From the NCBI RefSeq assembly GCF_000019965.1, contig NC_010571.1:5093001-5157000 (forward strand): DNA of 64,000 nt, read 5' to 3'. Made by a program: the position numbers and the translations under genes. Shown one piece after another: positions 1-64,000 of this stretch (position 1 is its first letter; every line of letters begins with the position of its first letter). This stretch comes from Opitutus terrae PB90-1 (lineage in GTDB: Bacteria; Verrucomicrobiota; Verrucomicrobiia; Opitutales; Opitutaceae). The notes beneath the pieces are model-generated. The model did no database searches, had not been told where the DNA came from, and saw only the letters and a program-made list of their open reading frames with translations.

Positions 1-2065
1 CCCGCGTGAGCAACACCAGCGCCTCGCCTTTCGTCGGATCCGGGATGCTCGTCACGGCGATCCGCGGGCCCTCGTTCTGGTCGATTTTGAATAGCTCCGC
101 GATCTTCTGCTCGATGGTGACGTGCGGCACCATCTCGCCGCCGATTTTCGAAAAACGCGACATGCGACCCTCGATGAACAGGAAGCCGTCCTCATCGAAA
201 CGTCCCAAGTCGCCCGTCACGAACCAGCCGTCCTTGAAGGCCGCGCGGGTCTTTTCCTCGTCGTTGAGGTAGCCGGAGAATACGTTCGCGCCGCGGAACA
301 GCACCATGCCGGTCTCCGTCACGGCCAGCTCGCGTCCGGTGTCGGGATCGACGACGCGTGCCGTCATCCCCGGAAACAGCCGGCCGGTCGAACCCGTGCG
401 CTTGCCATGCTGCGGCGCCGGCGCGGCGGGCTCCAGCGGCGGATCGGGCTGGTTTACGTTCGTCACCGGCGTGGTTTCGGTCAGCCCGTAACCCTGCAGG
501 ATCTCGATGTGGAAGGTCTCGAGGAACGCGCGATAAAGGTCGTCCGGCAGTTTCTCCGCGCCGGTCACGACGATGTCGAGTGACTTGAGCTCGCTCGGCT
601 GGGCCTTCTTCAGAATCGGCCGGATAAACGTCGGCGCGCCCACAAGCACGGTTACCTGCTCGTCGCGAATCGCATCGACGATCTTGCGCGTGTCGAGCGG
701 GCTGGGCACGGTCACCACGCGGCAGCGGCGCAACATCGGGAACCACAGCGTGACGGTGAACCCGAAGCTGTGAAACAGCGGCAGGCAGCCCATGAGCGAG
801 CACACCGGCGGGAGGATTGGCAGCGACGCGATCTGCGAGCAGTTGGCCAGGATGTTGCGGTGGGTGAGCATCACGCCCTTCGGTTCGCCCGCGCTCCCGC
901 TGGTGAACAGCAGACCCACCTCCTCGCGATCACCGATGTGCGGGATTCCAAGCAGCGTGGCGACCCACTGGTTCGGCAGCAGCCAGGCGGCGGCGAGCCA
1001 CGGCAAAATCCGCTTTTTCCCGCACGCGGCGATCTCCCTGGTGATATCCAGCGTGCGCTCCGGCCAGGGGAAACTCGGGATTTTCGCGCGCATCGCCTCG
1101 GCCGAGATCACCGTGCGCACGTCCGCCATGCGGATGCACGCAACGGACGAGATGCTGCCGAGCGTGAAATTCAGGTTCACCGGCACCTTGCCCGCGCAGA
1201 TCACCGCGAGGTTCGCGATGAAGGCGCCCGCGCCCGGCGGCAGGACGATGCCGACGCGTTTTTCCGGAATCGTCACCTTGATGCGGCGGGACAACGCCGC
1301 CGCCACGGCGAGCAGGGTCGCCGCCTTGAACGGCTTCCGTTCGGTCGTGCGATCGATCACGAGGACGTGGCCCGGCCGCTTGGCCAGTGACTGCACACAC
1401 TCACGCGCCAGGTTCCTTCGCAGCACCGGCCGTTGATCGAAGGCGATCGCACCCTGGTCGAGCATCGCCTTCCGCGCAACCGCGATGCTGGCCTGTTCGG
1501 AGGGGATCGGGGCGCCGAAGGCGACGAACACCGGCGTGGGCTTCAGCCGCGGGGATTTCCAGAGATACTTGTTACCCGCAAAGGAAAACACCGAGCCCCA
1601 CGCGCCGTCGATGCCGGCGGGAATCACCGGCACGCCCGCGTGGCGCGCCATCACCGAAAAGCCGCGCTTGATCTCCATCAGCTGTCCGGTGCGCGAGATG
1701 TGACCTTCGGGGAAAACGCCCACCAACTCGCCCGCTTTCAGGCAGCGGATAGCCTGCTTCATCCCGTCGATCGGATGGCGCGACGCGATCAGGATCGCGC
1801 CGCTGTGGCGCAGGAAAAAATCGAGCAGCCAAGGCATCCCCGGTTCGCGGAATCCGACAAACCGGATTCGGCGGGGCGATGCCATCTGCAACACCACGCA
1901 ATCGACGTACGACAGGTGATTGGCGATCAGCAGCGCGCCCCCCGTCGGCGGGATGTGCTCGGTGCCGCTGGCGCCGACGCGATAAAGCACGCGGGCCGCG
2001 ACCGCAGCCACCAGTTCGAGCCAATAAGGAAGATAAGAGCGCCGACGAAGGATCGGGGTAGACAT
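1..2065 (-). CDS. aas: Bifunctional acyltransferase / acyl-[ACP] synthetase (Aas-like), 3' end cut by window
   Basis: The minus-strand frame stays open from an ATG at 2065 to the window edge, giving about 688 residues without a stop, so the C-terminus is missing. The N-terminal part is a PlsC-type acyltransferase: NHLSYVD is the NHxxxxD catalytic motif and FPEGHIS the second block. The C-terminal part is an AMP-forming synthetase with LLFTSGSAGEPKGVMLTH (P-loop) and GYGLTETTP. By family, Aas reacylates lysophospholipids and activates fatty acids at the inner membrane. The E. coli protein is about 720 residues, so only a short tail should be missing. It is not coupled to the TOPRIM gene upstream (37-bp gap). 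Function is inferred from domain order. Confidence 0.85.
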   Translation of the reverse strand, partial: MSTPILRRRSYLPYWLELVAAVAARVLYRVGASGTEHIPPTGGALLIANHLSYVDCVVLQMASPRRIRFVGFREPGMPWLLDFFLRHSGAILIASRHPIDGMKQAIRCLKAGELVGVFPEGHISRTGQLMEIKRGFSVMARHAGVPVIPAGIDGAWGSVFSFAGNKYLWKSPRLKPTPVFVAFGAPIPSEQASIAVARKAMLDQGAIAFDQRPVLRRNLARECVQSLAKRPGHVLVIDRTTERKPFKAATLLAVAAALSRRIKVTIPEKRVGIVLPPGAGAFIANLAVICAGKVPVNLNFTLGSISSVACIRMADVRTVISAEAMRAKIPSFPWPERTLDITREIAACGKKRILPWLAAAWLLPNQWVATLLGIPHIGDREEVGLLFTSGSAGEPKGVMLTHRNILANCSQIASLPILPPVCSLMGCLPLFHSFGFTVTLWFPMLRRCRVVTVPSPLDTRKIVDAIRDEQVTVLVGAPTFIRPILKKAQPSELKSLDIVVTGAEKLPDDLYRAFLETFHIEILQGYGLTETTPVTNVNQPDPPLEPAAPAPQHGKRTGSTGRLFPGMTARVVDPDTGRELAVTETGMVLFRGANVFSGYLNDEEKTRAAFKDGWFVTGDLGRFDEDGFLFIEGRMSRFSKIGGEMVPHVTIEQKIAELFKIDQNEGPRIAVTSIPDPTKGEALVLLTR

Positions 2066-2102
2066 GGACGCGGGACTAATGCCGCGCAGCGTCAGCATTA
2101 TT

Positions 2103-2771
2103 TCAAAGCATTTTTTCCGCCGCGGGTACGGCGAGGGGATTCTTCCACCGACGCAAATCGCGCGCGAGTTCGCCGAAACCGCCGGGAAAATCCGCCTCGA
2201 GCCGCCGTGAATCGCCGGCGTGCCGTCGCACTTCCTCCAGCGCGCGTTGCATCTCGAACGGCAGGCTCGGCCGGTCCGTGCCGTAGACGCGCCACTTCAA
2301 CTCCCGCCGCGTATACGGTGGGTGCCCGCTCTCCTGTCCCGCGAGCCAGGCGGCTTCGTTGACCGAATCATCGCGTCCGCACAGATACCACGCCTCGATC
2401 GCCGGCACCGCCACGCCGATGCCGCGCAGCACGCGCGTGCGCCCGTGGGCCGGAGGGAGCTTCTTCGTCGTGCGCCGAAATACGGCCCGGATCTGACACA
2501 TCCGGCAGAGTGGATGGTGATAGTTGGGCACCTCGTGCTCCGCGGTGTGCACGACGGAGTCATCCGCGTCGACCACCACGACAAGCCCGTCGGCCGAAGT
2601 GTTGAAATGCAGATGTCGGATCACCGCCGGCAGCACTTGCACGACGTTGGGCCAGCCCCGCGCGCGCAGTCCGGCCTGGGTTGGCTGCAATGGTTCGCGC
2701 AAGACGCCCTCGACCAGCACGCGAATCGCCGCTTCATCCGCCGGCGACTCGCTTAGAATCGCGACGTTCAT
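2103..2771 (-). CDS. TOPRIM-fold (DUF4276-like) protein, partner of the adjacent ATPase
   Basis: The product has 222 residues starting MNVAILSES; the longer reading frame upstream runs through a hairpin repeat and was not used. TOPRIM-like marks are an early acidic residue in ILSESPADEAAI, a DxD after a hydrophobic strand (LVVVVDADDS) and the AIEAWYLCG block typical of DUF4276/OLD-type nuclease domains. A cysteine pair in PLCRMCQIR may bind metal. It lies 160 bp downstream of an AAA_21-type ATPase on the same strand. Such ATPase + TOPRIM pairs are known in phage-defence loci (OLD, PARIS and Rlo-like groups), where the TOPRIM subunit is the nuclease effector. The role here is inference; which named system, if any, it belongs to cannot be settled by eye. 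Confidence 0.65.
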   Translation of the reverse strand: MNVAILSESPADEAAIRVLVEGVLREPLQPTQAGLRARGWPNVVQVLPAVIRHLHFNTSADGLVVVVDADDSVVHTAEHEVPNYHHPLCRMCQIRAVFRRTTKKLPPAHGRTRVLRGIGVAVPAIEAWYLCGRDDSVNEAAWLAGQESGHPPYTRRELKWRVYGTDRPSLPFEMQRALEEVRRHAGDSRRLEADFPGGFGELARDLRRWKNPLAVPAAEKML

Positions 2772-2827
2772 GAGCCCGCTTCCCGCTGGCAGAGCGCGAC
2801 CGCTGGGCGCGCCGGGCATGCGATGAT

Positions 2828-2926
2828 TCGTTCTCGTTCCTCGTTCTCTTTCTCGTCCTCCCTCCCCGCGCCCATCGGGTGTGAGCGCTTGCCTAGCAGA
2901 GAGAACGAGAAAGAGAACGAGAACGA
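2828..2926. repeat. Intergenic hairpin of GTTCTC words
   Basis: The left arm (2828-2856) is made of GTTCTC/CTCGTT words and the right arm (2898-2926) is its near-exact reverse complement (GAGAACGAGAAAGAGAACG). About 40 bp separate the arms. It sits between the ATPase and TOPRIM genes and could act as a transcript hairpin between them. Confidence 0.75.
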
Positions 2927-2931
2927 TGGGG

Positions 2932-3942
2932 TCATGATTCCTGCGGGGAATTCCTCTCCTCCGGCACCCCGCCCAAGATGCCGCTGAACCAGATATCGCC
3001 GAGCGAGCCTTCCTCGAGCAGTTGATCCAGATCGGACCGGTCGGACAACCGCTCGAAGTGCGCCTCGCGGCCATGCTTCTGCGTAATCACCACGTCCTCC
3101 GGATGCTCGCGAAAGAGATCGAGCAGATACGGCGAGTGCGTCGTCGCGACGACCTGCACCGCCGGGCGCTTCAATCCAACCGATTCCGGATAAGCGAGCC
3201 GATAGAGCGCATCGCGCAATTCCCGCAGTGTCCGTGGATGCACGCCGTGATCGAGTTCCTCCAGGCAGACGACGCTCGGCGGCTGCGGCATCGACGCGAG
3301 CGCGAGCACCGCAAGGGTGTGCAGCGTGCCCTGCGAAAGATCCTCGCCGCTCACCACGCCCACTTCGCCAAGCAAGGTGAACGCCAGCGCCACGTGATGG
3401 CCGGGGCGCGACTGCAGTTCGAACTTCGTGTATTCGGGAAACAGCCGGAGCGCTTCGGCCACAAACGCGTCGTAAGCGGCGCGCGCGGTCTCGCGCCAAT
3501 CCGCGAGCACCGCGGCGAGGTTCGCGCCATCCGCCGCCAACTCGGCACCGGGTTGCAGCGGCGTCGGCGAGGCCATTGCTTCCGGATCGAAGGCAAACGA
3601 GCGGATCCGCTCAATCTCCGCCTTCAGCGCCGGCCAGTCCGGCGCGTCGGGCGGCGTGAGGTGGATGGCATCGCAGCGGTTCGAGTCGACACAGGCGAGG
3701 CGGACCTGGAGTCGCTCGAACGGCGCGGTGAACTGAAACACCATGCTCGGGCCGTCTTCGGTCACGTGAGCCGTGATAGGATCCATCGGCTCGAGCTGGG
3801 ACAGCGTGCGCAGGTGCTGCAGCGCCTCGATGAGGCTGGTCTTCCCACTGCCATTCGGGCCCAGCACCAAGTTGAACGGCGTGAGCCGTACCTGCGCGTT
3901 GCGCAGCGCCTTGAACCTGCGAAATGCCACCGACGCGATCAC
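2932..3942 (-). CDS. AAA (ABC/SMC-like) ATPase, defence-type
   Basis: With a GTG start at 3942 the product has 336 residues beginning VIASVAFRRFKALRN, the usual N-terminal strand of AAA_21/AAA_15 ATPases. Motifs are Walker A GPNGSGKTSL, signature-like LSQGTLHTLAV, Walker B SVVCLEELDHG, and an H-switch VATTHSPYLLDLF near the C-terminus. The frame stays open to an ATG at 4086, but that ATG lies inside the terminal repeat of the neighbouring insertion sequence, so the extra 48 residues are probably not native. The downstream gene encodes a TOPRIM protein. ATP-driven sensing or gating of a TOPRIM nuclease is the expected role by family. The IS insertion directly upstream may have removed or replaced the promoter. 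Confidence 0.7.
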   Translation of the reverse strand: MIASVAFRRFKALRNAQVRLTPFNLVLGPNGSGKTSLIEALQHLRTLSQLEPMDPITAHVTEDGPSMVFQFTAPFERLQVRLACVDSNRCDAIHLTPPDAPDWPALKAEIERIRSFAFDPEAMASPTPLQPGAELAADGANLAAVLADWRETARAAYDAFVAEALRLFPEYTKFELQSRPGHHVALAFTLLGEVGVVSGEDLSQGTLHTLAVLALASMPQPPSVVCLEELDHGVHPRTLRELRDALYRLAYPESVGLKRPAVQVVATTHSPYLLDLFREHPEDVVITQKHGREAHFERLSDRSDLDQLLEEGSLGDIWFSGILGGVPEERNSPQES

Positions 3943-4056
3943 GTCGCGAGCGTGTGCGCGCCGCGCTCCGAATGCAACCCCGCCGGGCCGGCTTTGCCGT
4001 CCCGGGAAAGCGGCGACCGAATACGCGTGCGTGGGAGCGCGGGCGTCCTGGCACAG

Positions 4057-4080
4057 TGCCACATATTCGTTTACACTTAG
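4057..4080 (+). repeat. Degenerate tandem copy of the IS left end
   Basis: This 24-bp stretch starts TGCCACATATTCG and continues TTTACACTTAG. It aligns with the first 24 bp of the IS left terminus at 4081-4104, immediately downstream in direct orientation. It may be an extra transposase binding site or the remnant of another IS end. Confidence 0.6.
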
Positions 4081-4115
4081 TGCCATAAATCCGCTGACAC
4101 TTTTTCTGGGGTGCG

Positions 4116-5279
4116 ATGCCCTGGAAGATCAAAACGGCGGAGCAGCAGCGTCAGGCTCTCGCTCGGGAGATGACGCGAGGCACGGTGTCGGTGACCGCGT
4201 TGTGCGCGCGGTTTGGCGTGAGCCGCACGACCGCTTACAAGTGGGCGGCGAGGTATGTGGCTCAGGGGGTAAACGGGCTGGTTGCGCGACAACCGGGCCG
4301 CCCCAAACAGGTGAGCCAGGCGTTGGCGCGGTGGCACGCGCGCGTGTTGCTCGCGCGTCAGGCGCGGCCCAGTTGGGGTGCGCCCAAGTTGCGGTGGTGG
4401 CTCGAGCGGACGCATCCCGGCGAGCGAGTGCCGTGTAGCCGGACGCTCCACCGGTGGCTGGTAGCCGCCGGTCGCGTGCACCAGCGACGTCGCAAGCTTA
4501 GAGCCGGACCGGGGCGGCCCGCCACCGTGCTCGCCGAGCGAGTGAACGCGGTCTGGACCGCGGACTTCAAGGGAGACTTTTACACCAAAGACGGAGCGTG
4601 GATCTTGGCTTTAACGGTGCGCGATCTGTACAGCCGCTTCATGCTTACGGCCCATCCCGTGCCCCGGCAGAGCGAGCCGGTGGTCCGCCGCGTGTTCGCG
4701 CGGCTGTTCCGCCGCTTCGGCGTGCCGCAGGCGATTCGGGTTGACCGCGGCACGCCGTTTTGCGGCAGCGGGCCGTATGGCCTGACCGCGCTGAGCCTAT
4801 GGTGGCAGCGGCTGGGCATCGAAGTGCAGTTTGTCAGCCGCAAACGCCGCCTCGACAACAACGCTCACGAGCAGATGCACCGCATGCTCAAGGCCGAGGC
4901 CGCCACGCCCGTGTCCCGCTCCTACGGCGCGCAAGTCCGACGCCTGCAGCGCTGGTGCGGCCGGTACAACCACGACCGTCCGCATGAGGGTTTGGCCGGA
5001 CGCACTCCGGCCAGCCTCTACCGCCCGAGCACCCGGCTGCTGCCCCGACTCGTGCCGCCACAGTACCCGCTCGGCTGCGTCACTCGCCGGGTCAGGCCTC
5101 ACGGCTACGTGAAGCTGGACGGCAGCCATCGCCACATCGGTCGGGCCTTCGTTGGCCTGACCGTGGCGTTCACCCCTTACCGGCAGCTTTACCGCGTACA
5201 CTTCGATTCCCTCCTGCTGGGCACGATCGACCCGCGGCTAACCAGATCCGGCCTCGTCCCCGTTCGTAGGTTCAGGTGA
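4116..5279 (+). CDS. IS481-family DDE transposase
   Basis: The product has 387 residues and starts 10 bp inside the left terminal repeat. The N-terminus is a helix-turn-helix (VTALCARFGVSRTTAYKW, residues 27-43). The integrase core follows, with acidic residues at D150 (VWTADFKGDF), D210 (IRVDRGTPF) and E252 (DNNAHEQMHRML). The HEQMHR context is characteristic of IS481. The reading frame is intact, so the element may be active. A perfect 11-bp-stem hairpin overlaps its stop codon. Confidence 0.92.
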   Translation: MPWKIKTAEQQRQALAREMTRGTVSVTALCARFGVSRTTAYKWAARYVAQGVNGLVARQPGRPKQVSQALARWHARVLLARQARPSWGAPKLRWWLERTHPGERVPCSRTLHRWLVAAGRVHQRRRKLRAGPGRPATVLAERVNAVWTADFKGDFYTKDGAWILALTVRDLYSRFMLTAHPVPRQSEPVVRRVFARLFRRFGVPQAIRVDRGTPFCGSGPYGLTALSLWWQRLGIEVQFVSRKRRLDNNAHEQMHRMLKAEAATPVSRSYGAQVRRLQRWCGRYNHDRPHEGLAGRTPASLYRPSTRLLPRLVPPQYPLGCVTRRVRPHGYVKLDGSHRHIGRAFVGLTVAFTPYRQLYRVHFDSLLLGTIDPRLTRSGLVPVRRFR

Positions 5280-5302
5280 GGGAGGGGCTGCGCCCCTCCC
5301 TC
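5278..5302 (+). terminator. Hairpin at the end of the transposase gene
   Basis: A perfect inverted repeat (GAGGGAGGGGC, 3-nt loop, GCCCCTCCCTC) begins inside the transposase stop codon. There is no T-tract after it, so it could be a weak or factor-assisted terminator, or it could shield the gene from read-through. Confidence 0.45.
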
Positions 5303-5480
5303 AACCCTCCCCAAGCCTCATGGCTTCCTCTTCAAGACAAACGAACCCGGCTTGGTGCGAAAAAGTGTAAGCGGATTTATGTCACTCCACCTCCTGGCCC
5401 GCTTCAATTCAGCAAGAGCGCAACCAGCTGCGTCGCATCCGCCCTCCCCCGGTCTCACCGAGCCGGCTACAGCCGCACGC

Positions 5481-6149
5481 TTACTTGAACGCCTCCAGCT
5501 CCTGCTGGCTCCACTCCTTGCGGACGCCTTCTTTCGCGAGGACGGCAGCCACTTGATCGGCGGAAATCGGCTCGGCCTTGTTGCCCCACTGCTGCCGAAT
5601 ATACGTCAGCACCGCGGCAATCCGGTCGTTGTTCCAGTTGTAGCCTGAACCCGGCACCTTGCCGAACGCCGGCATCGCCGCCGCGCCGTAGGTTTTGCCT
5701 TCGACGACGAGCGGGCCCTTGAGTCCGTAAACCACCACGCGAATCAGCCGTTCGGGGTTGCCGTTCACCCACTCGGAGCCGGCGAGCGGCGGATAGATTC
5801 CTTCCACGCCCATGCCGGTGGCCTGGTGACACGTCGCGCACACCTGGTCGAAATTGCGCTTGCCGAGTACGAGCGGATCCAGCTTCTGCGCCGCGGCGCC
5901 GCCTTTGACCGGCTTCGCCGTTTCGTTGAACACCTCGGCGCTGTACTCGCCGGAGTAATGGTTCAGATAGGTGGCACCGTAGAAGATGAGTCCGCTGAAG
6001 ATGAACAGCAGCGCCAGAGGCATCAGCCGGTAACGGCCACCCTCGCCGCCGGCCTTCTTCGCGGCCGCGGCTTCGTGCGCCTTCAGCAGGCTTTCGTCGC
6101 TGGCACCGGGCTGCTCGAGCCGCGGATCGCTGGGAAATGGATCGCTCAT
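5481..6149 (-). CDS. Membrane-anchored monohaem cytochrome c
   Basis: The product has 222 residues, with an N-terminal cytoplasmic stretch, one membrane segment (about residues 45-62, LMPLALLFIFSGLIFYGA) and a periplasmic class I cytochrome c domain with a CATCH haem site and a likely axial Met in AAMPAFGK. It is the last gene of the ACIII operon, overlapping the upstream CcoO-like gene by 4 bp (ATGA). It could carry electrons from ACIII or the CcoO-like cytochrome to a terminal oxidase, replacing CcoP; that role is inference. Confidence 0.85.
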   Translation of the reverse strand: MSDPFPSDPRLEQPGASDESLLKAHEAAAAKKAGGEGGRYRLMPLALLFIFSGLIFYGATYLNHYSGEYSAEVFNETAKPVKGGAAAQKLDPLVLGKRNFDQVCATCHQATGMGVEGIYPPLAGSEWVNGNPERLIRVVVYGLKGPLVVEGKTYGAAAMPAFGKVPGSGYNWNNDRIAAVLTYIRQQWGNKAEPISADQVAAVLAKEGVRKEWSQQELEAFK

Positions 6150-6790
6150 TGCTTCTCTGGCTCCTTCGGCGCCGCCGGCTCGACCGGCCGGGCTTCGGGG
6201 TACTCGTAGGTTTGCTTGAGGCTCAGGAGATACGCCACCAGCGCGCGCGCGCGGTGGGTCGGCACGACTTCTTGGCCCACCGGCGGCGTGAGGTTGCCGT
6301 ACAGCGGCAACGCGTGATCGGATGGCTGACGATTCGCGATGGAGCGTTGCTCAAACAGGAATTTGTAGGACGGCATCCCGCCGGCACCGGCATAGAGCAG
6401 CTTCAGCAGGTCCTCCTCGTCATAGGGCGCCTTCCGTCCGCCGGCATTGGCGAGATCGGGGCCGACGCGGCTTTCGCCGAGATGCACGCGCGTCTGGTAA
6501 ATATAATCGCGGGCCACGCTCTGGTGTTCGCCCCAGCCGCGCTCCTTGTCGGCGCCGAAACCGGGCCGCCGCACCTGCTGCGTATGGCACACCGCGCAAC
6601 CGAGATCCGCGTAGACCTGCTGGCCTTGCGCGGCGAGGCCCGGTGCGCGCAGCGGAAAGGCCTTGCCCTCGTTCTCGTCGAACAGCGGCGCGAGCCGGGC
6701 AAGTTGCTGGTTCGGCCAGAGCACCACGCCGGCCCATGAGAAGACCAGCGCGGCAAACAAGCCGACAAAGAAGAGCAAACCGTTTCTCAT
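6146..6790 (-). CDS. ccoO: CcoO-like monohaem cytochrome c (cbb3 oxidase subunit II type)
   Basis: The product has 214 residues with an N-terminal anchor helix (LLFFVGLFAALVFSW) and a CAVCHTQQVR haem site. The following block YIYQTRVHLGESRVGPDLANAGGR matches the GPDLxxxGGR segment of CcoO in order and spacing. GGMPSYKFLF holds the likely axial methionine. It overlaps the CcoN-like gene by 4 bp. In ordinary cbb3 oxidases CcoO feeds electrons to CcoN; here the CcoN partner lacks its metal ligands, so the haem of this subunit is probably the only redox centre of the pair. C-terminal charged and Pro-rich tail of about 20 residues. Confidence 0.82.
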   Translation of the reverse strand: MRNGLLFFVGLFAALVFSWAGVVLWPNQQLARLAPLFDENEGKAFPLRAPGLAAQGQQVYADLGCAVCHTQQVRRPGFGADKERGWGEHQSVARDYIYQTRVHLGESRVGPDLANAGGRKAPYDEEDLLKLLYAGAGGMPSYKFLFEQRSIANRQPSDHALPLYGNLTPPVGQEVVPTHRARALVAYLLSLKQTYEYPEARPVEPAAPKEPEKQ

Positions 6791-8193
6791 GATGCTGAAG
6801 CCTCCATGGCGTGCGGCTCACGAATCAATTCGGCCGCCGGCGTCTCCGGCTTCGTCGTCCACAACCGCACGAGGTGCGCCGCCAGCACCAGATTTCCCAC
6901 CAGCAGCAGCGCCTGCCCTGCGGCCGCCACGAGGAGCCACGGACGCGTGTGGGTCGCGATGTCGACCAGCGCCACCGCGGCGTTGTTGAGATCCCGGCCC
7001 TGCACGATGCCCGCCGCGGCCAGGCCGCCCACGAGCGCGATCACCCCGATCACGGCGGCCGCGTAGTGTGCGCGGATCAACGGGGTCGAGACCCACGGCT
7101 GGTTCGCGATTCGCGGGACGAGGAAATAAATCGCGCCCGTCACAATCATCGAAAACGCGCCCAGGAGCGCGAGCTGACTCTGCGCCTGGCTCATCCAGGT
7201 GAATTGGGTGACCTCGGCCACGCTTCGCAGCGACAACACCGCGTCGGCAAATCCACCGAGCACGTAGGCCGCGACGCCGAACGCGACGAACTTCAGCGTA
7301 AAGCCCGAACGCCGGAAGGCGCCGGAGAGGTTGATCGCCACCACCAGGTAATGGAAGGTGAGCACCGCACACGCGACGATGCCGATCGTGGCGATCCACG
7401 CGGGCACCGGCCCGCCGATCAGATGGCGGCCGCCGGTCCACGCGCCGATGACCAGCAGCGTCCAGAAGCCGAGGCCCGCAAAATCGTAGCTGGGAATCGC
7501 GCGACCCGTGATCTTAGGCACCAGATAATACGCCGCGGCCAGCGCCACCGGCGCCATCCAGAGCGTCCAGAGGCTCTGCGCGAACCACGCTTCCGCCACC
7601 GGCTGCAGCACGCCGCGGAGCGGCGCGACCACCAGCATCACGTGGGCCGCGGAGAAGAGCCAGGGGAAGAGAAACAGCGCCGCGACCGCATACCATTGCG
7701 CGGCGAACATCGGCTTGTGCGCGCGTCCCGTCCAGGCGAGCACGCCCGGCACGGCGATGGCCGCAAACGCCGCCAGCAAAAACCACTGCACATAAGCCGG
7801 CATCCGGAGCAGCACGATCGAGGTTCCGTGTCCGCCCGCGATCCCGCCGATGGCGAGGGCGACGCCGAAGTTCCAGAAGAGCGTGCCCACCACCACCCAG
7901 TTCAATGAACGAAGGGGCGCGCCGCTGAGCCGGCCGAGCAGCCAGAGGGCCACGGCGAATCCGGCGTTGCCCGCCCAGCCGTAGACGAGCGCCGTCTCCT
8001 GCATGCCGCGCACGCGGCCGTAAGTCAGCAGCGCGCAGTCGGCCAGCAGCGCCGGGTCGAGCGTCTGCGCGTAGTTCAGCAGCGCGAGCGCCCCGCCCGC
8101 CAGCGCCCAGAGCACGGCGAACGCGAGCAGCAGCGACAGCGGGAACCGCGCGGTCGAGTCGACTTCGCTGATTTCAGTCTGAGCAGAGGTCAT
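6787..8193 (-). CDS. CcoN-like heme-copper oxidase subunit I lacking metal ligands
   Basis: The product is a 468-residue protein with about 12 membrane segments and clear CcoN-like landmarks. GRVRGMQETALVYGWAGNAG (residues 59-78) matches the helix II block where CcoN has LHTNAVIFGFGGN, with Q65 in place of the low-spin haem His. WFAQSLWTLW (203-212) replaces WYGHNAVGFF, with Q206 for a CuB His. WTGGRHLIGG (252-261) replaces WAGPHHLHY: one His is Arg, one is kept. SQAQSQLALLGAF (335-347) replaces GHVHSGALGWVGF, with Q336 and Q338 for the two helix X haem ligands. It therefore cannot bind the usual haems or CuB. The frame is intact and translationally coupled (4-bp overlaps both sides), so it is not a decaying pseudogene. 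A structural, anchoring or ion-channel role next to ACIII is inference. Confidence 0.85.
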   Translation of the reverse strand: MTSAQTEISEVDSTARFPLSLLLAFAVLWALAGGALALLNYAQTLDPALLADCALLTYGRVRGMQETALVYGWAGNAGFAVALWLLGRLSGAPLRSLNWVVVGTLFWNFGVALAIGGIAGGHGTSIVLLRMPAYVQWFLLAAFAAIAVPGVLAWTGRAHKPMFAAQWYAVAALFLFPWLFSAAHVMLVVAPLRGVLQPVAEAWFAQSLWTLWMAPVALAAAYYLVPKITGRAIPSYDFAGLGFWTLLVIGAWTGGRHLIGGPVPAWIATIGIVACAVLTFHYLVVAINLSGAFRRSGFTLKFVAFGVAAYVLGGFADAVLSLRSVAEVTQFTWMSQAQSQLALLGAFSMIVTGAIYFLVPRIANQPWVSTPLIRAHYAAAVIGVIALVGGLAAAGIVQGRDLNNAAVALVDIATHTRPWLLVAAAGQALLLVGNLVLAAHLVRLWTTKPETPAAELIREPHAMEASAS

Positions 8194-8507
8194 TGCGGAG
8201 GCTTCTGATATTTCTGCAGCGTCAGCTCCATCGCGCGATCGAGCGGCAGCTGCACCACGCCCGCTTTCTGGTCGACCCAGCCGTAGCTGCTGAGCTGCTT
8301 CGCTTCCTTCGCGTGCAGCTCGGCGAGCGCCTCGCGACGCTGTTTCTCGGTGCGAATGCCATCGTCGGGAAAGGCGCCGGTCTGGCGCGGCACGTAGACG
8401 TAGTAGACCACCACGGCGAACAGCGCGAACAACACCAGGACCCCGAGCACGCTGATCAGCGGCGCGCGCGGCGACGTGGGCGCGGAGGAAGCAGGATGTT
8501 CACTCAT
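8190..8507 (-). CDS. Small single-span membrane protein of the ACIII operon
   Basis: The product has 105 residues: a Pro/Ser-rich N-terminus, one hydrophobic segment (LISVLGVLVLFALFAVVVYYVYV, about residues 17-39) and a C-terminal domain outside the membrane with YGWVDQKAGVVQLPLDRAME. That WVDxxxGVVxxPxxxAM pattern recurs, as far as I know, in small proteins beside ACIII and cytochrome oxidase genes. It overlaps actF by 8 bp and the CcoN-like gene by 4 bp. It occupies the position of the small ActG-type subunit in some act clusters, but I cannot establish homology. Confidence 0.6.
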   Translation of the reverse strand: MSEHPASSAPTSPRAPLISVLGVLVLFALFAVVVYYVYVPRQTGAFPDDGIRTEKQRREALAELHAKEAKQLSSYGWVDQKAGVVQLPLDRAMELTLQKYQKPPQ

Positions 8508-9768
8508 GATGCTGGAGGGATTCCGCGATCCGCGGATCGCGGATCGGAATGAGTTTGGTGGTGGGGAAGCTCTTCAGGTACGCCCAGACACAGACGCCGC
8601 CCACGCCGACGACGGCACTCAGCACCCAGAGGAGATTCAGCGACAGGATCGGCCAAGGATCGCCGTGCGCATCCTTCAGCGCCGGCAGAATGTTGTAGCA
8701 GATGTCGACGAGGATGATCGCGAGATTCCACCAGGCGATCCGGCGGATGATGTGTGGCGTGACCTTGTAGCGGTAGGACAGCAGCAGGCAGAACGGCAGC
8801 ACGAAATGGCCGAAGAGGATCACCAGTCCGACATACCACCACTGGTTCGTCGTGCCGTCGTGGTTCAGTTCGCGCAGGTTATACCAGAACGTTTCCTCGG
8901 GCACGTTGGCGTTCCAGATCAGGAAATACTGCGAGAACGTCACGTAGGCCCAGAACACCGTGAACGCGAGCATCAGCTGGCCGATGCTGTGCAGGTGATT
9001 CTTGTTGAGGACGCCCGCGTAATCGCCGCGGTAGGCAAGCCAGACCATGATGATGACGCCGAAGCACAACGCGCCCCGCACGCAGTTCGCGAAGAACCAC
9101 ACGCCATACATCGTGGAGAACCAGTGATATTCGAGTGACTTCGCCCAGAAGATGGCGGCGAATGTCAGCGTCAACGCGACGATCGGCAACCCCATCGCCG
9201 CCGTGACGCGATTCTTGATGGTCCACTTCACGTCACCATCGGCGTCCTGCGTGAACGAGGCCTTCCGCAGCCGCGCCGAGAGCCAGATCCACAGGCCGTA
9301 GAATGCGAGCGTCGAGACGACGAACACCGGGAAATTCAGCAGCCCCGACTTCTTGAGGTAGAGCGGGTCCTGGCCGACGGTGTGCCCACCGTGCAGCTCG
9401 TGGCCGAGATCCATCCAGGGCCAGATCAGGCCGCGGTTGAAATACGACACGATCAGCAGCGGCAGGAAAAGGATCAGCAGCCACTTGAACGCGGAGAGAC
9501 CGTGCTCCCACTGGCGGCGAATCACCACCGACCACGATGCGTCGAAAATATGGTGGATCAGCACCATCAGCAGCATGCCGATCGCGATGGCGGTCCAGTA
9601 GGTGACGGCGACGAGCCACGACAACGCAATGTGCGCGGGCGGGGAGATGAAAAGCCCGGCCGCGGTGATCGCCATGCCGATCAGGCCCACGACCAGCGCC
9701 CGGCCTGCCAGTGAGCTCGTGGCCGTCGCGGGGGCGACAACAGGAAGGGTGGCAGCGTGAGTGCTCAT
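8500..9768 (-). CDS. actF: Alternative Complex III subunit ActF (membrane quinol-module subunit)
   Basis: The product has 422 residues and about 10 membrane helices. It is related to ActC/NrfD-type subunits but shorter. Recognisable stretches are SWLVAVTYWTAIAIGMLL, HIFDASWSVVIRRQWE and WAYVTFSQYFLIWNANVPEE, which match the ActF pattern. In known ACIII structures ActC and ActF form the transmembrane core, with quinol oxidised at ActC. It overlaps actE by 4 bp and the small gene downstream by 8 bp. Confidence 0.88.
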   Translation of the reverse strand: MSTHAATLPVVAPATATSSLAGRALVVGLIGMAITAAGLFISPPAHIALSWLVAVTYWTAIAIGMLLMVLIHHIFDASWSVVIRRQWEHGLSAFKWLLILFLPLLIVSYFNRGLIWPWMDLGHELHGGHTVGQDPLYLKKSGLLNFPVFVVSTLAFYGLWIWLSARLRKASFTQDADGDVKWTIKNRVTAAMGLPIVALTLTFAAIFWAKSLEYHWFSTMYGVWFFANCVRGALCFGVIIMVWLAYRGDYAGVLNKNHLHSIGQLMLAFTVFWAYVTFSQYFLIWNANVPEETFWYNLRELNHDGTTNQWWYVGLVILFGHFVLPFCLLLSYRYKVTPHIIRRIAWWNLAIILVDICYNILPALKDAHGDPWPILSLNLLWVLSAVVGVGGVCVWAYLKSFPTTKLIPIRDPRIAESLQHHE

Positions 9769-10403
9769 TGCAGGCCGAGAGTTTGCTTGGCCGCGGCGTC
9801 GTTGACGTCCGCCGCTGTGCCCATCTGCGCGCGTTGTAGCGCACGCACGTAGAGGATCACGGCCCAGCGCTCCTCGGGGAGCAGCTTGTCGGCATACGGC
9901 AGCATGTTCGCCTTGCCGTGCGTGATCGTGTTGAAAATTTCACCCTCCGCCATGTCGCGCAGCCGCGGATCATGGTAGGTCGGCGTGGCACCCATGCCGT
10001 ATTGCTTGGTGATGCCATTGCCGTCGCCGGCGGCACCGTGGCAGGGCTGGCAGTAGATCTGGAAGCGTTCGCGGCCGTGCGCCATCAGTTCGGCGTTAAC
10101 CGTGACCGCCGCGGGGAACCCGCGCAGCCAGTTGCCGTCCGCCGCGCGGCCGAGATCGAGCGCATCGTCGTTCCGCAGCTGTCCGCGGGCAACCGTGTGC
10201 TGCGGGATCGGACGGTCGGCGCGACCGTCGGCGAAAAACGCGCTCTCGCGCTGCGGCTTGTAGAACGGCTGGTGCTTCATGCCCGGGAAGGCCCACTCCG
10301 GGAAAACGTCCATCGGCGGACGTGTGAATTTCGTGCCGCGCAGTCCCAGGAGGGAGAACAGCAGCACGACCACGAAAGCGGTGACGAGGTAGACGTGGCG
10401 CAT
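9765..10403 (-). CDS. actE: Alternative Complex III subunit ActE, monohaem cytochrome c
   Basis: The product has 212 residues with an N-terminal hydrophobic anchor or signal (VYLVTAFVVVLLFSLLGLRG). Its mature domain has the MKxQPFYxP-like region early on, one CQPCH haem site at about residue 117 and a likely axial Met in NMLPYADKL. ActE passes electrons from the ActA/ActB arm towards the acceptor in known complexes. It starts 2 bp after actD ends and overlaps actF by 4 bp. Confidence 0.88.
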   Translation of the reverse strand: MRHVYLVTAFVVVLLFSLLGLRGTKFTRPPMDVFPEWAFPGMKHQPFYKPQRESAFFADGRADRPIPQHTVARGQLRNDDALDLGRAADGNWLRGFPAAVTVNAELMAHGRERFQIYCQPCHGAAGDGNGITKQYGMGATPTYHDPRLRDMAEGEIFNTITHGKANMLPYADKLLPEERWAVILYVRALQRAQMGTAADVNDAAAKQTLGLQ

Positions 10404-10405
10404 GG

Positions 10406-10948
10406 TCAGGCCTCGAGCTCCGTGATTTCGCCGCCGCCAGCTTTCTCCAGCAGCGTGCGGGTGTTGGCCGCGTTGAAGCGCGGGTCGCGCGCCTCGATGA
10501 CGATGAAGAACTGGTCGTCCATCCCGCGCTTGATCTTCGGATACTTCAGCACCGGGTGATAGTGCATCGGCAAACCGTTCACCAGGAACATGCCGATGAT
10601 GGTCGCGAACGCGGTGAACAGGATCGTGAGCTCATACGAGATCGGAAACGCGAACATCGGCGAGAAATACGGCTTGCCGCCGACGATCAGCGGATAGTCG
10701 TAGGCGTTCATCCACCAGATCGACGTCATGCCGGTGCAGAAGCCCGTGATGCCGCCGACGAGGGAAATCCGCGGCACGATCGAGCGCTTCAAACCCATGG
10801 CCTTGTCCATGCCGTGAATCGGACACGGGGCGATGACGTCCCAGTATTTGTAGCCGGCGTCGCGCACCTGCTCCGCCGCGTGATAGACCGCGGCGGGCGT
10901 CTGGAAGGTGGCGATCAAGCCGTAAGGTTGGACGGAAACGGAGGACAT
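10406..10948 (-). CDS. actD: Alternative Complex III subunit ActD (DUF3341)
   Basis: The product has 180 residues: a soluble N-terminus with GLIATFQTPAAVYHAAEQVRDAGY, then two membrane segments around ISLVGGITGFCTGMTSIWW and YELTILFTAFATIIGMFLVNGLP, then a short C-terminal domain containing DDQFFIVIEA. This is the standard DUF3341 layout. Its ATG overlaps the actC stop codon by 1 bp (TGATG). Confidence 0.9.
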   Translation of the reverse strand: MSSVSVQPYGLIATFQTPAAVYHAAEQVRDAGYKYWDVIAPCPIHGMDKAMGLKRSIVPRISLVGGITGFCTGMTSIWWMNAYDYPLIVGGKPYFSPMFAFPISYELTILFTAFATIIGMFLVNGLPMHYHPVLKYPKIKRGMDDQFFIVIEARDPRFNAANTRTLLEKAGGGEITELEA

Positions 10949-12429
10949 CAGTGTTTCTCCATTTTGATCGGGTCACCGAGGCCCGTGGTGTGCGCGTGAT
11001 CGTCGGGCCCGTGGCCGTGCACGTCCGCCTGCGGCGTCACCGCTTTCAGTTCCGCCATCGGCATCACGGGCAGGAACCGGATGAACAGCAGGAACAGCAC
11101 GGAGAACACGCCGAACGTGCCGAAGAACGTGAAGATCTCGACGATCGACGGGCTGTAGTAGCCCCAGCTCGAGGGCAGGAAGTCGCGGGCGAGCGAGGTG
11201 ACGATGATCACGAACCGCTCGAACCACATGCCGACGTTGACGAAGATCGACAGCACCCAGACCAGCGTCGTGTTGCGGCGGACCCATTTCGACCAAAAGA
11301 ACTGCGGCGTGATCACGTTGCACGTGATCATGATCCAGTAGGCCCACGCGTAGTTGCCAAACGCGCGGTTGATGAAGGTGAAGCCTTCATACGGGTTCGC
11401 GCCGTACCACGCGATGAAGAACTCCATCGCGTAGGCGTAGCCGACGATCGTGCCGGTCGCCAACGTGATCTTGCACATGCAGTCGATGTGGTACTGCGTG
11501 ATCAGATCCTCGAGTTTGTAGACCGCGCGCAGCGGCAGCATGAGCGTGAGCACCATGCCAAACCCGGAGAAGATCGCGCCCGCGACGAAATACGGCGGGA
11601 AGATCGTCGTGTGCCAGCCAGGCAGCAGCGAGACCGCGAAGTCGAACGACACGATCGTGTGCACCGAGAGCACCAGCGGCGTCGAGACGCCGGCGAGGAC
11701 CAAGTAGGCCATCTCGTAGTTGCTCCAGTGGCGGTTCGAGCCGCGCCAGCCCATCGCGAACAGCCCGTAGAGGAACGAGCGGAAGCGATTGCCGGCGGCG
11801 AGGAACCGATCGCGCAGCACCGCGAGATCGGGAATGAGACCGACATACCAGAACAGCACCGAGACCGTGCCATAGGTCGACACGGCGAACACGTCCCACT
11901 CGAGCGGCGAGCGGAAGTTCTGCCAGATCCAGTTCGAATTCGGCAGCGGGAAGAGATACCACGCATACCAGATGCGACCGACGTGGAAGACCGGGAAGAT
12001 CGCGGCGCAGACCACCGCGAAGATCGTCATCGCCTCCGCCGCGCGGTTGATCGACGTGCGCCACTTCTGGCGCAGCAGGCACAAGATCGCCGAGATCAGC
12101 GTGCCCGCGTGGCCGATACCGATCCAGAAGACGAAGTTGACGATGTCCCACGCCCAGTTGACCGGATTGGCGTGACCCCACACGCCGACGCCCGTGGCGA
12201 CGAGATACGTCAGCCCGGCGACGGTGAACGAGGCGACGAAGCAGGCGACGACGAAGCAGACCCACCACCAGCCGGGCGTCTTGCCTTCGATGATCCCGCA
12301 GATCTTGTCGGTGATCCACGCGAAGCTGCGGCCGTGCTCGACGAGCGTGGCGCGCGGCAGCACCGCCGGCTTCACTTCCTTGAGGATCGCGGCGCCCGCG
12401 AGCGCGGCGTGTTCAGCGTGCGTGCTCAT
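10948..12429 (-). CDS. actC: Alternative Complex III subunit ActC (NrfD-like, quinol-binding)
   Basis: The product has 493 residues with about 10 membrane helices of the NrfD/PsrC family. Conserved-looking segments are [30 protein letters not shown], the [16 protein letters not shown] loop, [29 protein letters not shown] and [25 protein letters not shown] (each quoted in part). ActC holds the quinol-oxidising site and lies under the ActB iron-sulfur domain. It overlaps actB by 4 bp. A His-rich tail ([10 protein letters not shown]) is present, as often seen in ActC. Confidence 0.93.
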
Positions 12430-15400
12430 CCGTGGCCCTCCTTGGTCGCGGGCGCGCCGTGCTCATGCGCGGGAGCGTGCCCCTCGGCGCCGCCGCCGTG
12501 GCCGGCGGGATGGTTCTTCTTCTCGTACTCGACGCGACTGAACGGCCGGGCGACGTAGTCTGGCATTTTCGGATTCGGATTCCGCAGCTTGCCCGAATAG
12601 GTCGTGCGCGGACGGGTGTTGAGGTAGCCCAGCACCGCGTAGTCGTGCTCGCGAGCTTTCGCCTTCGAAACCGCGCTCTCCGGATCGAGGATGTTGCCGA
12701 AGACGATCGCCTCGACCGGGCAGGTCTGCGCGCAGGCAGGCACAATCGTGCCGTCCGGCACCGCGATGTCGTCGGGGTGGCCGGCCTTCGCGGTCTTCAC
12801 CTTGTGCTGGATCTTCGCGTTCTGGATTCGTTGCACGCAATAGGTGCACTTCTCCATCACGCCGCGCATCCGGACGGTGACTTCGGGATTCTTCACCATC
12901 TTCACGAGCTCCGGCATGCCCTGCGGGCCGACCGGGCCGAGGTAAAGACTGTCGAGCTGGCGCTGGTTGTAATCGAAGAAATTAAAGCGGCGGACCTTGT
13001 AGGGACAGTTGTTCGCGCAATAGCGCGTGCCGATGCAACGGTTGTAGGCCATCGCGTTCAGGCCCTCCTCGTCGTGCACCGTCGCGTTGACCGGGCACAC
13101 GGTTTCGCACGGCGCGAGCTCGCACTGCACGCACGCCATCGGCTGCAGCGAAACCTGGGGATCCTCCGGCAGGTGCTTGTTGCCCTCGCCGCCGAAAGCT
13201 TCCGCATCGGCGTTGCCGTCGGAGTAGTAACGGTCGAGCCGGATCCAGTGCATCTCGCGGCCGCGCAGCACCTGATCGCGACCGACGATCGGAATGTTGT
13301 TCTCGGCCTGACAGGCGACGACGCAGGCGTTGCAGCCGATGCACGTGTTGAGGTCGATCGACATGCCCCACTGGTGGGTGCCGGACTGGAGCGCGTCGGG
13401 TCCGCCGAACGCGGGCGTCTTGTAGAGCGAATTGCCGCGCGGGATCAACGTGGCCCGCTCGGCCGGCGTCATCGCCTCGCCCTGCTCGCCGAGAATCGAC
13501 GGGCTGTGCGACTCCATGCCGAACGCCGCGACGAACCGCGGGTTCTCCAGAAACTCGTCGACGTTGGCCTCGCGAATGATGTCGCGGCCCTCCATCGACC
13601 AGTGCTCCTGGGTATTCGGCATCGCCTTGACGTCTTGCGTCGGCACGAGCTTCCCGCCCACGGTGAAATGCAGCCCCGCCGACGTACGCAGCGGATAGAA
13701 ATCGTGGCCCATGCCGCGACCGACGTGGCCCGACTGCGTCCGACCGTAGCCGAGCGGCAGCACCACGGTGTAGTTCGAAAGTCCCGGCTGGATGTGGATC
13801 GGCGCGCGCACCGTGCGGCCGTTCACCGTCAGCTCGCCGATGAACGCCTGCTCCTTGCCTTGGTGGAAACCGGCCATCTCGACCCGCGCGACCTGCAGCG
13901 TCGAGCCGTCCGGATAGACGCCTAGTTCGCGCGCGAGCCGCGGGCTGACGAGAATCGCGTTGTCCCACGAGATCTTGGTGATCGGATCCGGCAGCTCCTG
14001 CAGCCAGCCGTTGTTCGCGAACCGACCGTCATCCATCTTGTAGTCGGTGACGAACCGCACCTCGAGGTTGTCCTTCGAAAGTGCTGCCGGATTGCCCGCG
14101 CCCGCGCCGAGCAGCCGGGCCACGCCGGCGGCGTTGTAGCTCACCGCGACGGTCGGATACGCGGAGTTCGCGAGCAGTCCGTCATGGAGAAACTGCTGGA
14201 AGGCCTTTTCCGCGTCACCGCCGGCCAGCGCCGTGATCGTTTCAAGCACCAGCGCATACGGATCAGGATTGTTCGCGCCCACGATCCGCGCGAGCACTTC
14301 GAGCTCGGTCAGCCCGCCGAACAGCGGCAGGATCATCGGCTGGATCGGCACGATCGTGCCGTCCGCCGTGCGGGCATCGCCCCACGACTCGAGATAATGC
14401 GCCGCCGCGAGATGCGCGCCCGCCGGTGAGGCCACCGTGGTCTCGTCGGTGTGGTAACCGAGCCGGACCACGTTCTTCACCGACTTCTGCAGCGCCGCCC
14501 AATCGAGATCGGCCGGCGCATTGTACACCGGGTTGCCACCGAGGATGACAAGCGTGTCGATCGCGCCATCGCGGATCGCCGTCGCGAGCGTCTGGATCGA
14601 TGCGGCGTCGTTCGTCGGCGGGGCGACGAAGTCGACCGTCGCCCCGATGTTGCCGAGCGCCGCATTGATCGCGTAGGCGATCGCGTGCACCTGCTCGGGC
14701 AAATGCGCCCCCGCCACGAACACGCTGGTGCCGCGGTGCGCCAGCAAATCCGCCGCGCACTCGTCGATCCACTTCGGATCGATGTCGAGCCCGGCACTGA
14801 GCGGCGCGAACGCCGCACTGCCGGTGATCTTCACCGCGAGGGCCGCAGCGAGCGCGAGCATGTGACTGCTCGCCAGCCGCAGCCGGTGATCCGCCATGCT
14901 GCCCGTGATCGTGAACGCGCTCTCGGCCACGTAGAGCCGGTTCATCTGTTGCGCGTCCTCGCGATTCACCACCCGCCGGCCCTTCGCAAACTCGCGGGCG
15001 TAGTAAAGTCCCGCGCCGTCCGGCCGCAGGAAATCCGCATCGAGCGAAACGATCCGCCGCGCCCGGGCAAAGCGATACAACGGCCGCACCGGCTGGCCGA
15101 ACGCCGCCGTCGCCGCACTCACCGGCGCCTCGTCGGCCACCGGCTCGTACTCCGCCCAGATCGCCCGGGGCAACCGCGCCCGCAACTGCGCGAGCAGCCG
15201 CGCGCGCGTCGGCGAGCTCGACTCCTCCGCGAGAAACGCGAGGCCCGCCCCGCCATTCGCCGCGTGAGACGTGCCGATCTGCGCAAGCTGTTCGTTGAGG
15301 TCGGCGACGTTGAGCTTCCGCCCCTCGCGGGTGTGCTGCGTCGCGCGTTCCGGATCGTAAAGATCGAGCACCGACGCCTGCGCGAGCAGCGAGGCCGAGC

Positions 15401-15803
15401 CGCCGTGCTGCTGGTAAGTGGGATTGCCCTCGATCTTCGTCGGCCGGCCCTGATGCGTCTCGGCCAGCACGGGAATCGCCGTGCGGCGCAGCGGCATCGC
15501 CGTCGCGAAATACAGCGGCAGCCCGGGAATCATGCCCTCGACCGACTTGCCGTAGGGCAGCACGTATTTCTCCGGCCGGCGGCAGCCCGCCAGTCCGACG
15601 CCGCCGAGCGCGAACGACGCCGCCATGATCTTGAGGAAATGCCGGCGATCCACGCCGTTCAGCTCCGAAGCGCCCTCGGGAAACTCGCGGTGCAGCTGCT
15701 CCTGAAACCCGGGCGTCGCCGCCAGCTCGTCGAGGCTGCGCCAGTATTTCGGGCCGGTCGGCTCGCTGTTCGCCGGCGCGGAATGGTCAGATTTGCGTTT
15801 CAT
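12426..15803 (-). CDS. actB: Alternative Complex III subunit ActB (molybdopterin-like + ferredoxin fusion)
   Basis: The product has 1125 residues with the MKRKSD start at 15803, which overlaps the actA stop by 4 bp; an in-frame ATG 9 bp upstream is less likely. A twin-arginine motif DRRHFLK followed by a hydrophobic run ending LAGC (residues about 50-70) suggests Tat export and a lipobox. Residues about 70-800 resemble molybdopterin oxidoreductases, which in ActB lack the cofactor. The C-terminal ferredoxin-like part (about 815-1030) has cysteine clusters [36 protein letters not shown] and CTYCVQ...CAQTCP, enough for several Fe-S clusters. It links quinol oxidation at ActC to the haems of ActA and ActE. 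Confidence 0.95.
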
Positions 15804-16453
15804 CGATGGCAACCGGTGCAGCTTTGCGGCGGCTTGATTTTCCAGTCGTGCACGAACTTTTCACCGGCGGCAGTCCCGGCCTGCGCCGCGATCGGAAGTG
15901 AATCCAAATTGTAAACGTCCTGCGGCGCGCGCACGCGTGTCGCCGGATTGCGGTGACACTCGAGGCAGAACGACATGCTCAGCGGCTGCTCGTGCGTGAC
16001 CACGTCCATGGTGTTGACCTTGCCGTGGCACTCGACGCAACTCACGCCGCGGTTCACGTGGGCGGAGTGATTGAAGAACACAAAGTCCGGGACCTCGTGC
16101 ACCTTCACCCACGGCACCGGGTCGCCCGTCTCGTAGCTTTGCTTCACCACGGCGAGCAGCGGGCTGTCGGGCTTGACCTGGTTGTGGCAGTTCATGCACG
16201 TCTGCGCCGTCGGCACGACGGAGGTGCGGCCCTTGTCGACGCCCGTGTGGCAATAGCGACAGTCGAGGCCGAGTTGGCCGGCATGAAGGTTGTGGCTGAA
16301 CGGCACCGGCTGGACCGGCGCATAGCCGACCCGGGTGTATTTCGGCGTCATGTAGTACGTGACGCCCGCCGTCGCGATCCCGCCCAGCACCACCAGATAG
16401 ATTACGATCTGGAGCGGGAGTCTGTTCGCCGATTTCGGGAAAAGAGAGGACAT
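15800..16453 (-). CDS. actA: Alternative Complex III subunit ActA, pentahaem cytochrome c
   Basis: The product has 217 residues with an N-terminal anchor (LPLQIVIYLVVLGGIATAGVTYYM) and exactly five haem motifs in order: CRYCH, CMNCH, CVECH, CLECH and CTGCH. The VPFSHNLHAG block supplies an axial histidine. Five haems and about 220 residues fit ActA. It is the first clear gene of the operon, 31 bp downstream of a small open frame. Confidence 0.95.
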   Translation of the reverse strand: MSSLFPKSANRLPLQIVIYLVVLGGIATAGVTYYMTPKYTRVGYAPVQPVPFSHNLHAGQLGLDCRYCHTGVDKGRTSVVPTAQTCMNCHNQVKPDSPLLAVVKQSYETGDPVPWVKVHEVPDFVFFNHSAHVNRGVSCVECHGKVNTMDVVTHEQPLSMSFCLECHRNPATRVRAPQDVYNLDSLPIAAQAGTAAGEKFVHDWKIKPPQSCTGCHR

Positions 16454-16484
16454 GAACCGGAAAGACGTCGATCGGCCCCGAGGG

Positions 16485-16676
16485 TCAGATCGAATCCGCG
16501 CGGCGCGCGACCGCGCGTGACTCGCGCTGGAGCGTGAACCCTGCGGCCTTCACCGGCGTGCTCGCATCGGCGGCCGCCGCGGCGCGCTTGGCGAACAATC
16601 GCGGGGCGAGGCTCGCGACGGCGGCGATGCCGATCAATTTGGCGAGAAAGGTCTTTCGTGAAGGGTCGTGGCTCAC
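16485..16676 (-). CDS. Small exported protein with Tat-like leader, upstream of actA
   Basis: With GTG at 16676 the product has 63 residues: SHDPSRKTFLAKLIGIAAVASLAPRLFA, then an Ala-rich stretch (AKRAAAAADA) and a basic, short mature part. SRKTFLAK resembles a twin-arginine box with RK in place of RR. A longer frame from 16793 is open but reads through the promoter-like region. It lies 31 bp upstream of actA on the same strand. Function unknown; short HiPIP-like or assembly proteins occur at such positions, but no cysteine is present, so it binds no Fe-S cluster itself. Confidence 0.5.
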   Translation of the reverse strand: MSHDPSRKTFLAKLIGIAAVASLAPRLFAKRAAAAADASTPVKAAGFTLQRESRAVARRADSI

Positions 16677-16734
16677 AGCGGGGGGAGGGAAACAGTGAAA
16701 AAACGCCGCCAAAGAAGGCGCCGGATTTTCGGAT

Positions 16735-16748
16735 GTAAAGAACTTTAC
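16735..16748. promoter_or_regulatory. Candidate operator upstream of the act operon
   Basis: An inverted repeat GTAAAG-AA-CTTTAC lies about 60 bp before the small leader gene in the AT-rich gap 16677-16842, the only non-coding stretch before the act operon. It is a plausible binding site for a dimeric regulator, but no known consensus was recognised. Confidence 0.3.
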
Positions 16749-16842
16749 CGCATTTTTTGTGAACAAAATCCGAGCAGCCTTGATGCTCGACAAAGATTGC
16801 TGGCGGAGGAACCGCCCATCGACCCACCGTTTGCCTTTTGGT

Positions 16843-18390
16843 TCAGAATCGCAGCGCGTCCGGCAGTTGTTTTGCCGCCGCGAGCATTTCCAGCCAGGTC
16901 ACCGGCGCGTGGCGCGCGATCGCACCGCTGCGGTAAAGGAGAGCCAGATACACGTTCCAGCCCGCGGCCGCAGCGGCGATGACGAGCAATGCGCGACGAC
17001 TGCGAGCTCCTGCGCGCCGAAACAACCAGCCCGCGCCGGCCATCATCGGCAGCAGCGCGGCATCGTAGCCGCGGTTGCCGAAGGCGGAGGCAAACCACCA
17101 GCACCACCAGGCGGCGTTGATGAAAGCGGTGGCGCACCAGGCCGCGCCCCAGCCGAGCGCGGCGCCGCGCTGCTGCCAGATCCAGCCCAGCATGCCCGTG
17201 AACGCCACCAGCAGGAACGGATGCCAGTAAAACAGACCGTGCCACGACGAGAACCACGAGTTGAGCAGCTCGGGTCGCGCCCAGTGGAAAGCCTCCCCTT
17301 CCGCGCCGTAGCTGAACACGAACCATTCGCCATACACGACGCGCCACGCCCAGAGCTGCAGCAGAACAAACGGCGCTGCGCCGAGCACCAGCATCGCGAG
17401 GCTCGAGACAGCACGAAGCCGTAGAGCGGGGTCTCCCGACGCCGCCGCGCCAGCAGCTGACCCAATCTCCAGCGTCAGATCTCCCGAATCCGTCGCAGCA
17501 CGCGGAGCGGCGGGGTCGGGAGACCCTGCCCTGCACCGAGCTGCCCGCCGGACCGTCCACGCGACCACCACCCCGAACACGACCAGCTGGAATCGCGTGG
17601 TGACCGCCAGCCCGAACGCGGCTCCCGCCAGCAACCACCAACCGCGATTCACCGTTGGTCGATCCACGGACGAGCCGGCGGTGGCCCGCTCGAGCGCATA
17701 GGCCAGCAGCGCGATCGCGAAAAACGCCGCGCCATGACTCATGCTCAGATTCACGCTCTGGTAATACAGCAGCGGACTCGCCAGCCACACCGTGAGCAGG
17801 CCGAGCAGCGCCGCGGCGCGATCGTTCAGCCAGGAGCTGATCACCTTAACCGCGAGCAACAGCGCCAGCACCGCGAGTAGAGCGTGGCCGACTTGCACGG
17901 CGATCTGGTGCACCGGTCCGAACCCGTCGCCCGACAATGACCACCAGCCCGTCCAGCGACCCACGCCGACGATCGACTCCGCCGCCAGATAGGAGGGCAA
18001 CGTCAGGACGGCCCAGCCTACCCCGTATTTGTTTGGAATCCGGTCGCTCTTCGTCGGCGGCAGCCCTAGCGCTGCGGCGCGCTGCTCAGGCACGAGCGTG
18101 TTGCACGCCGCGAGATCATTGCGGAAATCCCAATCGCCATCCTCGATCGCGGAGCGGAGCCAGAGATAGTTGAACGTGTTGTCGTAGCCGCGCAGCGCGC
18201 TGCGGTACGGGATTTCGGCGAGCTGTGAAACGAAAAACGCGAGGCCAATCACGAAACAAAGCACGACGCCGGCGCGGGCTGCCCCTGAGAGCGCGGCCGC
18301 CCCCGGCCGCAACAGCCCGTCAGCGGCCGACGACGGCCGCGCTCCTGGAGAATCCGTCTCCCCTGCCCCGCTACCCGACGAACAGCCCAT
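16843..18390 (-). CDS. Polytopic membrane protein, glycosyltransferase-like
   Basis: The frame from ATG 18390 gives 515 residues with about 10 membrane helices. A first luminal-type loop contains YRSALRGYDNTFNYLWLRSAIEDGDWDF; acidic residues after the first helix are typical of GT-C enzymes that use polyprenyl-phosphate sugars. A membrane mannosyl- or arabinosyltransferase-like role is plausible but no family was pinned down. Residues about 8-40 are encoded by a GC-rich hairpin repeat (18287-18344), so the native start may be a GTG at 18264. A second hairpin repeat (17425-17526) encodes a hydrophilic loop inside the protein. The gene overlaps the end of the ABC ATPase gene by 20 bp. Confidence 0.55.
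   Translation of the reverse strand: MGCSSGSGAGETDSPGARPSSAADGLLRPGAAALSGAARAGVVLCFVIGLAFFVSQLAEIPYRSALRGYDNTFNYLWLRSAIEDGDWDFRNDLAACNTLVPEQRAAALGLPPTKSDRIPNKYGVGWAVLTLPSYLAAESIVGVGRWTGWWSLSGDGFGPVHQIAVQVGHALLAVLALLLAVKVISSWLNDRAAALLGLLTVWLASPLLYYQSVNLSMSHGAAFFAIALLAYALERATAGSSVDRPTVNRGWWLLAGAAFGLAVTTRFQLVVFGVVVAWTVRRAARCRAGSPDPAAPRAATDSGDLTLEIGSAAGAAASGDPALRLRAVSSLAMLVLGAAPFVLLQLWAWRVVYGEWFVFSYGAEGEAFHWARPELLNSWFSSWHGLFYWHPFLLVAFTGMLGWIWQQRGAALGWGAAWCATAFINAAWWCWWFASAFGNRGYDAALLPMMAGAGWLFRRAGARSRRALLVIAAAAAGWNVYLALLYRSGAIARHAPVTWLEMLAAAKQLPDALRF
17425..17526. repeat. Hairpin repeat inside a coding region
   Basis: The arms GGGGTCTCCCGACGCCGCCGC (from 17427) and GCGGCGGGGTCGGGAGACCC (17507-17526, minus one base) are near reverse complements about 60 bp apart. 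They lie in frame in the membrane protein gene and encode an Ala/Pro/Gly-rich loop (AGSPDPAAPRAATDSGD). Confidence 0.6.
18287..18344. repeat. GC-rich hairpin repeat at the start of the membrane protein gene
   Basis: The arms GAGAGCGCGGCCG (from 18287) and GACGGCCGCGCTC (to 18344) are near-perfect reverse complements with internal GGCCG palindromes. They encode the Ala/Gly/Pro-rich N-terminus of the 16843-18390 reading frame and probably mark non-native sequence. Confidence 0.6.
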
Positions 18391-19063
18391 CGCGCATGCT
18401 GCGGACCGTGTCGCACCGGGCCGCGAGTTCCGGGTTGTGCGTCACCAGCACGACGGCCTGGCCGTGGTCCTTCGCCAGCCGCGTGAGCAGGTCGAACACG
18501 AGGTTCGAGTTTTTCACGTCGAGGTTGCCCGTCGGCTCGTCCGCGAGGATGATCGCCGGCTGGTTGGCCAGCGCGCGGGCGATGGCTACGCGCTGCTGCT
18601 CGCCGCCGGAAAGATGATTCGTCAGCCGGTGCGTTTTTTCGCCCAGCCCGACGTCGCTCAGCAACCCGCGCGCCCGGTCCTCCATTTCAGCCGCCGCGAG
18701 CCGGCCGAGCTTGCGCATCGGCATCATGACGTTTTCGAGCGCCGTGAACTCCTGCATCAAAAAATGAAACTGGAACACGAATCCGATGTGCGCGCCGCGC
18801 GCCGCGGTGCGCTCCAGATCGCTGCTGTTCGACATCAGCTGGCCCTTGATCCAGATGTCGCCCTCTTCCTGCCGATCCAGCAGTCCCAGCAGGTAGAGCA
18901 GCGTCGATTTCCCGCAGCCCGAGGGCCCGACGATGGCGTAGACGTGACCCGCCTGCGCCTCGAACGACACGCCGCGCAGGACGTGCACGCGGCCCTCGTC
19001 CTGACCGAGATGGCGGTGAATGTTGGAGCATCGGAGGGCGAACTCGGGAGCGGTGGTCGACAT
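18371..19063 (-). CDS. ABC transporter ATPase (LolD/MacB/DevA type)
   Basis: The product has 230 residues from ATG 19063, the usual size for LolD/MacB-type ATPases. Motifs: Walker A GPSGCGKSTLLYLLG, Q-loop FVFQFHFLMQEFTALENVMMP, signature LSGGEQQRVAIARAL, Walker B AIILADEPTGNLD, and H-loop VLVTHNPELA. The gene is 8 bp downstream of the FtsX-type permease. It should power the adaptor-permease-TolC complex encoded upstream, a mechanotransmission-type exporter. Confidence 0.92.
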   Translation of the reverse strand: MSTTAPEFALRCSNIHRHLGQDEGRVHVLRGVSFEAQAGHVYAIVGPSGCGKSTLLYLLGLLDRQEEGDIWIKGQLMSNSSDLERTAARGAHIGFVFQFHFLMQEFTALENVMMPMRKLGRLAAAEMEDRARGLLSDVGLGEKTHRLTNHLSGGEQQRVAIARALANQPAIILADEPTGNLDVKNSNLVFDLLTRLAKDHGQAVVLVTHNPELAARCDTVRSMRDGLFVG

Positions 19064-19071
19064 GATCTCTC

Positions 19072-20316
19072 CTATTGCGCCGTGCCGCGAATGACATCGC
19101 CTGGCTCGAGCTTGGCCGCCCGCCGCGCGGGGATCAGGCTGGCCACCATCACCATCGTCACGGCCGTCAGCACCGCGGCGACGTAGTGCCACACCGACCA
19201 GGCGACGATGAAGGTTTCCGTTTTGAAAATTCCGGTGACTCGCAGCGGCAGCTGCGACACGCCCCAGGTGATGCCGGCGCCGAGGAGACATCCGCCGACG
19301 GTGCCGATCGCGAGCACGATCACGGCCTGCCAGAGGAAAATTTGGGAAATGTCCTGCCGGGTGTAGCCCATCGAACGCAGGATCGCGATCTCCTTGGTCT
19401 TCTCGAGCACGATCATCGCGAGCGTGTTGAACATCGCCAAACCCGCGATAAGCGTGAACACCGACACCGTGATCGCCGTCGACATCCGCAGCGCGCGAAA
19501 CACCTCGAGCCAAGTCTTCTCGCGCACCTGCCAGGGTCGCGTCTGGTGCTTCAGCACCTCTTCCATCCGCGCGGCATCCTCGGGGGCCCGCTCGATATCG
19601 GTGACGTTGATCTGAATGTATGAGGCCCCCGTCGGTTTTTTCAGCAGCGAGCGGGCTTCGCTCAGGTGCACAAAAACCCGGCTGCGGTCGTACTCACTCA
19701 CGCCCGTTTCAAAGATCGCGCTCACGCGATAACGGCGCTGCTGGTCCAATGTTTCGAGGACCAGTGAATCGCCCACCGCGAGTTGGAGCCGGTTCGCCAT
19801 TTCGCGGCCCACCAGCGCCCCGGTGGGCGCTCCGCGGAAAGTCGCCGCCTGGCCGCGTACAATCTGTCGCTCCAGATCCGACACCTTCACGTGATCGTCG
19901 AAATCGATGCCGTACACCCGGACGGTGTCATGGGAGAGTGAACTGCGGACAATCACCTGGCCCGTCAGCACGGTCGAAACCGCCACGACGTTGGAGAATT
20001 GCCGCACCGCCTCGCTTACGAGTTCGGGCTCCTCGATGCCTTCGATGTATTTGCGGCCCTCCGGCTGCCGAATGCTGAAAATCGACGCGGTGTTGCCCGC
20101 CGCCATGCTGCGCATCGTGTCCTGCACGCGATCCTTGATCTGGATCGCGCCGTCCGTGCCCAACATCGTGTGGACAAAAAGCTTCTCGAAACCCGTCGTC
20201 GTCGCCTGGGTCACGACAAAGAGTCCAACCCCGAGCACGATGCACGAGAGGCTCATCGCCATCGCGCGCTTCTTCGCGGTCAGAAACCGAAATGCGATCC
20301 GCAGGTTGGGCGACAT
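19072..20316 (-). CDS. ABC transporter permease, FtsX/MacB-like (DevC/LolC type)
   Basis: The product has 414 residues. The layout is one N-terminal helix (MSLSCIVLGVGLFVVTQ), a large periplasmic domain of about 230 residues, then three C-terminal helices (around TVSVFTLIAGLAMFNTLAMIVL, VIVLAIGTVGGCLLGAGITWG and AAVLTAVTMVMVASLIPARRA). This is the FtsX-fold seen in LolCE, MacB and DevC. The partner genes (ATPase, HlyD-type adaptor, TolC) fit a MacAB- or DevBCA-like exporter of a small molecule, glycolipid or peptide. Substrate unknown. Confidence 0.88.
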   Translation of the reverse strand: MSPNLRIAFRFLTAKKRAMAMSLSCIVLGVGLFVVTQATTTGFEKLFVHTMLGTDGAIQIKDRVQDTMRSMAAGNTASIFSIRQPEGRKYIEGIEEPELVSEAVRQFSNVVAVSTVLTGQVIVRSSLSHDTVRVYGIDFDDHVKVSDLERQIVRGQAATFRGAPTGALVGREMANRLQLAVGDSLVLETLDQQRRYRVSAIFETGVSEYDRSRVFVHLSEARSLLKKPTGASYIQINVTDIERAPEDAARMEEVLKHQTRPWQVREKTWLEVFRALRMSTAITVSVFTLIAGLAMFNTLAMIVLEKTKEIAILRSMGYTRQDISQIFLWQAVIVLAIGTVGGCLLGAGITWGVSQLPLRVTGIFKTETFIVAWSVWHYVAAVLTAVTMVMVASLIPARRAAKLEPGDVIRGTAQ

Positions 20317-20334
20317 GTCCGAGGCGACTTGTCG

Positions 20335-21438
20335 TTAACGGCCCGACGCATCGTCCACGCGGACGCGATCACCGTCACGAAAACGATCGAGATCGTCCAC
20401 GATCACCTGCTCACCGGCCTTGAGCCCTTTCAGAATCTCCACGGACGTGAGGCTGACATAACCCACCTCCACCGTGCGCAGCCGCACGCGGCCGTTCTCT
20501 ACGACCAAGACATTGTTTCCGAACAGCGCGCGCCGCGGAATGATCGCCTCGGCATCGCGCTCGCCGACCACGATCGTCAGTTCGCCGGTGAGCCCCGGGA
20601 CCAGCTTCTCCGGTTCGATCTGCACCTCGAGATACACGATGTAACGCTGCGTAGCCGGATCGGCGGTGGGCAGGATCTTGGTGACTTTAGCCCGATACTG
20701 TTGCTCCCCGTAGCCAAGAAACCGCACCTGCGCATCCTGTCCCTCGCGCACCCCGGCGAAGTTCTCCTCGCTGATCCGTCCCTCCACTGTGCGCGTCGTG
20801 CTGATCAGGATCGCGATGGGCGCGCCGCCGCCGATCAAGTCGCCCGGTCGTGCGCGCACTTCGGCGACCACGCCGTCAAATGGAGCGACGATGGTCATTT
20901 TCTCCAACTCGCGCCGCTTCGCCTTCAGCGTGTTCTCGAACGTCGCCAGTTCGTGCTCGTTGCCCACCTCCTCCAAGGCCAGCTTCTGTTCGATCGCCTT
21001 CAGCCCACGCCGCTGTTTCTCCAGCTCCGCGACCGGGTAGTTTCCGCTCTCCACCATCCGCTCGAGATGCGCGATGTTTTCGCGCGCCGTGACGAGGTCG
21101 AGCCGGGTCGACGAGCCGATCTCGAGGCTTTTTTTTCGCGCCGCGTAGTCGCTCTCGATCCGCTCGATTTCGAGTTCAAGATCGCCGGTGTCGAGTTGCA
21201 CCAGGAAATCGCCTTGGCGGACCTTCAAGCCCGGATCCAGCTCGCTCTTGATGACCCGGCCGCCAATCTCGCTCTTCAGTTCCATCTGATACTCGGCCCG
21301 CACGATGACGCTGCCGGGCACGAGATTGACGGCGCGGTCCTTGACCGCCGCGCTGACTTGCGCCGTTGGCCGCAGGTAGAGGCTCAACGCAACACCCAGC
21401 ACGACCAGCGCCGCAGCGATAAACAGGAACTTTTTCAT
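20335..21438 (-). CDS. Periplasmic adaptor (HlyD/MacA/DevB family)
   Basis: The product has 367 residues: an N-terminal anchor (FLFIAAALVVLGVALSLYL), a lipoyl half-motif (KSEIGGRVIKSELDPGLKVRQGDFLVQLD), a long coiled-coil hairpin (about residues 85-195), the second lipoyl half (VAPFDGVVAEVRARPGDLIGGG) and a beta-barrel/membrane-proximal domain. The ATG overlaps the tolC stop by 4 bp, and the permease follows 18 bp later. It should join the permease to the outer-membrane channel. Confidence 0.9.
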   Translation of the reverse strand: MKKFLFIAAALVVLGVALSLYLRPTAQVSAAVKDRAVNLVPGSVIVRAEYQMELKSEIGGRVIKSELDPGLKVRQGDFLVQLDTGDLELEIERIESDYAARKKSLEIGSSTRLDLVTARENIAHLERMVESGNYPVAELEKQRRGLKAIEQKLALEEVGNEHELATFENTLKAKRRELEKMTIVAPFDGVVAEVRARPGDLIGGGAPIAILISTTRTVEGRISEENFAGVREGQDAQVRFLGYGEQQYRAKVTKILPTADPATQRYIVYLEVQIEPEKLVPGLTGELTIVVGERDAEAIIPRRALFGNNVLVVENGRVRLRTVEVGYVSLTSVEILKGLKAGEQVIVDDLDRFRDGDRVRVDDASGR

Positions 21439-22844
21439 CGAGGTAAAGAGGGCAGGTTCGTGAGCGCAGGATCGTTCAACGTGGCGGAGAGCAAATCCGC
21501 CGCCCGCAGCAGGTAATCCTGACGGGCGTTAAAGGTGCTCACCCGCGCATCAAACAGCTGCAGCCGCGCGTTCTCGAGATCGGTGGGCGACGCGAGCCCG
21601 AGCTTTTGATCCTCTTCCTTGGTCCGGAAGCTGCGCTCGCCGAGCGCGAGATACTCCTCCGACATCGCCAGCCCGCGCGCGGCGAAGTCCAACTGTCGTT
21701 TTTTCGCGCGGACGCTCACCAACACGTTCTCGCGCTGCACTTCATAGGTGCGCTCGGCCTGTCGCCGCCGCGCCAGCGCCGACGCCTTGGCCGCGCGGCT
21801 GGCAAACCCGTCGAAGATCGACCAGTTCACCGAAACTCCCGTGTAGAGCGACTGCACTTCGTAGCGGTAGTTGCGGGCGCTGTTCTGCGTGTAGACATAG
21901 TCCTGCTGGTCCTGCGTCAATCCCACGACTGCGTTCACCTTTGGCCGCAACCGCGTCTTTGCGATGTCGTAGTTCAACTGCTCGATATCGACCTGGCGGC
22001 GGAGATTCTCCAGTCCGTAGGTCACCGGATCCTCCTGGGTGGTGAACGCGCGCACGAGGCCGTCGATCTCGGTTTCCGCGCGCGCGATCGCCGGGATTTC
22101 CCGCGGCACCTCCTCGTCCGGAATCGTCGGCATGCCGCAAAGTTTCCCGAGCACATACCGCGCGGTATCGTAATCCTCCTGAAACCGATCCGTCCACAGC
22201 CGGGCCTGCTCGGCGCCCATCCGCGCGGAGAACAGGTCGGATTCGGAGATTTCCTTGCGTTCGAACCGCTCGCGCGCGATCTGCCACGATTGTTCGGCCA
22301 TCCGCTGCGTGGCGCGCGTCCGCTCCACGCTGAGTCGCTTGAAAATCAGCTGAAGATACTGGGAGCGGATTTCGCTGATCAGCAGCCGGTAGGCTTCGAC
22401 GGTGTCTCCCTGGGCAATCTTCACCTTCAGCTCGCCGATCCGGCTGGCGTCCTTCAACGCGCCCCAATGGAAGAGCGGTTGTTCGAGAAAAACGTTGTAA
22501 GCCACCTTCTGGGTCGTGGTGGTTTCCGAGGCGTCGCCCCGGCGATCCTGCGTCCACGGGTAATAGCTGCCGTAGGCCCGCATCGAGGGCAGCTGGCCTG
22601 CACGCAGCGTCGTCCGCTCGGCTTCGGCCACAATCTCGTCGGTGTTGCGGGCGATCATCCGCGGCGCCTGCTTGACCGCGGTTTCCAGCAACCGCTTCAA
22701 CCCGGGAAAGTAGTTTTCGGGCAGCGGCAGGACGGGACTGCGCAGCGGTTGCGCTGGAAGGGAGCCGACGAAGAGAACGGAGCAGACGCCCGCGAAGGCC
22801 AGAAGGCGAAGGAGACGAAGCATCAAAGGAGGGACGATGGGCAT
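21435..22844 (-). CDS. TolC-family outer membrane efflux protein
   Basis: From ATG 22844 the product has 469 residues: a signal peptide (LRLLRLLAFAGVCSVLFVGSLPAQP), then two TolC repeats rich in helical Ala/Arg/Glu segments. The conserved-looking block NVFLEQPLFHWGALKDASRI and the second-half VNWSIFDGFASRAAKASALA are the tandem beta-strand/helix entries of OEP domains. An alternative start is ATG 22823. The frame is open further upstream to 22988, but that region precedes the signal peptide. First gene of the export operon; 288 bp separate it from the divergent dehydratase gene. Confidence 0.85.
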   Translation of the reverse strand: MPIVPPLMLRLLRLLAFAGVCSVLFVGSLPAQPLRSPVLPLPENYFPGLKRLLETAVKQAPRMIARNTDEIVAEAERTTLRAGQLPSMRAYGSYYPWTQDRRGDASETTTTQKVAYNVFLEQPLFHWGALKDASRIGELKVKIAQGDTVEAYRLLISEIRSQYLQLIFKRLSVERTRATQRMAEQSWQIARERFERKEISESDLFSARMGAEQARLWTDRFQEDYDTARYVLGKLCGMPTIPDEEVPREIPAIARAETEIDGLVRAFTTQEDPVTYGLENLRRQVDIEQLNYDIAKTRLRPKVNAVVGLTQDQQDYVYTQNSARNYRYEVQSLYTGVSVNWSIFDGFASRAAKASALARRRQAERTYEVQRENVLVSVRAKKRQLDFAARGLAMSEEYLALGERSFRTKEEDQKLGLASPTDLENARLQLFDARVSTFNARQDYLLRAADLLSATLNDPALTNLPSLPR

Positions 22845-23132
22845 TTCCTGCGTGGAGACGACGACTCGCCGACACTGCAGCAGATCTGTGAGCCAATCGG
22901 AAGTCTTCAGTTCCGTCGCAATCGCGCAGAAGGCAGTCTGTCGCAACGCCGTGCAAGCTGAAATTGTCGCCGGCTCGCAAGGTCGCACGGGCTTTCCGCC
23001 CGCGGATTACGCCGCGCGCCCCATTGCAGTTCGCCACCCGCTATCTTACGTCACGGGCGAGATGCTCGTGCCATGCCCGGTCGTGTTTGGCTTTGCGCTC
23101 GGCGGTGCCCGCGCCATAACCACGGGGTTCTC

Positions 23133-24110
23133 ATGCCCAAAGCATTCATCACCGGCATCACCGGCCAGGACGGCTCGTATCTGTGCGAGTGGCTGCTGGC
23201 CCGCGATTACGAGGTGCACGGTCTGGTGCACCGGCCGGATGCCCTCGCCGCGAGCAATATCCGCCACCTCGTGACCGACGCGAAGGTGCTGGGCCAACGG
23301 CTGTTTTTGCACAATGGCGCGTTCGAAGACGCGACGCACCTGCGCCGGATCATCAGTCGCGCCAAGCCGAACGAGTTCTACCATCTCGCCGGTCAGTCGA
23401 GTCCGCGACTCAGCCTCGAACTGCCCGAAAGCACGGTCGACAGCATTGGGATGGCCACGCTCCGGTTGCTCGAGATTCTGCGCGACCTGCCGGACCCACC
23501 GAAGTTTCTCTACGCGTCGAGCAGCGAGGTCTTTGGCTCGCCGCCACATTCACCGCAGGACGAACTCACGCCGGTCAACCCGACGACGCCCTACGGCGCG
23601 GCGAAGGCGTTTTCCCAGCAAATGGCGCGGATCTACCGCATCGCCTATGGGCTGCAGACGTGCGCGGTGATTCTCTACAACCACGAGTCGCCCCGCCGCA
23701 GCAGCAACTTCGTGACGATGAAGGTCGCCCGCGCCGCCGCGCGCATCAAGCGCGGGCTGCAGCAGGAGGTCCTGCTCGGCAGCCTCGAGGGCAAGCGCGA
23801 CTGGGGCTGGGCGCCCGATTACGTGCGCGGCATGTGGCTGATCCTGCAGGAGCAGAAGGTCGATGATTTCGTGCTCGCCACCGGCGAGCTGCACTCGGTC
23901 GCCGAACTGGTCGCGACCGCATTCGAGTGCGTCGGCCTGAACGCGCGCGACCACGTGCGCCACGATCAAAATCTCGTGACCACCGTCGAACCGGTTGCGC
24001 CCTGCGGAAATCCCGGGAAAGCGCGCCGGATCCTCGGCTGGGAAAACACCGTGCCGTTCAAGGAAATGGTCGCGCGACTGGTTGAAGCGGAACTCAAGAA
24101 GCTCGCATGA
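23133..24110 (+). CDS. NAD(P)-dependent GDP-mannose 4,6-dehydratase-like sugar epimerase/dehydratase
   Basis: With ATG 23133 the product has 325 residues starting [17 protein letters not shown], the GxxGxxG nucleotide site of Gmd-type short-chain dehydrogenases. Catalytic marks are SSSEVFG and YGAAK (Y-x3-K). The NHESPRRSSNFVTMKV and GSLEGKRDWGWAPDYVRGMW blocks are Gmd signatures. It is clearly paralogous to the gene at 27384 but diverged, with a shorter loop after the N-terminal Rossmann strand. It may act on a different NDP-sugar. It overlaps cysC by 4 bp, tying nucleotide-sugar and PAPS synthesis together. Confidence 0.85.
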   Translation: MPKAFITGITGQDGSYLCEWLLARDYEVHGLVHRPDALAASNIRHLVTDAKVLGQRLFLHNGAFEDATHLRRIISRAKPNEFYHLAGQSSPRLSLELPESTVDSIGMATLRLLEILRDLPDPPKFLYASSSEVFGSPPHSPQDELTPVNPTTPYGAAKAFSQQMARIYRIAYGLQTCAVILYNHESPRRSSNFVTMKVARAAARIKRGLQQEVLLGSLEGKRDWGWAPDYVRGMWLILQEQKVDDFVLATGELHSVAELVATAFECVGLNARDHVRHDQNLVTTVEPVAPCGNPGKARRILGWENTVPFKEMVARLVEAELKKLA

Positions 24111-24697
24111 GCGCCGCGCGTCACGTCTCGCGCCTCCCGGAGGCAGCAGCTGACAGGGCCTCGTTCACGCCTCACGTCTTCTGGCTGTGCGGACTCTCCG
24201 GCGCCGGCAAATCGACACTCGCCGCACGGCTCGCCACGGCGTTGCGCGCGCGCGCGATTCCGGTGCTCGAGCTCGACGGCGACCGCTTGCGCGGCGGCTT
24301 GTGCGCGGGACTGGGTTTCTCCGACGCCGACCGTTCGGAAAACCTCCGCCGCGCAGCCGAGACGGCGAAGCTCGGGGTCAGCTCGCAGCTCTGCGTCGTG
24401 GCATCGTTCATCACGCCGCTCGAAAACCAGCGGCAGCTGATCGCGCGCACGATCGATCGCGACTGCCTGTCGTTCGTCTTTCTCGACGCGCCGCTCGACG
24501 TCTGCCGCGCGCGCGACGTGAAGGGGCTCTACGCCAGGGCCAAAACCGGCGCGGTACCCCACATGACCGGGCTCACCTCCGCCTTTGAACCACCGAGAAA
24601 CGCGGATCTGACAATCGAAACCAGCCGGGAAACCATCGACCGGTGCAGCGAGCGCCTGGTGGCGTTTGCCCTGACGCGGCTCCGCCCGCCCCGCTGA
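24107..24697 (+). CDS. cysC: Adenylylsulfate (APS) kinase
   Basis: The product has 196 residues. It carries a P-loop CGLSGAGKSTLA, the ELDGDRLR block equivalent to the APS-kinase DGDNVR, DRSENLRRAAETAKL, and RARDVKGLYARAKTGAVPHMTG, which matches RDxKGLYxxARxGxxxxFTG with Met for Phe. It phosphorylates APS to PAPS, the sulfate donor. The ATG overlaps the preceding dehydratase stop by 4 bp. With cysD, cysN and a sulfotransferase nearby, the PAPS is likely used for glycan sulfation rather than cysteine synthesis. Confidence 0.92.
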   Translation: MSAARHVSRLPEAAADRASFTPHVFWLCGLSGAGKSTLAARLATALRARAIPVLELDGDRLRGGLCAGLGFSDADRSENLRRAAETAKLGVSSQLCVVASFITPLENQRQLIARTIDRDCLSFVFLDAPLDVCRARDVKGLYARAKTGAVPHMTGLTSAFEPPRNADLTIETSRETIDRCSERLVAFALTRLRPPR

Positions 24698-24747
24698 CGT
24701 TCTGAAGGCGAAATGCGTTGTGAAGAGATCAGGTTTTCCAATCCAGC

Positions 24748-24829
24748 TTCAACCACAGATGCACACAGATAAACACAGATTAGGACCGGATTTCCATCTG
24801 TGTTCATCTGTGTCCATCTGTGGTGAAAA
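24748..24829. repeat. Intergenic hairpin of 10-nt CACAGAT words
   Basis: The left arm 24748-24780 contains three CACAGAT words spaced 10 nt apart and the right arm 24796-24829 contains their reverse complement ATCTGTG, also three times. The arms pair over about 33 nt with few mismatches around a 15-nt loop. It lies between cysC and cysD. A second member of this family is at 53793-53884. Confidence 0.85.
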
Positions 24830-24856
24830 CCGTCTGAGGTTTGCCCCAATCGGATC

Positions 24857-25762
24857 ATGACTTCCCTGCACCTCAGCCACCTCGACCTGCTCGAGCACGA
24901 GGCGATTCACATCCTGCGCGAAACCGCCGCGCAATTCGCCTCGGCCGCCGTGCTTTTCTCCGGCGGCAAAGACTCGCTGGTGCTCGCCGCGCTGGCGCGC
25001 AAGGCCTTCGCCCCGGCGCGCCCACCCTTTCCGCTGCTTCACATCGATACCGGTCACAATTTTCCCGAGACGCTCGCGTTCCGCGACGAGTTTGCCCGGA
25101 CCTGCGGCTACCAGCTGATCGTTCGGCGCGTACAGGACACGATCGACGCCGGCCGCGTGACCGAGGAAACCGGCCCGAACGCCAGCCGCAACGTGCTGCA
25201 AACGGTGACGCTGCTCGACGCAATCGCCGAGTTGAAGCTCGACGCCGCGCTGGGCGGCGGCCGCCGCGACGAGGAAAAAGCGCGCGCCAAGGAGCGCGTG
25301 TTTTCGCACCGCGATGAATTCGGGCAGTGGGATCCGCGGAACCAGCGGCCCGAGCTCTGGAACCTTTATAACGGCCGCAAGCGCGCGGGAGAACATTTCC
25401 GCGTGTTCCCGCTCAGCAACTGGACGGAACTCGACGTGTGGGCTTACATCCGCCGCGAACGGCTACCGCTGCCGAGCCTCTACTTTGCGCACGAGCGCGA
25501 GGTGTTTCTGCGCAACGGCTCGCTGCTCGCCGTCTCCCCGGCCCTCCCGCTGCTCCCCAGCGAACAACCCCAGCGCGAAACGGTTCGTTTCCGCACTGTC
25601 GGCGACATGACCTGCACCGGCGCGATCCGCTCGACCGCCGCCACGCTCGACGCGATCGTCGCCGAAATCGCCGCCGCGCGACAAACCGAACGCGGCACAC
25701 GCTACGACGACCAGCGCTCCGAGACGGCGATGGAAGACCGCAAAAAAGCCGGCTATTTCTAG
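24857..25762 (+). CDS. cysD: Sulfate adenylyltransferase subunit 2 (ATP sulfurylase, small subunit)
   Basis: The product has 301 residues, standard for CysD. The PP-loop is VLFSGGKDSLVLAALARKAF, followed by LLHIDTGHNFPE, GGGRRDEEKARAKERVFSHRD and LSNWTELDVWAYIRRE, all CysD landmarks; the C-terminus AMEDRKKAGYF is the usual end. It makes APS from ATP and sulfate together with the GTPase CysN. It precedes cysN by 40 bp. Confidence 0.96.
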   Translation: MTSLHLSHLDLLEHEAIHILRETAAQFASAAVLFSGGKDSLVLAALARKAFAPARPPFPLLHIDTGHNFPETLAFRDEFARTCGYQLIVRRVQDTIDAGRVTEETGPNASRNVLQTVTLLDAIAELKLDAALGGGRRDEEKARAKERVFSHRDEFGQWDPRNQRPELWNLYNGRKRAGEHFRVFPLSNWTELDVWAYIRRERLPLPSLYFAHEREVFLRNGSLLAVSPALPLLPSEQPQRETVRFRTVGDMTCTGAIRSTAATLDAIVAEIAAARQTERGTRYDDQRSETAMEDRKKAGYF

Positions 25763-25802
25763 CTGCACCGCCGATTCGTTCCGCAGACCGAACTCCCCAA
25801 CC

Positions 25803-25910
25803 TTGAACGTCGAACGTCCAACTTCGAACTCCGAATCCCAATCGCTAGGCGGCCGTCCGCCGGCGCCTGGTCCAGTGCTCTCAACTCTCAACGCTCAACT
25901 CTCAACCACG
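25803..25910. repeat. Heptanucleotide-word repeat (GAACGTC / CTCAACT) before cysN
   Basis: Two degenerate tandem blocks are visible: GAACGTC-like 7-nt words at 25804-25835 and TCTCAAC-like 7-nt words at 25879-25906. They occupy the cysD-cysN gap and run into the cysN reading frame. Confidence 0.7.
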
Positions 25911-27164
25911 CCGGCGCCCGACCTCCTCCGTTTCATCACTTGCGGCAACGTCGACGACGGTAAGAGCACGCTGCTCGGCCGGCTGCTCTACGACACCAAG
26001 TCGATTTTCGAGGACCAGTGGAACGCCGTGGAGCGCGCCAGCGCGCGGCGCGGCGATGCCTACACCGACCTTGCGCTCCTCACCGATGGACTGCGCGCCG
26101 AACGTGAACAGGGCATCACCATCGACGTCGCTCATCGCTATTTTGCCACGCCGCGGCGGCGGTTCATCGTCGCCGACTGCCCGGGCCATTTTCAATACAC
26201 GCGCAACATGGTCACCGGCGCGTCGGCTGCGCAGCTCGCGTTGCTGCTGATCGACGTGCGCAAGGGGCTCACGGAGCAAACGTGCCGGCACGCGTTCATC
26301 TCCACACTGCTCCGGATCAAACACCTCATCGTGTGCGTGAACAAAATGGACCTCGTCGACTTCCGGCAGGAGGAATTCGAACGGGTGCGCAACCAGTTCA
26401 TGGCCTACGCCGAGCGGCTCGACGCCGCGGACATCCAGTTCATCCCGACAGCCGCGCTGCCAGGCGACAACATCGTCACGAAGTCGCCGCGCATGCCGTG
26501 GTTCGAAGGCACACCGCTGCTCTACACGCTCGAAACCGTCTACGTGCGCAACGACGCCAACCACGTCGACCCGCGCTTCCCGGTGCAGACGGTGATCCGG
26601 CCGCAGGACCCCGCCGCGCCCGATTTCCGTGGGCTCGCCGGCCAGGTCGCGAGCGGTGTGTTCCGTCCGGGCGAGGAGGTCGTTCACCTGCCCACAGGTT
26701 TCACCGCGCGAATCAAGGCGATCCACGGTCCGTCCGGCCCCGTCGACTCGGCCTTTCATCCGATGTCGGTCGTGCTGGAACTCGATCGCGACCTCGACAT
26801 CGGTCGCGGGGACATGCTGGCGCGACCGAACAACATGCCCGAGGCCACGCAGGATCTCGAGGTGATGCTCTGCTGGCTTTCCGAGCAGCCGCTCGATCCC
26901 GCGCGGCGCTATGTGCTGCAGCACACGACGCGCGAGACCAAGTGCCTGGTGCGCGCCGTCCGGTATCGGCTCGACGTCACGACGCTGCACCGGCAAAGCG
27001 ACGCCGGCGGCGCCGCGGTGCAGATGAACGATTTTGCGCGCGTCTCGCTGCGCACCATGGCGCCGGTGTTCCGCGATTCCTACAAAAAGAACCGACAAAC
27101 CGGCGCGGTCATTCTCGTCGACGAAGCATCGAACAGCACCGTGGCAGCGGGGATGATCCTCTAG
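25803..27164 (+). CDS. cysN: Sulfate adenylyltransferase subunit 1 (GTPase)
   Basis: The product has up to 453 residues with a TTG start at 25803. The GTPase core begins at LRFITCGNVDDGKSTLLG; switch II is DCPGHFQYTRNM and the base-recognition motif CVNKMDLVD, followed by EF-Tu-like beta domains. No APS kinase domain is fused. The first 40 or so residues are encoded by intergenic heptanucleotide repeats and have no counterpart in CysN; no ATG occurs in frame before the core, so initiation must use TTG 25803, GTG 25875 or a non-standard codon. GTP hydrolysis drives APS formation by CysD. Confidence 0.93.
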   Translation: MNVERPTSNSESQSLGGRPPAPGPVLSTLNAQLSTTPAPDLLRFITCGNVDDGKSTLLGRLLYDTKSIFEDQWNAVERASARRGDAYTDLALLTDGLRAEREQGITIDVAHRYFATPRRRFIVADCPGHFQYTRNMVTGASAAQLALLLIDVRKGLTEQTCRHAFISTLLRIKHLIVCVNKMDLVDFRQEEFERVRNQFMAYAERLDAADIQFIPTAALPGDNIVTKSPRMPWFEGTPLLYTLETVYVRNDANHVDPRFPVQTVIRPQDPAAPDFRGLAGQVASGVFRPGEEVVHLPTGFTARIKAIHGPSGPVDSAFHPMSVVLELDRDLDIGRGDMLARPNNMPEATQDLEVMLCWLSEQPLDPARRYVLQHTTRETKCLVRAVRYRLDVTTLHRQSDAGGAAVQMNDFARVSLRTMAPVFRDSYKKNRQTGAVILVDEASNSTVAAGMIL

Positions 27165-27202
27165 AGGTAAAACGAAAACTCGTCATGGCAGCCGATTGCC
27201 CC

Positions 27203-27284
27203 GTAGGGCCGGTGCTCGCCGCCGGCCGCGAACACGTTTGGCACGCGTTTGTCGTTTCCGGCTGCCGTCAAGCGGCAGCCCTAC
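27203..27284. repeat. GTAGGGC...GCCCTAC hairpin repeat
   Basis: The left arm begins GTAGGGCCGG at 27203 and the right arm ends CGGCAGCCCTAC at 27284, with nested palindromes of GCCGG and GGCTGCCG inside. It lies between cysN and gmd. A second member is at 28406-28466. Confidence 0.75.
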
Positions 27285-27383
27285 AACGCTCAGCGGGATG
27301 TTTCGGATCGCCTCGACTCAGTCGGAACCCAATGGACCGCAATTAGGCTCGCCAATGTGCAGCCGCGCGTATCACCAATCCGC

Positions 27384-28370
27384 ATGCCCAAGAAAGCCTT
27401 CATCACCGGGATCACCGGTCAGGACGGATCTTATCTGACTGAGCTGTTGCTCGAAAAGGGCTACGAGGTCCATGGCCTCGTCCGCCGGGCGAGCACGATG
27501 AACCGCGGCCGGATCGACCATCTCAACGGCTTCGAGCACGGGCCCGACAAGCGGCTGTTTCTCCACTACGGCGACCTCGCCGACAGTGTTTCGCTGGTGA
27601 AACTGCTCTACGCGCTGCAGCCGGACGAAATCTACAATCTCGCCGCGCAAAGCCACGTGCGCGTGAGCTTCGACGTGCCCGAATACACCGCGGACATCAC
27701 CGGCGTGGGCGCAGCCCGCATTCTTGAGGCGATCATCGAATCCGGCATCGGCAAAAAAGTCCGCTACTACCAGGCATCGTCCTCTGAAATGTTCGGCAAG
27801 GTGCAGGAGGTACCGCAGCGCGAGACCACGCCTTTTTATCCGCGTTCGCCCTATGGCTGCGCGAAGGTCTTCGCGCACTGGCTCACGGTGAACTACCGCG
27901 AATCCTACAATCTTTTCGCGTGCAGCGGCATTCTGTTCAACCACGAGTCGCCGCGGCGCGGCGAGAGCTTCGTCACGCGGAAGATCTCGCTCGCCGTCGC
28001 GCGAATCAAGAAGGGCCGGCAAAAGGAGCTTTATCTCGGCAACCTCGACGCACAGCGCGACTGGGGCTACGCCAAGGAATACGTCGAAGGGATGTGGCGA
28101 ATGCTGCAACAGGACCAGCCGGACGATTACGTGCTCGCGACCAACGAGACGCACACCATCCGCGCCTTCCTCGAGGCGGCGTTTGGTCGCGTCGATCTCG
28201 ACTGGCACGATTACGTGCGGTTCGACGAGCGTCACCTCCGTCCGGCCGAGGTCGACCTGCTGATCGGCGATTACTCCAAAGCCCGCGCGCGGCTCGGCTG
28301 GGAACCACACACGCGGATGAAGGCGCTCGCCGAACTCATGGTCGACGCCGACCTCGCGGCGATCGGGTGA
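27384..28370 (+). CDS. gmd: GDP-mannose 4,6-dehydratase
   Basis: With ATG 27384 the product has 328 residues starting [75 protein letters not shown] (Y-x3-K) and [17 protein letters not shown] are all Gmd signatures. It converts GDP-mannose to GDP-4-keto-6-deoxymannose, the precursor of GDP-fucose, GDP-rhamnose or GDP-perosamine. No follow-up enzyme (GMER, RMD, PerA) is visible nearby except perhaps the paralogue at 23133. The frame is open upstream to 27249, but that part is hairpin repeat. Confidence 0.93.
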
Positions 28371-28405
28371 GTGGGCGTTCCCTCCGACGCAGCCGAACTC
28401 GTGAG

Positions 28406-28466
28406 GTAGGGCCGCCGTTCACCGGCGGCCGTGAACCGCGCGGCCGGCGATAAACGCCGGCCCTAC
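28406..28466. repeat. GTAGGGC...GCCCTAC hairpin repeat, second copy
   Basis: The left arm starts GTAGGGCCGCCG at 28406 and the right arm ends CGCCGGCCCTAC at 28466. Internal GGCGGCC/GGCCGGC palindromes resemble the copy at 27203-27284. Confidence 0.75.
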
Positions 28467-28564
28467 GAACGTATCGCGACCGGAAATCCGGAGGAAGCAT
28501 CCTCCCCCTCACCTGTGTGCTGGTGTCGCGCCGGGTTTTCTGCCGAAATTCATCGTCTTTCCTG

Positions 28565-29389
28565 ATGAACACCTCTTCCGCCAACCCGCTCACGCCGTTC
28601 ATCCTCCTCTGGCGTCACCGCGAGTTGCTCGACCAGTTCACCCGACGCACCATCCAGCAGCGGCATCGCGGCAGTTTCTTGGGCGTGGTCTGGACCGTGT
28701 TGACGCCGCTGCTGAGCCTCGGACTCTACACCTTTATCTTCGGTTACGTCTTTAAATCCGAGTTTCAAGCGGTGCCGAATCCATCGCGCTTCGACTATCC
28801 CCTCGGATTATTTCTCGGTCTCGTCCTGTTCCAATTTCTCGGCGAGCTCCTCGCCCAAAGTCCCTTGGCCATCGTTACGCAGCCAAACTTCGTCAAGAAG
28901 GTCGTCTTCCCGCTCGAAATCCTGCCGGCGGCGGTGGTCGGCGCGGCCGCCTTCAACGCCGCGGTCAGCTTCGGGCTCGCGCTCCTCGGCATCGTGCTCC
29001 TCGGCCATGGCGTCGACTGGCACGCCCTTTCCGTTTTCCTGATTTTTCCGCCGGTCCTGCTGATCGGGCTGGGCTGCGCCTGGTTCCTCGCGGGCTTGGG
29101 TGTGTTCGTGCGCGACACGGCCAACGTCATGCCGTTCCTCGTGCAGGTCCTGATCTACACCAGCGCGGTATTCTTTTCCGTGAACCTGGTGCGCCACAGC
29201 GCCGGCTGGATCATCCTGAAATTCAATCCGCTGCTGCACGCCGTGGAAGCGACGCGCCGCACCGTCCTCTGGCACCTGCCCGCGAGCGCCCACAGCCTGA
29301 TTTTCCTCTGGGTCGTGGGGCTCGTCACCTGCTATCTCGGCTACGCGTTCTTCAGCAAAACCCGTCACGCGTTCGCGGACGTGCTGTGA
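28565..29389 (+). CDS. wzm: Polysaccharide ABC transporter permease (Wzm/ABC-2 type)
   Basis: With ATG 28565 the product has 274 residues and six membrane helices. The N-terminal RHRELLDQFTRRTIQQRHRGSFLGVVWTVLTPLL is the hallmark amphipathic segment of Wzm/KpsM-type permeases. It exports lipid-linked O-antigen or capsule chains across the inner membrane. Normally wzt follows at once; here a methyltransferase follows, and the only Wzt-like ATPase in the window lies 23 kb away at 52361. Confidence 0.92.
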   Translation: MNTSSANPLTPFILLWRHRELLDQFTRRTIQQRHRGSFLGVVWTVLTPLLSLGLYTFIFGYVFKSEFQAVPNPSRFDYPLGLFLGLVLFQFLGELLAQSPLAIVTQPNFVKKVVFPLEILPAAVVGAAAFNAAVSFGLALLGIVLLGHGVDWHALSVFLIFPPVLLIGLGCAWFLAGLGVFVRDTANVMPFLVQVLIYTSAVFFSVNLVRHSAGWIILKFNPLLHAVEATRRTVLWHLPASAHSLIFLWVVGLVTCYLGYAFFSKTRHAFADVL

Positions 29390-29475
29390 GGCGGTAGCCG
29401 CCGCGTGGCCCGGCGCGTCAGCGCAGGGATTGCTTGCGGACCTGCGGTGTTTGCCAACCATGGCCGACTGCCTTT

Positions 29476-30090
29476 ATGCCGCTGCTCGAAGAGTATCCCA
29501 ACGCGCCTGACTTCTTCTTCGCCTACCGGCACTGGCTGTCGTTCCCCTCGGTGCAGCGCAAGCCCGGCGGCTGGGAATTCGAGGGCCACTTTTATCCCGA
29601 CTACCTCTTCGTCGGCGGAGCATCGTTTGCGATCGAGCGCGTCGCGCGGCGTTACTGCACCGGCACGGGCCTTGATATCGGCGCAGGACTCTGGCCGCTG
29701 CCGGGCGCCACCGCGGTCGATCTGGAACGTGGCCCCGGCCATGGCCGCACATTGGATGAATTTGCCGACAGCTCGCAGGATTACGTTTTCAGCTCGCACT
29801 GTCTTGAGCATATCACCGACTGGCGGACCGCGCTCGCGAGCTGGATCCGCAAACTCAAGCGCGGCGGCCGGCTCTTTCTGTATCTCCCCCATCCTGAGTG
29901 CGCCATTTGGCGTCCCGGCTCGCCGTTTGTCGGCGACGGCCACAAATGGCAACCCACGCCGGAAATCCTCAAGAGCGCCCTCGCCGAGTTGCAGGGCAAC
30001 CTGATCGCCCACGACGACGGACCGGACGCGATGCGCAGCTTTTTTGTTTGCGCCGAGTTCGGGCTCACGCCGCGCTTCCCTGTCGTATGA
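29476..30090 (+). CDS. SAM-dependent methyltransferase-like protein
   Basis: With ATG 29476 the product has 204 residues; an in-frame ATG at 29434 would add 14. The fold is suggested by GTGLDIGAGLWPLPGATAVDLE (motif I region), FSSHCLEHITDWRTALASW (motif IV-like) and LKRGGRLFLYLPHPECAIW. These fit class I methyltransferases acting in polysaccharide clusters. It overlaps the sulfotransferase gene by 4 bp. Confidence 0.75.
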   Translation: MPLLEEYPNAPDFFFAYRHWLSFPSVQRKPGGWEFEGHFYPDYLFVGGASFAIERVARRYCTGTGLDIGAGLWPLPGATAVDLERGPGHGRTLDEFADSSQDYVFSSHCLEHITDWRTALASWIRKLKRGGRLFLYLPHPECAIWRPGSPFVGDGHKWQPTPEILKSALAELQGNLIAHDDGPDAMRSFFVCAEFGLTPRFPVV

Positions 30091-30821
30091 CGTCCGAGAG
30101 CTATTACTTTGGCAGCCAACTGGCGGTCCGGTGCGATTACTACGCATTCCCGCGGACCGGCAGCCACTATCTGTGGGCGTGTCTCACCGGCTTGCTCGAC
30201 CTCGTGTTTTTTCCCAACGAGTTCGTGGAAAATCCGGAGGCACTCCAGCGCGCCGAAGAACTCAACCCTCACACTTATTACGTGCTACGGTTGCGGGAAG
30301 ACGGCGTGCCTTTCCAGCCCGTCTACATCAATGCCGCGCCCAACGGCGTCCACGGCAAGCCCGCGGCCTCGCCGTGGCCCGCGCTGCTCTTGATTCGCGA
30401 CCCGCACCCCACGATTTACAGCTGGTATCACACCGCGGTCGAACGCTGGGGTGCCAAGGTGACTGATCGACGCGCCTGGATGCGCGACGCCTACCAGCAG
30501 TACCGTGAGTTCTACACGGCCGCGCTCGCGCTGCAGCAGCAGGCTCCTGATCGCACTTGCCTCGTGCGTTTCGAAACGCTGAAGCCCAACGCCACCGAGC
30601 TCGAACGCATCGTCCGGTTCCTCGGCGTGCGACCCAAACTCTCGCCCGCGTTCGTGCACTGGTGGACGCAATTCGAACGAATGACCCAATCGGGCCCGCG
30701 CACGTTTTATCGCCACGGCAACAACACCCGCTGGCGCGAGGATCAGGGCTGGCTCGCAGATCTAGAGCAGATCAATCCGGGCAGCTTCGCCGATTTCGGC
30801 TATCCCGACCAACCATGCTAG
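30087..30821 (+). CDS. Sulfotransferase (PAPS-dependent)
   Basis: The product has 244 residues. YYAFPRTGSHYL resembles the 5'-phosphosulfate loop (FPKSGTTWL) and LLLIRDPHPTIYSWYH the 3'-phosphate loop (RxPxxxxxSxY). CLVRFETLKPNATELERIVRFLGV matches the usual third block (YExLxxxPxxxxxxIxxFLG). It would move sulfate from PAPS, made by CysD/N/C upstream, to a hydroxyl of the glycan. It overlaps genes on both sides (4 and 7 bp). Confidence 0.82.
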   Translation: MTSESYYFGSQLAVRCDYYAFPRTGSHYLWACLTGLLDLVFFPNEFVENPEALQRAEELNPHTYYVLRLREDGVPFQPVYINAAPNGVHGKPAASPWPALLLIRDPHPTIYSWYHTAVERWGAKVTDRRAWMRDAYQQYREFYTAALALQQQAPDRTCLVRFETLKPNATELERIVRFLGVRPKLSPAFVHWWTQFERMTQSGPRTFYRHGNNTRWREDQGWLADLEQINPGSFADFGYPDQPC

Positions 30822-32356
30822 ACACATCCGCCCACGCGGTGAACGACGCCTGGTTCACTTCCGTCGATCAATGCTGGTGCGGCGGTCATAGCCAGACCCC
30901 GAGTCCGCACGCCGCGTCCTACCTCGTGTGCGAACGCTGCGGCACGCATTTTTCCGCCCGCCGGCTGCGCCCCGAGTGCATGGGCCAGTTCTACAGCTAC
31001 GAGGGCTACTGGCAGAAACGGCAGCAGGGCAAGCAGCACCCCACGCTCTGGGATCGCCAGCAACTGCTCGAAGCCGACGGTCGCGTGCAGCATTGGATCC
31101 AGGCGATGGAGCGCCATCTGAACGGCGCCCGCGGGACCGCCGTCGAGATCGGCTGCGCCGAGGGCACGCTCCTGCTGCATCTACGGCAGCTCGGTTGGCA
31201 AACCGTCGGCGTCGAGCCCGACGCGAAAACCGCCGCCGCGGTGCATGAACGCACCGGGCTCGACATCCGCGCCGGCGTTTTCCCCGACGTCGCGGTGCCC
31301 GCGTGTGAGCTGTTCGTCGCCTGCGACGTGCTAGAGCACATTCCGGAACCGCTCAAATTCCTGGGCGCGGCTCGCGACGCCTTGCGGCCCGGCAGCGTGC
31401 TGTTTCTCCAGCTGCCTTTGCTCGAACGCGACGTGCCGGATTTCGGCTCGATGAACGACAAGGTCTTCGATCCGCAGGAGCATGTCTTCATCTACTCGCG
31501 CGATTCAATCACGACGCTCCTCGAGACCGCCGGGTTCGAAATCCTCGAAAACCACGACGCCTGGCGCCGCGCACACGAGATCGTCGTCGCGCGCCGTGTC
31601 GAGCGGCCCGACCGTCCCGTGCGCCACCTCGCGAACCTCAGCGAGATGTTTTCGCGCGAATGGTGCCAGCTCATCGACGAGCTCAACGCTTTCGGCGCGC
31701 CGCACGGGCTGCGCCAATTCACCAACTGGTCGAAGATCTGGGAGTATCCGTGGCTCTGGCACCACGATTTGTCCGGCCTCGACTGGTGGGGCCGCCGGGT
31801 GATCGATCTCGGATCAGAACAATCCCCTTTCCCTTGGTGGCTCGCCTCGAAAGGCGCGCACGTTACGCTCATCGAAACCCGCCGCGACTGGATTCCCCAA
31901 TGGGAGACGATCCGCTCGGCGCTCGGCGTGAAAGTCGATTGGCAGATCGTCGATTCCTGCCGGTTGCCGATCGCGGATCGGTGCGCGGACGTGGTGACCA
32001 GTCTCTCCGTCATCGAACACCAGGACGACAAGTCGCTCGCCTTCCGCGAGGTCGGGCGCGTCCTGAAGCCCGGCGGGCTCTTCGCGTTGTCTTTCGATAT
32101 CTGTGAGCCGGCGATGGGGATGACGTTCCCGGAATGGAATGGCCGCGCACTCACCATGCAGGAGTTTGAAACGTTGATCGCACAACGGCCCGAATTCTCG
32201 CTGCCGGCCGGCTTCGCCTGGAACGTGGAGGACATTCCCGCCTTCCTGCGCTGGCACCGGCAGACCGCCGCACATCACAACTACGTGACGGCCGCCGCCG
32301 TGCTCCGCAAACGCCCGGCAGGTTTGTTTCAGCGGCTGCGCGGTCTGCTGCGATGA
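30815..32356 (+). CDS. Tandem-domain SAM methyltransferase
   Basis: With ATG 30815 the product has 513 residues. Two methyltransferase domains are visible. The first (residues about 100-260) has TAVEIGCAEGTLLLHLRQLG and FVACDVLEHIPEPLKF, preceded by a Cys-rich segment (CWCGG and CERCG) that may bind zinc. The second (about 325-500) has RVIDLGSEQSPFPWWLASKG and TSLSVIEHQDDKSLAF, with VLKPGGLFALSFD. Both could act on the exported polysaccharide. It overlaps the sulfotransferase stop by 7 bp. Confidence 0.8.
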   Translation: MLDTSAHAVNDAWFTSVDQCWCGGHSQTPSPHAASYLVCERCGTHFSARRLRPECMGQFYSYEGYWQKRQQGKQHPTLWDRQQLLEADGRVQHWIQAMERHLNGARGTAVEIGCAEGTLLLHLRQLGWQTVGVEPDAKTAAAVHERTGLDIRAGVFPDVAVPACELFVACDVLEHIPEPLKFLGAARDALRPGSVLFLQLPLLERDVPDFGSMNDKVFDPQEHVFIYSRDSITTLLETAGFEILENHDAWRRAHEIVVARRVERPDRPVRHLANLSEMFSREWCQLIDELNAFGAPHGLRQFTNWSKIWEYPWLWHHDLSGLDWWGRRVIDLGSEQSPFPWWLASKGAHVTLIETRRDWIPQWETIRSALGVKVDWQIVDSCRLPIADRCADVVTSLSVIEHQDDKSLAFREVGRVLKPGGLFALSFDICEPAMGMTFPEWNGRALTMQEFETLIAQRPEFSLPAGFAWNVEDIPAFLRWHRQTAAHHNYVTAAAVLRKRPAGLFQRLRGLLR

Positions 32357-32478
32357 AGCCTCGGGTGCCCTAATCAGGCGGTTGCGCAACTGGGTCGAAT
32401 GAGATCACATCCCCTCGTGCGCCGCTTCGTTGCAGCTCTGCGCGTGAGCGCAGGGGCGTGAGCCGCCAAGTTCCAGCG

Positions 32479-34815
32479 ATGAGAATCCTCCTTTCCAAGC
32501 CCGACGCGCTCGGCGATCAACTGATCGCCGCCGGTGCCGTGCAGGCGCTGCGGACCTTGCGGCCGGACATCCAGATCGTCTGGCACGTTCGCCGTGGAAT
32601 GGAGGTCGTGGCCTCGCTGCTCGGCGGAGACGTGTTCGCGCCGCAAACCGACCAGCCGCCCGAATCCGAAGCGACCCGGCTGGCGCAGACCGCCGCACCG
32701 CTCGTCTTCCTGCCCTACCCGCTCTCGTCCTACGAGCCGTGGAGTGACGACGTGGGCCGGCGGGTGAAATGGTGGGCCGCTTTTCTGCAGGCGACGCGCT
32801 GGGACGCTGCGATCCTTGGCTTGGTCAACCGGACGTGGGTCGGCGATCTCACGGTCGCGCTCGCGCCCGCGTCACAGCAGATCGGATTCGCAGCCAGCGC
32901 CGCGCGGCAGCCGCTGGTCAACGAAGCGCATGCGCTGGTGTCCGCGGGCGCGCCGGTGTTCACGACGACGCTCGAGCCATCGTGGACGCGCTCCGAGTCC
33001 GATCAACTGCGCGATCTTCTCGCCGTGCTGGAGCCGCGTCTGGCGACCGGCGCAGCTGCAGCTTGGCGCGCGCCGGTGTCATGGGAGCCGCGCACGAGCG
33101 CGCCCTCGACAGCGCACGTCCTGATCGCGCCGGGCGTTGGCGGCGATCCGCGCCGCGCCTGGCCGTTGGGCAACTTCCGCGCCGTCGCTGACGGGCTGCG
33201 GTCGCGCGGCGCGCGCGTGACCTGGGTGGAAGGTCCCGGCGACTCGCCCTATCTCGCAGGACTGCCCGCGGACGATCAGCACCCGCGTGCCGTGTTTGGT
33301 CCGACGGATCTACCCAAACTCAACGCCGCATTCGCCGGCGCCGATCTCGTCATCTGCCACGACACGGCGTACGCACATCTCGCCGCAGGCATTGGCGTAC
33401 CCACGGTGGCGATCTACGGTGCCGGCCAAGTCAGCCGCTTCCATCCGACAGGCGGCCGGGTCAAGGTGGTTCAGAGCCGGATCGCCTGCGCGGGTTGTCA
33501 ATGGCACTGCCTCTTCGAACGACTGCACTGCGTCGCCGACATACCCTTGGCCACCGTGGAGAGCGCAGTTGAGCACATGCTCAGGGGTGATGCCTCGCCC
33601 GTGTTCGTCGATGTTCGCACGCCGTTCGCCGATGCCCCGGAGGGCGAGCTGCTCGCGTTGCGCCACCGGCTCCAGCAGGAGATTCTCACGCTCAACGCCG
33701 ACCGGTTCGCCCGACTGCAAATCATCCAGAGTCTTCTCGCGCAACCGAAGCTCCAGCCAGCCTCGCTGCAGCGGCCCGAAACGGAACCGCGGCTGTCGGT
33801 CATCATTCCCATGGGCCGGCCGGATCGCGTCGCCGCAACGCTTGCGTCGCTCGCGGCGCAACAGCGCGTGCCGGCGAATTGGGAGATCATCCTCGTCGGC
33901 GTGGAGGCCGCGGCCGTCGCCCGCGCGCACCCGCATTTGCCCGTCGTGCCGGTCGTGCTGTCCGCCAACCAACTGCCGCCGCGCACGCGCTGTCTCGGCG
34001 TCGAGAAGGCGACCGGCGAATGGTATCTGTTCATCGACGATGACGTCGAGCTCGCCACCGATTGCTACGCGCGGCTGCTCGATCTGCTCGCTTCACCGAT
34101 GTTCTCGCCCGCCGCGAATCCCCGCGTCGGCGCGATCGGGCTGCGGCTGCCTGGCAAGAGTGGGCGCTTCTTCGAGCGGCTGACGGACATCTCGAATTTT
34201 TGGGCACAGCAACATTCCGCCGCCGAGGATCGTGACTGGCTCTATAGCGCCGCCGTGTTCGTACTGGCAGAGGCCTACCATCGCAGCGGCGGGTTCAACC
34301 CCGATTTGCCGAACGGCGAGGACGTCGACCTGACGCGCCGGATCGTGGGCGCCGGCTACCGCCTGCGGTACGAGCCGAGTCTGGTCGCGCGGCACGATCA
34401 TCGTCGCGACACGCTGCTGTCGATGTGGCGGTATTTTTGGAAGAACGGGAACGCGGCCCAATACTTCTTCGCCGCACAGGCCGGCGCGTGTCCTTTCAGC
34501 GTGAAAACCGCGTGGTTGAAATCCTGGAGCGATCTGCGGATGAACATGGCGTTTCAACGCGCCCGCGGCGTGCAGCTGGGCCTGCGCACACCACTTATCT
34601 GGCTGAACTACCTCATCGTCGAAGCGTCCCTCGAGCAGCATTGGCAGGAATATCTGCATCGCAGCGGTCGCTATCGTGAGCTCCCGGCGCGCGCACGCAG
34701 CGACGTGACCTACGTTCAAGCCCTCACTGGTTGGGATGCCGGCCGTCGCGTGCGCGGCGCCTGCCGTTACGCGCTCGCCGTCCTGCAGGATTTCGCCAAC
34801 CCGGTGCGCCGATGA
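32479..34815 (+). CDS. GT9-like / GT2 glycosyltransferase fusion
   Basis: With ATG 32479 the product has 778 residues (an in-frame start at 32458 adds 7). The N-terminal half looks like a GT9 heptosyltransferase: MRILLSKPDALGDQLIA, IAPGVGGDPRRAWPLGNFRAVAD and ICHDTAYAHLAAGIGVPTVAIYG. A cluster of cysteines lies at ACAGCQWHCLFERLHC. The C-terminal half (from about residue 440) is GT2: LSVIIPMGRPDRVAATLASL, YLFIDDDVELATDC (DxD) and GGFNPDLPNGEDVDLTRRI. One chain could add two sugars in sequence. Confidence 0.82.
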   Translation: MRILLSKPDALGDQLIAAGAVQALRTLRPDIQIVWHVRRGMEVVASLLGGDVFAPQTDQPPESEATRLAQTAAPLVFLPYPLSSYEPWSDDVGRRVKWWAAFLQATRWDAAILGLVNRTWVGDLTVALAPASQQIGFAASAARQPLVNEAHALVSAGAPVFTTTLEPSWTRSESDQLRDLLAVLEPRLATGAAAAWRAPVSWEPRTSAPSTAHVLIAPGVGGDPRRAWPLGNFRAVADGLRSRGARVTWVEGPGDSPYLAGLPADDQHPRAVFGPTDLPKLNAAFAGADLVICHDTAYAHLAAGIGVPTVAIYGAGQVSRFHPTGGRVKVVQSRIACAGCQWHCLFERLHCVADIPLATVESAVEHMLRGDASPVFVDVRTPFADAPEGELLALRHRLQQEILTLNADRFARLQIIQSLLAQPKLQPASLQRPETEPRLSVIIPMGRPDRVAATLASLAAQQRVPANWEIILVGVEAAAVARAHPHLPVVPVVLSANQLPPRTRCLGVEKATGEWYLFIDDDVELATDCYARLLDLLASPMFSPAANPRVGAIGLRLPGKSGRFFERLTDISNFWAQQHSAAEDRDWLYSAAVFVLAEAYHRSGGFNPDLPNGEDVDLTRRIVGAGYRLRYEPSLVARHDHRRDTLLSMWRYFWKNGNAAQYFFAAQAGACPFSVKTAWLKSWSDLRMNMAFQRARGVQLGLRTPLIWLNYLIVEASLEQHWQEYLHRSGRYRELPARARSDVTYVQALTGWDAGRRVRGACRYALAVLQDFANPVRR

Positions 34816-36038
34816 GAATCGGGATCGGCCTCAACCTTCTCGCGCCGGATCACGGTGGCGTCACCAACTACGCGTTGACGCTGCTGCGACACTGGCCGGA
34901 GCTGGCGCCGGAGCATCCGATGGTGCTGTTCAGTTTCGCGCACAACGAGTCGCTGCTCGCCACGCTTCCCGCCGTCTCATGTCAGCATGAGATCCGACTC
35001 CAGACCCAGGAGGAAGTGCTGCAGCACCTCGACGAGTTCGACGTGTATTTCTGCCCGTTCGGAACGCTTTGGCCCCGGCCTGTTCGAAAACCGTCCGTGC
35101 TCACCTTCCACGACATGCAGGAGCGGTTTTATCCGGAGTTCTTCACGACGAAGGAACACGCCGAACGCATTTACCACTACGACTGGTCGCTGCGCATGGC
35201 CGACGCCGTCATCGCCGTGTCCGAATTCACGCGCGACATGGCCGTCGAGATCGGCGGCGCCGCCCGTGCCAAGGTGCATGTGGTTCATCACGTGCCCGAC
35301 GCGCTGCCCACGCCGGCCGCACCGGCGGCGTGGCCCGGCGGCGACGCTGGCCGGCCGTTTGTTTTCTACCCGGCGAATTTCTGGAAGCATAAGAATCACC
35401 TGCGACTCCTGGCCGCGTTCGCCCAAGCTCGCACGGACGCGCCTGAACTGCGGCTGGTCTGCACCGGCAGCCTGCTCGGACGCGAGGCTGAGTGGCACGA
35501 GGCGGTGCGTGGCCATGGGCTGCAGGATCACGTGCTCCATCTCGGCAAAGTCACGCGGGCCGAAATCAGCTGGTTGTTCCAGCACGCCAAGGCGCTCATC
35601 TTCGCGTCGCTGTTCGAAGGTTTCGGCATCCCGCTGCTGGAAGCAATGCAGTCGGGTTGTCCGATCGCTTGTGGACACAACACCAGCCAGCCCGACGTTG
35701 CCGCCGTCGCCGCGCTGTATTTCGACGCATCGAGCACGGAGTCGATCGCAGCAGCGATCACCCGATTGCATCGCGATGGCGCGCTGCGCTCGCGTTTGGC
35801 GGCGGCCGGCCGCGAGCGGCTGAAGGTCTTCACCACGCAACGACTCGTGCAAGGTCATCTCGTGGCTTTTCAGAGCGCCTGCCGCCGGCACACTCGCTGG
35901 CGCACGTGGTTCAACGAACACGTGCAGCTGCCGCGCTCGCGCCACACGCGCACGACGCTCTCCCCTCGCGAGCTCCGGATCGCGGCGCGCCTGCTCCAGC
36001 GGCAAGCCCGGCTGCCAGCGGGCTGCGAACACGTCTGA
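34812..36038 (+). CDS. GT4-family glycosyltransferase
   Basis: With ATG 34812, overlapping the preceding stop by 4 bp, the product has 408 residues. The N-terminus MRIGIGLNLLAPDHGGVTNYAL is the GT-B acceptor loop. The C-terminal donor site shows FYPANFWKHKNHLRLLAAF, KALIFASLFEGFGIPLLEAMQSGCP (the E-x7-E motif), as in mannosyl- and rhamnosyltransferases of O-antigen clusters. Confidence 0.9.
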   Translation: MRIGIGLNLLAPDHGGVTNYALTLLRHWPELAPEHPMVLFSFAHNESLLATLPAVSCQHEIRLQTQEEVLQHLDEFDVYFCPFGTLWPRPVRKPSVLTFHDMQERFYPEFFTTKEHAERIYHYDWSLRMADAVIAVSEFTRDMAVEIGGAARAKVHVVHHVPDALPTPAAPAAWPGGDAGRPFVFYPANFWKHKNHLRLLAAFAQARTDAPELRLVCTGSLLGREAEWHEAVRGHGLQDHVLHLGKVTRAEISWLFQHAKALIFASLFEGFGIPLLEAMQSGCPIACGHNTSQPDVAAVAALYFDASSTESIAAAITRLHRDGALRSRLAAAGRERLKVFTTQRLVQGHLVAFQSACRRHTRWRTWFNEHVQLPRSRHTRTTLSPRELRIAARLLQRQARLPAGCEHV

Positions 36039-36042
36039 GCCC

Positions 36043-37029
36043 ATGTTCATGCCGCGTTTCACCATCATCGTCCCCACTTACAATCATGGCCGCTGGATTG
36101 AGACAGCGCTGCGGAGCATTTTCGAGCAGGGCGAGCCGAGTGTCGAAGTGCTCGTGATGGATGCTTTGTCGACGGATGACACACCGGCGATTCTGGAACG
36201 CTACCGGGACCGGATCGTGTGGCACCGGCGCAAAGACGCCGGTCAGGCGGATGCGATCAACCAGGGTTTTGCTCTCGCCCAGGGTGAAATCGTGGCGTGG
36301 CTCAACTCGGACGACACCTACCTTCCCAGCGCGTTCAGCCGGGTCGTCGCCGCATTCGCCGCGGATCCGACGCTGGATTTAGTTTACGGGGATGCGCTCG
36401 AGATTAGCGAGGACGGTACCATCCTGACGCCGAACCTGTTCACCGAAGACTGCTCGCGCGAGCGGTTCTATTTTTCACACGACTACATTTGCCAGCCGAC
36501 GCTTTTCGTTCGTCGCGCCGCGCTTGCCCGTGTGGGCTCGCTGCGCACAGAACTGCGCTGGTTTCTCGACTATCAATGGCTGACGCGGTTTTTCGCCGTC
36601 GGGCTGCGCGGTCAGCGGCTCCGGCACTTCCTCGCGGCCAACCGCGATCATCCGAATACGAAGACGAACTCCGGCGGACTGCAGCGCTGGTGGGAGATCA
36701 TGACCGTGCTGGCGTCCACGCCACCACCCGGCCCGGCGTTGCTCGCCCGGCGCTGTGTCTGGATCTACTCGCTCGAGTTCGTGATCAAATCGATCAACGC
36801 GGCGCGCTGGGGGGCCGAACCCAGCTCGTGGGCAGCCACACGAGGTCTTCGCGCCAAGCTCCTCATCCGGCTCAATCGCTGGTTCATGCGACTGGTTTCA
36901 CCCCGCTCGTTCACGGACATCGTGCAACGCTACGAACGCGACATTGTGCCGCGGGGCCGAACCACCGAGACCCTGTGGGCCGCCGAAAGCCCGGACGCCA
37001 AGCGAGCCCCAGAATCCAGTATCCAATGA
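36043..37029 (+). CDS. GT2-family glycosyltransferase
   Basis: The product has 328 residues. The GT-A core is FTIIVPTYNHGRWIETALRSI, DAGQADAINQGFALAQGEIVAWLNSDDTY (DxD as SDD) and FLDYQWLTRFF. It follows the GT4 by 4 bp. The last residues (RAPESSIQ) are encoded by the repeat starting at 37011, so the native C-terminus may have been altered by repeat insertion. Confidence 0.9.
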   Translation: MFMPRFTIIVPTYNHGRWIETALRSIFEQGEPSVEVLVMDALSTDDTPAILERYRDRIVWHRRKDAGQADAINQGFALAQGEIVAWLNSDDTYLPSAFSRVVAAFAADPTLDLVYGDALEISEDGTILTPNLFTEDCSRERFYFSHDYICQPTLFVRRAALARVGSLRTELRWFLDYQWLTRFFAVGLRGQRLRHFLAANRDHPNTKTNSGGLQRWWEIMTVLASTPPPGPALLARRCVWIYSLEFVIKSINAARWGAEPSSWAATRGLRAKLLIRLNRWFMRLVSPRSFTDIVQRYERDIVPRGRTTETLWAAESPDAKRAPESSIQ

Positions 37030-37077
37030 CAATTGGAGGTTGCATGCGTTGTTTGGGATTTGAGATTTGGCGTTTGG
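37011..37077. repeat. Low-complexity repeat: AATCCAGTATCC and TTTGGGATTTGAGATTTGG
   Basis: An AATCCAGTATCC word, a CCAATGACAATTGG palindrome and a 7-nt periodic block (TTTGGGA TTTGAGA TTTGGCG) fill the gap between the GT2 and TylF-like genes. The repeat begins inside the GT2 coding end and contains its stop codon. Confidence 0.6.
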
Positions 37078-37141
37078 CTGTTCCGGGACGGCTCGATGGC
37101 GCCATTCTGTTCCTTCATCTCCACCCCATCAGAAGCCGCCG

Positions 37142-37882
37142 ATGACTCCGCTCGAACCCAACACCGTCCTTAAGTATCCGCCGCTGGTCCGCGAGCTGCA
37201 CGAGGCGTTGCGCACGCTCCTCTTTCCCCAGCTGCCGGACTGTAGCGGTCGCGCCGAATTGCTGGCGAAGCTGCTCGGCACCGGGATAAGCGAAGCGAGT
37301 TACGTGCTCGCCGAACTGCATGCCGCGATGGGGGACGACGGCGATGTCTGCGAATTTGGCGTGGCCCAGGGCGCCACGTCCGCGCTGTTGGCCAACGAGC
37401 TTCGCGCCACGAGCAAGCTGCTTTGGCTCTACGACTCATTCACGGGGCTGCCCAAGCCTTCGTCCAAGGATCAGTTGAAGGATGACATCTTCGGTTTGGG
37501 CAGCATCGAACGCTATGCGGGCGAAATGCGCTGCGACGCGGAGGAAGTGCTGACGCGGCTCGCACAGATTGGCATCGCACCGGAACGCTACCGCGTTCGC
37601 GCCGGCATGGTGAACGAGACGCTCCGCGAGGAGAACGGACCCGCCAAGGTCTGCTTCGCCTACGTCGATTTTGATTTCTACGAGCCAATCGCTCACGCGC
37701 TCGCTTATCTCGACCGGCATCTCAGCGCGAACGGGCGGATCGTGGTGGATGATTACGACTTTTTCTCCACCGGAGCGAAAACCGCTGTCGACGAGTTCAT
37801 CGAACAAACGCAAGGGAGATTCCAGCTGACGTTGCCGCACGCGTTCGCTGGCAAGTTCTGCATGCTGCAGCGCAAAGCTTGA
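37142..37882 (+). CDS. TylF/MycF-type O-methyltransferase
   Basis: With ATG 37142 the product has 246 residues, normal for TylF. GDVCEFGVAQGATSALLANEL is the SAM site, LWLYDSFTGLPKP is the motif after it, and AYVDFDFYEPIAHALAYLDRHLSANGRIVVDDYDF carries the metal-binding acidic residues. This family O-methylates sugars in macrolides and polysaccharides. Confidence 0.88.
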   Translation: MTPLEPNTVLKYPPLVRELHEALRTLLFPQLPDCSGRAELLAKLLGTGISEASYVLAELHAAMGDDGDVCEFGVAQGATSALLANELRATSKLLWLYDSFTGLPKPSSKDQLKDDIFGLGSIERYAGEMRCDAEEVLTRLAQIGIAPERYRVRAGMVNETLREENGPAKVCFAYVDFDFYEPIAHALAYLDRHLSANGRIVVDDYDFFSTGAKTAVDEFIEQTQGRFQLTLPHAFAGKFCMLQRKA

Positions 37883-37892
37883 TCCCGGTTCA

Positions 37893-37958
37893 TGGTGGAG
37901 CGCCTTGCCCTCAAGGCGCTGGCTCGTAGCCCGGCGCGGCTGTGCCCTCCACGAGTGG
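37893..37958. repeat. GTGGAGCGCCTTG...CTCCAC hairpin repeat
   Basis: GGTGGAGCGCCTTGCCCTCAAGGCGC forms a GCGCCTTG/CAAGGCGC stem of its own; the outer TGGAG pairs with CTCCA at 37948-37952. It lies just after the TylF-like gene and could also end its transcript. Confidence 0.6.
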
Positions 37959-37962
37959 AACT

Positions 37963-38035
37963 CATCGGGAACGCTCATCGGCACTCATCTCCACTGATCA
38001 GGATAAGCGAAGATAAGTGCGGATCAGCGTTCCGA
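37963..38035. repeat. Intergenic hairpin of 10-nt CTCATC words
   Basis: The left arm (37967-37999) has CTCATCGGCA CTCATCTCCA words and the right arm (38002-38035) is its imperfect reverse complement (GATAAGCGAA GATAAGTGCG). Word spacing is 10 nt. Both arms end in GGAACGC/GCGTTCC. Confidence 0.75.
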
Positions 38036-38044
38036 CGCTTGTCA

Positions 38045-38080
38045 CTTTTTGCGCGTGTTCGCGCCTTTTTGCGGCCAATC
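38045..38080. repeat. 10-nt CTTTTTGCGC word repeat
   Basis: Three degenerate decamers (CTTTTTGCGC, GTGTTCGCGC, CTTTTTGCGG) run up to 9 bp before the FkbM gene start. A second member lies at 54006-54038. Confidence 0.7.
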
Positions 38081-38088
38081 ATCCTCGC

Positions 38089-38754
38089 ATGGAATCCTGG
38101 CAACAGCCCACCCTCGCCGGCTTTCTCGAGCGGCTCGGTCGCTATCAGATCGAGTTCAGAACGGTCATCGATGTCGGAGCGTCGAACGGCATGTGGACGC
38201 GCGACGTGATTCAGTGCTTTCCCGACCGCGACTACTTCCTCGTCGAGGCTCGCCGCGAGCACGAGCCCGCGCTGCAGGCGTTCGCGGCGACGCAGACGCG
38301 CACCCGTTACGTCATCTGCGCCGCCTCCGATGAACCGGGCGAGGTGCACTTCCACGCGGGCGACCTGTTCGGTGGGCTGGCCGCGCACGCGGCATTTCAG
38401 CAGCACGATATCGTGGTCCCCGCGCGTACGCTGGACGAACTGGCCACCACGTTTGCACTGAAGCCTCCATTTTTCCTGAAACTCGATACCCACGGTTTCG
38501 AGGAACAGATCCTCGCGGGTGGGAAAACTCTCCTGGCACAGACGAACCTCGCGGTGATCGAGGCCTACAACCATCAGATGGGCTACGGGAATCTGCTCTT
38601 CCCTGAGCTCTGCGCGTTCATGGCCGAGCGCGGGTTTCGGTGCATCGACTTCTTTGATCCGCTCTACCGCCCCCACGATGCCGCGTTCTGGCAGGCCGAC
38701 CTCGCCTTCGCCCGCACCGACTGGCCGGGATTTCAGTATCCGCATTACGTCTGA
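38089..38754 (+). CDS. FkbM-family methyltransferase
   Basis: With ATG 38089 the product has 221 residues. VIDVGASNGMWTRDVIQCFP is the SAM site, DYFLVEARREHEPAL the acidic loop and PFFLKLDTHGFEEQILAG the FkbM LKxDxxGxE motif. FkbM enzymes O-methylate sugars and polyketides. The frame is open back to 38017 through repeat sequence, so the shorter start is preferred. Confidence 0.88.
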   Translation: MESWQQPTLAGFLERLGRYQIEFRTVIDVGASNGMWTRDVIQCFPDRDYFLVEARREHEPALQAFAATQTRTRYVICAASDEPGEVHFHAGDLFGGLAAHAAFQQHDIVVPARTLDELATTFALKPPFFLKLDTHGFEEQILAGGKTLLAQTNLAVIEAYNHQMGYGNLLFPELCAFMAERGFRCIDFFDPLYRPHDAAFWQADLAFARTDWPGFQYPHYV

Positions 38755-38773
38755 GCCGCAGTCCTGCAGTGGC

Positions 38774-38948
38774 CCACGAATCACGCGAATGGCCCCGTAA
38801 TCAAGATAAGAACCTGCAGGCCTGAAGGCCGACAGGTGCTCCCTCGCGAACTCTGCTGATGGTTAGGTTCCATTCGCGCCGATGCGCGTGGATCCCCGGG
38901 GCTCCGGTCCTTTGGATACCCTTTCGTGTATCTGGTGCTTTCGTGGCG
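38774..38948. repeat. CACGAATCACG / TTCGTG hairpin repeat between convergent genes
   Basis: The left arm CACGAATCACGCGAATGG (38775-38792) pairs with CCATTCGCGCCGATGCGCGTGGAT (38869-38892); a further TTCGTGTATC...TTTCGTGGC arm ends at 38947. It fills the gap between the convergent FkbM and GT2 genes and could serve as a two-way terminator. Confidence 0.65.
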
Positions 38949-38965
38949 AAACGCTCTGTTCACCC

Positions 38966-39832
38966 CTACGCCCGCCAGTGTCCTGGTCTATAGAACAGCG
39001 GTCCGCCGAGCTTGCGTCGCCAGAACACATACGGCCACCACGCGAGCCGGTAGAGCCGCTGATCTCTCCTTCCCGGGAGCAGCCGCCAGATGCCGCGCTT
39101 CTCGTCCCGCAGATAGCGCAGGTGCTGCTCCCACCAGTTGCGGCCGCAGTAGCCCAGCCGTCGTAGCTGCAGCTCGCGGATCTGCCGCAAAATCTCTCCG
39201 CGGAGCCGCTGCGATTTCGCCTGCGCATGCTCTCGCGCCTGCGCCCACTCTTCGTCGACAAAAAGAAACTTCGCCCCGGCCTGCATGGCGCGGATCCAAA
39301 ACTCGTAGTCGAGCGTGTGATCGAACTCCTCGGCGAACCACCCGATCTTCTCGTGCAACGACCGCCGCCAAAACGCCGCCGGCTGGGCGATGAAGCAGTG
39401 CTGCACCAGCACATCGGCATCGAACGATTGCACCGGCGCGGGCCTCAGCGCCCGCCCCTGTTCATCGATGACCGTCGCGCGTCCGTAAACGATATCCACC
39501 TCCGGATGCGCGGCTAGCGTCCGCACGGCCGAGCCCACCGCACCCGGCAGCAGCACATCGTCGCTGTTGAGAAACCCGACGATCTGCCCCTGGCTTTTTC
39601 TCAGTCCCACGTTGATCGCAGCCGCCTGCCCGCCGTCGGGCTGACTGTCCCATTCCAGTCGGATGCCGTAGCTGCGCAGTATGTCGACCGATCCGTCGAT
39701 CGAGCCACCATCGCACACGTGGTATTCTATCGGCTGATAGCCATGCCCCAGCACGCTGTCGATGCACTGCCGCAGATAATCCGCCTGCTGAAAGGACGGC
39801 GTGATGATCGAAACGAGCGGATTCGAGCCCAT
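38966..39832 (-). CDS. GT2-family glycosyltransferase
   Basis: The product has 288 residues: LVSIITPSFQQADYLRQCIDSVL, CDGGSIDGSVDIL, DGGQAAAINVGLRKSQGQIVGFLNSDDVLL (DxD as SDD) and the GWFAEEFDHTLDYEFWIRAMQ acceptor block. It is transcribed towards the plus-strand island and is probably the last member of the glycan cluster, inverted. VapC lies 9 bp upstream on the same strand. Confidence 0.9.
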   Translation of the reverse strand: MGSNPLVSIITPSFQQADYLRQCIDSVLGHGYQPIEYHVCDGGSIDGSVDILRSYGIRLEWDSQPDGGQAAAINVGLRKSQGQIVGFLNSDDVLLPGAVGSAVRTLAAHPEVDIVYGRATVIDEQGRALRPAPVQSFDADVLVQHCFIAQPAAFWRRSLHEKIGWFAEEFDHTLDYEFWIRAMQAGAKFLFVDEEWAQAREHAQAKSQRLRGEILRQIRELQLRRLGYCGRNWWEQHLRYLRDEKRGIWRLLPGRRDQRLYRLAWWPYVFWRRKLGGPLFYRPGHWRA

Positions 39833-39841
39833 CGTTGGGCG

Positions 39842-40249
39842 CTATGGCTCCCGTACCTTCAAGCGCGGAAACCAGCGGGTAAAGTCCGCCGCGTTGCGTG
39901 TGACGAGACCCGTGCGATTGACGGCGAAGGCGCCGATGAGAATGTCCGCCACCGGGCGCTTGCCGGTTCGCGATTGGCGTTTCGCCATAACGTAGGTGTT
40001 CCACGCGGCATGCGCCGATTCCGTGTCGGTGGGAGTCCACGGCTCCGCGTAAGTGATGCCTGCTTGATCGAGAAAACGCTTTTGCTCCTCCAGATCCCCT
40101 GCAAACGCCGCAGCCAACTCGACCATCGTGACTGGGCTAAGGGCCAGGCCCTGCGATAGCAGGCGTTCCAGCAGTTCGGCTGAAGAGCGTCCAAACCGAG
40201 GATCACCCTCGAACACGTCGAGCACGACGCAGGTATCGACGATCCACAT
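39842..40249 (-). CDS. vapC: VapC-family PIN-domain ribonuclease toxin
   Basis: The product has 135 residues. PIN acidic residues are D5 (WIVDTCVVLD), E44 (TMVELAAAF), D102 (ADILIGAFA) and D122 (NAADFTRWF). VapC toxins cleave tRNA or rRNA and are neutralised by VapB. It begins 3 bp after the AbrB-like antitoxin gene ends. Confidence 0.9.
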   Translation of the reverse strand: MWIVDTCVVLDVFEGDPRFGRSSAELLERLLSQGLALSPVTMVELAAAFAGDLEEQKRFLDQAGITYAEPWTPTDTESAHAAWNTYVMAKRQSRTGKRPVADILIGAFAVNRTGLVTRNAADFTRWFPRLKVREP

Positions 40250-40252
40250 GGA

Positions 40253-40498
40253 TCATTCCTCTCCCGCGCGAAGTTCCCGCATCCAGTCCGCTGTCGCTCG
40301 AGGGGTTTGACGCAGTTTGCGAGCATAGCCCAGAACGGCCAACGGGCCGGGAGACGCAACCGAGGCAACGGAGACCCGCACTTCCCGATCGGAGATGCGC
40401 TGCCAGCGGAGCCTCTGCCCCGGACGCAGATTCAACGCCTTCCGCACGGAAGCAGGAACTGAAACCTGGCCTCGTTCCGTGAGCGTGGATTCATCCAT
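40253..40498 (-). CDS. vapB: VapB/AbrB-type antitoxin
   Basis: The product has 81 residues. STLTERGQVSVPASVRKALNLRPGQRLRW is the swapped-hairpin AbrB/MazE DNA-binding domain; the C-terminal part (LGYARKLRQTPRATADWMREL) would wrap around the toxin. First gene of the pair; probably autoregulated. Confidence 0.9.
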   Translation of the reverse strand: MDESTLTERGQVSVPASVRKALNLRPGQRLRWQRISDREVRVSVASVASPGPLAVLGYARKLRQTPRATADWMRELRAGEE

Positions 40499-40603
40499 AG
40501 CCGGACGCTATCATGTGAAAACGTCATGTCAACCGGCCGTGCATCTCGCGCAAAAGCGCCCTGTGCTTTCGCCTCCGATCACGAACCTTGCGGGCTTGAT
40601 CCC

Positions 40604-40669
40604 CATTCACCGTCGACCATCCACCGCCCACTCGCCACCGCCCGCCGTCTACTGTCCACCGTTTACAAG
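40604..40669. repeat. CCACCG-word low-complexity repeat
   Basis: A run of CCAC/CCGTC words (CACCGTCGACCATCCACCGC and on to CTGTCCACCG) fills most of the 164-bp gap upstream of vapB. It is degenerate, and no arm pairing was seen. Confidence 0.5.
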
Positions 40670-41106
40670 CCAGGCTGGACCACAAACTCATGCAGCTCGC
40701 GCGAGCGCGCCTTTAACCATTCCAATTCCGTCTCGGATTGACCGGCGATTTCCGGCGCGGACCACAGCCGCCGATAGCGATTGCCTTCGGCGGCGGAGAC
40801 GGTCTCCCAAGTGCCAGCGAGTTCGGTTCTCAAGTTTTCCAAGACTCCGCTGACCTTGCAGCGGTTGTCGGCTTCGATCAGCGGTCGCCACACGCCTTCG
40901 TGCAGTCCATAGCCGAACCAGATCATCTCCTGGTGCCAGTAGAACCCCAGCCACGAAAATCGCCCAAGCTCCTTCCCCCCGATCCATTGGACGCCAGTGG
41001 TCACCTTCCCCATCTGCGACTCGTGGTAGACGCGCAGCGCCTGCAACGTGCGTAGCCAGCGCTGCTCCCGCGAAAGGAATTCAGAAATGATTTGGGCATC
41101 GGGCAT
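40663..41106 (-). CDS. Hypothetical protein, 147 residues
   Basis: No family was recognised. The protein is soluble, with no signal peptide, and rich in Trp and aromatic residues in its middle (FSWLGFYWHQEMIWFGYG). Its C-terminus (ETELEWLKARSRELHEFV) looks helical. It stands alone between vapB and the TPR gene. Its 3' end runs a few bases into the CCACCG repeat. Confidence 0.5.
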   Translation of the reverse strand: MPDAQIISEFLSREQRWLRTLQALRVYHESQMGKVTTGVQWIGGKELGRFSWLGFYWHQEMIWFGYGLHEGVWRPLIEADNRCKVSGVLENLRTELAGTWETVSAAEGNRYRRLWSAPEIAGQSETELEWLKARSRELHEFVVQPGL

Positions 41107-41281
41107 GGTTTGAACCCAATCTTATCCGCCAAAACGACCTCGCCAAGTGGAATCCGGAATAGTCCGAGATAGCGCTCCCTGCTTGCAGCCGAACACCCAC
41201 CCAGACTGGAATACGTGTCTGCTCGTCGACCGAAGATTCCATCAAGGTTGGCCACCGCATCCGAGCAATCAGACTAACATC

Positions 41282-43717
41282 ATGACTGCCTTCCCGACTC
41301 CTGACGCAACAGGTCCCCTGACCATCGCGCAGGCCTTCGCGCACGCTCTTGCCCATCATCAAGCGGGAAGACTAAAGGATGCGGAACGCCTCTACCGTAG
41401 CATCCTGGGTGTGGCTCCGCGCCATGCGGACACAAACCACAACTTGGGGATGATCGCATTGCAGGCCAACCAACGACCAGCGGCAGTGCAGTTTTTCAGG
41501 GCCGCCCTGGAGGCAGAGCCACACCATGCTCAGTATTGGTTCAGCTACATTGCCGCGTTGATCCACGCGGACGAAATCGACGGCGCACGAAGCGCCTTCA
41601 AACAAGCGGAAGACCGTGGCATTGCGGGACCGCAGATGGCTGAGTTATCGGCCCGGCTCAGCGCTGCAGGAAGCAAGCCAGAGCGACCTGACGCACGCGA
41701 CGTGCAAGCGCTGTTGAATCACTTTGGTGCGGGACACTTTGAGGAGGCGGCAATGGCTGGGCGGTCCATGACAGCTAAATATCCCCAGTATGCACTGGGG
41801 TGGAAAGTGCTTGGTCCTGCCCTCATGAAACTCGGACAAACGGCGGAGGCGCTGGATGCGATGCAGACAGCTATTGCCCTCTCGCCATCCGACCCGCACG
41901 TCCACCATAACCTGAGCACCGCATTGAAATCACTCGGACGCTTGGAGGAAGCTGCGGCGAGCGCCAGGCGCGCGTTGGGCCTGGGTGTAGACGCCCATCT
42001 CAATCTCGCCAGCATCGAATACCAAAGCGGCCGGTACGACGAAGCAATCGCCTGCTGTCGGCGGGCATTGGAGCTGAAGCAGGATTCAGTCGAAGGTCAC
42101 GTGAAGCTTGCGAACGTGCTGGTCCGCACTGGGCAACTGGACGAGGCAACCGGCCACTACCGGCGAGCCTTGGAAATCGAACCCAACCTGCCCGCAGTGC
42201 ACAGGGCATTGGGAACGATCCTGCAAGATCAAGCACGCTATGACGAGGCGGCCGCCCACTTTCGACGTGCGTGCGACCTCCGCGCAACGGACCTTTCGTG
42301 CCAGATCTCGCTTCATCTAGCATTGCCTGCAATCGCTCAAAGCGGGGAGGCCATAGATCAGAGCCGAACGCGTTTCCGATCTGCTCTCAAGACTCTCGCC
42401 CGGTCGTCGGCTACGCTCGACGACCATGATGGTCCCCCTGTGGTGGCGTCCTTCTATCTCGCGTATCATGGTCAAGACGATCGGGACCTAATGGAACTCA
42501 TCGGCGAGCTCTATCGGGATCGTTGGCCAGAGTTGTCTTTTGTCTCACCCCACGTGGCCGGGTGGCATTCTCCCACCGGCACAGGACGCAAGATCCGCGT
42601 CGGTTTTCTTTCCGCTTTCCTGACCGGGCACACGATCGGAAAGCTCTACCAGGGATTCCTGCGCCACCTCGACCGGCAGCGATTCGAGGTTTATCTCATC
42701 CGGGCGCCAGAGTCCAAGCGCGACGGGGTGGGTGCACAACTCGGTGCATATTGTGACAAAGTGATCTCGCTCGCCGGCCCGCTGCGAACTCAGCAGCAGC
42801 GTCTGGCGGATCAGGAGTTGGACGTACTCTTCTATCCGGATATTGGCATGGCCCCGTACCCTTACTGCCTGGCTCACGCCCGATTGGCTCCCGTGCAAGC
42901 CGTGAGTTGGGGGCATCCCGTCACCACCGGGTTGCGGACGATTGACTACTTTGTTTCGGCACAACCAATCGAGCCACAGGGGGCTGCGGCTCACTATTCC
43001 GAGACACTGATCCGACTTGAGAGGTTGCCCTGCTTCTATGAGCCTTTCGTCGTCCCGAGCGCAATCCCGTCCCGGAGCGATCTGGACCTGCCTGCCACTG
43101 GGACTCTCTACGGATGTCCGCAAAGCCTGTTCAAGTTCCATCCCGACTTCGATGCCATCTTGGTCGCGATTGTCACAGGTGATCCGGAAAGTCACCTCGT
43201 ACTGCTCGAGGGCGCGGTGCCCATATGGAAGGAGCAACTACGCACGCGCTGGGCGCGGACGGCGCCTCTCTTGCTGAACCGCACGATTTTCCTGCCACGC
43301 CTCGAGCTTGACCGATTCATGGGAATGATCGCAAACATGGACGTGCTCCTCGATCCCGTTCATTTTGGCAGCGGCAACACGCTCTACGAAGCCATGGCCT
43401 TCGGCGTGCCGATTGTCACTTGGGCAGGTCAGTTCATGCGTGGTCGAGTCGTCGCTGGCGCATATCGTCAGATGGGCATTAGCGATGCACCCGTTGCCGA
43501 GCGGCTTGAGGACTATGCCAATCTGGCGGTGACGTTGGGGCGCGACCCCGAACGCCGGGCAAGACTGCGCCGCGAGCTGATAGCGGCTGCGCAACGCGAC
43601 CTCTTTGCCGACGCGCACGCCGTCCGAGAATTCGAAACCTTCCTCACGGCCGCCGTGAGTGCGGCGGACGAGCAGCGAAAACTTTCCTCCGATTGGCGTT
43701 ACGACGCCGCCTCGTGA
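41282..43717 (+). CDS. TPR protein with SPINDLY/O-GlcNAc transferase-like (GT41) domain
   Basis: With ATG 41282 the product has 811 residues. Residues about 15-390 are TPR units (AQAFAHALAHHQAGRLKDAERLYRSIL, YDEAIACCRRALELKQDSVEGHVKLA and similar). Residues about 430-800 are GT41-like: RKIRVGFLSAFLTGHTIGKLYQGFL, DVLFYPDIGMAP, PVQAVSWGHPVTTGLRTIDYFVS, LDPVHFGSGNTLYEAMAFGVPIVTW. Such bacterial enzymes often glycosylate proteins in the cytoplasm. It sits beside an S-layer-like gene and may modify it; that link is inference. The long frame upstream to 41147 is ignored. Confidence 0.88.
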   Translation: MTAFPTPDATGPLTIAQAFAHALAHHQAGRLKDAERLYRSILGVAPRHADTNHNLGMIALQANQRPAAVQFFRAALEAEPHHAQYWFSYIAALIHADEIDGARSAFKQAEDRGIAGPQMAELSARLSAAGSKPERPDARDVQALLNHFGAGHFEEAAMAGRSMTAKYPQYALGWKVLGPALMKLGQTAEALDAMQTAIALSPSDPHVHHNLSTALKSLGRLEEAAASARRALGLGVDAHLNLASIEYQSGRYDEAIACCRRALELKQDSVEGHVKLANVLVRTGQLDEATGHYRRALEIEPNLPAVHRALGTILQDQARYDEAAAHFRRACDLRATDLSCQISLHLALPAIAQSGEAIDQSRTRFRSALKTLARSSATLDDHDGPPVVASFYLAYHGQDDRDLMELIGELYRDRWPELSFVSPHVAGWHSPTGTGRKIRVGFLSAFLTGHTIGKLYQGFLRHLDRQRFEVYLIRAPESKRDGVGAQLGAYCDKVISLAGPLRTQQQRLADQELDVLFYPDIGMAPYPYCLAHARLAPVQAVSWGHPVTTGLRTIDYFVSAQPIEPQGAAAHYSETLIRLERLPCFYEPFVVPSAIPSRSDLDLPATGTLYGCPQSLFKFHPDFDAILVAIVTGDPESHLVLLEGAVPIWKEQLRTRWARTAPLLLNRTIFLPRLELDRFMGMIANMDVLLDPVHFGSGNTLYEAMAFGVPIVTWAGQFMRGRVVAGAYRQMGISDAPVAERLEDYANLAVTLGRDPERRARLRRELIAAAQRDLFADAHAVREFETFLTAAVSAADEQRKLSSDWRYDAAS

Positions 43718-43759
43718 TCGACACAATCGTGATATTTTCGACGGCCTAAACCTTCAAAC

Positions 43760-45004
43760 GTGAATATTGTTCGCCTCTCCCCTCCCGCGGTGATCCCCGC
43801 CCTGTGCCCGGTGTGTCATTACACCCAGGCCACGCCATTTTTCGATGGTGGTTCCCAACCCTTGGCCACGCTCGGGTGGCCGCACACCGCCGAGGAGGCA
43901 AAAACGATGCCGCGCTTTCCGCTGGCTTTCGTGCAGTGCCCGCGGTGCACGCATGTCTGGAATCGGTCGTTCTCCTACGAGGTGATACCGTACCGGTCCA
44001 ACCCGAATCTCATGTTTAACAAGGGTGTGATCTGGAAGGGGCACCTCGCGAGCACACGGGATCTTGTTCTCGCTCGTTTGCCGGTGGCGCCAACCGTCCT
44101 GGACATCGGATGTGGCGAGGGGCACTTCGTGCGCGGCATGTGCGAATCCCGAGCCGGTCGAGGCCGCTTTGTCGGGTTTGATCCGAACACGAGTGGCCGC
44201 AGTGGTGACGGTGTGGAGTTCTTTCCCCGGTATTTCGAACCGCTGTCGGACATCGCTTCCTTCCAGCCTGATGCACTTGTGGTGCGGCACGTCCTCGAGC
44301 ATCTGACGGATCCGGCGGCCTTCATCGAGCAGATGGCTTGGGGGACCTCCACGTTGCGGAAGCCGGTTTGGCTGTTCACCGAGATGCCGTGCGTCGATCG
44401 GGCAATCGAGACGGGCCGACTGCCGGACTTCTATTACGAACACCCCTCACATTTCACCACGCGCTCGTTTCGCACGCTGATGCAGCGCGGCGGCGAGGTG
44501 GTGGAGTTGGGTCATGGGTACAACGGCGAGGTCGTGTATGCGCTCGTCCGATTGCAGGTTCCCGCCTCGCATGCAGAATGCTCCGCGTCGGCAACAATCT
44601 TCTTTCAACAGGCAGACCAAAACCGGGCCACCGTCCGACAACAGCTCGACGAGCTTGCCGCCAGCGGAAAACGCGTGGCCGTGTGGGGGGGCACCGGCAA
44701 GGGCGCTGCGTTCATTCACCAGTTCGGTCTGGATGCCGAGCGGTTTCCGCTGGTCGTGGACTCGGATCCTGAAAAAGCAGGCACGTTCGTGCCGGGCACC
44801 GGCCAGCCAATCGTTTTCCGGGATGTGCTCAAGGCGAGCCCCGTCGACGTGATCATCGTCCCCACCCAGTGGCGCGCTGCTGATATTGCGAACGAAATAG
44901 CTCGCGAGAGGATCGGAGCGCCGCAGTTGCTGATCGAACACAACGGCCGACTAGTGGACTACACGCACGGCGATCATCCGTATCGATTTGCCCAGCGTAG
45001 CTGA
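43760..45004 (+). CDS. Sugar C-methyltransferase-type SAM methyltransferase
   Basis: The product has 414 residues from a GTG start. An N-terminal zinc module has CPVC (C16, C19) and CPRC (C60, C63). The SAM domain starts VLDIGCGEGHFVRGM and has VVRHVLEHLTDPAAF. A C-terminal domain with VAVWGGTGKGAAFIHQFGLD matches the Methyltransf_14 block. This three-part layout is that of NDP-sugar C-methyltransferases such as TylC3/NovU. It lies 42 bp after the GT41 gene. Confidence 0.85.
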   Translation: MNIVRLSPPAVIPALCPVCHYTQATPFFDGGSQPLATLGWPHTAEEAKTMPRFPLAFVQCPRCTHVWNRSFSYEVIPYRSNPNLMFNKGVIWKGHLASTRDLVLARLPVAPTVLDIGCGEGHFVRGMCESRAGRGRFVGFDPNTSGRSGDGVEFFPRYFEPLSDIASFQPDALVVRHVLEHLTDPAAFIEQMAWGTSTLRKPVWLFTEMPCVDRAIETGRLPDFYYEHPSHFTTRSFRTLMQRGGEVVELGHGYNGEVVYALVRLQVPASHAECSASATIFFQQADQNRATVRQQLDELAASGKRVAVWGGTGKGAAFIHQFGLDAERFPLVVDSDPEKAGTFVPGTGQPIVFRDVLKASPVDVIIVPTQWRAADIANEIARERIGAPQLLIEHNGRLVDYTHGDHPYRFAQRS

Positions 45005-45054
45005 CGCGGCCGATCGGGCCACGTCTCCGCGGAGTATCAAGCAACCGGCCCAAT

Positions 45055-46662
45055 TCAGCCCCGGAAAAAACCGGCTGCAGCAAGCGCCGCAAGGCCGGTG
45101 TCGAGGTTCGACCCCAACAAGGCGTTGAGTCGCTGTTCGTCGGTGACCTGCACCGAGCCTTCGTTCACCTGAAGCTTCCCTTCCTTCACGCGACTCACGA
45201 GCTCGCCGAGTAGCTCATCGCGGCCACGGGTGCCGTCACAGGCCGCGATGATGTAACGTGCAACCATGTCCGCAGGGATAGACTGGTGCGTCCGGTTGGT
45301 GATCAATCTGGCATTGAGGGCCTGATAGCGTGCAAACGCACTAACAGCAGGCCGTTCAGGCACGTCGGTACGGACCGACACGGGTTCGGCGTGGATCTCC
45401 AGGAATCCTTTGGCCAAAAGGTTCAACAGATTCATCTCCAACGTCGATTCGTCGGTCCGATCGCGATCGGGCGGCACCTCGCCCAAAAACGGGCGCGAAA
45501 GCGAGCGGGCGCCTTCTAAGAGCGCTTGGTAAGAAACCACCGCCACGCCACGCGTCTCGGTCAGCATCTGCATAAGCGCTTTCACAAATGCGTCGCCGCT
45601 CGTTACCTGCACGCCTGTCGCCGTTGCAAAACTAACCGGTACGCCAGGCACAAGCTCCACGGGACCAGCGGCACGGATCAGCAACGAACGGAAAGCGAGT
45701 TGCCTGAGCACCGCCGGGGAAAGATTGCGCTTGAGGGGAACACCGCCGCGGCACAACAGCGTTTGCCGAAACGACCGATTGCGCAGGTAGTCCATGTACT
45801 GCTCCTGCGCGACGATCTGATTGTTTAGTTGGGCCAGCGTCTGACTGACCTTCTCGGGGAAATTGCCCGCCAGCATTTCCGCTATGTTCGATTCGCTGAG
45901 ATACTGAAGCCCGTGTTTCATCGCTTCAGCGATGAACTCGTAGAAATAGAACGGTGTGTTTTCTCCGCCCAGGATGTCATGCAACAGATAGTTGTCAGAC
46001 AGACCGTTCATCAGGCTGAGCTCACTCTTCAGCAGCATCCCATACGCGCTGTTTTCGCTCGGTACCGAGTCCGCAAGAAAGGTGAGCAACGCTCGCGATT
46101 GTGCCACCTTGGTCTTCGGGTCCGTGAGACCGCGCGTGTGGTAGAGCATCATCTCTCGCAGCGAACGCCGCATGTTCCAACCCGGGAGCGCGTTGTAGCT
46201 GACGTATGCCACCCCGTTCTCAGTCAGGTGGTCCCGACAGATCGCCAGAACCTTCTCGCGAACCGCCGGCGGAACCCACGAGTAAACGCCATGGGCGACA
46301 ATGTAGTCGAACTTTCCCGAGTCAGCCGGGAAATCCAAAATGTCTTGCCGTCGAACCTCTACGTTGGTCACCCCCCCCGCCGTAATCGCGGACTGTGCAG
46401 CGGCGATCTGGACCTTGGACGAATCGACTCCCAGAAAACTCGCCTGGGGAAACTGTTCAGCCAACGGCAACAGATTAGAACCGTCCGCACATCCAAGCTC
46501 CAGCACCCGCGCGTTCGCGGGGCTTGCAGCGTCCAGCCCAAACAGGCGTGCCATCGCGGCGAGACGGTTCGGCTGAGTCTGCGGAAAGGACGAACTCGGA
46601 TAGGGCGTTTCATCGTAGGCCGTCGTCACGTCAGATGAAGGCAGGGGGGCAGAGGTCGACAT
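45055..46662 (-). CDS. SAM methyltransferase with regulatory domain
   Basis: The product has 535 residues. The SAM domain (about 30-180) has RVLELGCADGSNLLPLAEQFP, FLGVDSSKVQI and FDYIVAHGVYSWVPPAVREKVL. A middle region (about 215-300) resembles the methyltransferase regulatory domain (PFYFYEFIAEAMKHGLQYLSES), followed by a C-terminal winged-helix-like part. These are large proteins common in Planctomycetes and Verrucomicrobia, of uncertain substrate. It converges on the preceding methyltransferase gene. Confidence 0.82.
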   Translation of the reverse strand: MSTSAPLPSSDVTTAYDETPYPSSSFPQTQPNRLAAMARLFGLDAASPANARVLELGCADGSNLLPLAEQFPQASFLGVDSSKVQIAAAQSAITAGGVTNVEVRRQDILDFPADSGKFDYIVAHGVYSWVPPAVREKVLAICRDHLTENGVAYVSYNALPGWNMRRSLREMMLYHTRGLTDPKTKVAQSRALLTFLADSVPSENSAYGMLLKSELSLMNGLSDNYLLHDILGGENTPFYFYEFIAEAMKHGLQYLSESNIAEMLAGNFPEKVSQTLAQLNNQIVAQEQYMDYLRNRSFRQTLLCRGGVPLKRNLSPAVLRQLAFRSLLIRAAGPVELVPGVPVSFATATGVQVTSGDAFVKALMQMLTETRGVAVVSYQALLEGARSLSRPFLGEVPPDRDRTDESTLEMNLLNLLAKGFLEIHAEPVSVRTDVPERPAVSAFARYQALNARLITNRTHQSIPADMVARYIIAACDGTRGRDELLGELVSRVKEGKLQVNEGSVQVTDEQRLNALLGSNLDTGLAALAAAGFFRG

Positions 46663-46747
46663 AGGTACGAAAGGAAATCCTGCTGCTTCGGCATGTAAAG
46701 GCGATTACAGGGTGCGCCGCAAGGGCACGCGCTGAGACCCAGCTGGA

Positions 46748-47350
46748 TCATGCGGGGAAGTGCTCGGCGGTCAGCTGCAGCAATTCCGCGTCCGTCATCG
46801 GCTGCAGGGTGGCGAGCGCCCATAGATCGAAATGAGGGATGCGCCGCTTGAGCGCCACGCGAGCAAAGCCCGCCTCCTGCAAGGTCCCGCCCAACACCCG
46901 CTGCGTAAAACCGCAATGGTGGGCCATGAAAAGATTGCCGGCCGCCACGCGGCCCCGGTGGCCGTAAAGAATATCCATCGGGGCAATCGGACCGCTGCGC
47001 GACTGGTACGCCGGATCGGTCAATTTGTCCTCCGCAACCAGCGCGCACGTCGACTGAAGGTCTGGGCAGGTGATCACCACAAATCCCTGCGGTCGGAGCA
47101 CGCGTTTGAACTCTGCCAATGCCAGCGGCACCTCGTGCGAATACAAATGCTCCACATTGTGGCTGGAGAATACCGCGTCCACCGAGCCACTCGGGACTGC
47201 AGCCATATTCGTCATCGTGCCCACGACGTCAGGAGCGACATTCGGATCGATATCCAACCGGAGCTCGTCCCAATCGGGAGTGTCGAAGCCTGGGGTGGTC
47301 TGATCCTTGCGTTTCGGCCCGCAACCGACGTGGAGTAAAATCCGTTTCAT
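46748..47350 (-). CDS. SAM-dependent methyltransferase-like protein
   Basis: With ATG 47350 the product has 200 residues: KRILLHVGCGPKRKDQTTPGF, DELRLDIDPNVAPDVVGTM, AVFSSHNVEHLYSHEVPLALAEF and RVLRPQGFVVITCPDLQS are the class I core blocks, as in the methyltransferase-11 group of polysaccharide clusters. It lies 11 bp downstream of a GT4 gene on the same strand. Confidence 0.85.
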   Translation of the reverse strand: MKRILLHVGCGPKRKDQTTPGFDTPDWDELRLDIDPNVAPDVVGTMTNMAAVPSGSVDAVFSSHNVEHLYSHEVPLALAEFKRVLRPQGFVVITCPDLQSTCALVAEDKLTDPAYQSRSGPIAPMDILYGHRGRVAAGNLFMAHHCGFTQRVLGGTLQEAGFARVALKRRIPHFDLWALATLQPMTDAELLQLTAEHFPA

Positions 47351-47361
47351 CGCGTGCACGG

Positions 47362-48597
47362 TCAGCGCCGGTGTGTGAGCTCGTCGATCCACCTCAATTG
47401 TGCTGGCAAGCATACTGCGCGCAGGTCGCATCGCTGCAGGATCGTCTGCCGCGCTGCATGCCGCAGGGGCTCAAACTGCCTGCGAGTGTGAAGAATTTCA
47501 ATGGCTTTTGCCGCCAGCTCATCGGGCCGAAAAAAATCGAAGAGGGTGCCATTGACTCCATCCGTGAGGAACTCCGTCACTGGCTCCGTCCGACTTGCCA
47601 GGATCCGGCACTCGCAGCTCATGGCTTCGAGCAAAGACCACGACAGCACGAACGGATGTGTCAGGTAGATGTGCAGAGTCGACACCTGCAAAATTGCGAG
47701 GAAGATCTCCTTAGGCACCTTGCCCACGAAATGGATTCGGGAGAGATCCAGCTGGCCGTCGAGTTCCTTGAGCATGAACTCGCGCCAGTTTCGCTCCCGT
47801 GGAGGAGGCGTCCCATAACTGATCCCGTCGCCACCGACAATCACGACGTTGGCCCGTGGCCTCCGCGCCAGAATTGCCGGTAGGGCTCGCATGAACACGT
47901 GAAACCCGCGAATCGGCTCATGATTCCGATTCACAAACGTGATGACTTCATCGGCCCCCGTCAGCACCCGCTTCCTGCCATCGCGGGCCAGTGTGATCGA
48001 AGCTTTGGAGGACGGCGCATCTACGGCCGTATCGATGCCGTCGTGGATGACCATGGCACGTGCTTGCGCGCTCGTGGGGAAACACAACCGTTGCCACTCC
48101 GTGGGGTACCACAACGCATCCGAACTCTCGAGCGCATGCAGACACACCGTGTTGTTCATTCGCAGCCTGAACGCCGTTGCCTCCGCGGGCGGACCAAACT
48201 CGGGATCGAAATAGCTGTCCACCCGCGCGCGCCCGAAAAAAAACTCCGGGTAGGCGATGATTTTAGATCCAGGCCAAACATCGCGGAGAAAGAGCATCTC
48301 CCCCCAACCGGGATGGCCAATGATCACATCCGGATTGAACCCACGCGCCCTCAATTCAAGCGCGCGTTTCGCGGTCGCTTCGCCGGCCCGCACCTGAGCC
48401 TCAAAATCCGCCGCCAAGGGGTTCATCCCCGCGGGTCCCGCATCAGGTCGTTCGCACGGTGCCGACTCGATGCCGGGATGGACAACAAGGTCCTTTCGGT
48501 AATGCAGGACAGCGACGCGATCGCCACGCTGCACTAATGCGGCGGCCAGATGGCCGAACTGCCCAGGGTAATTCTGATGTACAAACAGGATGGTCAT
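47362..48597 (-). CDS. GT4-family glycosyltransferase
   Basis: The product has 411 residues. TILFVHQNYPGQFGHLAAALV is the GT-B acceptor loop; donor site blocks are EVITFVNRNHEPIRGFHVFMRALPAIL, RIHFVGKVPKEIFLAIL and HPFVLSWSLLEAMSCECRILAS. These resemble a GT4 subgroup common next to TPR glycosyltransferases. It may act on the protein glycan built by the GT41-type enzyme; inference. Confidence 0.88.
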   Translation of the reverse strand: MTILFVHQNYPGQFGHLAAALVQRGDRVAVLHYRKDLVVHPGIESAPCERPDAGPAGMNPLAADFEAQVRAGEATAKRALELRARGFNPDVIIGHPGWGEMLFLRDVWPGSKIIAYPEFFFGRARVDSYFDPEFGPPAEATAFRLRMNNTVCLHALESSDALWYPTEWQRLCFPTSAQARAMVIHDGIDTAVDAPSSKASITLARDGRKRVLTGADEVITFVNRNHEPIRGFHVFMRALPAILARRPRANVVIVGGDGISYGTPPPRERNWREFMLKELDGQLDLSRIHFVGKVPKEIFLAILQVSTLHIYLTHPFVLSWSLLEAMSCECRILASRTEPVTEFLTDGVNGTLFDFFRPDELAAKAIEILHTRRQFEPLRHAARQTILQRCDLRAVCLPAQLRWIDELTHRR

Positions 48598-48678
48598 GGC
48601 GCGCCGATCTGTTCGATCTTGCCATCCAATCCCTCACGGCAAACAGAAAGTTCCATAATCGAGCCGGTCTTCATCTAG

Positions 48679-48713
48679 AAAGAAAAAGCCCCACCCCGCT
48701 TCCGGGATGGGGC
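48679..48713 (-). terminator. Rho-independent terminator of the S-layer-like gene
   Basis: Reading the minus strand, GCCCCATCCCG, a GAAG loop and CGGGGTGGGGC form an 11-bp stem with one wobble, followed by TTTTTCTTTCT. It lies 42 bp after the stop codon of the 48755-52006 gene. Confidence 0.88.
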
Positions 48714-48754
48714 TCAATGAGGAGCGTTGGATCAGTCCAACCTTCCGATGTGGA

Positions 48755-51700
48755 TCAGATCGTCAGCACGCCGGCCGCGATACCAGCGTTTGTGCCAGCC
48801 GCACTGAGATCGAGCGCGCCGGTCAGTCGAACGACCACGTCACCCGCAGGGTCATACGTGCCGTTGCCATTATCAACCACGATGTAGGTGTCCCCACCGA
48901 AGTTGAACCAGCTCACGACGGCGTTGCCGGCAACATTGCCCGCGGTAGCGGAAGCAACGTAGTCCGAGAACGTGGCACCCTGACCGAGCGTCACCGCAGT
49001 CGCGTTAAACGTCGCCGTGCCGGTATCTACCGCGCTGAGGTCGAGGATATCAGCATCACCCGCGCCGGAGATCGTGGTGAAGTAGCCGGCGGAACCCGCC
49101 TTGCTGCTCAGCACAACCTTGTCAGCACCACCACCGAGGGTGATGTTCGACACTGCCTGACCGGCAACGGTGATGGTATCATTACCGTCACCCGCGCTGA
49201 TCGTGGTCGTGCCGGACGTCGCCGTGACCGTGATCGAGTCACCGTTCTTGCCGGTGGTGATCGAGTTACCCGCACCGCTGGCCGTAATCACGTTCGCACC
49301 GTCACCCGCCGTGATCGTGGTGCCGGCGGCGACCGCGATCGTATCCGCCGAGTTACCGGTGGTGATCGTGATCTTGCCCGCGCCCGTCGCGGTGATGTCG
49401 TTGGAGCCCTTCGTCGTGCCCTTGATCGTCGAGCCATCGCCCGCCGTCGTGGTCAGGATCAGCTTGCCGCCAGCCATGCCAGAAGCATCGACCGTGCCCG
49501 CCGCACCCGTGTTGGAGGTCAGCGAGAGGACATTGCCGGTGATGTTCACGACCTTGGCCTGGGTGAAGTTCACCGTGTCATCGGCGTTCTTCGTGTCGTT
49601 CGTATCGACGACGTTCAGGTTGATCGTGTTGATGTTGCCCGTGGCGAGGGTCTGGGCGTTGATGTCCGCCGTGTCCGACGTAATCGTGACGGCCAGTGAC
49701 TCGGTCTGGACTGCCGAAACCGGCACAGTGATCGTGCCGTTGCCAGTCTGACCCGCCTTGATCGTCAGGGACGCACCGGAGGCGAGCTTGTCGATCGCAT
49801 AGGCACCACCGAAGTCACCCGAGAGGATGACCTGGTTGATGTCGTCCAGGTTGTGCATGTCGACCGTGCCGAAGTTGCTGCCTGTGATTTCGAGCTTCTC
49901 GAAGCCCGAGATCTGGGCCGCGAGGCCCGTGCCGGTCGAAGCGGCGACCGCATCCTGGCCCGTGAGAGCGAGGGTGTCGGTGCCGTCGCCACCCGCGAGC
50001 GTGCCGCTGTCCATCGTCTTGTGGTCGGTGGCGTTCAGAGTCGCGGAGACCCAGTCGTCACCAGCACCAAGATCGGACGCCTTCTTCACCTGGCCGCTGA
50101 GCGTGATCACGTCGTTGCCCGCGCCGCCGGTGACCGTCACCTTCGTCGCGTCCACCGTCGCCGTAACCCCGGCCGTGGCCGTGCTCGTCAGCGTGGCGAG
50201 CTTGCCCAGACCCGAGATGTTACCCAAATCGAGCGCCTGATCGCCTGCGACCGTGATGGTCGCGACTTCACCGGCGGTGCCCCAAGCACCAATCGAGGAC
50301 TTCTTGCCGGAGGTCGTGAAGTCGACCTCTTTGACCGTAGCCGTCGTCTGATTCAGGTTGGTGACCGCAGAGTCATTGAGGTTCAACGCCAGCGTCGTGC
50401 CGCTGCCGCTGGTGGCGTGACCGGCCAGTTCATCCGTCAGGAGGACCGTGCCACTGACCTTCGTCAGCGTGAGGGTCGCCAGCGCATTGCTGTTAACCGT
50501 CACGTCGGTCGCACCATTGACGGTCACCGTCGAGATCGTGCCAGCCTTAGCCTTGTCGCCGCCGATGGCGTAGTCCTTGACGAGGACTGCGCCCTGGGTG
50601 CCGGAGGTTGTCTGGGTGATACTCACCGAACTCGTGCCGTTAACGCCATCGACTTCCGTAGCGGTGGCAGGGAAGTTGGCGCTGCCAGCTGCGTTCGTCA
50701 CCGTCACGGTGCTGCCGCCCACGACCTTCACCAGACCAGGCGTGACGGTCGTCGACGAGCTGAGAACCACCGCAGTGTCCTTCGTGGCCGTTACCGTGGC
50801 GGTATTCGCCGCGATGTTCTGCAGGGTCAGATTGGCGGAAGTCAGGCCAGTCCAGCCCGTCATATCGACCGCGTTGGCGGAGCCCAGCGTGCCGGTCGAG
50901 GTGTACATGAAGGTCTCGACATTCTTGACCGTCAGGCCGGAAAGCTGCGCCGTACCACCGTTCGAGTCGGAGATGTTGAGCACATCGTTGCCCGCGGCAC
51001 CATCGATCTTATCGAGCGCGCTCACGACGAGCGAGGTTGCCGTGTGTGAACCGTTGATCACATCGTCTGCCGTGCTACCAACGATGGTATCGATCGCGGT
51101 CGTCAGATCATAGCTCTTCGGCGCCGGGAAGGGGCTCTTGTCCGAGAACTGCACGCTCGTATTCGTGATCGTGCTGGCCATCACCGGAGCGCCACTCGAA
51201 TCGACATTGTCGATCGCGCTGAGGGAAAAGCCGTACGAGCCACTGTTGTTGATCGCTTTGGCATTGGTTTGGACGAGATCGCCACCAGCGATATCAACCG
51301 ATACGAACTGCGACTGTTCACCGAAAACGAGCGCCGGGGTTGCGGTCCCCTTCGCGTCGATGTCGCCAATGCGGACGACGCTCTGAACCTGCACGTTCGA
51401 CGCCGTAATACCGACGACACCGTTCTCGGCCGAGAAGATGGCGTCTCCAGCGCGGATACCACCGAACAGGGAGCCATTCGGATTCGAGGGGCTCGCGACG
51501 ATCGTCAGCCGGGCAACATTCGCCCAGTGGTCACCACCGGTGTGGGTATCGTCGAACAGCGCCTGGTTGGAGGCGTTGCCCTTGCCGACCGAGAAGACCG
51601 AGAAGTTCGTCGATGCGTCCGAACCCGTGATCGTGAACGACGCCAAGCCCTGGACGTACATCACGTCGGGCTGGTTGTAGTTCACCGCCGCGGCGGGCCC

Positions 51701-52006
51701 GTGGTAGGTGTCGGGATCGAGCGCGATCGTCAGAGTGCCCGCGCCGGAGAACTCGGCTTGGACGATGTCACCCTGCTGGTCGAGGAACGAGACGCGCGTG
51801 ACCTGACCCGGATCCGCGTCCACGGTGATGCTCGAGCTCTTCAGGAGCACTTGGTCATAGACATTGCCGTTCGAGTGAACGATGTCCTGCCATTGCTGAC
51901 CCTGGGCATCGGTAAAGCCGCCAGCCAAAAGTTGGCGCTGTTCCAGTGCTTCGAGCTTGAGGAGCGAACGAGCAGACTTGGAGTTTTTCTTAATGCGTTT
52001 AGCCAT
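48755..52006 (-). CDS. Large S-layer/RTX-like surface protein with LEPR-XLL type N-terminus
   Basis: With ATG 52006 the product has 1083 residues. The N-terminus is basic (MAKRIKKNSKSARSLLK) and leads to LEALEQRQLLAGG, the LEPR-XLL type motif; it is not a Sec signal. The rest is rich in Thr, Ser, Ala, Gly, Val and Asp with few basic residues and no Cys. VGSTADDVINGS, KIDGAAGNDVLNISDS, GGAGNDVITLSG and GDGNDTITVAG are RTX-like glycine/aspartate turns, as in S-layer proteins of the RsaA/SapA type. The C-terminus ends in a hydrophobic GIAAGVLTI. It has its own strong terminator and a 354-bp upstream gap, suggesting high separate expression. Assignment to the S-layer is inference. Confidence 0.8.
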   Translation of the reverse strand: MAKRIKKNSKSARSLLKLEALEQRQLLAGGFTDAQGQQWQDIVHSNGNVYDQVLLKSSSITVDADPGQVTRVSFLDQQGDIVQAEFSGAGTLTIALDPDTYHGPAAAVNYNQPDVMYVQGLASFTITGSDASTNFSVFSVGKGNASNQALFDDTHTGGDHWANVARLTIVASPSNPNGSLFGGIRAGDAIFSAENGVVGITASNVQVQSVVRIGDIDAKGTATPALVFGEQSQFVSVDIAGGDLVQTNAKAINNSGSYGFSLSAIDNVDSSGAPVMASTITNTSVQFSDKSPFPAPKSYDLTTAIDTIVGSTADDVINGSHTATSLVVSALDKIDGAAGNDVLNISDSNGGTAQLSGLTVKNVETFMYTSTGTLGSANAVDMTGWTGLTSANLTLQNIAANTATVTATKDTAVVLSSSTTVTPGLVKVVGGSTVTVTNAAGSANFPATATEVDGVNGTSSVSITQTTSGTQGAVLVKDYAIGGDKAKAGTISTVTVNGATDVTVNSNALATLTLTKVSGTVLLTDELAGHATSGSGTTLALNLNDSAVTNLNQTTATVKEVDFTTSGKKSSIGAWGTAGEVATITVAGDQALDLGNISGLGKLATLTSTATAGVTATVDATKVTVTGGAGNDVITLSGQVKKASDLGAGDDWVSATLNATDHKTMDSGTLAGGDGTDTLALTGQDAVAASTGTGLAAQISGFEKLEITGSNFGTVDMHNLDDINQVILSGDFGGAYAIDKLASGASLTIKAGQTGNGTITVPVSAVQTESLAVTITSDTADINAQTLATGNINTINLNVVDTNDTKNADDTVNFTQAKVVNITGNVLSLTSNTGAAGTVDASGMAGGKLILTTTAGDGSTIKGTTKGSNDITATGAGKITITTGNSADTIAVAAGTTITAGDGANVITASGAGNSITTGKNGDSITVTATSGTTTISAGDGNDTITVAGQAVSNITLGGGADKVVLSSKAGSAGYFTTISGAGDADILDLSAVDTGTATFNATAVTLGQGATFSDYVASATAGNVAGNAVVSWFNFGGDTYIVVDNGNGTYDPAGDVVVRLTGALDLSAAGTNAGIAAGVLTI

Positions 52007-52360
52007 GTTGGTTGTTGTTGATTTCGAGCAAGGGAGTTTGCGTCCCAAATTGGGGCATAGGTTTGCTCAAAGTGCGGAGATCCTATCGAAAGATGGGAGA
52101 TTTGACCATCATCCCAACGGATGATTTCACCAATCGTCAATGGAGCCTTGGATGAGAGGAGGTAACTCCTTGATTGCTGTCGCCAACCAAGTGTGGACAG
52201 GCTCCCCGAATTTACTTAGGGAGGATTGTGAAATAGTCCTGAAGGCCTATGCAGCCACTCTTGATCTCAGGCACTTGCATTGCCTGCAGCGCGCACAGGC
52301 ACGACTTGGAGAGAGACGTCCCGATCTTCGTTCGCCTCTCGCCTCCGTGGGTCCGGCGGC
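52007..52360. other. 354-bp gap: leader/promoter region of the S-layer-like gene
   Basis: The stretch just upstream of the start codon is CAACAACAACC-like with no Shine-Dalgarno sequence. A TTGACG hexamer on the minus strand (52135-52140) could be a -35 box, but no good -10 was found. A CCCAAATTGGGG palindrome lies at 52044-52055. No gene was seen in the rest. Confidence 0.4.
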
Positions 52361-53692
52361 CTACGAAGCCTCGAAACGAGCCCCCAAATCGGCTGCTCCG
52401 AAAAACCGAGGCCGCTCGCCTGGGTGGCGCACCGACAATGATCGGATTCTTGCAACCCGGTGAACCATCTGCTCAGGCGCACCGTCGCCCCGATCTCCCC
52501 AGCCGATGGCCACGTCGACCAAGTAGCTGCCGACACCGAGGTTAATGCCAAAGGTGAACGCATAGCAGCTGATCTGCCCCGCTTGGAGGGCGAGAAACCG
52601 GTCCTCCAAGTGGACCGACGTCGCCCCATAGGCCACTTGGTTGTGTCGATTGGAAATCTCGAATCCGGCCAGGAGTCGGTCCAGATGCGCTGTACCGCGC
52701 ACGTAAAGTTCCAGTCTGGCTTCTTCGCCCACATCAAAGGTTTCTGTCTCCGTCCCGCGGGAGTTCAACAACCGGCAGTGAATGATTTCCGCCTCCCGCG
52801 ACCCTACTTCCTGCGTCGTTTCCCAGTTCCGCTCCTTGGCTCCCGGTGGCAAACCCACTCCTGCCGCCCGCTCGGCCGCCGGTCCTGATTCGCTCGCCTG
52901 AATTCGCCCGCGATGGAGTTGATGATAATGGTTAACCGCCTCATCACTGGGACCGACGAACGACATCCGGCCCTCGTGCAATACGATCGCGCGACGGCAC
53001 AGCGCCTTCACGGCGCCCAGATCGTGGCTGACGAGAATCAGCGACATGCCCGTCTTTAGCCGCTCCTGGAAAAATCGAGCACACTTGGCCTGAAAGAACA
53101 CGTCGCCGACGGCGAGCGCCTCATCGACGATGAAAAGCTCGGGAGCGAGGATCGTCTGCGCCGCGAACGCGAGCCGCAGCAACATGCCGCTCGAGTAGAC
53201 CTTGGCCGGCTGGTCGATGAACGCGCCGATGCCGGCAAACTCCTCCACCTCCGGCATCCGGGCGAGGATTTCCTTTCTTGAGAAACCGTAGAGCGCCGCC
53301 TGCAGGAGCACGTTCTCGCGGCCGGAAAACTCCAAGTTAAAGCCAGAGCCAAGTTCCAATAGCGCCGCCACGCGACCGTTCACATGGACGTCGCCGGAGC
53401 TTGGCTCCAGCGTGCCCGCGAGAATCTGCAGCAGCGTGCTCTTGCCCGAGCCGTTGCGGCCGACGATGCCCAGGCTCTCGCCCCGTTGCAGCGTGAAGCT
53501 CACCTCCTTGAGCGCGTGAAACTGTGCCCCTCGACGATCGGCTGCAGCGAAGAGCTGCCGGCGCGCCGAGGGAGGGAGAAGCGGCAAGCTGCCAGCCTGC
53601 TCCAGGAGCATCGCCGTAAGCCGATCGGCTGGACGAGCCCACAACCGGTAAGATTTGGATACACCCCGTGCTTCCACGAGCGCAACGTTCAT
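52361..53692 (-). CDS. wzt: Polysaccharide ABC transporter ATPase with C-terminal carbohydrate-binding domain (Wzt)
   Basis: With ATG 53692 the product has 443 residues. Walker A GRNGSGKSTLLQIL, YSSGMLLRLAFA (the modified signature of Wzt/KpsT), Walker B LFIVDEALAVGDVFF and H-loop LILVSHDLGAV are present. From about residue 275 a beta-rich Wzt_C-like domain follows (TETFDVGEEARLELYV, VAYGATSVHLED), which binds the terminal modification of the exported chain in O9a-type systems. No permease is beside it; the wzm at 28565 is the only candidate in the window. Upstream reading to 53728 is not needed. Confidence 0.92.
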   Translation of the reverse strand: MNVALVEARGVSKSYRLWARPADRLTAMLLEQAGSLPLLPPSARRQLFAAADRRGAQFHALKEVSFTLQRGESLGIVGRNGSGKSTLLQILAGTLEPSSGDVHVNGRVAALLELGSGFNLEFSGRENVLLQAALYGFSRKEILARMPEVEEFAGIGAFIDQPAKVYSSGMLLRLAFAAQTILAPELFIVDEALAVGDVFFQAKCARFFQERLKTGMSLILVSHDLGAVKALCRRAIVLHEGRMSFVGPSDEAVNHYHQLHRGRIQASESGPAAERAAGVGLPPGAKERNWETTQEVGSREAEIIHCRLLNSRGTETETFDVGEEARLELYVRGTAHLDRLLAGFEISNRHNQVAYGATSVHLEDRFLALQAGQISCYAFTFGINLGVGSYLVDVAIGWGDRGDGAPEQMVHRVARIRSLSVRHPGERPRFFGAADLGARFEAS

Positions 53693-53792
53693 TTGCTTGA
53701 CGAAGCAACGAGAACCCGCCGGCTGCAAGCTCGCGATCCGCAGACGTTCTCACGCCTTCGTCGAACCGCGAGGACGCCACGACGAAGGCGTT

Positions 53793-53884
53793 CGGAGGAA
53801 CACAGATGGACACGGATGCACACAGATGCCGCAGGTGTTCGCCCGTTCCTGACCTGGGTGCATCCGTGTTCATCTGTGGCTAAA
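53793..53884. repeat. CACAGATG hairpin repeat, second copy
   Basis: The left arm 53796-53828 has CACAGATGGA CACGGATGCA CACAGATG words at 10-nt spacing; the right arm 53856-53884 is their reverse complement (GCATCCGTG...CATCTGTGGC). The family matches 24748-24829 although the words differ in detail. Confidence 0.82.
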
Positions 53885-54005
53885 ATGGATTCTCGTGGCC
53901 GCCGGAACAATGCTGTGGCGACGCATGGCGCGAGCGAAAGCTGGCACACCGAAAAGGCGGAGGCCCCGCTCAACATGCGCAGCACCGTCCGCGAAGGCGG
54001 TCGGG

Positions 54006-54038
54006 CCTTTGCGCCTGTTTACGCCTCTTTGCGGCTAT
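54006..54038. repeat. 10-nt CTTTGCGCC word repeat, second copy
   Basis: Degenerate decamers CCTTTGCGCC, TGTTTACGCC, TCTTTGCGGC end 13 bp before the luxR-type stop codon. Same family as 38045-38080. Confidence 0.7.
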
Positions 54039-54050
54039 CCCGCTAGCCGA

Positions 54051-55157
54051 TCACGCTTGCGGACGGCACAATCCGACGAACTGCAGCCGCGTGCTCACCC
54101 CGGCTTTCTGGAGGATGTGCCGGATGTGGGTCTTCACCGTTGGGAGCGCAATCTTGAGCTTCACCGCGATCTCCCGCGCCGAACTCCCTTCAAGAATGAG
54201 CTCCGCCAGTTCGCTTTCGCGCCGGGAGAACCCCAGCCGTTCACAGATCTGCGCCAGCGGGATCATGCCGCTGGGTACCTGCCGGCGCGTCGAGCAGGTG
54301 AGAATAAGATACGGCCGAACACCCAGCGGCGTCTGGAAGGCGAGATAGCGCACCGCCCCCTCGAGCCAGGTCTCCGTATCCAGTTTATGCTTCAGCTCCG
54401 ACACCGACCCCTGGCTGACCGCCATTCGACCGGACACGGGTGGGAACTTGACTTCCCGAAACGCCCGAAAGCACCGGTCGCAGGCTTCCTTCCAGATTTC
54501 CGGCAGTTCCGACTGGCGCGGCAGCGAGAGATTCTGCAGCGCGGCGAAACCGCCATTCCACACGTGCATGTGTTCCTTGAACTTTCGATTCTCAAAGATG
54601 ACCCGTAACCGGTTATCCAAGACGCACAGACCCTCGGGATGGATGTTCCCCACCATTCTGAACAGCCCGGCTTCGAACTCCTGTTCCTGGGCCTGCGCGA
54701 GCGCGACAAAGCAGCGGTCCACCAGACGCGAGATGCCACCGAGCGCCATCATCTCGTTGCCCGAGAACTCCGCGTCCGCCGGCGCACGGTAGCAAAACAG
54801 AATAAACTCTCCGCCCCGGTCCCGCTTGTTGCGCAGGACACGACAACGGCTGCTGGGCAAGGGACTGATCTGCCGGGCCAGCGTGGCGAGAAACGGCCCA
54901 TCGAACCCCTGTGGAGGAATGATCGCTTCAATGCCGTTCTTCGCGGCCAGCGTCAGCAGGGGACTGCTCTCCGGACGAATCCCGTGCGCCATGAACACCG
55001 GCCGGCTGCCGGGGGTCGGCGTGGGCGGAAAGATCACGGCCCAGCCGCTGAGCGCGAACTGCTCCATGATACGTTTCAGCGATTGCTGGAACCCGGGCAG
55101 ATTGCGCTGGAGGGCCAGCTCCAGCAGACATTCGTTCAACGCAGACGCTACCAGCAT
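54051..55157 (-). CDS. LuxR-type transcriptional regulator
   Basis: The product has 368 residues. The C-terminal helix-turn-helix (about 300-365) is LGFSRRESELAELILEGSSAREIAVKLKIALPTVKTHIRHIL (quoted over its length in parts), with TVKTHIRHIL as recognition helix. The N-terminal 290 residues have no known receiver domain; they may contain a PAS- or GAF-like fold (EGLCVLDNRLRVIFENRKF looks PAS-like at about residue 173). It is 98 bp downstream of the M50-HlyD gene and probably regulates the export locus. Confidence 0.82.
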   Translation of the reverse strand: MLVASALNECLLELALQRNLPGFQQSLKRIMEQFALSGWAVIFPPTPTPGSRPVFMAHGIRPESSPLLTLAAKNGIEAIIPPQGFDGPFLATLARQISPLPSSRCRVLRNKRDRGGEFILFCYRAPADAEFSGNEMMALGGISRLVDRCFVALAQAQEQEFEAGLFRMVGNIHPEGLCVLDNRLRVIFENRKFKEHMHVWNGGFAALQNLSLPRQSELPEIWKEACDRCFRAFREVKFPPVSGRMAVSQGSVSELKHKLDTETWLEGAVRYLAFQTPLGVRPYLILTCSTRRQVPSGMIPLAQICERLGFSRRESELAELILEGSSAREIAVKLKIALPTVKTHIRHILQKAGVSTRLQFVGLCRPQA

Positions 55158-55255
55158 TGGTGATGGGGTGTTCCCGTCTCTCGCGCCGTTCGGCGCAAAC
55201 TCGCGAACTTCACGTGGAAGGATTCGGCACCGGTGTCAACCCGGAGCTCGCCCGT

Positions 55256-57481
55256 TCACCGGCGCACCGGCTGGGGTTTCACGTTGAACAGCGACATGAA
55301 CCAGCGCCAGGTCTTCTCCGCCACGGTGGTGCGATTTCCTTGAATCGTCAGCCGCACGCGCAGTCCCTCCTGAACCTCGTGATCCGGCTTGGGCAACGGC
55401 GCACTGGCCACGAACACCGGAAAATCCGGGCGGGCGCGTGGATCGCGCTGCATCATCTGCGATGGCACCGACCCTCCGAAGTAGGCGAGCATCCCGTAAT
55501 GGATGTCGGTGGGCTGAGCCGGCTGGGAGGATACGGTGTCCAGCTCCGTCTCGAACAGCTGGGCCGTGGCCAGCCAGCGGCCGCGCACCTTGTTGCCCGG
55601 GCTGACCAGTTGGGCCTCGTTTTCCGTGAGCGGGATCAGCACCCGCATGTGACGGGTGTCCCCCAGCCGCAGAATCGGCACGTAGGGCGAGGCGTAAGCG
55701 CCGGCCAGTTTCTCCACGTCGGGAGTGAGCACATACCCACCCACCCGCGCTCGCAACTGCAGCTTGGCCGCGCGCGCGGAGGCCACCTGGTACGAAGCTT
55801 CCGCGAGTTCCATTTCCTGCGCGGCATGAGCCTGTGTTTCGGCCGCGCCCCAGGCGGGGGAGTAACGCAGCGAGCTGAAGCGAATACGAGACTGTTGCCG
55901 GGTCGCCTCGGCGACGCGCAACTCCGCGATCACTTCGGGATTGTCAAGCGTCACCACGAGATCGCCCGGCTGCACCCACTGCCCGGTACGAACGTGCACC
56001 TGCTTGATCACGCCGCCCACATCCGAGGCCATCACCTCCGGCGACTCGGCGGTCACGATGGCCTGCTGCGTGACCTTGTAGTGCGCCGGCACGAAAAAAC
56101 TGATCGCCACGAGGCCCGCCAGCACGGCGATAGTCGTTAAGGCTCGGCGCCAGCTCGAGCCTGTCTTGACGATGTGCGCCCCGGGTTTCGTCGCATCCAT
56201 GATGACCTTGATAAATGGCAGCGCCACAAATGAGCCTTCCACAAAAAAACCGAGCCCAAGGCCGAAATCGCGCAGCCCGATCGGCGCCAGCACCCGGCCG
56301 AAGATCTGAGTGAACCCGTAGATGATCGTGATCATGTACAGGTAGGCGAGCACCGCGTAGATCACGAACACGTACCCCCTGGATTCGGCTCCGAACTGCG
56401 ACTCCTGATTGCGGTTTTGGTAGCCGAGGAACAGGCGCTGCAGCTGATACGAGCAAAACGCCATCGCCTTTGAACGGAGATTGGGAATCTCCAGCAGGTC
56501 GCAAACCACGTAGTAACCGTCGAACCGCATCAGCGGATTGATGTTGAAAACGATCGTGTTCACGCTCGCGACAATCATCGCGTTGAACGCCACGCTGCGG
56601 CCGATCCCCTCCGGCAGGACGAGCCAGAAATGGGCCGCGATGCACGCCATGATCAGCTCCGTGAAAATGCCGGCGATCGTGGTATAAAGCTTGTGCTTTT
56701 TCCGCCGCATCATCCACGCGTCCGATGCATCCACGTAGCCGCACGGGGTGAAACACATCAGGCACACGCCCATTTCGTGCACCTCGCCCCCGAAATGACG
56801 ACAGGTGGTCGCATGCCCGAACTCGTGCAGCGTCTTGATCACGATGATCGTGAACCACAAAAGCACCAGATTGCTGGCGGAAAAAAAGTCGACGGGCCGG
56901 GTCGCAAACTCGCCCGAGTTCGCCAGCAACAGTCCAGCCGTCCAGACGTAGAAAAGCAGCGCGGCACCGACGAACCACTTCGTCCAAACAAAGCGGATGG
57001 CGTGCGCCAGCTGACCAAGCCAGGCGCTCGGGTCGATCAGGGGGACTTTGACGAAAAGGAATCCCTGGATGATCTTGGCCCAGAACATCATCAGCTGTTG
57101 CGGCCTGGTCTGGGTGGCGCTTTCGACAAACCGGCTCGCGCCGATGTTGAGCAGGCCGCCCGCGCCCAGCTGATTCGTGAACTGGGCGAGTTCAGCCGCA
57201 GTCCGCACATGATTCGGGTAACGGGCATTGAACCGCTCGGCGATTTCTCCGAGCGTGCGCTTCCCGTCGAGCAGGGTCAGGATGTAGGTTTCCTCCGGCA
57301 GCAGCCGAAAATACGTCAGCGCCAGCGGATCCTTCAGCACGTAGTATTCCTGATGCTTGAACATCTGTCGCCGGATCACGATGTCGGCGCGCAGTCGCGC
57401 CGGAACGATCGCCTCGAGTCGTCGTTGTTCGGGCGAAATCGCACCGTGCCCGGGCAATCCTGCAGTCGCTACGGCTTCCAT
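55256..57481 (-). CDS. PqqD-like / M50 zinc metalloprotease / HlyD adaptor fusion
   Basis: The product has 741 residues with three parts. Residues about 35-110 form a PqqD-like winged helix (YYVLKDPLALTYFRLLPEE, LLDGKRTLGEIAERF), a fold that in RiPP systems binds leader peptides. Residues about 130-470 are a multi-helix M50 (site-2 protease) domain: H219-E220-F221-G222-H223 is the HExxH zinc site and NPLMRFDGYY (D321) gives the third ligand. Residues about 480-720 are a HlyD-like adaptor with a biotinyl/lipoyl motif (GGVIKQVHVRTGQWVQPGDLVVTLD) and a coiled-coil. It overlaps the tolC-like gene by 13 bp. The layout suggests a combined recognition, cleavage and export unit. Confidence 0.9.
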   Translation of the reverse strand: MEAVATAGLPGHGAISPEQRRLEAIVPARLRADIVIRRQMFKHQEYYVLKDPLALTYFRLLPEETYILTLLDGKRTLGEIAERFNARYPNHVRTAAELAQFTNQLGAGGLLNIGASRFVESATQTRPQQLMMFWAKIIQGFLFVKVPLIDPSAWLGQLAHAIRFVWTKWFVGAALLFYVWTAGLLLANSGEFATRPVDFFSASNLVLLWFTIIVIKTLHEFGHATTCRHFGGEVHEMGVCLMCFTPCGYVDASDAWMMRRKKHKLYTTIAGIFTELIMACIAAHFWLVLPEGIGRSVAFNAMIVASVNTIVFNINPLMRFDGYYVVCDLLEIPNLRSKAMAFCSYQLQRLFLGYQNRNQESQFGAESRGYVFVIYAVLAYLYMITIIYGFTQIFGRVLAPIGLRDFGLGLGFFVEGSFVALPFIKVIMDATKPGAHIVKTGSSWRRALTTIAVLAGLVAISFFVPAHYKVTQQAIVTAESPEVMASDVGGVIKQVHVRTGQWVQPGDLVVTLDNPEVIAELRVAEATRQQSRIRFSSLRYSPAWGAAETQAHAAQEMELAEASYQVASARAAKLQLRARVGGYVLTPDVEKLAGAYASPYVPILRLGDTRHMRVLIPLTENEAQLVSPGNKVRGRWLATAQLFETELDTVSSQPAQPTDIHYGMLAYFGGSVPSQMMQRDPRARPDFPVFVASAPLPKPDHEVQEGLRVRLTIQGNRTTVAEKTWRWFMSLFNVKPQPVRR

Positions 57482-58902
57482 GTGTCCGGTACCGCGATCG
57501 AGTCGCGGATCTGCCCGCCCACGGAGAACTCGATCTCGGCAATCATCGCGTTCTGCGTGTAGATCGACTCGCCCAAGCGGGTCTCCGCCCGCCGCAGGGT
57601 CATCGTCGCCTGCAGCACCTGCTCCAGACTCGCCTGGCCCTCCTCGTAGAGTCGGCGGGCATCGCGCGCCGCGCGGCTGGCCATGTCCACGCTCTTTTGT
57701 TGAGCCTCCATCGCGACCCTGGCCTGCGCCAGCCCCTCATAGAGTTCGTGAAGCTTGGATACGACGCCATGCTCCGTTTCCGCCAGGCGGGTTTCAGCGG
57801 AACGCCGCTCGGCGCGTGCGGCCATGCGCCGCCCGCGCGACGCGCCTCCCTCGAAAAGATTCCATTCCCCCATGACCCCGTATGTCCAGCCGTCGAGTCG
57901 GATGCCTGAATTGTAATAGGAACTACGCTCGCCATAGGAGGCAAACGCCTCGACGGTGGGCAGCCAGTTTCCCACCTCCGCGCGTTCGGTGGCCTTCGCC
58001 GCCGCGACTGCGACCGCAGCCGCCTCCAGGTCGGGCCGGTTTGCTCGCGCCTCGCCCAGAGCTTCCTCGAACGGCAGATCGAACGGCCGCGCCGTGAACT
58101 CGCCCGCCACCCGCACGGGCTGCTTGGAATCGGGTAGCTGCAGCAACCGGCGGAAGGATTGTTCCGCCGCGCCCAGCGCCCGACGGGCTTCCGCCAGATC
58201 CGCCCGGGCCCCTTCCGCCTCGGCTTCCGCCCGCAACAGTTCGAATTCCGGCACCTCACCTTCGGCCTGCTTCCGGGAGGTCCATTCCACGAGCTGAATA
58301 TATTCCTCAACGCGGCGTTTCTCGGCCGCGACCGTGGAGGTTCTGAGTTGGATCGCATCCAGGCCCTGGCGCACCTGGCTGATCGTTCGGGCGACGGTGT
58401 TGCGCAGCACGAGATAGGCCTGTTTCTTTAACAACTGCTGCCGCTTTACCTGATGCCACGAGGCCAGCCCGTCGAACACCAACTGCCGCACCTCAACCCG
58501 CATGTCATAGCTGTAGAGCGCAACCGCCGTCTGGGCGGAGGGCGGGATGTTGCGTTCGCCCGGCGAACGATCGATGAGTCCGCGGGCGCGCTCGTTCGCG
58601 CTGGCACTGGCGCTCAGCTGCGGCAGCATGCGCGCGACGAGTTGAAGGCGCGCGCCCTCCTGCCGCTCGAACTCGTGCTTGGCCAACAGCAGGTCCGGGT
58701 TGGCTTCCAGTGCTCGCGCCACCGCTCGATCGAGCGTCCACTCGTCAGAGGCAGTCGCACCAGCCACCGGAGCCGGCTGACCGTTCGATCCCGATCCGGC
58801 GTCCGGCCGGATCTCGGCCCGCACGAAACCGACTGCTCCGAACAGCAGGGCCAGGTAGCGCACACGACAGAACCGCAGGTTGATGAAAGTCACGATGTTC
58901 AC
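57469..58902 (-). CDS. TolC-family outer membrane protein of the LEPR-XLL locus
   Basis: With GTG 58902 the product has 477 residues and a signal peptide (RYLALLFGAVGFVRAEI). Two OEP repeats follow: LDRAVARALEANPDLLLAKHEFERQEGAR and the second around EEALGEARANRPDLEAAAVAVAAAKA; YGVMGEWNLFEGGASRGRR marks the second beta/helix entry. The frame is open back to 59331, but that part precedes the signal peptide and overlaps the divergent gene. First gene of the minus-strand half of the locus. Confidence 0.85.
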   Translation of the reverse strand: MNIVTFINLRFCRVRYLALLFGAVGFVRAEIRPDAGSGSNGQPAPVAGATASDEWTLDRAVARALEANPDLLLAKHEFERQEGARLQLVARMLPQLSASASANERARGLIDRSPGERNIPPSAQTAVALYSYDMRVEVRQLVFDGLASWHQVKRQQLLKKQAYLVLRNTVARTISQVRQGLDAIQLRTSTVAAEKRRVEEYIQLVEWTSRKQAEGEVPEFELLRAEAEAEGARADLAEARRALGAAEQSFRRLLQLPDSKQPVRVAGEFTARPFDLPFEEALGEARANRPDLEAAAVAVAAAKATERAEVGNWLPTVEAFASYGERSSYYNSGIRLDGWTYGVMGEWNLFEGGASRGRRMAARAERRSAETRLAETEHGVVSKLHELYEGLAQARVAMEAQQKSVDMASRAARDARRLYEEGQASLEQVLQATMTLRRAETRLGESIYTQNAMIAEIEFSVGGQIRDSIAVPDTWKP

Positions 58903-59312
58903 GGAATGCGCAGGAGCACCGGTCGGGATCCACCGCGGTGCCCATCCGGACTTGCGGGTGACCAGCACGCTTTGGATCGAAGAGGATAATACATTGCGCC
59001 CAAAGCCGAGAAAGTCGGGGCGCGGCGTTCCCATGGCAACGAATTTCTCGGGGCTCACGATCACTGCCCCGGCGGCGATTTCGAGCTCGGATACTGGTCG
59101 AAGCGTGTGCATCTTGGCGCTGCCAATACGACGAACCGATTCAGGTTTCCCGATTTGCGCGAAGCGCGTCATGCCGGAGTGGGAACACCGATGACCGACG
59201 CGTGATCCCACAATCGCATCTGAAAAATTCGTCACAAACCCACCGGCCCGCGATGCCGGCTCTTTTGGTTTGCCATGCCCCTTAGCCAGCTGAAATCGTT
59301 TCGCCTTTACCA
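58903..59312. other. 410-bp divergent promoter region of the export locus
   Basis: It separates the tolC-like gene (minus) from the GAF-HlyD gene (plus), so it must hold both promoters. A GATAAT hexamer at 58985-58990 was noted but lacks a matching -35. No gene is supported here; the minus-strand open frame has no homology that I can see. Confidence 0.45.
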
Positions 59313-61496
59313 ATGACTCCCGTGCAGTCACCGCCTGCGCCCGCGCAGTTGCAGCAGCAACAGCAGCTTTTCAACAGCATCACTGCCCGACTCACGCAGC
59401 TGGCGAAGGACCCGCCTGACCTGCCGGTCTACCTGCGCGCCCATGCCGAGTGTGTGACCACCGCCTTTCGACCGGTGGGTTTTGCTTACGACATGATCAG
59501 CGGCCCGGCCTTTCATCGCGTGCTGCAGGGCAACGTGGAATCGCTGGGGCTCAAGGAGGCGCCGGAACAGGACAATGCGTTCCAGCGCGCCCGTCGGCTC
59601 GCCGCGGATCAGCGCAAGCCCGTGGTCCTGCCGCCTCACAGCCAGCACGGCACGCCATCGCAGATCGGCATCCCGGTCGCGGAATCACCCGCGCCGGACG
59701 AATCGCCCGTGTTCAATCGTACGCCCTTTGAACAGCTCTTCGTGCCGATTCCGCAGGGCAACGCCTCCGCCGGCGTATTGCACATCTGGTTTCAACCGGG
59801 CAATCCCAACGCCTCGCACGCGCGGCTCATGCTGCTGCGGCAGCTGTGCAACGAGATCGAACTTTACCTGAAGACACGCCGCGCGCGCGATGCGTCCCAG
59901 GAGGTCACCCGCATCAGCACCTACGCCCGTCTGCTGGAGGAGCTGACCGGCGACATCGACGTGGATTCGGTGTGCTGGAAATTGGTCAACTATGCGCGAG
60001 AAGCCGTTGCCTGCGACCGCGTGTGCTTGTTCACCGTCGCCCATTACGATCGCGTTCACGACATCGGGGCCGATATGTTCGACCTCAGCTACGATTTCAA
60101 GCTCCAAGCCTGCAGCGGCCTGAAAAGACCGCACCCGAAGAGCGAACAAGCCGGGGTGCTGCAACGCGTCGCCCAGAAGCTGGCGGAGATGTCCCTCGCG
60201 AAATCAGCAGCGGAAAGTGACAATGGTCCTGCCCCGCTGGCCGAGGCGCCCACAGCCGCAGCCGCGCCAGCCGGCGCTGCGCCGGTCCCCGAGCGGCCTC
60301 CCGGACCCGCGGCTCCCGCCCGGCAAGCCGGTCCGATCAAGCCGAAGCTCACGCTGATGATGCGTGATCCTTCTAAAATCGATGCACGTCCGGTCGAGGT
60401 GAACGATTATTTCGAGGTGATGCCGATGAACTGGGCCACAGTCATCCCGCTGTTCGACCGGGATCAGCGCGTGTGCGGAATTCTCCTGTTCGAGGGCACC
60501 AAGCTCGAGGAGCAGATTGCCGCGCTGCTCAAGCCCATGCTCGATCTCGCTGCGTCCGCCGGCAAGGCTCTCGGCACCGCTCTCTACTGCAACCAGCACC
60601 GTTCGATGCGGATCGCCCGACGGCTCGTCGCGACGCGCCAGGCCTACGTGAACACGCCAACCAAGCGGAAATGGCTCCGCTTTGGACTGCCTGCCCTGCT
60701 GTTCGTCGCCGTGCTCGCCTGCCCCATTCCGTATTCGGTCAAGGGCGGAGCCAGTGTGCTTCCCGTCACCCAAACCACCCTCCCGGCGCTGGTGAGCTCG
60801 CGACTGCTGGAAGTGCCGGTGCGCGAGGGTGAATCGGTGACACAGGGCCAGGTGCTCGCACGTTTCGATACCCGGGACATTCAGCTTCAGCTGGTGCAAG
60901 CCGAGCAGGAATATGAACGCTCGCTGGTCGAAAGCGACGCCGCCATGAACGCCGGCAACGAAGCCCAGATGCAGATCGCCCGGCTGAATGCCGACAAGGC
61001 GGCGGCCATGGCCGAGAAACTCCGGCTCGATCTCTCCCGGGCGGTCGTTCGCGCGCCGTTTGACGGCATCGTGCTGGGGGCGCAAACGCTGTCCACCCGG
61101 GTCGGCGAGGTGCTCCGGCTCGGCGAGCCGGCCCTGCATGTGGTCGATCCGCGCACTTGGCAGGTGAAGGCCGTGCTCAAGGAGCGCGACCTGATCTTCC
61201 TCGAAAAACGGCTCAAAACGCATGGGCCCGTTCCCGCGGCGCTCCGCCTCGCCGCCAACCCCGCCCACAAATATCAGCTGCAGCTCGTCAACCGTTCCCA
61301 GCTCGCCTACGGTCTGGACACGTCCACCGGCGACTATCAGTTCACCGTCGTGGTGCCGTTGAACGCCAAGTTGGACGATGCGGCATTCCTAAAATCGGGT
61401 TTCACTGGCCGGATGACGTTCGAAAGCGGCGTGCGCCCTGTCGCTTACGTGCTGTTCAAGGACTTCGTGGATTTCCTGACGGTTCGCTTCTTCTGA
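59313..61496 (+). CDS. HlyD-type adaptor with cytoplasmic GAF-like sensor region
   Basis: The product has 727 residues. Residues 1-450 are soluble and cytoplasmic: two GAF-like stretches (about 25-190 and 200-425) with VDSVCWKLVNYAREAVACDRVCLFTV and WATVIPLFDRDQRVCGILLFEG, joined by a Pro/Ala linker (305-340). One membrane helix lies at 454-473 (WLRFGLPALLFVAVLACPIP). Residues 480-727 are a HlyD adaptor with the lipoyl halves RLLEVPVREGESVTQGQVLARFD and VRAPFDGIVLGAQTLSTRVGEV. A sensor domain on the inner side of an export adaptor is rare; it could gate export by a small ligand or redox state. Confidence 0.85.
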   Translation: MTPVQSPPAPAQLQQQQQLFNSITARLTQLAKDPPDLPVYLRAHAECVTTAFRPVGFAYDMISGPAFHRVLQGNVESLGLKEAPEQDNAFQRARRLAADQRKPVVLPPHSQHGTPSQIGIPVAESPAPDESPVFNRTPFEQLFVPIPQGNASAGVLHIWFQPGNPNASHARLMLLRQLCNEIELYLKTRRARDASQEVTRISTYARLLEELTGDIDVDSVCWKLVNYAREAVACDRVCLFTVAHYDRVHDIGADMFDLSYDFKLQACSGLKRPHPKSEQAGVLQRVAQKLAEMSLAKSAAESDNGPAPLAEAPTAAAAPAGAAPVPERPPGPAAPARQAGPIKPKLTLMMRDPSKIDARPVEVNDYFEVMPMNWATVIPLFDRDQRVCGILLFEGTKLEEQIAALLKPMLDLAASAGKALGTALYCNQHRSMRIARRLVATRQAYVNTPTKRKWLRFGLPALLFVAVLACPIPYSVKGGASVLPVTQTTLPALVSSRLLEVPVREGESVTQGQVLARFDTRDIQLQLVQAEQEYERSLVESDAAMNAGNEAQMQIARLNADKAAAMAEKLRLDLSRAVVRAPFDGIVLGAQTLSTRVGEVLRLGEPALHVVDPRTWQVKAVLKERDLIFLEKRLKTHGPVPAALRLAANPAHKYQLQLVNRSQLAYGLDTSTGDYQFTVVVPLNAKLDDAAFLKSGFTGRMTFESGVRPVAYVLFKDFVDFLTVRFF

Positions 61497-61517
61497 GTTT
61501 TCCTGCCTCACCTTCAC

Positions 61518-62366
61518 ATGGGCTTTCCTGCGAAAATCATCCCACTGGTAGCTGCAATTTCAATGGCGGCGGTCGCGCTGGCCCAGCCGGCCTCCGACAA
61601 TGTCTCGCCGCCGAACGAGCCCTCGCGGGAACCGCCCGCGTTCCCGAGCAGCACCGCCCGAGGCTCGTTCAGATCGGTGCTGCGTCCGGCGGTCGATGTG
61701 AGCCTCAGCTCCCGCGCCGCGGGGATCGTCGAGGTCATCCACGTTCCCGAAGGCAGCACGGTCACCGCCGGACAATCCATCATGAGTCTGGACTCGGCCG
61801 AGCAGCGCGCGGAACTGGCCGAGGCAGAAGCGTCCGCCCGCGGCACCAAGGCAGAAAAAGACCGGGCGGCCACGGAATTTGAGCGGATCCAACGCCTGCG
61901 CCAGGACAACATCTACAGCGAAAAGCAGTTTCAGGAGGCCAAAGCTTCTGCCGAACTGGCCCTCAGCCGTTACGAGCAGGCTCTCGCCGCCGTCGAACTC
62001 GCGCGAGCGCGGCTCGCCAACCGCGATATCGTTTCGCCGATCGCCGGCATCTTCCTGAAAACCAACAAATTGGTGGGCGAGGCGATTGAGCGTTATGAGA
62101 CCGTGGCACGCGTCGTCGACGTGAGAAGGCTCGAAATGCTAGTATTCTGCGACGCTCGGTATTTTTCCCTCTTCCGCGTCGACCAGCGCGTCGATGTGAG
62201 AGTGCTCAAATCGTCTGAGGACCAACCCATGATCTCCGGCACCGTTTCTCACGTGGACCCCGTCATTGACCCATCCAGTGGCACTTTTCGCGTGAAAATC
62301 CGCATCGAACCTTCGGCCCAGGCGGTGCCCGGGTTTTCCGCGATATTGATTGCACCCGGAGCCTGA
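61518..62366 (+). CDS. Periplasmic HlyD-type adaptor with signal peptide
   Basis: The product has 282 residues: signal peptide (IIPLVAAISMAAVALAQPAS), then a lipoyl half (RAAGIVEVIHVPEGSTVTAGQSIMSLDS), a short coiled-coil (about 95-165) and the second half (SPIAGIFLKTNKLVGEAIERYE). There is no membrane anchor apart from the signal. It lies 21 bp after the GAF-HlyD gene and 23 bp before the LEPR-XLL gene. It is likely a third adaptor layer between inner membrane and TolC. Confidence 0.88.
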   Translation: MGFPAKIIPLVAAISMAAVALAQPASDNVSPPNEPSREPPAFPSSTARGSFRSVLRPAVDVSLSSRAAGIVEVIHVPEGSTVTAGQSIMSLDSAEQRAELAEAEASARGTKAEKDRAATEFERIQRLRQDNIYSEKQFQEAKASAELALSRYEQALAAVELARARLANRDIVSPIAGIFLKTNKLVGEAIERYETVARVVDVRRLEMLVFCDARYFSLFRVDQRVDVRVLKSSEDQPMISGTVSHVDPVIDPSSGTFRVKIRIEPSAQAVPGFSAILIAPGA

Positions 62367-62389
62367 AAAGCTTTTCTCCAGAACGTACC

Positions 62390-63844
62390 ATGAACCCGTC
62401 TCCAGCATCCAACCGCAGCCTCCGCATCGAGGCCCTGGAGACGCGCACTTTGTTGGCCGGCGCGGCTGATCCTTTCGGATTAGTCGCCGACTACAATGCG
62501 GTGGTAGCAGCAGTGAGCGGCCAGGGTGATTTTTCCGCGAGTTTCAGCACCAATTTCGGCAACCATCAGCTGGTTCTGACGGGCACCGCCGATACCACCC
62601 TCACCATCGATCTCGACAAGCTCCCGGACTTCGTCACGAACTTGGACATTTCCAATTTTGGATCCGTGACTTTCATCGGCCACGACGACATCGCCACGAT
62701 GAGGGTCTCGAATGTGGACAAGATCGAAGCGCCGAACCTGACGATCACGGGTGCATTGCAGGCGAACAAGGTCGACTTCATGGAAGTCGGAGACACCGGA
62801 GTGCTTTCGGTGCTTACCTTCACCGGTGACAAGACTGAACTCAAGGTCGGCAATTTCGGCGATGGTTCGACGATCGTGTCCAGCTTGGGAGCGTTGACGC
62901 TGAGCACGCAGGACGATCTGGTTCTGTTCGTCGCAGCGGCAACCAGTGACCATCCGGATCAGTATCTTTACCTGAAGGATTACAACGCCGGCTTGATCGT
63001 CGATCCCGATGGTATTCTGCGCTCAAATATTCGCGACTGGTCCCCGGCAGTGGATCACCCGGTGACACCGGATGATCCAGCGACGCCGGATACGCCGGTC
63101 CCGCCCGATTCACCGACCGATCCAATTACGCCCGAGCCGCCCACGGAGCCCCATGAACCCGGATTCGTGATCGTCGATCTGCCGCTCGATGAGCACATGC
63201 GTACGTTCGTGATGGAGCTGCGGTCACTGCTCGCCTCTTCCTCGGGTGATATCGACGAGCTCATCGCCCAATATGTGGCTCATCGCGACCAATCGAGTCT
63301 GCCGTTGGCAATCGTAGCGGACGGAACCAGCCACTTTGGCGGTTTCACACCATCCGGTATGCGCGGAAACGTATCCACACCTCTGCCGGCGCCTTCCATC
63401 CCGGGCTTCACGATTCCCGCTGCTGACGGCCTGCATGGCCCGGTTCTACCTGACGACCTTCAGTCCCTAGGAATGACTCCCGAGCTGCCCGCTCTCGCAG
63501 TGAAGGAGTTCGACATGCACTTCGGTGCCGTCGCGCCGCTTGACCTCGGTGCGACCGCGGTGGGTCTGGCTTTGCCCACGTCGCGGGCAGCCCGGCAGGG
63601 GGAGGCCACCGCTCGCCCGATGGAGAGCGAACCCACCCTCGCGGAGAGCGTGCGCGCTCTTGGCAGCTACATCGCGGAGCGCGTCACGGCCGAGTTCACG
63701 CCTGGACAGCAGTCTTTCGTGCTCTTGGTGGATCCGCCGCCCTCTCGCGGGCTGGCCGGAGCTAAAAAGGCTCTCGTGGAGCGCGGCGCGCCGGCGGCGC
63801 CCGCCACTGTCACTCTGACCAGTCCGACTCCAGAGTTGATCTGA
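62390..63844 (+). CDS. LEPR-XLL type surface/exported protein of the export locus
   Basis: The product has 484 residues. The N-terminus MNPSPASNRSLRIEALETRTLLAGA carries the LEPR-XLL type motif, matching the S-layer-like protein (LEALEQRQLLAG) at 9 of 12 positions. There is no Sec signal. A beta-rich part (about 30-190) follows, then a Pro/Asp/Thr linker (about 222-260, repeats of TPDxPxTP) and a C-terminal part without known domain. It is directly downstream of the adaptor genes, as expected for the cargo or for an outer-membrane-bound assembly factor. Confidence 0.8.
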   Translation: MNPSPASNRSLRIEALETRTLLAGAADPFGLVADYNAVVAAVSGQGDFSASFSTNFGNHQLVLTGTADTTLTIDLDKLPDFVTNLDISNFGSVTFIGHDDIATMRVSNVDKIEAPNLTITGALQANKVDFMEVGDTGVLSVLTFTGDKTELKVGNFGDGSTIVSSLGALTLSTQDDLVLFVAAATSDHPDQYLYLKDYNAGLIVDPDGILRSNIRDWSPAVDHPVTPDDPATPDTPVPPDSPTDPITPEPPTEPHEPGFVIVDLPLDEHMRTFVMELRSLLASSSGDIDELIAQYVAHRDQSSLPLAIVADGTSHFGGFTPSGMRGNVSTPLPAPSIPGFTIPAADGLHGPVLPDDLQSLGMTPELPALAVKEFDMHFGAVAPLDLGATAVGLALPTSRAARQGEATARPMESEPTLAESVRALGSYIAERVTAEFTPGQQSFVLLVDPPPSRGLAGAKKALVERGAPAAPATVTLTSPTPELI

Positions 63845-64000
63845 GTCGGTTCGGAGAAACAGCGGACGGCTCGCCGTCTGAGCCGGGGTTGCAGATTGGT
63901 CGTCCAGCCGGGGCAACTCCGCATCAATTGGCCGCCTTGGAACGACGTCTTTTCTGAAGCGGGATGGCACCAACGACTGCTTCGCGCGCGGTGTGAAACA
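63845..64000. other. Downstream tail of the window, no gene seen
   Basis: 156 bp after the LEPR-XLL gene hold no convincing gene or strong terminator hairpin. The locus may continue beyond the window. Confidence 0.4.

Follow-up and report, generated by a model that had tools for sequence, protein, structure and literature searches.

The closest described relatives of the locus analysed here were reported by Kamneva, Poudel and Ward in 2015 (PMC4452313), in which a SecA_DEAD protein is encoded together with M50/HlyD, GAF/HlyD, HlyD and OEP proteins and whose role was given as 'completely unknown'. These authors proposed that the SecA paralogue, which has lost its wing/scaffold domain, serves as the ATPase with the M50 protein as the pore, named the operon META1p2402-2399 of Methylobacterium extorquens AM1, saw no homologue of ABC transporters there, suggested that the GAF protein is regulatory, and referred in the legend to their Fig 3 to locus proteins longer than 1,000 aa; the main text of the paper (as distinct from its supplements) makes no mention of LEPR, giant, adhesin or PqqD. 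In the open literature, which excludes most subscription journals, we found no published account of a LEPR cargo for this SecA_DEAD/HlyD locus.

The locus considered here lies in a 64,000-nucleotide stretch of the Opitutus terrae PB90-1 genome (referred to as the window). A preliminary description had regarded it as a candidate undescribed export system for LEPR-XLL proteins, but this type of locus had already been reported (PMC4452313). The window shares with those loci the association of M50-HlyD, GAF-HlyD (GAF by homology only) and HlyD proteins, has the OEP gene that is sometimes present in them (57469–59331), and likewise has no ABC transporter in the block; they include a SecA paralogue, however, which the window genome does not have. 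Type I secretion systems (HlyB-HlyD-TolC) share the adaptor and TolC conduit and, like the block, probably carry surface proteins that are large and repetitive, but they use an ABC transporter and a C-terminal signal, whereas the block has no type I ABC protein and a proposed N-terminal signal. The succession of an RRE-like fold and an M50 fold is shared with RiPP leader processing (lasso B1 RRE; daptide protease NF041824), but the block's version is fused to an export adaptor and the proposed cargo is a protein and not a small peptide. MacAB/MexAB-type tripartite pumps have a similar adaptor fold (Z 17.1), though the block proteins include no MacB or RND partner. Finally, LEPR-XLL / LEPR-8K proteins (NF012209) share an N-terminal L[ED]xRxLL with two window proteins, although these two are small and are not matched by the model.

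An ORF and profile search of the window located the six genes of the preliminary description in one block, and added a second LEPR-like protein and a Wzt-type ABC ATPase just outside it which that description had omitted. The features are:

54051–55157, minus strand: LuxR-type regulator, 368 aa (GerE PF00196, 42.5 bits)
55256–57481, minus strand: central membrane protein, 741 aa, RRE/PqqD-like + site-2 protease (M50) + HlyD/MacA adaptor (Pfam, NCBIfam, AlphaFold2 and PDB matches)
57469–59331, minus strand: TolC-family outer membrane channel (OEP PF02321, 2.1e-44)
59313–61496, plus strand: HlyD adaptor of the GAF-HlyD family, 727 aa (HlyD_3 1.8e-10; GAF by homology only)
61518–62366, plus strand: soluble periplasmic HlyD adaptor, 282 aa (TIGR01730 131.7 bits, cut-off 94.9)
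62390–63844, plus strand: LEPR-like protein 1, 484 aa, putative cargo (N-terminal LRIEALETRTLLAG)
62435–62455, plus strand: LETRTLL motif in LEPR-like protein 1, proposed export tag
48755–52048, minus strand: LEPR-like protein 2, 1097 aa, repetitive surface-type, putative cargo (LLKLEALEQRQLLAGG; LEQRQLL at 51946)
52361–53728, minus strand: Wzt-type ABC ATPase, neighbour, probably not part of the block (Wzt_C 2.8e-25, ABC_tran 2.2e-19)

The six block genes, from greedy ORF calls made without a trained gene finder, are separated in order by 98, -13, -19, 21 and 23 bases. Pfam and NCBIfam profiles detected no ABC or RND protein among their six products, nor an inner-membrane pump of the MFS type, and on the absence of an ABC or RND pump the preliminary description holds. 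The gene block is real and conserved: in a set of 60 neighbourhoods (60 of ~90 M50-HlyD matches, from 58 genomes), genes related to the 59313–61496 adaptor and to the soluble adaptor were present in 46 and 37, respectively, and the cluster to which the LuxR gene belongs (c27) also adjoins the block in L044 and L045.

The predicted structure of the central protein (AlphaFold2, mean pLDDT 85.8) is confident and tripartite, with an RRE-like domain followed by a site-2 protease core and then a MacA/MexA-type adaptor:

57143–57406, minus strand: RRE-like domain, residues 26–113, proposed tag reader (VIA-align to 5v1u and 6jx3)
56489–56884, minus strand: site-2 protease core, residues 200–331, HEFGH (structure match, Peptidase_M50)
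55289–56161, minus strand: adaptor part, residues 441–731 (structure match, HlyD_D23)

The RRE fold is the leader-peptide binder in lasso-peptide B1 proteins, and the predicted RRE-like domain aligned with both TbiB1 with the TbiA leader peptide (5v1u; Z 11.0, rmsd 2.8, 82 residues aligned, 23% identity using VIA-align) and a lasso B1 protein with leader (6jx3; Z 10.7). The PqqD-like part of the preliminary description scores below the Pfam cut-off (18.2 vs 23.4 bits), and it is the predicted structure which supports an RRE-like fold for residues 26–113; recognition of a leader by the M50 protein, also proposed there, has a structural basis in this domain, from which we infer the binding itself. 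The protease core matched the RseP orthologue 7w6y (Z 10.2, rmsd 3.2, 130 aligned) and Peptidase_M50 (28.8 bits, cut-off 27.2), with H219, E220 and H223 (HExxH) and D321 invariant in alignments of 25 and of 47 sequences. It has the HExxH, downstream conserved Asp and membrane core of a site-2 protease, and its catalytic residues are intact. The adaptor part matched a MacA-MexA chimera (Z 17.1, rmsd 4.3, 226 aligned).

Among the remaining export components, the TolC ORF is probably over-long because GTG codons are followed by a signal-like stretch from residue 143, which would place the likely start at ~58902. The 59313–61496 protein had been described as a GAF-HlyD fusion, of which the HlyD part is confirmed; no GAF domain was hit in the protein itself by profile search, and the domain is known from homologues only (L060 and L258). 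The soluble adaptor has a signal-like N-terminus (hydrophobicity 2.53).

The L[ED]xRxLL motif occurs in the first 60 residues of two of the 49 called window genes compared to 0.022 expected from shuffled N-termini, and because of this excess the motif is not a matter of chance. Neither protein matches the curated LEPR model NF012209 (cut-off 17 bits) at E≤0.05 or E≤10, and the model fails as a detector of the window proteins, so the 'LEPR-XLL protein' label given to the block would apply by motif only. Relatives of LEPR-like protein 1 adjoin the block in L184, L185 and L045 (36.5% over 482, 27.0% over 222 and 31.6% over 117 columns, respectively), with LETRTLLA (residues 16–23 of LEPR-like protein 1) invariant across the three aligned. 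The structure prediction for this protein has a mean pLDDT of 44.9, and the sole part that is mostly moderate-to-confident, residues ~30–200, is predicted to consist mainly of strands. LEPR-like protein 2 has a weak bluetail match below the cut-off, and shares 51% identity with the LEPR-like gene of L044 over 257 N-terminal columns. We note that no common motif was seen when the C-termini of giant LEPR proteins were compared by eye for a conserved signal, and that the longest LEPR open frame found was 20,466 aa.

Across the phylum, M50-HlyD relatives were found in 80 of the 387 genomes searched. An absence of linkage between M50-HlyD/TolC loci and LEPR genes had been named in advance as the observation that would tell against LEPR export, and linkage was found, with LEPR-type N-termini beside M50-HlyD in 16/60 neighbourhoods compared to 2/58 control regions from the same genomes (Fisher 5e-4; per-kb binomial p 0.002), noting that the controls are smaller overall (890 vs 1064 kb) and many are on short contigs. 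A single relaxed motif applied to both sets gave 21/60 vs 3/58 (p 6e-5), with two of the 21 positives (L046 and L048; 165–176 aa) looking like chance. Despite the relaxed motif and added flanks, a LEPR-type gene was absent in 34/60 neighbourhoods (the corresponding 26/60 mixes the first motif, the relaxed motif and extra flanks, and has no matching control). In a forward test, all five adjacent giant ORFs with starts beyond the first region carried the motif (nine ORFs were flagged as 5'-cut, from which those of L064 and L066 stop where their contigs do, L087 was judged spurious and L079 ran off the contig), and a LEPR start was seen in two (L171 and L173) of 14 other flank regions. Among mostly planctomycete loci, a LEPR gene lies beside the cassette in six of the top 80 relatives out of at least 583, two of these six being in the window's own clade; a short SecA was found in 11/11 planctomycete genomes checked (in one case partial, where the contig ends), and 10/11 have a match to NF012209 at E≤0.05 somewhere in the genome. 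The linkage strongly suggests LEPR protein export, and supports a TolC/adaptor exporter for LEPR-type proteins which works without a type I ABC pump; the 34/60 neighbourhoods in which no LEPR-type gene was seen, and the presence of one beside the cassette in six of the 80 mostly planctomycete loci only, weigh against this part of the preliminary description.

Many of the LEPR-linked relatives carry a SecA paralogue without the wing/scaffold domain. Giant LEPR-XLL proteins were found in 23/25 genomes with the paralogue compared to 0/362 others among the 387 genomes (p 4.6e-35, although the sampled genomes share ancestry and p-values overstate their independence), and in 23/80 M50-HlyD genomes compared to 0/307 without M50-HlyD. 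These counts leave out 13 of the 36 genomes with a LEPR match, in which all frames are under 1000 aa. All 25 paralogue genomes have M50-HlyD, with the paralogue ≤1.4 kb from the M50 gene in 22, and the co-occurrence of SecA, LEPR and M50 holds within genera, as g8, g6 and g15 all include some genomes that carry the three together and others in which none was found. In an alphaproteobacterial family, giants (E<1e-4 and a frame ≥1000 aa; 21 genomes) were present in 17/17 genomes with the paralogue (>600 bits, matching to model position 654) compared to 4/182 others; G520 (E 1.3e-9, 743-aa frame) was excluded by length, and at E≤0.05 the giants would be joined by G446, G577 and G544, all without the paralogue. 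Three of the four exceptions hold a further short SecA-like frame, of 691 aa in G513 and G479 (469 and 468 bits, respectively) and 705 aa in G410 (536 bits, matching to position 552 only), and no further SecA-like frame was found in the fourth, G486. Strong LEPR matches with a canonical SecA as the sole SecA found are seen in G486, G399 and G520 (frames of 1664, 1231 and 743 aa, respectively). On plasmids, the tag is present on the giant in 5/5 records with a readable start (seven opened of 124 hit), and the giants adjoin an adaptor, an M50/PqqD-type protein and the SecA paralogue. Shimia gijangensis and Roseateles cellulosilyticus are among the strains that combine a complete locus with a giant LEPR protein.

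The window belongs to a clade of five members (support 0.993) with a LEPR-like gene in 5/5 and no SecA paralogue. A hidden paralogue in the window genome was set aside, as the canonical copy alone was found (a 1007-aa open frame with SecA_SW retained), and no paralogue was found in L044 and L045 (G372 and G336), the sampled f22-type genomes or Candidatus Venteria ishoeyi. The preliminary description is incomplete on the motor, as the SecA paralogue is one that many relatives possess, though not the window branch. We consider it fairly probable that the block encodes a tripartite export system which has no type I ABC pump and whose substrates start with a LEPR-type tag.

The alternative that survives best, though we regard it as doubtful, is that LEPR proteins use canonical SecA/SecYEG to get across the inner membrane (SecA is inhibited by azide) and that the block does outer-membrane passage or processing only. 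This would agree with the canonical SecA found alone in the window genome and the lack of a paralogue in the other genomes listed above, but LEPR N-termini are mostly without a Sec-like hydrophobic core. In a GRAVY comparison using Kyte-Doolittle values, which is a crude signal-peptide test, 25/30 LEPR N-termini were less hydrophobic than all presumed signal-bearing controls, and the five borderline N-termini that reach the lowest control (1.40) include LEPR-like protein 1 (1.41).

It is also possible, but unlikely, that the M50-HlyD/GAF-HlyD/HlyD cassette exports peptides or small molecules generally (as for RiPPs), with LEPR genes as frequent neighbours or one cargo of several. The RRE and M50 parts of the central protein resemble the daptide protease (NF041824, 167 bits, under the 300-bit cut-off), planctomycete cassettes are mostly without adjoining LEPR genes, and in L046–L049 the cassette is paired instead with circularly permuted ATP-grasp-type genes, because of which the export machine may carry other cargo. 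However, the SecA-bearing version co-occurs near-perfectly with giant LEPR proteins in two phyla, and the gene order on plasmids is operon-like.

Rather less likely again is that an ABC protein energises LEPR export, either as a type I pump encoded elsewhere which borrows the TolC channel and adaptors, or as the neighbouring Wzt-type ATPase. The window genome has seven ABC_membrane matches, but none of the five of these loci scanned was over type I secretion cut-offs; four resemble MsbA-type exporters, below every cut-off, and one passes as a cyclic-peptide exporter. Each of the three clade members with sufficient flanking sequence (the window, L044 and L045; the sequence past the M50 gene is too short to judge in L184 and L185) has a Wzt homologue near the block, and in L045 it lies beside an ABC-2 permease (53.2 bits), with no permease found among four further window ORFs scanned. 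Wzt_C marks O-antigen export, and glycosyltransferases and methyltransferases are found near the Wzt-type gene. We set this ATPase aside as the pump as being of the O-antigen type, yet retain it within the alternative because of its position near the block in all three and the permease in L045. C-terminal RTX domains, which are usual in type I cargo, are reported for a Vibrio LEPR-XLL giant (PMC10868602), but no ABC transporter homologue was seen in the loci of Kamneva et al. (PMC4452313).

It is very improbable that the GAF/HlyD/M50 proteins are a sensor cleaving a regulator with LEPR genes in its regulon, as the GAF domain of homologues, the LuxR gene in the unit and the regulatory GAF protein suggested earlier (PMC4452313) might indicate, since sensing alone is a poor explanation for a system with three adaptors and a TolC channel, to which relatives add a SecA motor.

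In the tagged-protein exporter that we favour, the RRE-like domain would bind the LExLExRxLL tag of a protein without a clear Sec signal, and the membrane-embedded M50 part would hand the tagged protein into the adaptor/TolC conduit and may also clip the tag, with the cargo ending on the cell surface. In many LEPR-linked relatives the minimal SecA paralogue would supply the force, and would be suited to threading chains of thousands of residues. Because the paralogue is absent and the LEPR-like proteins that might be its cargo are of modest size (484 and 1097 aa), the window clade would rely on another energy source, which could be the housekeeping SecA, a different ATPase such as perhaps the Wzt beside the block, or folding of the exported protein. 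More tentatively, these loci could represent a distinct secretion system found across the Verrucomicrobiota, Planctomycetota and Proteobacteria, in which an RRE reads the N-terminal LEPR tag, the protease-adaptor fusion is the inner-membrane gate and the usual motor is a minimal SecA moving chains of up to ~20,000 residues, with the window clade having the same gate, small cargo and no dedicated motor.

The window clade represents a version without the SecA paralogue and raises the question of its driving force, and leader recognition, as carried out on small peptides, would through the RRE-like part also have a place in protein secretion. A route to the surface for extremely long bacterial proteins, with LEPR frames of up to 20,466 aa, is made testable, and an N-terminal tag that is annotated yet unexplained (LEPR-XLL) is tied to a described but role-less SecA_DEAD/HlyD locus, so that each would explain the other.

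The six genes read at 54051-63844 in the window (5093001-5157000 of a single-contig genome of 5,957,605 bases) were confirmed, and their intergenic gaps of 98, -13, -19, 21 and 23 bases place them in two divergent, tightly packed gene units. Family searches returned most of the families assigned in the preliminary description, the exception being the GAF domain, for which there was no match in the window's HlyD protein of the GAF-HlyD family. The block and its neighbours are:

54051-63844, block: LuxR regulator, PqqD-like/M50/HlyD fusion (M50-HlyD), TolC, HlyD of the GAF-HlyD family and soluble HlyD
Within the block: LEPR-like protein 1, 484 aa, N-terminus MNPSPASNRSLRIEALETRTLLAG
52361-53728, just outside the block: Wzt-type ABC ATPase
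48755-52048, just outside the block: LEPR-like protein 2, 1097 aa

The L[ED]xRxLL motif occurs in the first 60 residues of two of the 49 called window genes, these being the two listed here (0.022 expected from shuffled N-termini). As neither protein matches the curated LEPR model NF012209 we refer to them as LEPR-like, and the 'LEPR-XLL protein' originally reported for the block therefore retains its motif but not a match to the family model. LEPR-like protein 2 looks repetitive and S-layer-type, with a sub-threshold bluetail match, and adjoins the Wzt gene. Elsewhere in the window, glycosylation of surface proteins after export might be the task of a TPR protein (41147-43717) whose end resembles Glyco_transf_41 / UDP-glucose:protein N-glucosyltransferase, and a 1128-aa ORF (12426-15812) has an N-terminal RRHFLK stretch at 15653 which we take to resemble a Tat motif.

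We built an AlphaFold2 model of the M50-HlyD protein from an alignment with 46 relatives (mean pLDDT 85.8) and compared it with PDB structures. Three segments found counterparts there. Residues 26-113 resemble the lasso-peptide B1 proteins, whose structures were solved together with their leader peptides (Z 11.0 and rmsd 2.8 over 82 residues for 5v1u; Z 10.7 for 6jx3). For residues 200-331 the counterpart is an orthologue of the site-2 protease RseP (Z 10.2, rmsd 3.2 over 130 residues), and for residues 441-731 it is the MacA/MexA adaptors (Z 17.1, rmsd 4.3 over 226 residues). It should be noted that Z is moderate for the two smaller parts, and that all 50 matches listed by Foldseek alone were adaptors. 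The HExxH motif and downstream Asp of the M50 part do not vary in either of two alignments, of 25 and of 47 sequences, and with the structural matches this gives one membrane protein predicted to join a leader-reading fold to an export adaptor, with the intact core of an intramembrane protease between them. The earlier suggestion that this protein recognises the leader was thus a good guess, although an RRE-like (PqqD-like, leader-peptide-binding) fold does not by itself demonstrate binding and we regard residues 26-113 as a predicted leader reader.

Of the phylum's 387 genomes, 80 contain a relative of the M50-HlyD protein (E<=1e-20). We sampled 60 neighbourhoods in 58 genomes, each at most 20 kb long, and took 58 further regions of those genomes as controls. 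An ORF counted as LEPR-type if it had >=150 aa and, among its first 80 residues, either L[ED]xRxLL or L[ED]xR[ILVM][LMF]FD. Such ORFs were present in 16/60 neighbourhoods compared with 2/58 controls (Fisher 5e-4; per-kb binomial 0.002), both control positives being giant LEPR-type ORFs too, and a single relaxed motif applied to both sets gave 21/60 and 3/58. The linkage anticipated in the preliminary description is therefore borne out, and LEPR proteins were plausibly named as cargo, with the direction of transport probably outward. Six giant ORFs adjoining the cassette with starts beyond the first fetched region could be traced; five starts were reached, all with the motif, and the sixth ran off its contig. 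Combining the relaxed motif with extra flanks raised the count to 26/60, for which there is no matching control, and left 34/60 neighbourhoods with no LEPR-type gene. Immediately after M50-HlyD in one locus, two neighbouring large proteins carry another tag variant, N-terminal LEPRIAPA (L193:6545-14538). In four loci of one family with genomes of 2.2-2.5 Mb (L046-L049), protein cluster c16 adjoins the cassette in 4/4 genomes; the one member scanned (L047:11415-12932) scored 472 bits as a circularly permuted ATP-grasp protein (CP_ATPgrasp_2), making a peptide-making partner of the cassette possible there.

The absence of a pump claimed for the system does not extend to many of its relatives, where a motor that could not be seen from the window alone is encoded. 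Cluster c3 (595-726 aa) is present in 20/60 neighbourhoods, and the members scanned are SecA paralogues with SecA_DEAD, P-loop and preprotein cross-linking domains. SecA_SW and SEC-C are missing in 6/6 scanned paralogues (two c3 members and four encoded at other loci) and present in the window genome's canonical SecA. Neither G129-K132 (Walker A stretch) nor the DExD residues vary among 20 sequences, and agreement of the profile with solved SecA structures extends to about residue 608. The paralogue (E<=1e-160) occurs in 25/387 genomes, all 25 with M50-HlyD, at <=1.4 kb in 22 and on separate contigs in three. Giant NF012209 matches (E<=0.05, frame >=1000 aa) were found in 23 of these 25 genomes and 0/362 others (Fisher 4.6e-35, a value inflated by shared ancestry among genomes). 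The same pattern is seen within genera: paralogue, M50-HlyD and giant LEPR are all present in G137 and G289 with none found in G085 and G257 (genus g8), present in G271 with none found in G075, G119 and G152 (g6), and present in G286 with none found in G220 and G307 (g15). LEPR-8K open frames reach 20,466 aa (G015:C142:82006), with others of 19,216 aa (G018:C1:3411911) and 18,984 aa (G091:C1:3960295). Mostly large proteins adjoining the cassette at L083, L086, L088, L090/L165, L091, L093/L166, L095, L097 and L100/L167 start with LExR[IV][LY]F[DE][GA]A variants, and no genome of this set belongs to the 25 with the paralogue.

A contig scan that reached other phyla gave at least 583 M50-HlyD relatives, and amongst the best 80 loci, mostly planctomycete, the SecA paralogue was found in eight and a LEPR-type N-terminus within 90 residues in six, two from the window's own clade (Shimia, whose over-long ORF has the motif at residue 103, was left out of this count). 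The Shimia gijangensis locus runs GAF-HlyD, M50-HlyD, one further gene, SecA paralogue, HlyD and then a giant with LEPRYLLSADL. Seventeen of the 199 genomes of its family have the paralogue (>600 bits), and a strong giant LEPR match (E<1e-4; >=3472 aa in the paralogue genomes) was found in 17/17 versus 4/182 others, these four being two with a divergent full-length short SecA, one with a shorter match in a 705-aa frame, and G486, where canonical SecA was the sole SecA found. The giant start could be read in five of the seven plasmid records examined (the other two being Rhodobacteraceae M382 and Sinorhizobium), and the tag is present in all five (Methylosinus, Pseudosulfitobacter, Pontibrevibacter, Mesorhizobium and Alisedimentitalea; 8,148-12,918 aa by annotated coordinates), four by regular expression and Pontibrevibacter by eye (MEPRVLL). 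Two are annotated 'LEPR-XLL domain-containing protein', and the tagged giants are adjoined by an adaptor, an M50/PqqD-type protein (in Mesorhizobium annotated hypothetical, its 20.6 bits under Pfam's cut-off) and the SecA paralogue. The paralogues at L272, L275, L276 and L277 carry the annotation 'prepilin peptidase' or 'DEAD/DEAH box helicase', with DUF3467 or SapC-family genes recurrent in the operons. The cassette is common in planctomycetes with only occasional adjoining LEPR genes; each of the 11 genomes checked had a short SecA, in one case partial and lying at the end of a contig, and an NF012209 match turned up somewhere in 10 of them.

A tree of 124 M50-HlyD proteins grouped the window with L044, L045, L184 and L185 (support 0.993). 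All five members have a LEPR-like gene in the sequence around the block, related to LEPR-like protein 1 in four, and the three that were aligned share LETRTLLA without variation. The sequence around the block showed no SecA paralogue in any of the five; genome-wide, none was found at E<=1e-160 for the window, L044 and L045, nor at 1e-5 for the window. A Wzt-type ABC ATPase lies near the block in the window, L044 and L045, and in L045 (5451-7731) a Wzt and ABC-2 permease pair adjoins the clade's LuxR and M50-HlyD genes. These genes, and the overlap in hydrophobicity between LEPR N-termini and controls, make export energised by this ATPase, or by a type I pump encoded elsewhere, slightly more probable, although it still seems to us unlikely. 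The putative cargo in the window is small (484 and 1097 aa), and G486 and Candidatus Venteria ishoeyi (G399), whose LEPR-matching frames are of 1664 and 1231 aa, likewise showed no SecA other than the canonical one, which suggests that the paralogue may be required for the longest chains only.

The system had been called undescribed, which was an overstatement. Secondary SecA_DEAD proteins with complete or partial wing/scaffold loss, and a locus with M50, HlyD, GAF and OEP proteins, were described by Kamneva, Poudel and Ward (2015; PMC4452313), who proposed SecA_DEAD as the ATPase and the M50 protein as the pore, with a biological role 'completely unknown'; the main text makes no mention of LEPR, giant, adhesin, PqqD or Opitutus. 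A giant of ~8000 aa with N-terminal LEPR-XLL and C-terminal RTX domains is reported in PMC10868602, which, where it describes the giant, names no export machine for it. The machine itself is thus known; what is new, within the literature searched, is its link to LEPR cargo, its RRE-like part and the existence of a SecA-less clade.

LEPR N-termini are often basic followed by LExLExRxLL, and most lack a hydrophobic core of the Sec type (the highest GRAVY of any 15-residue stretch among the first 80 residues is 0.37-1.85 for 30 LEPR N-termini versus 1.40-2.53 for six controls picked as presumably signal-bearing; five of the 30, including LEPR-like protein 1, reach the lowest control). What the analysis shows is gene content, linkage and fold. 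In the simplest reading, the tag would be read by the RRE-like part of M50-HlyD, the M50 membrane part would act as a gate and perhaps trim the tag, and the chain would be carried out by the adaptors and TolC, pushed by the SecA paralogue where present.
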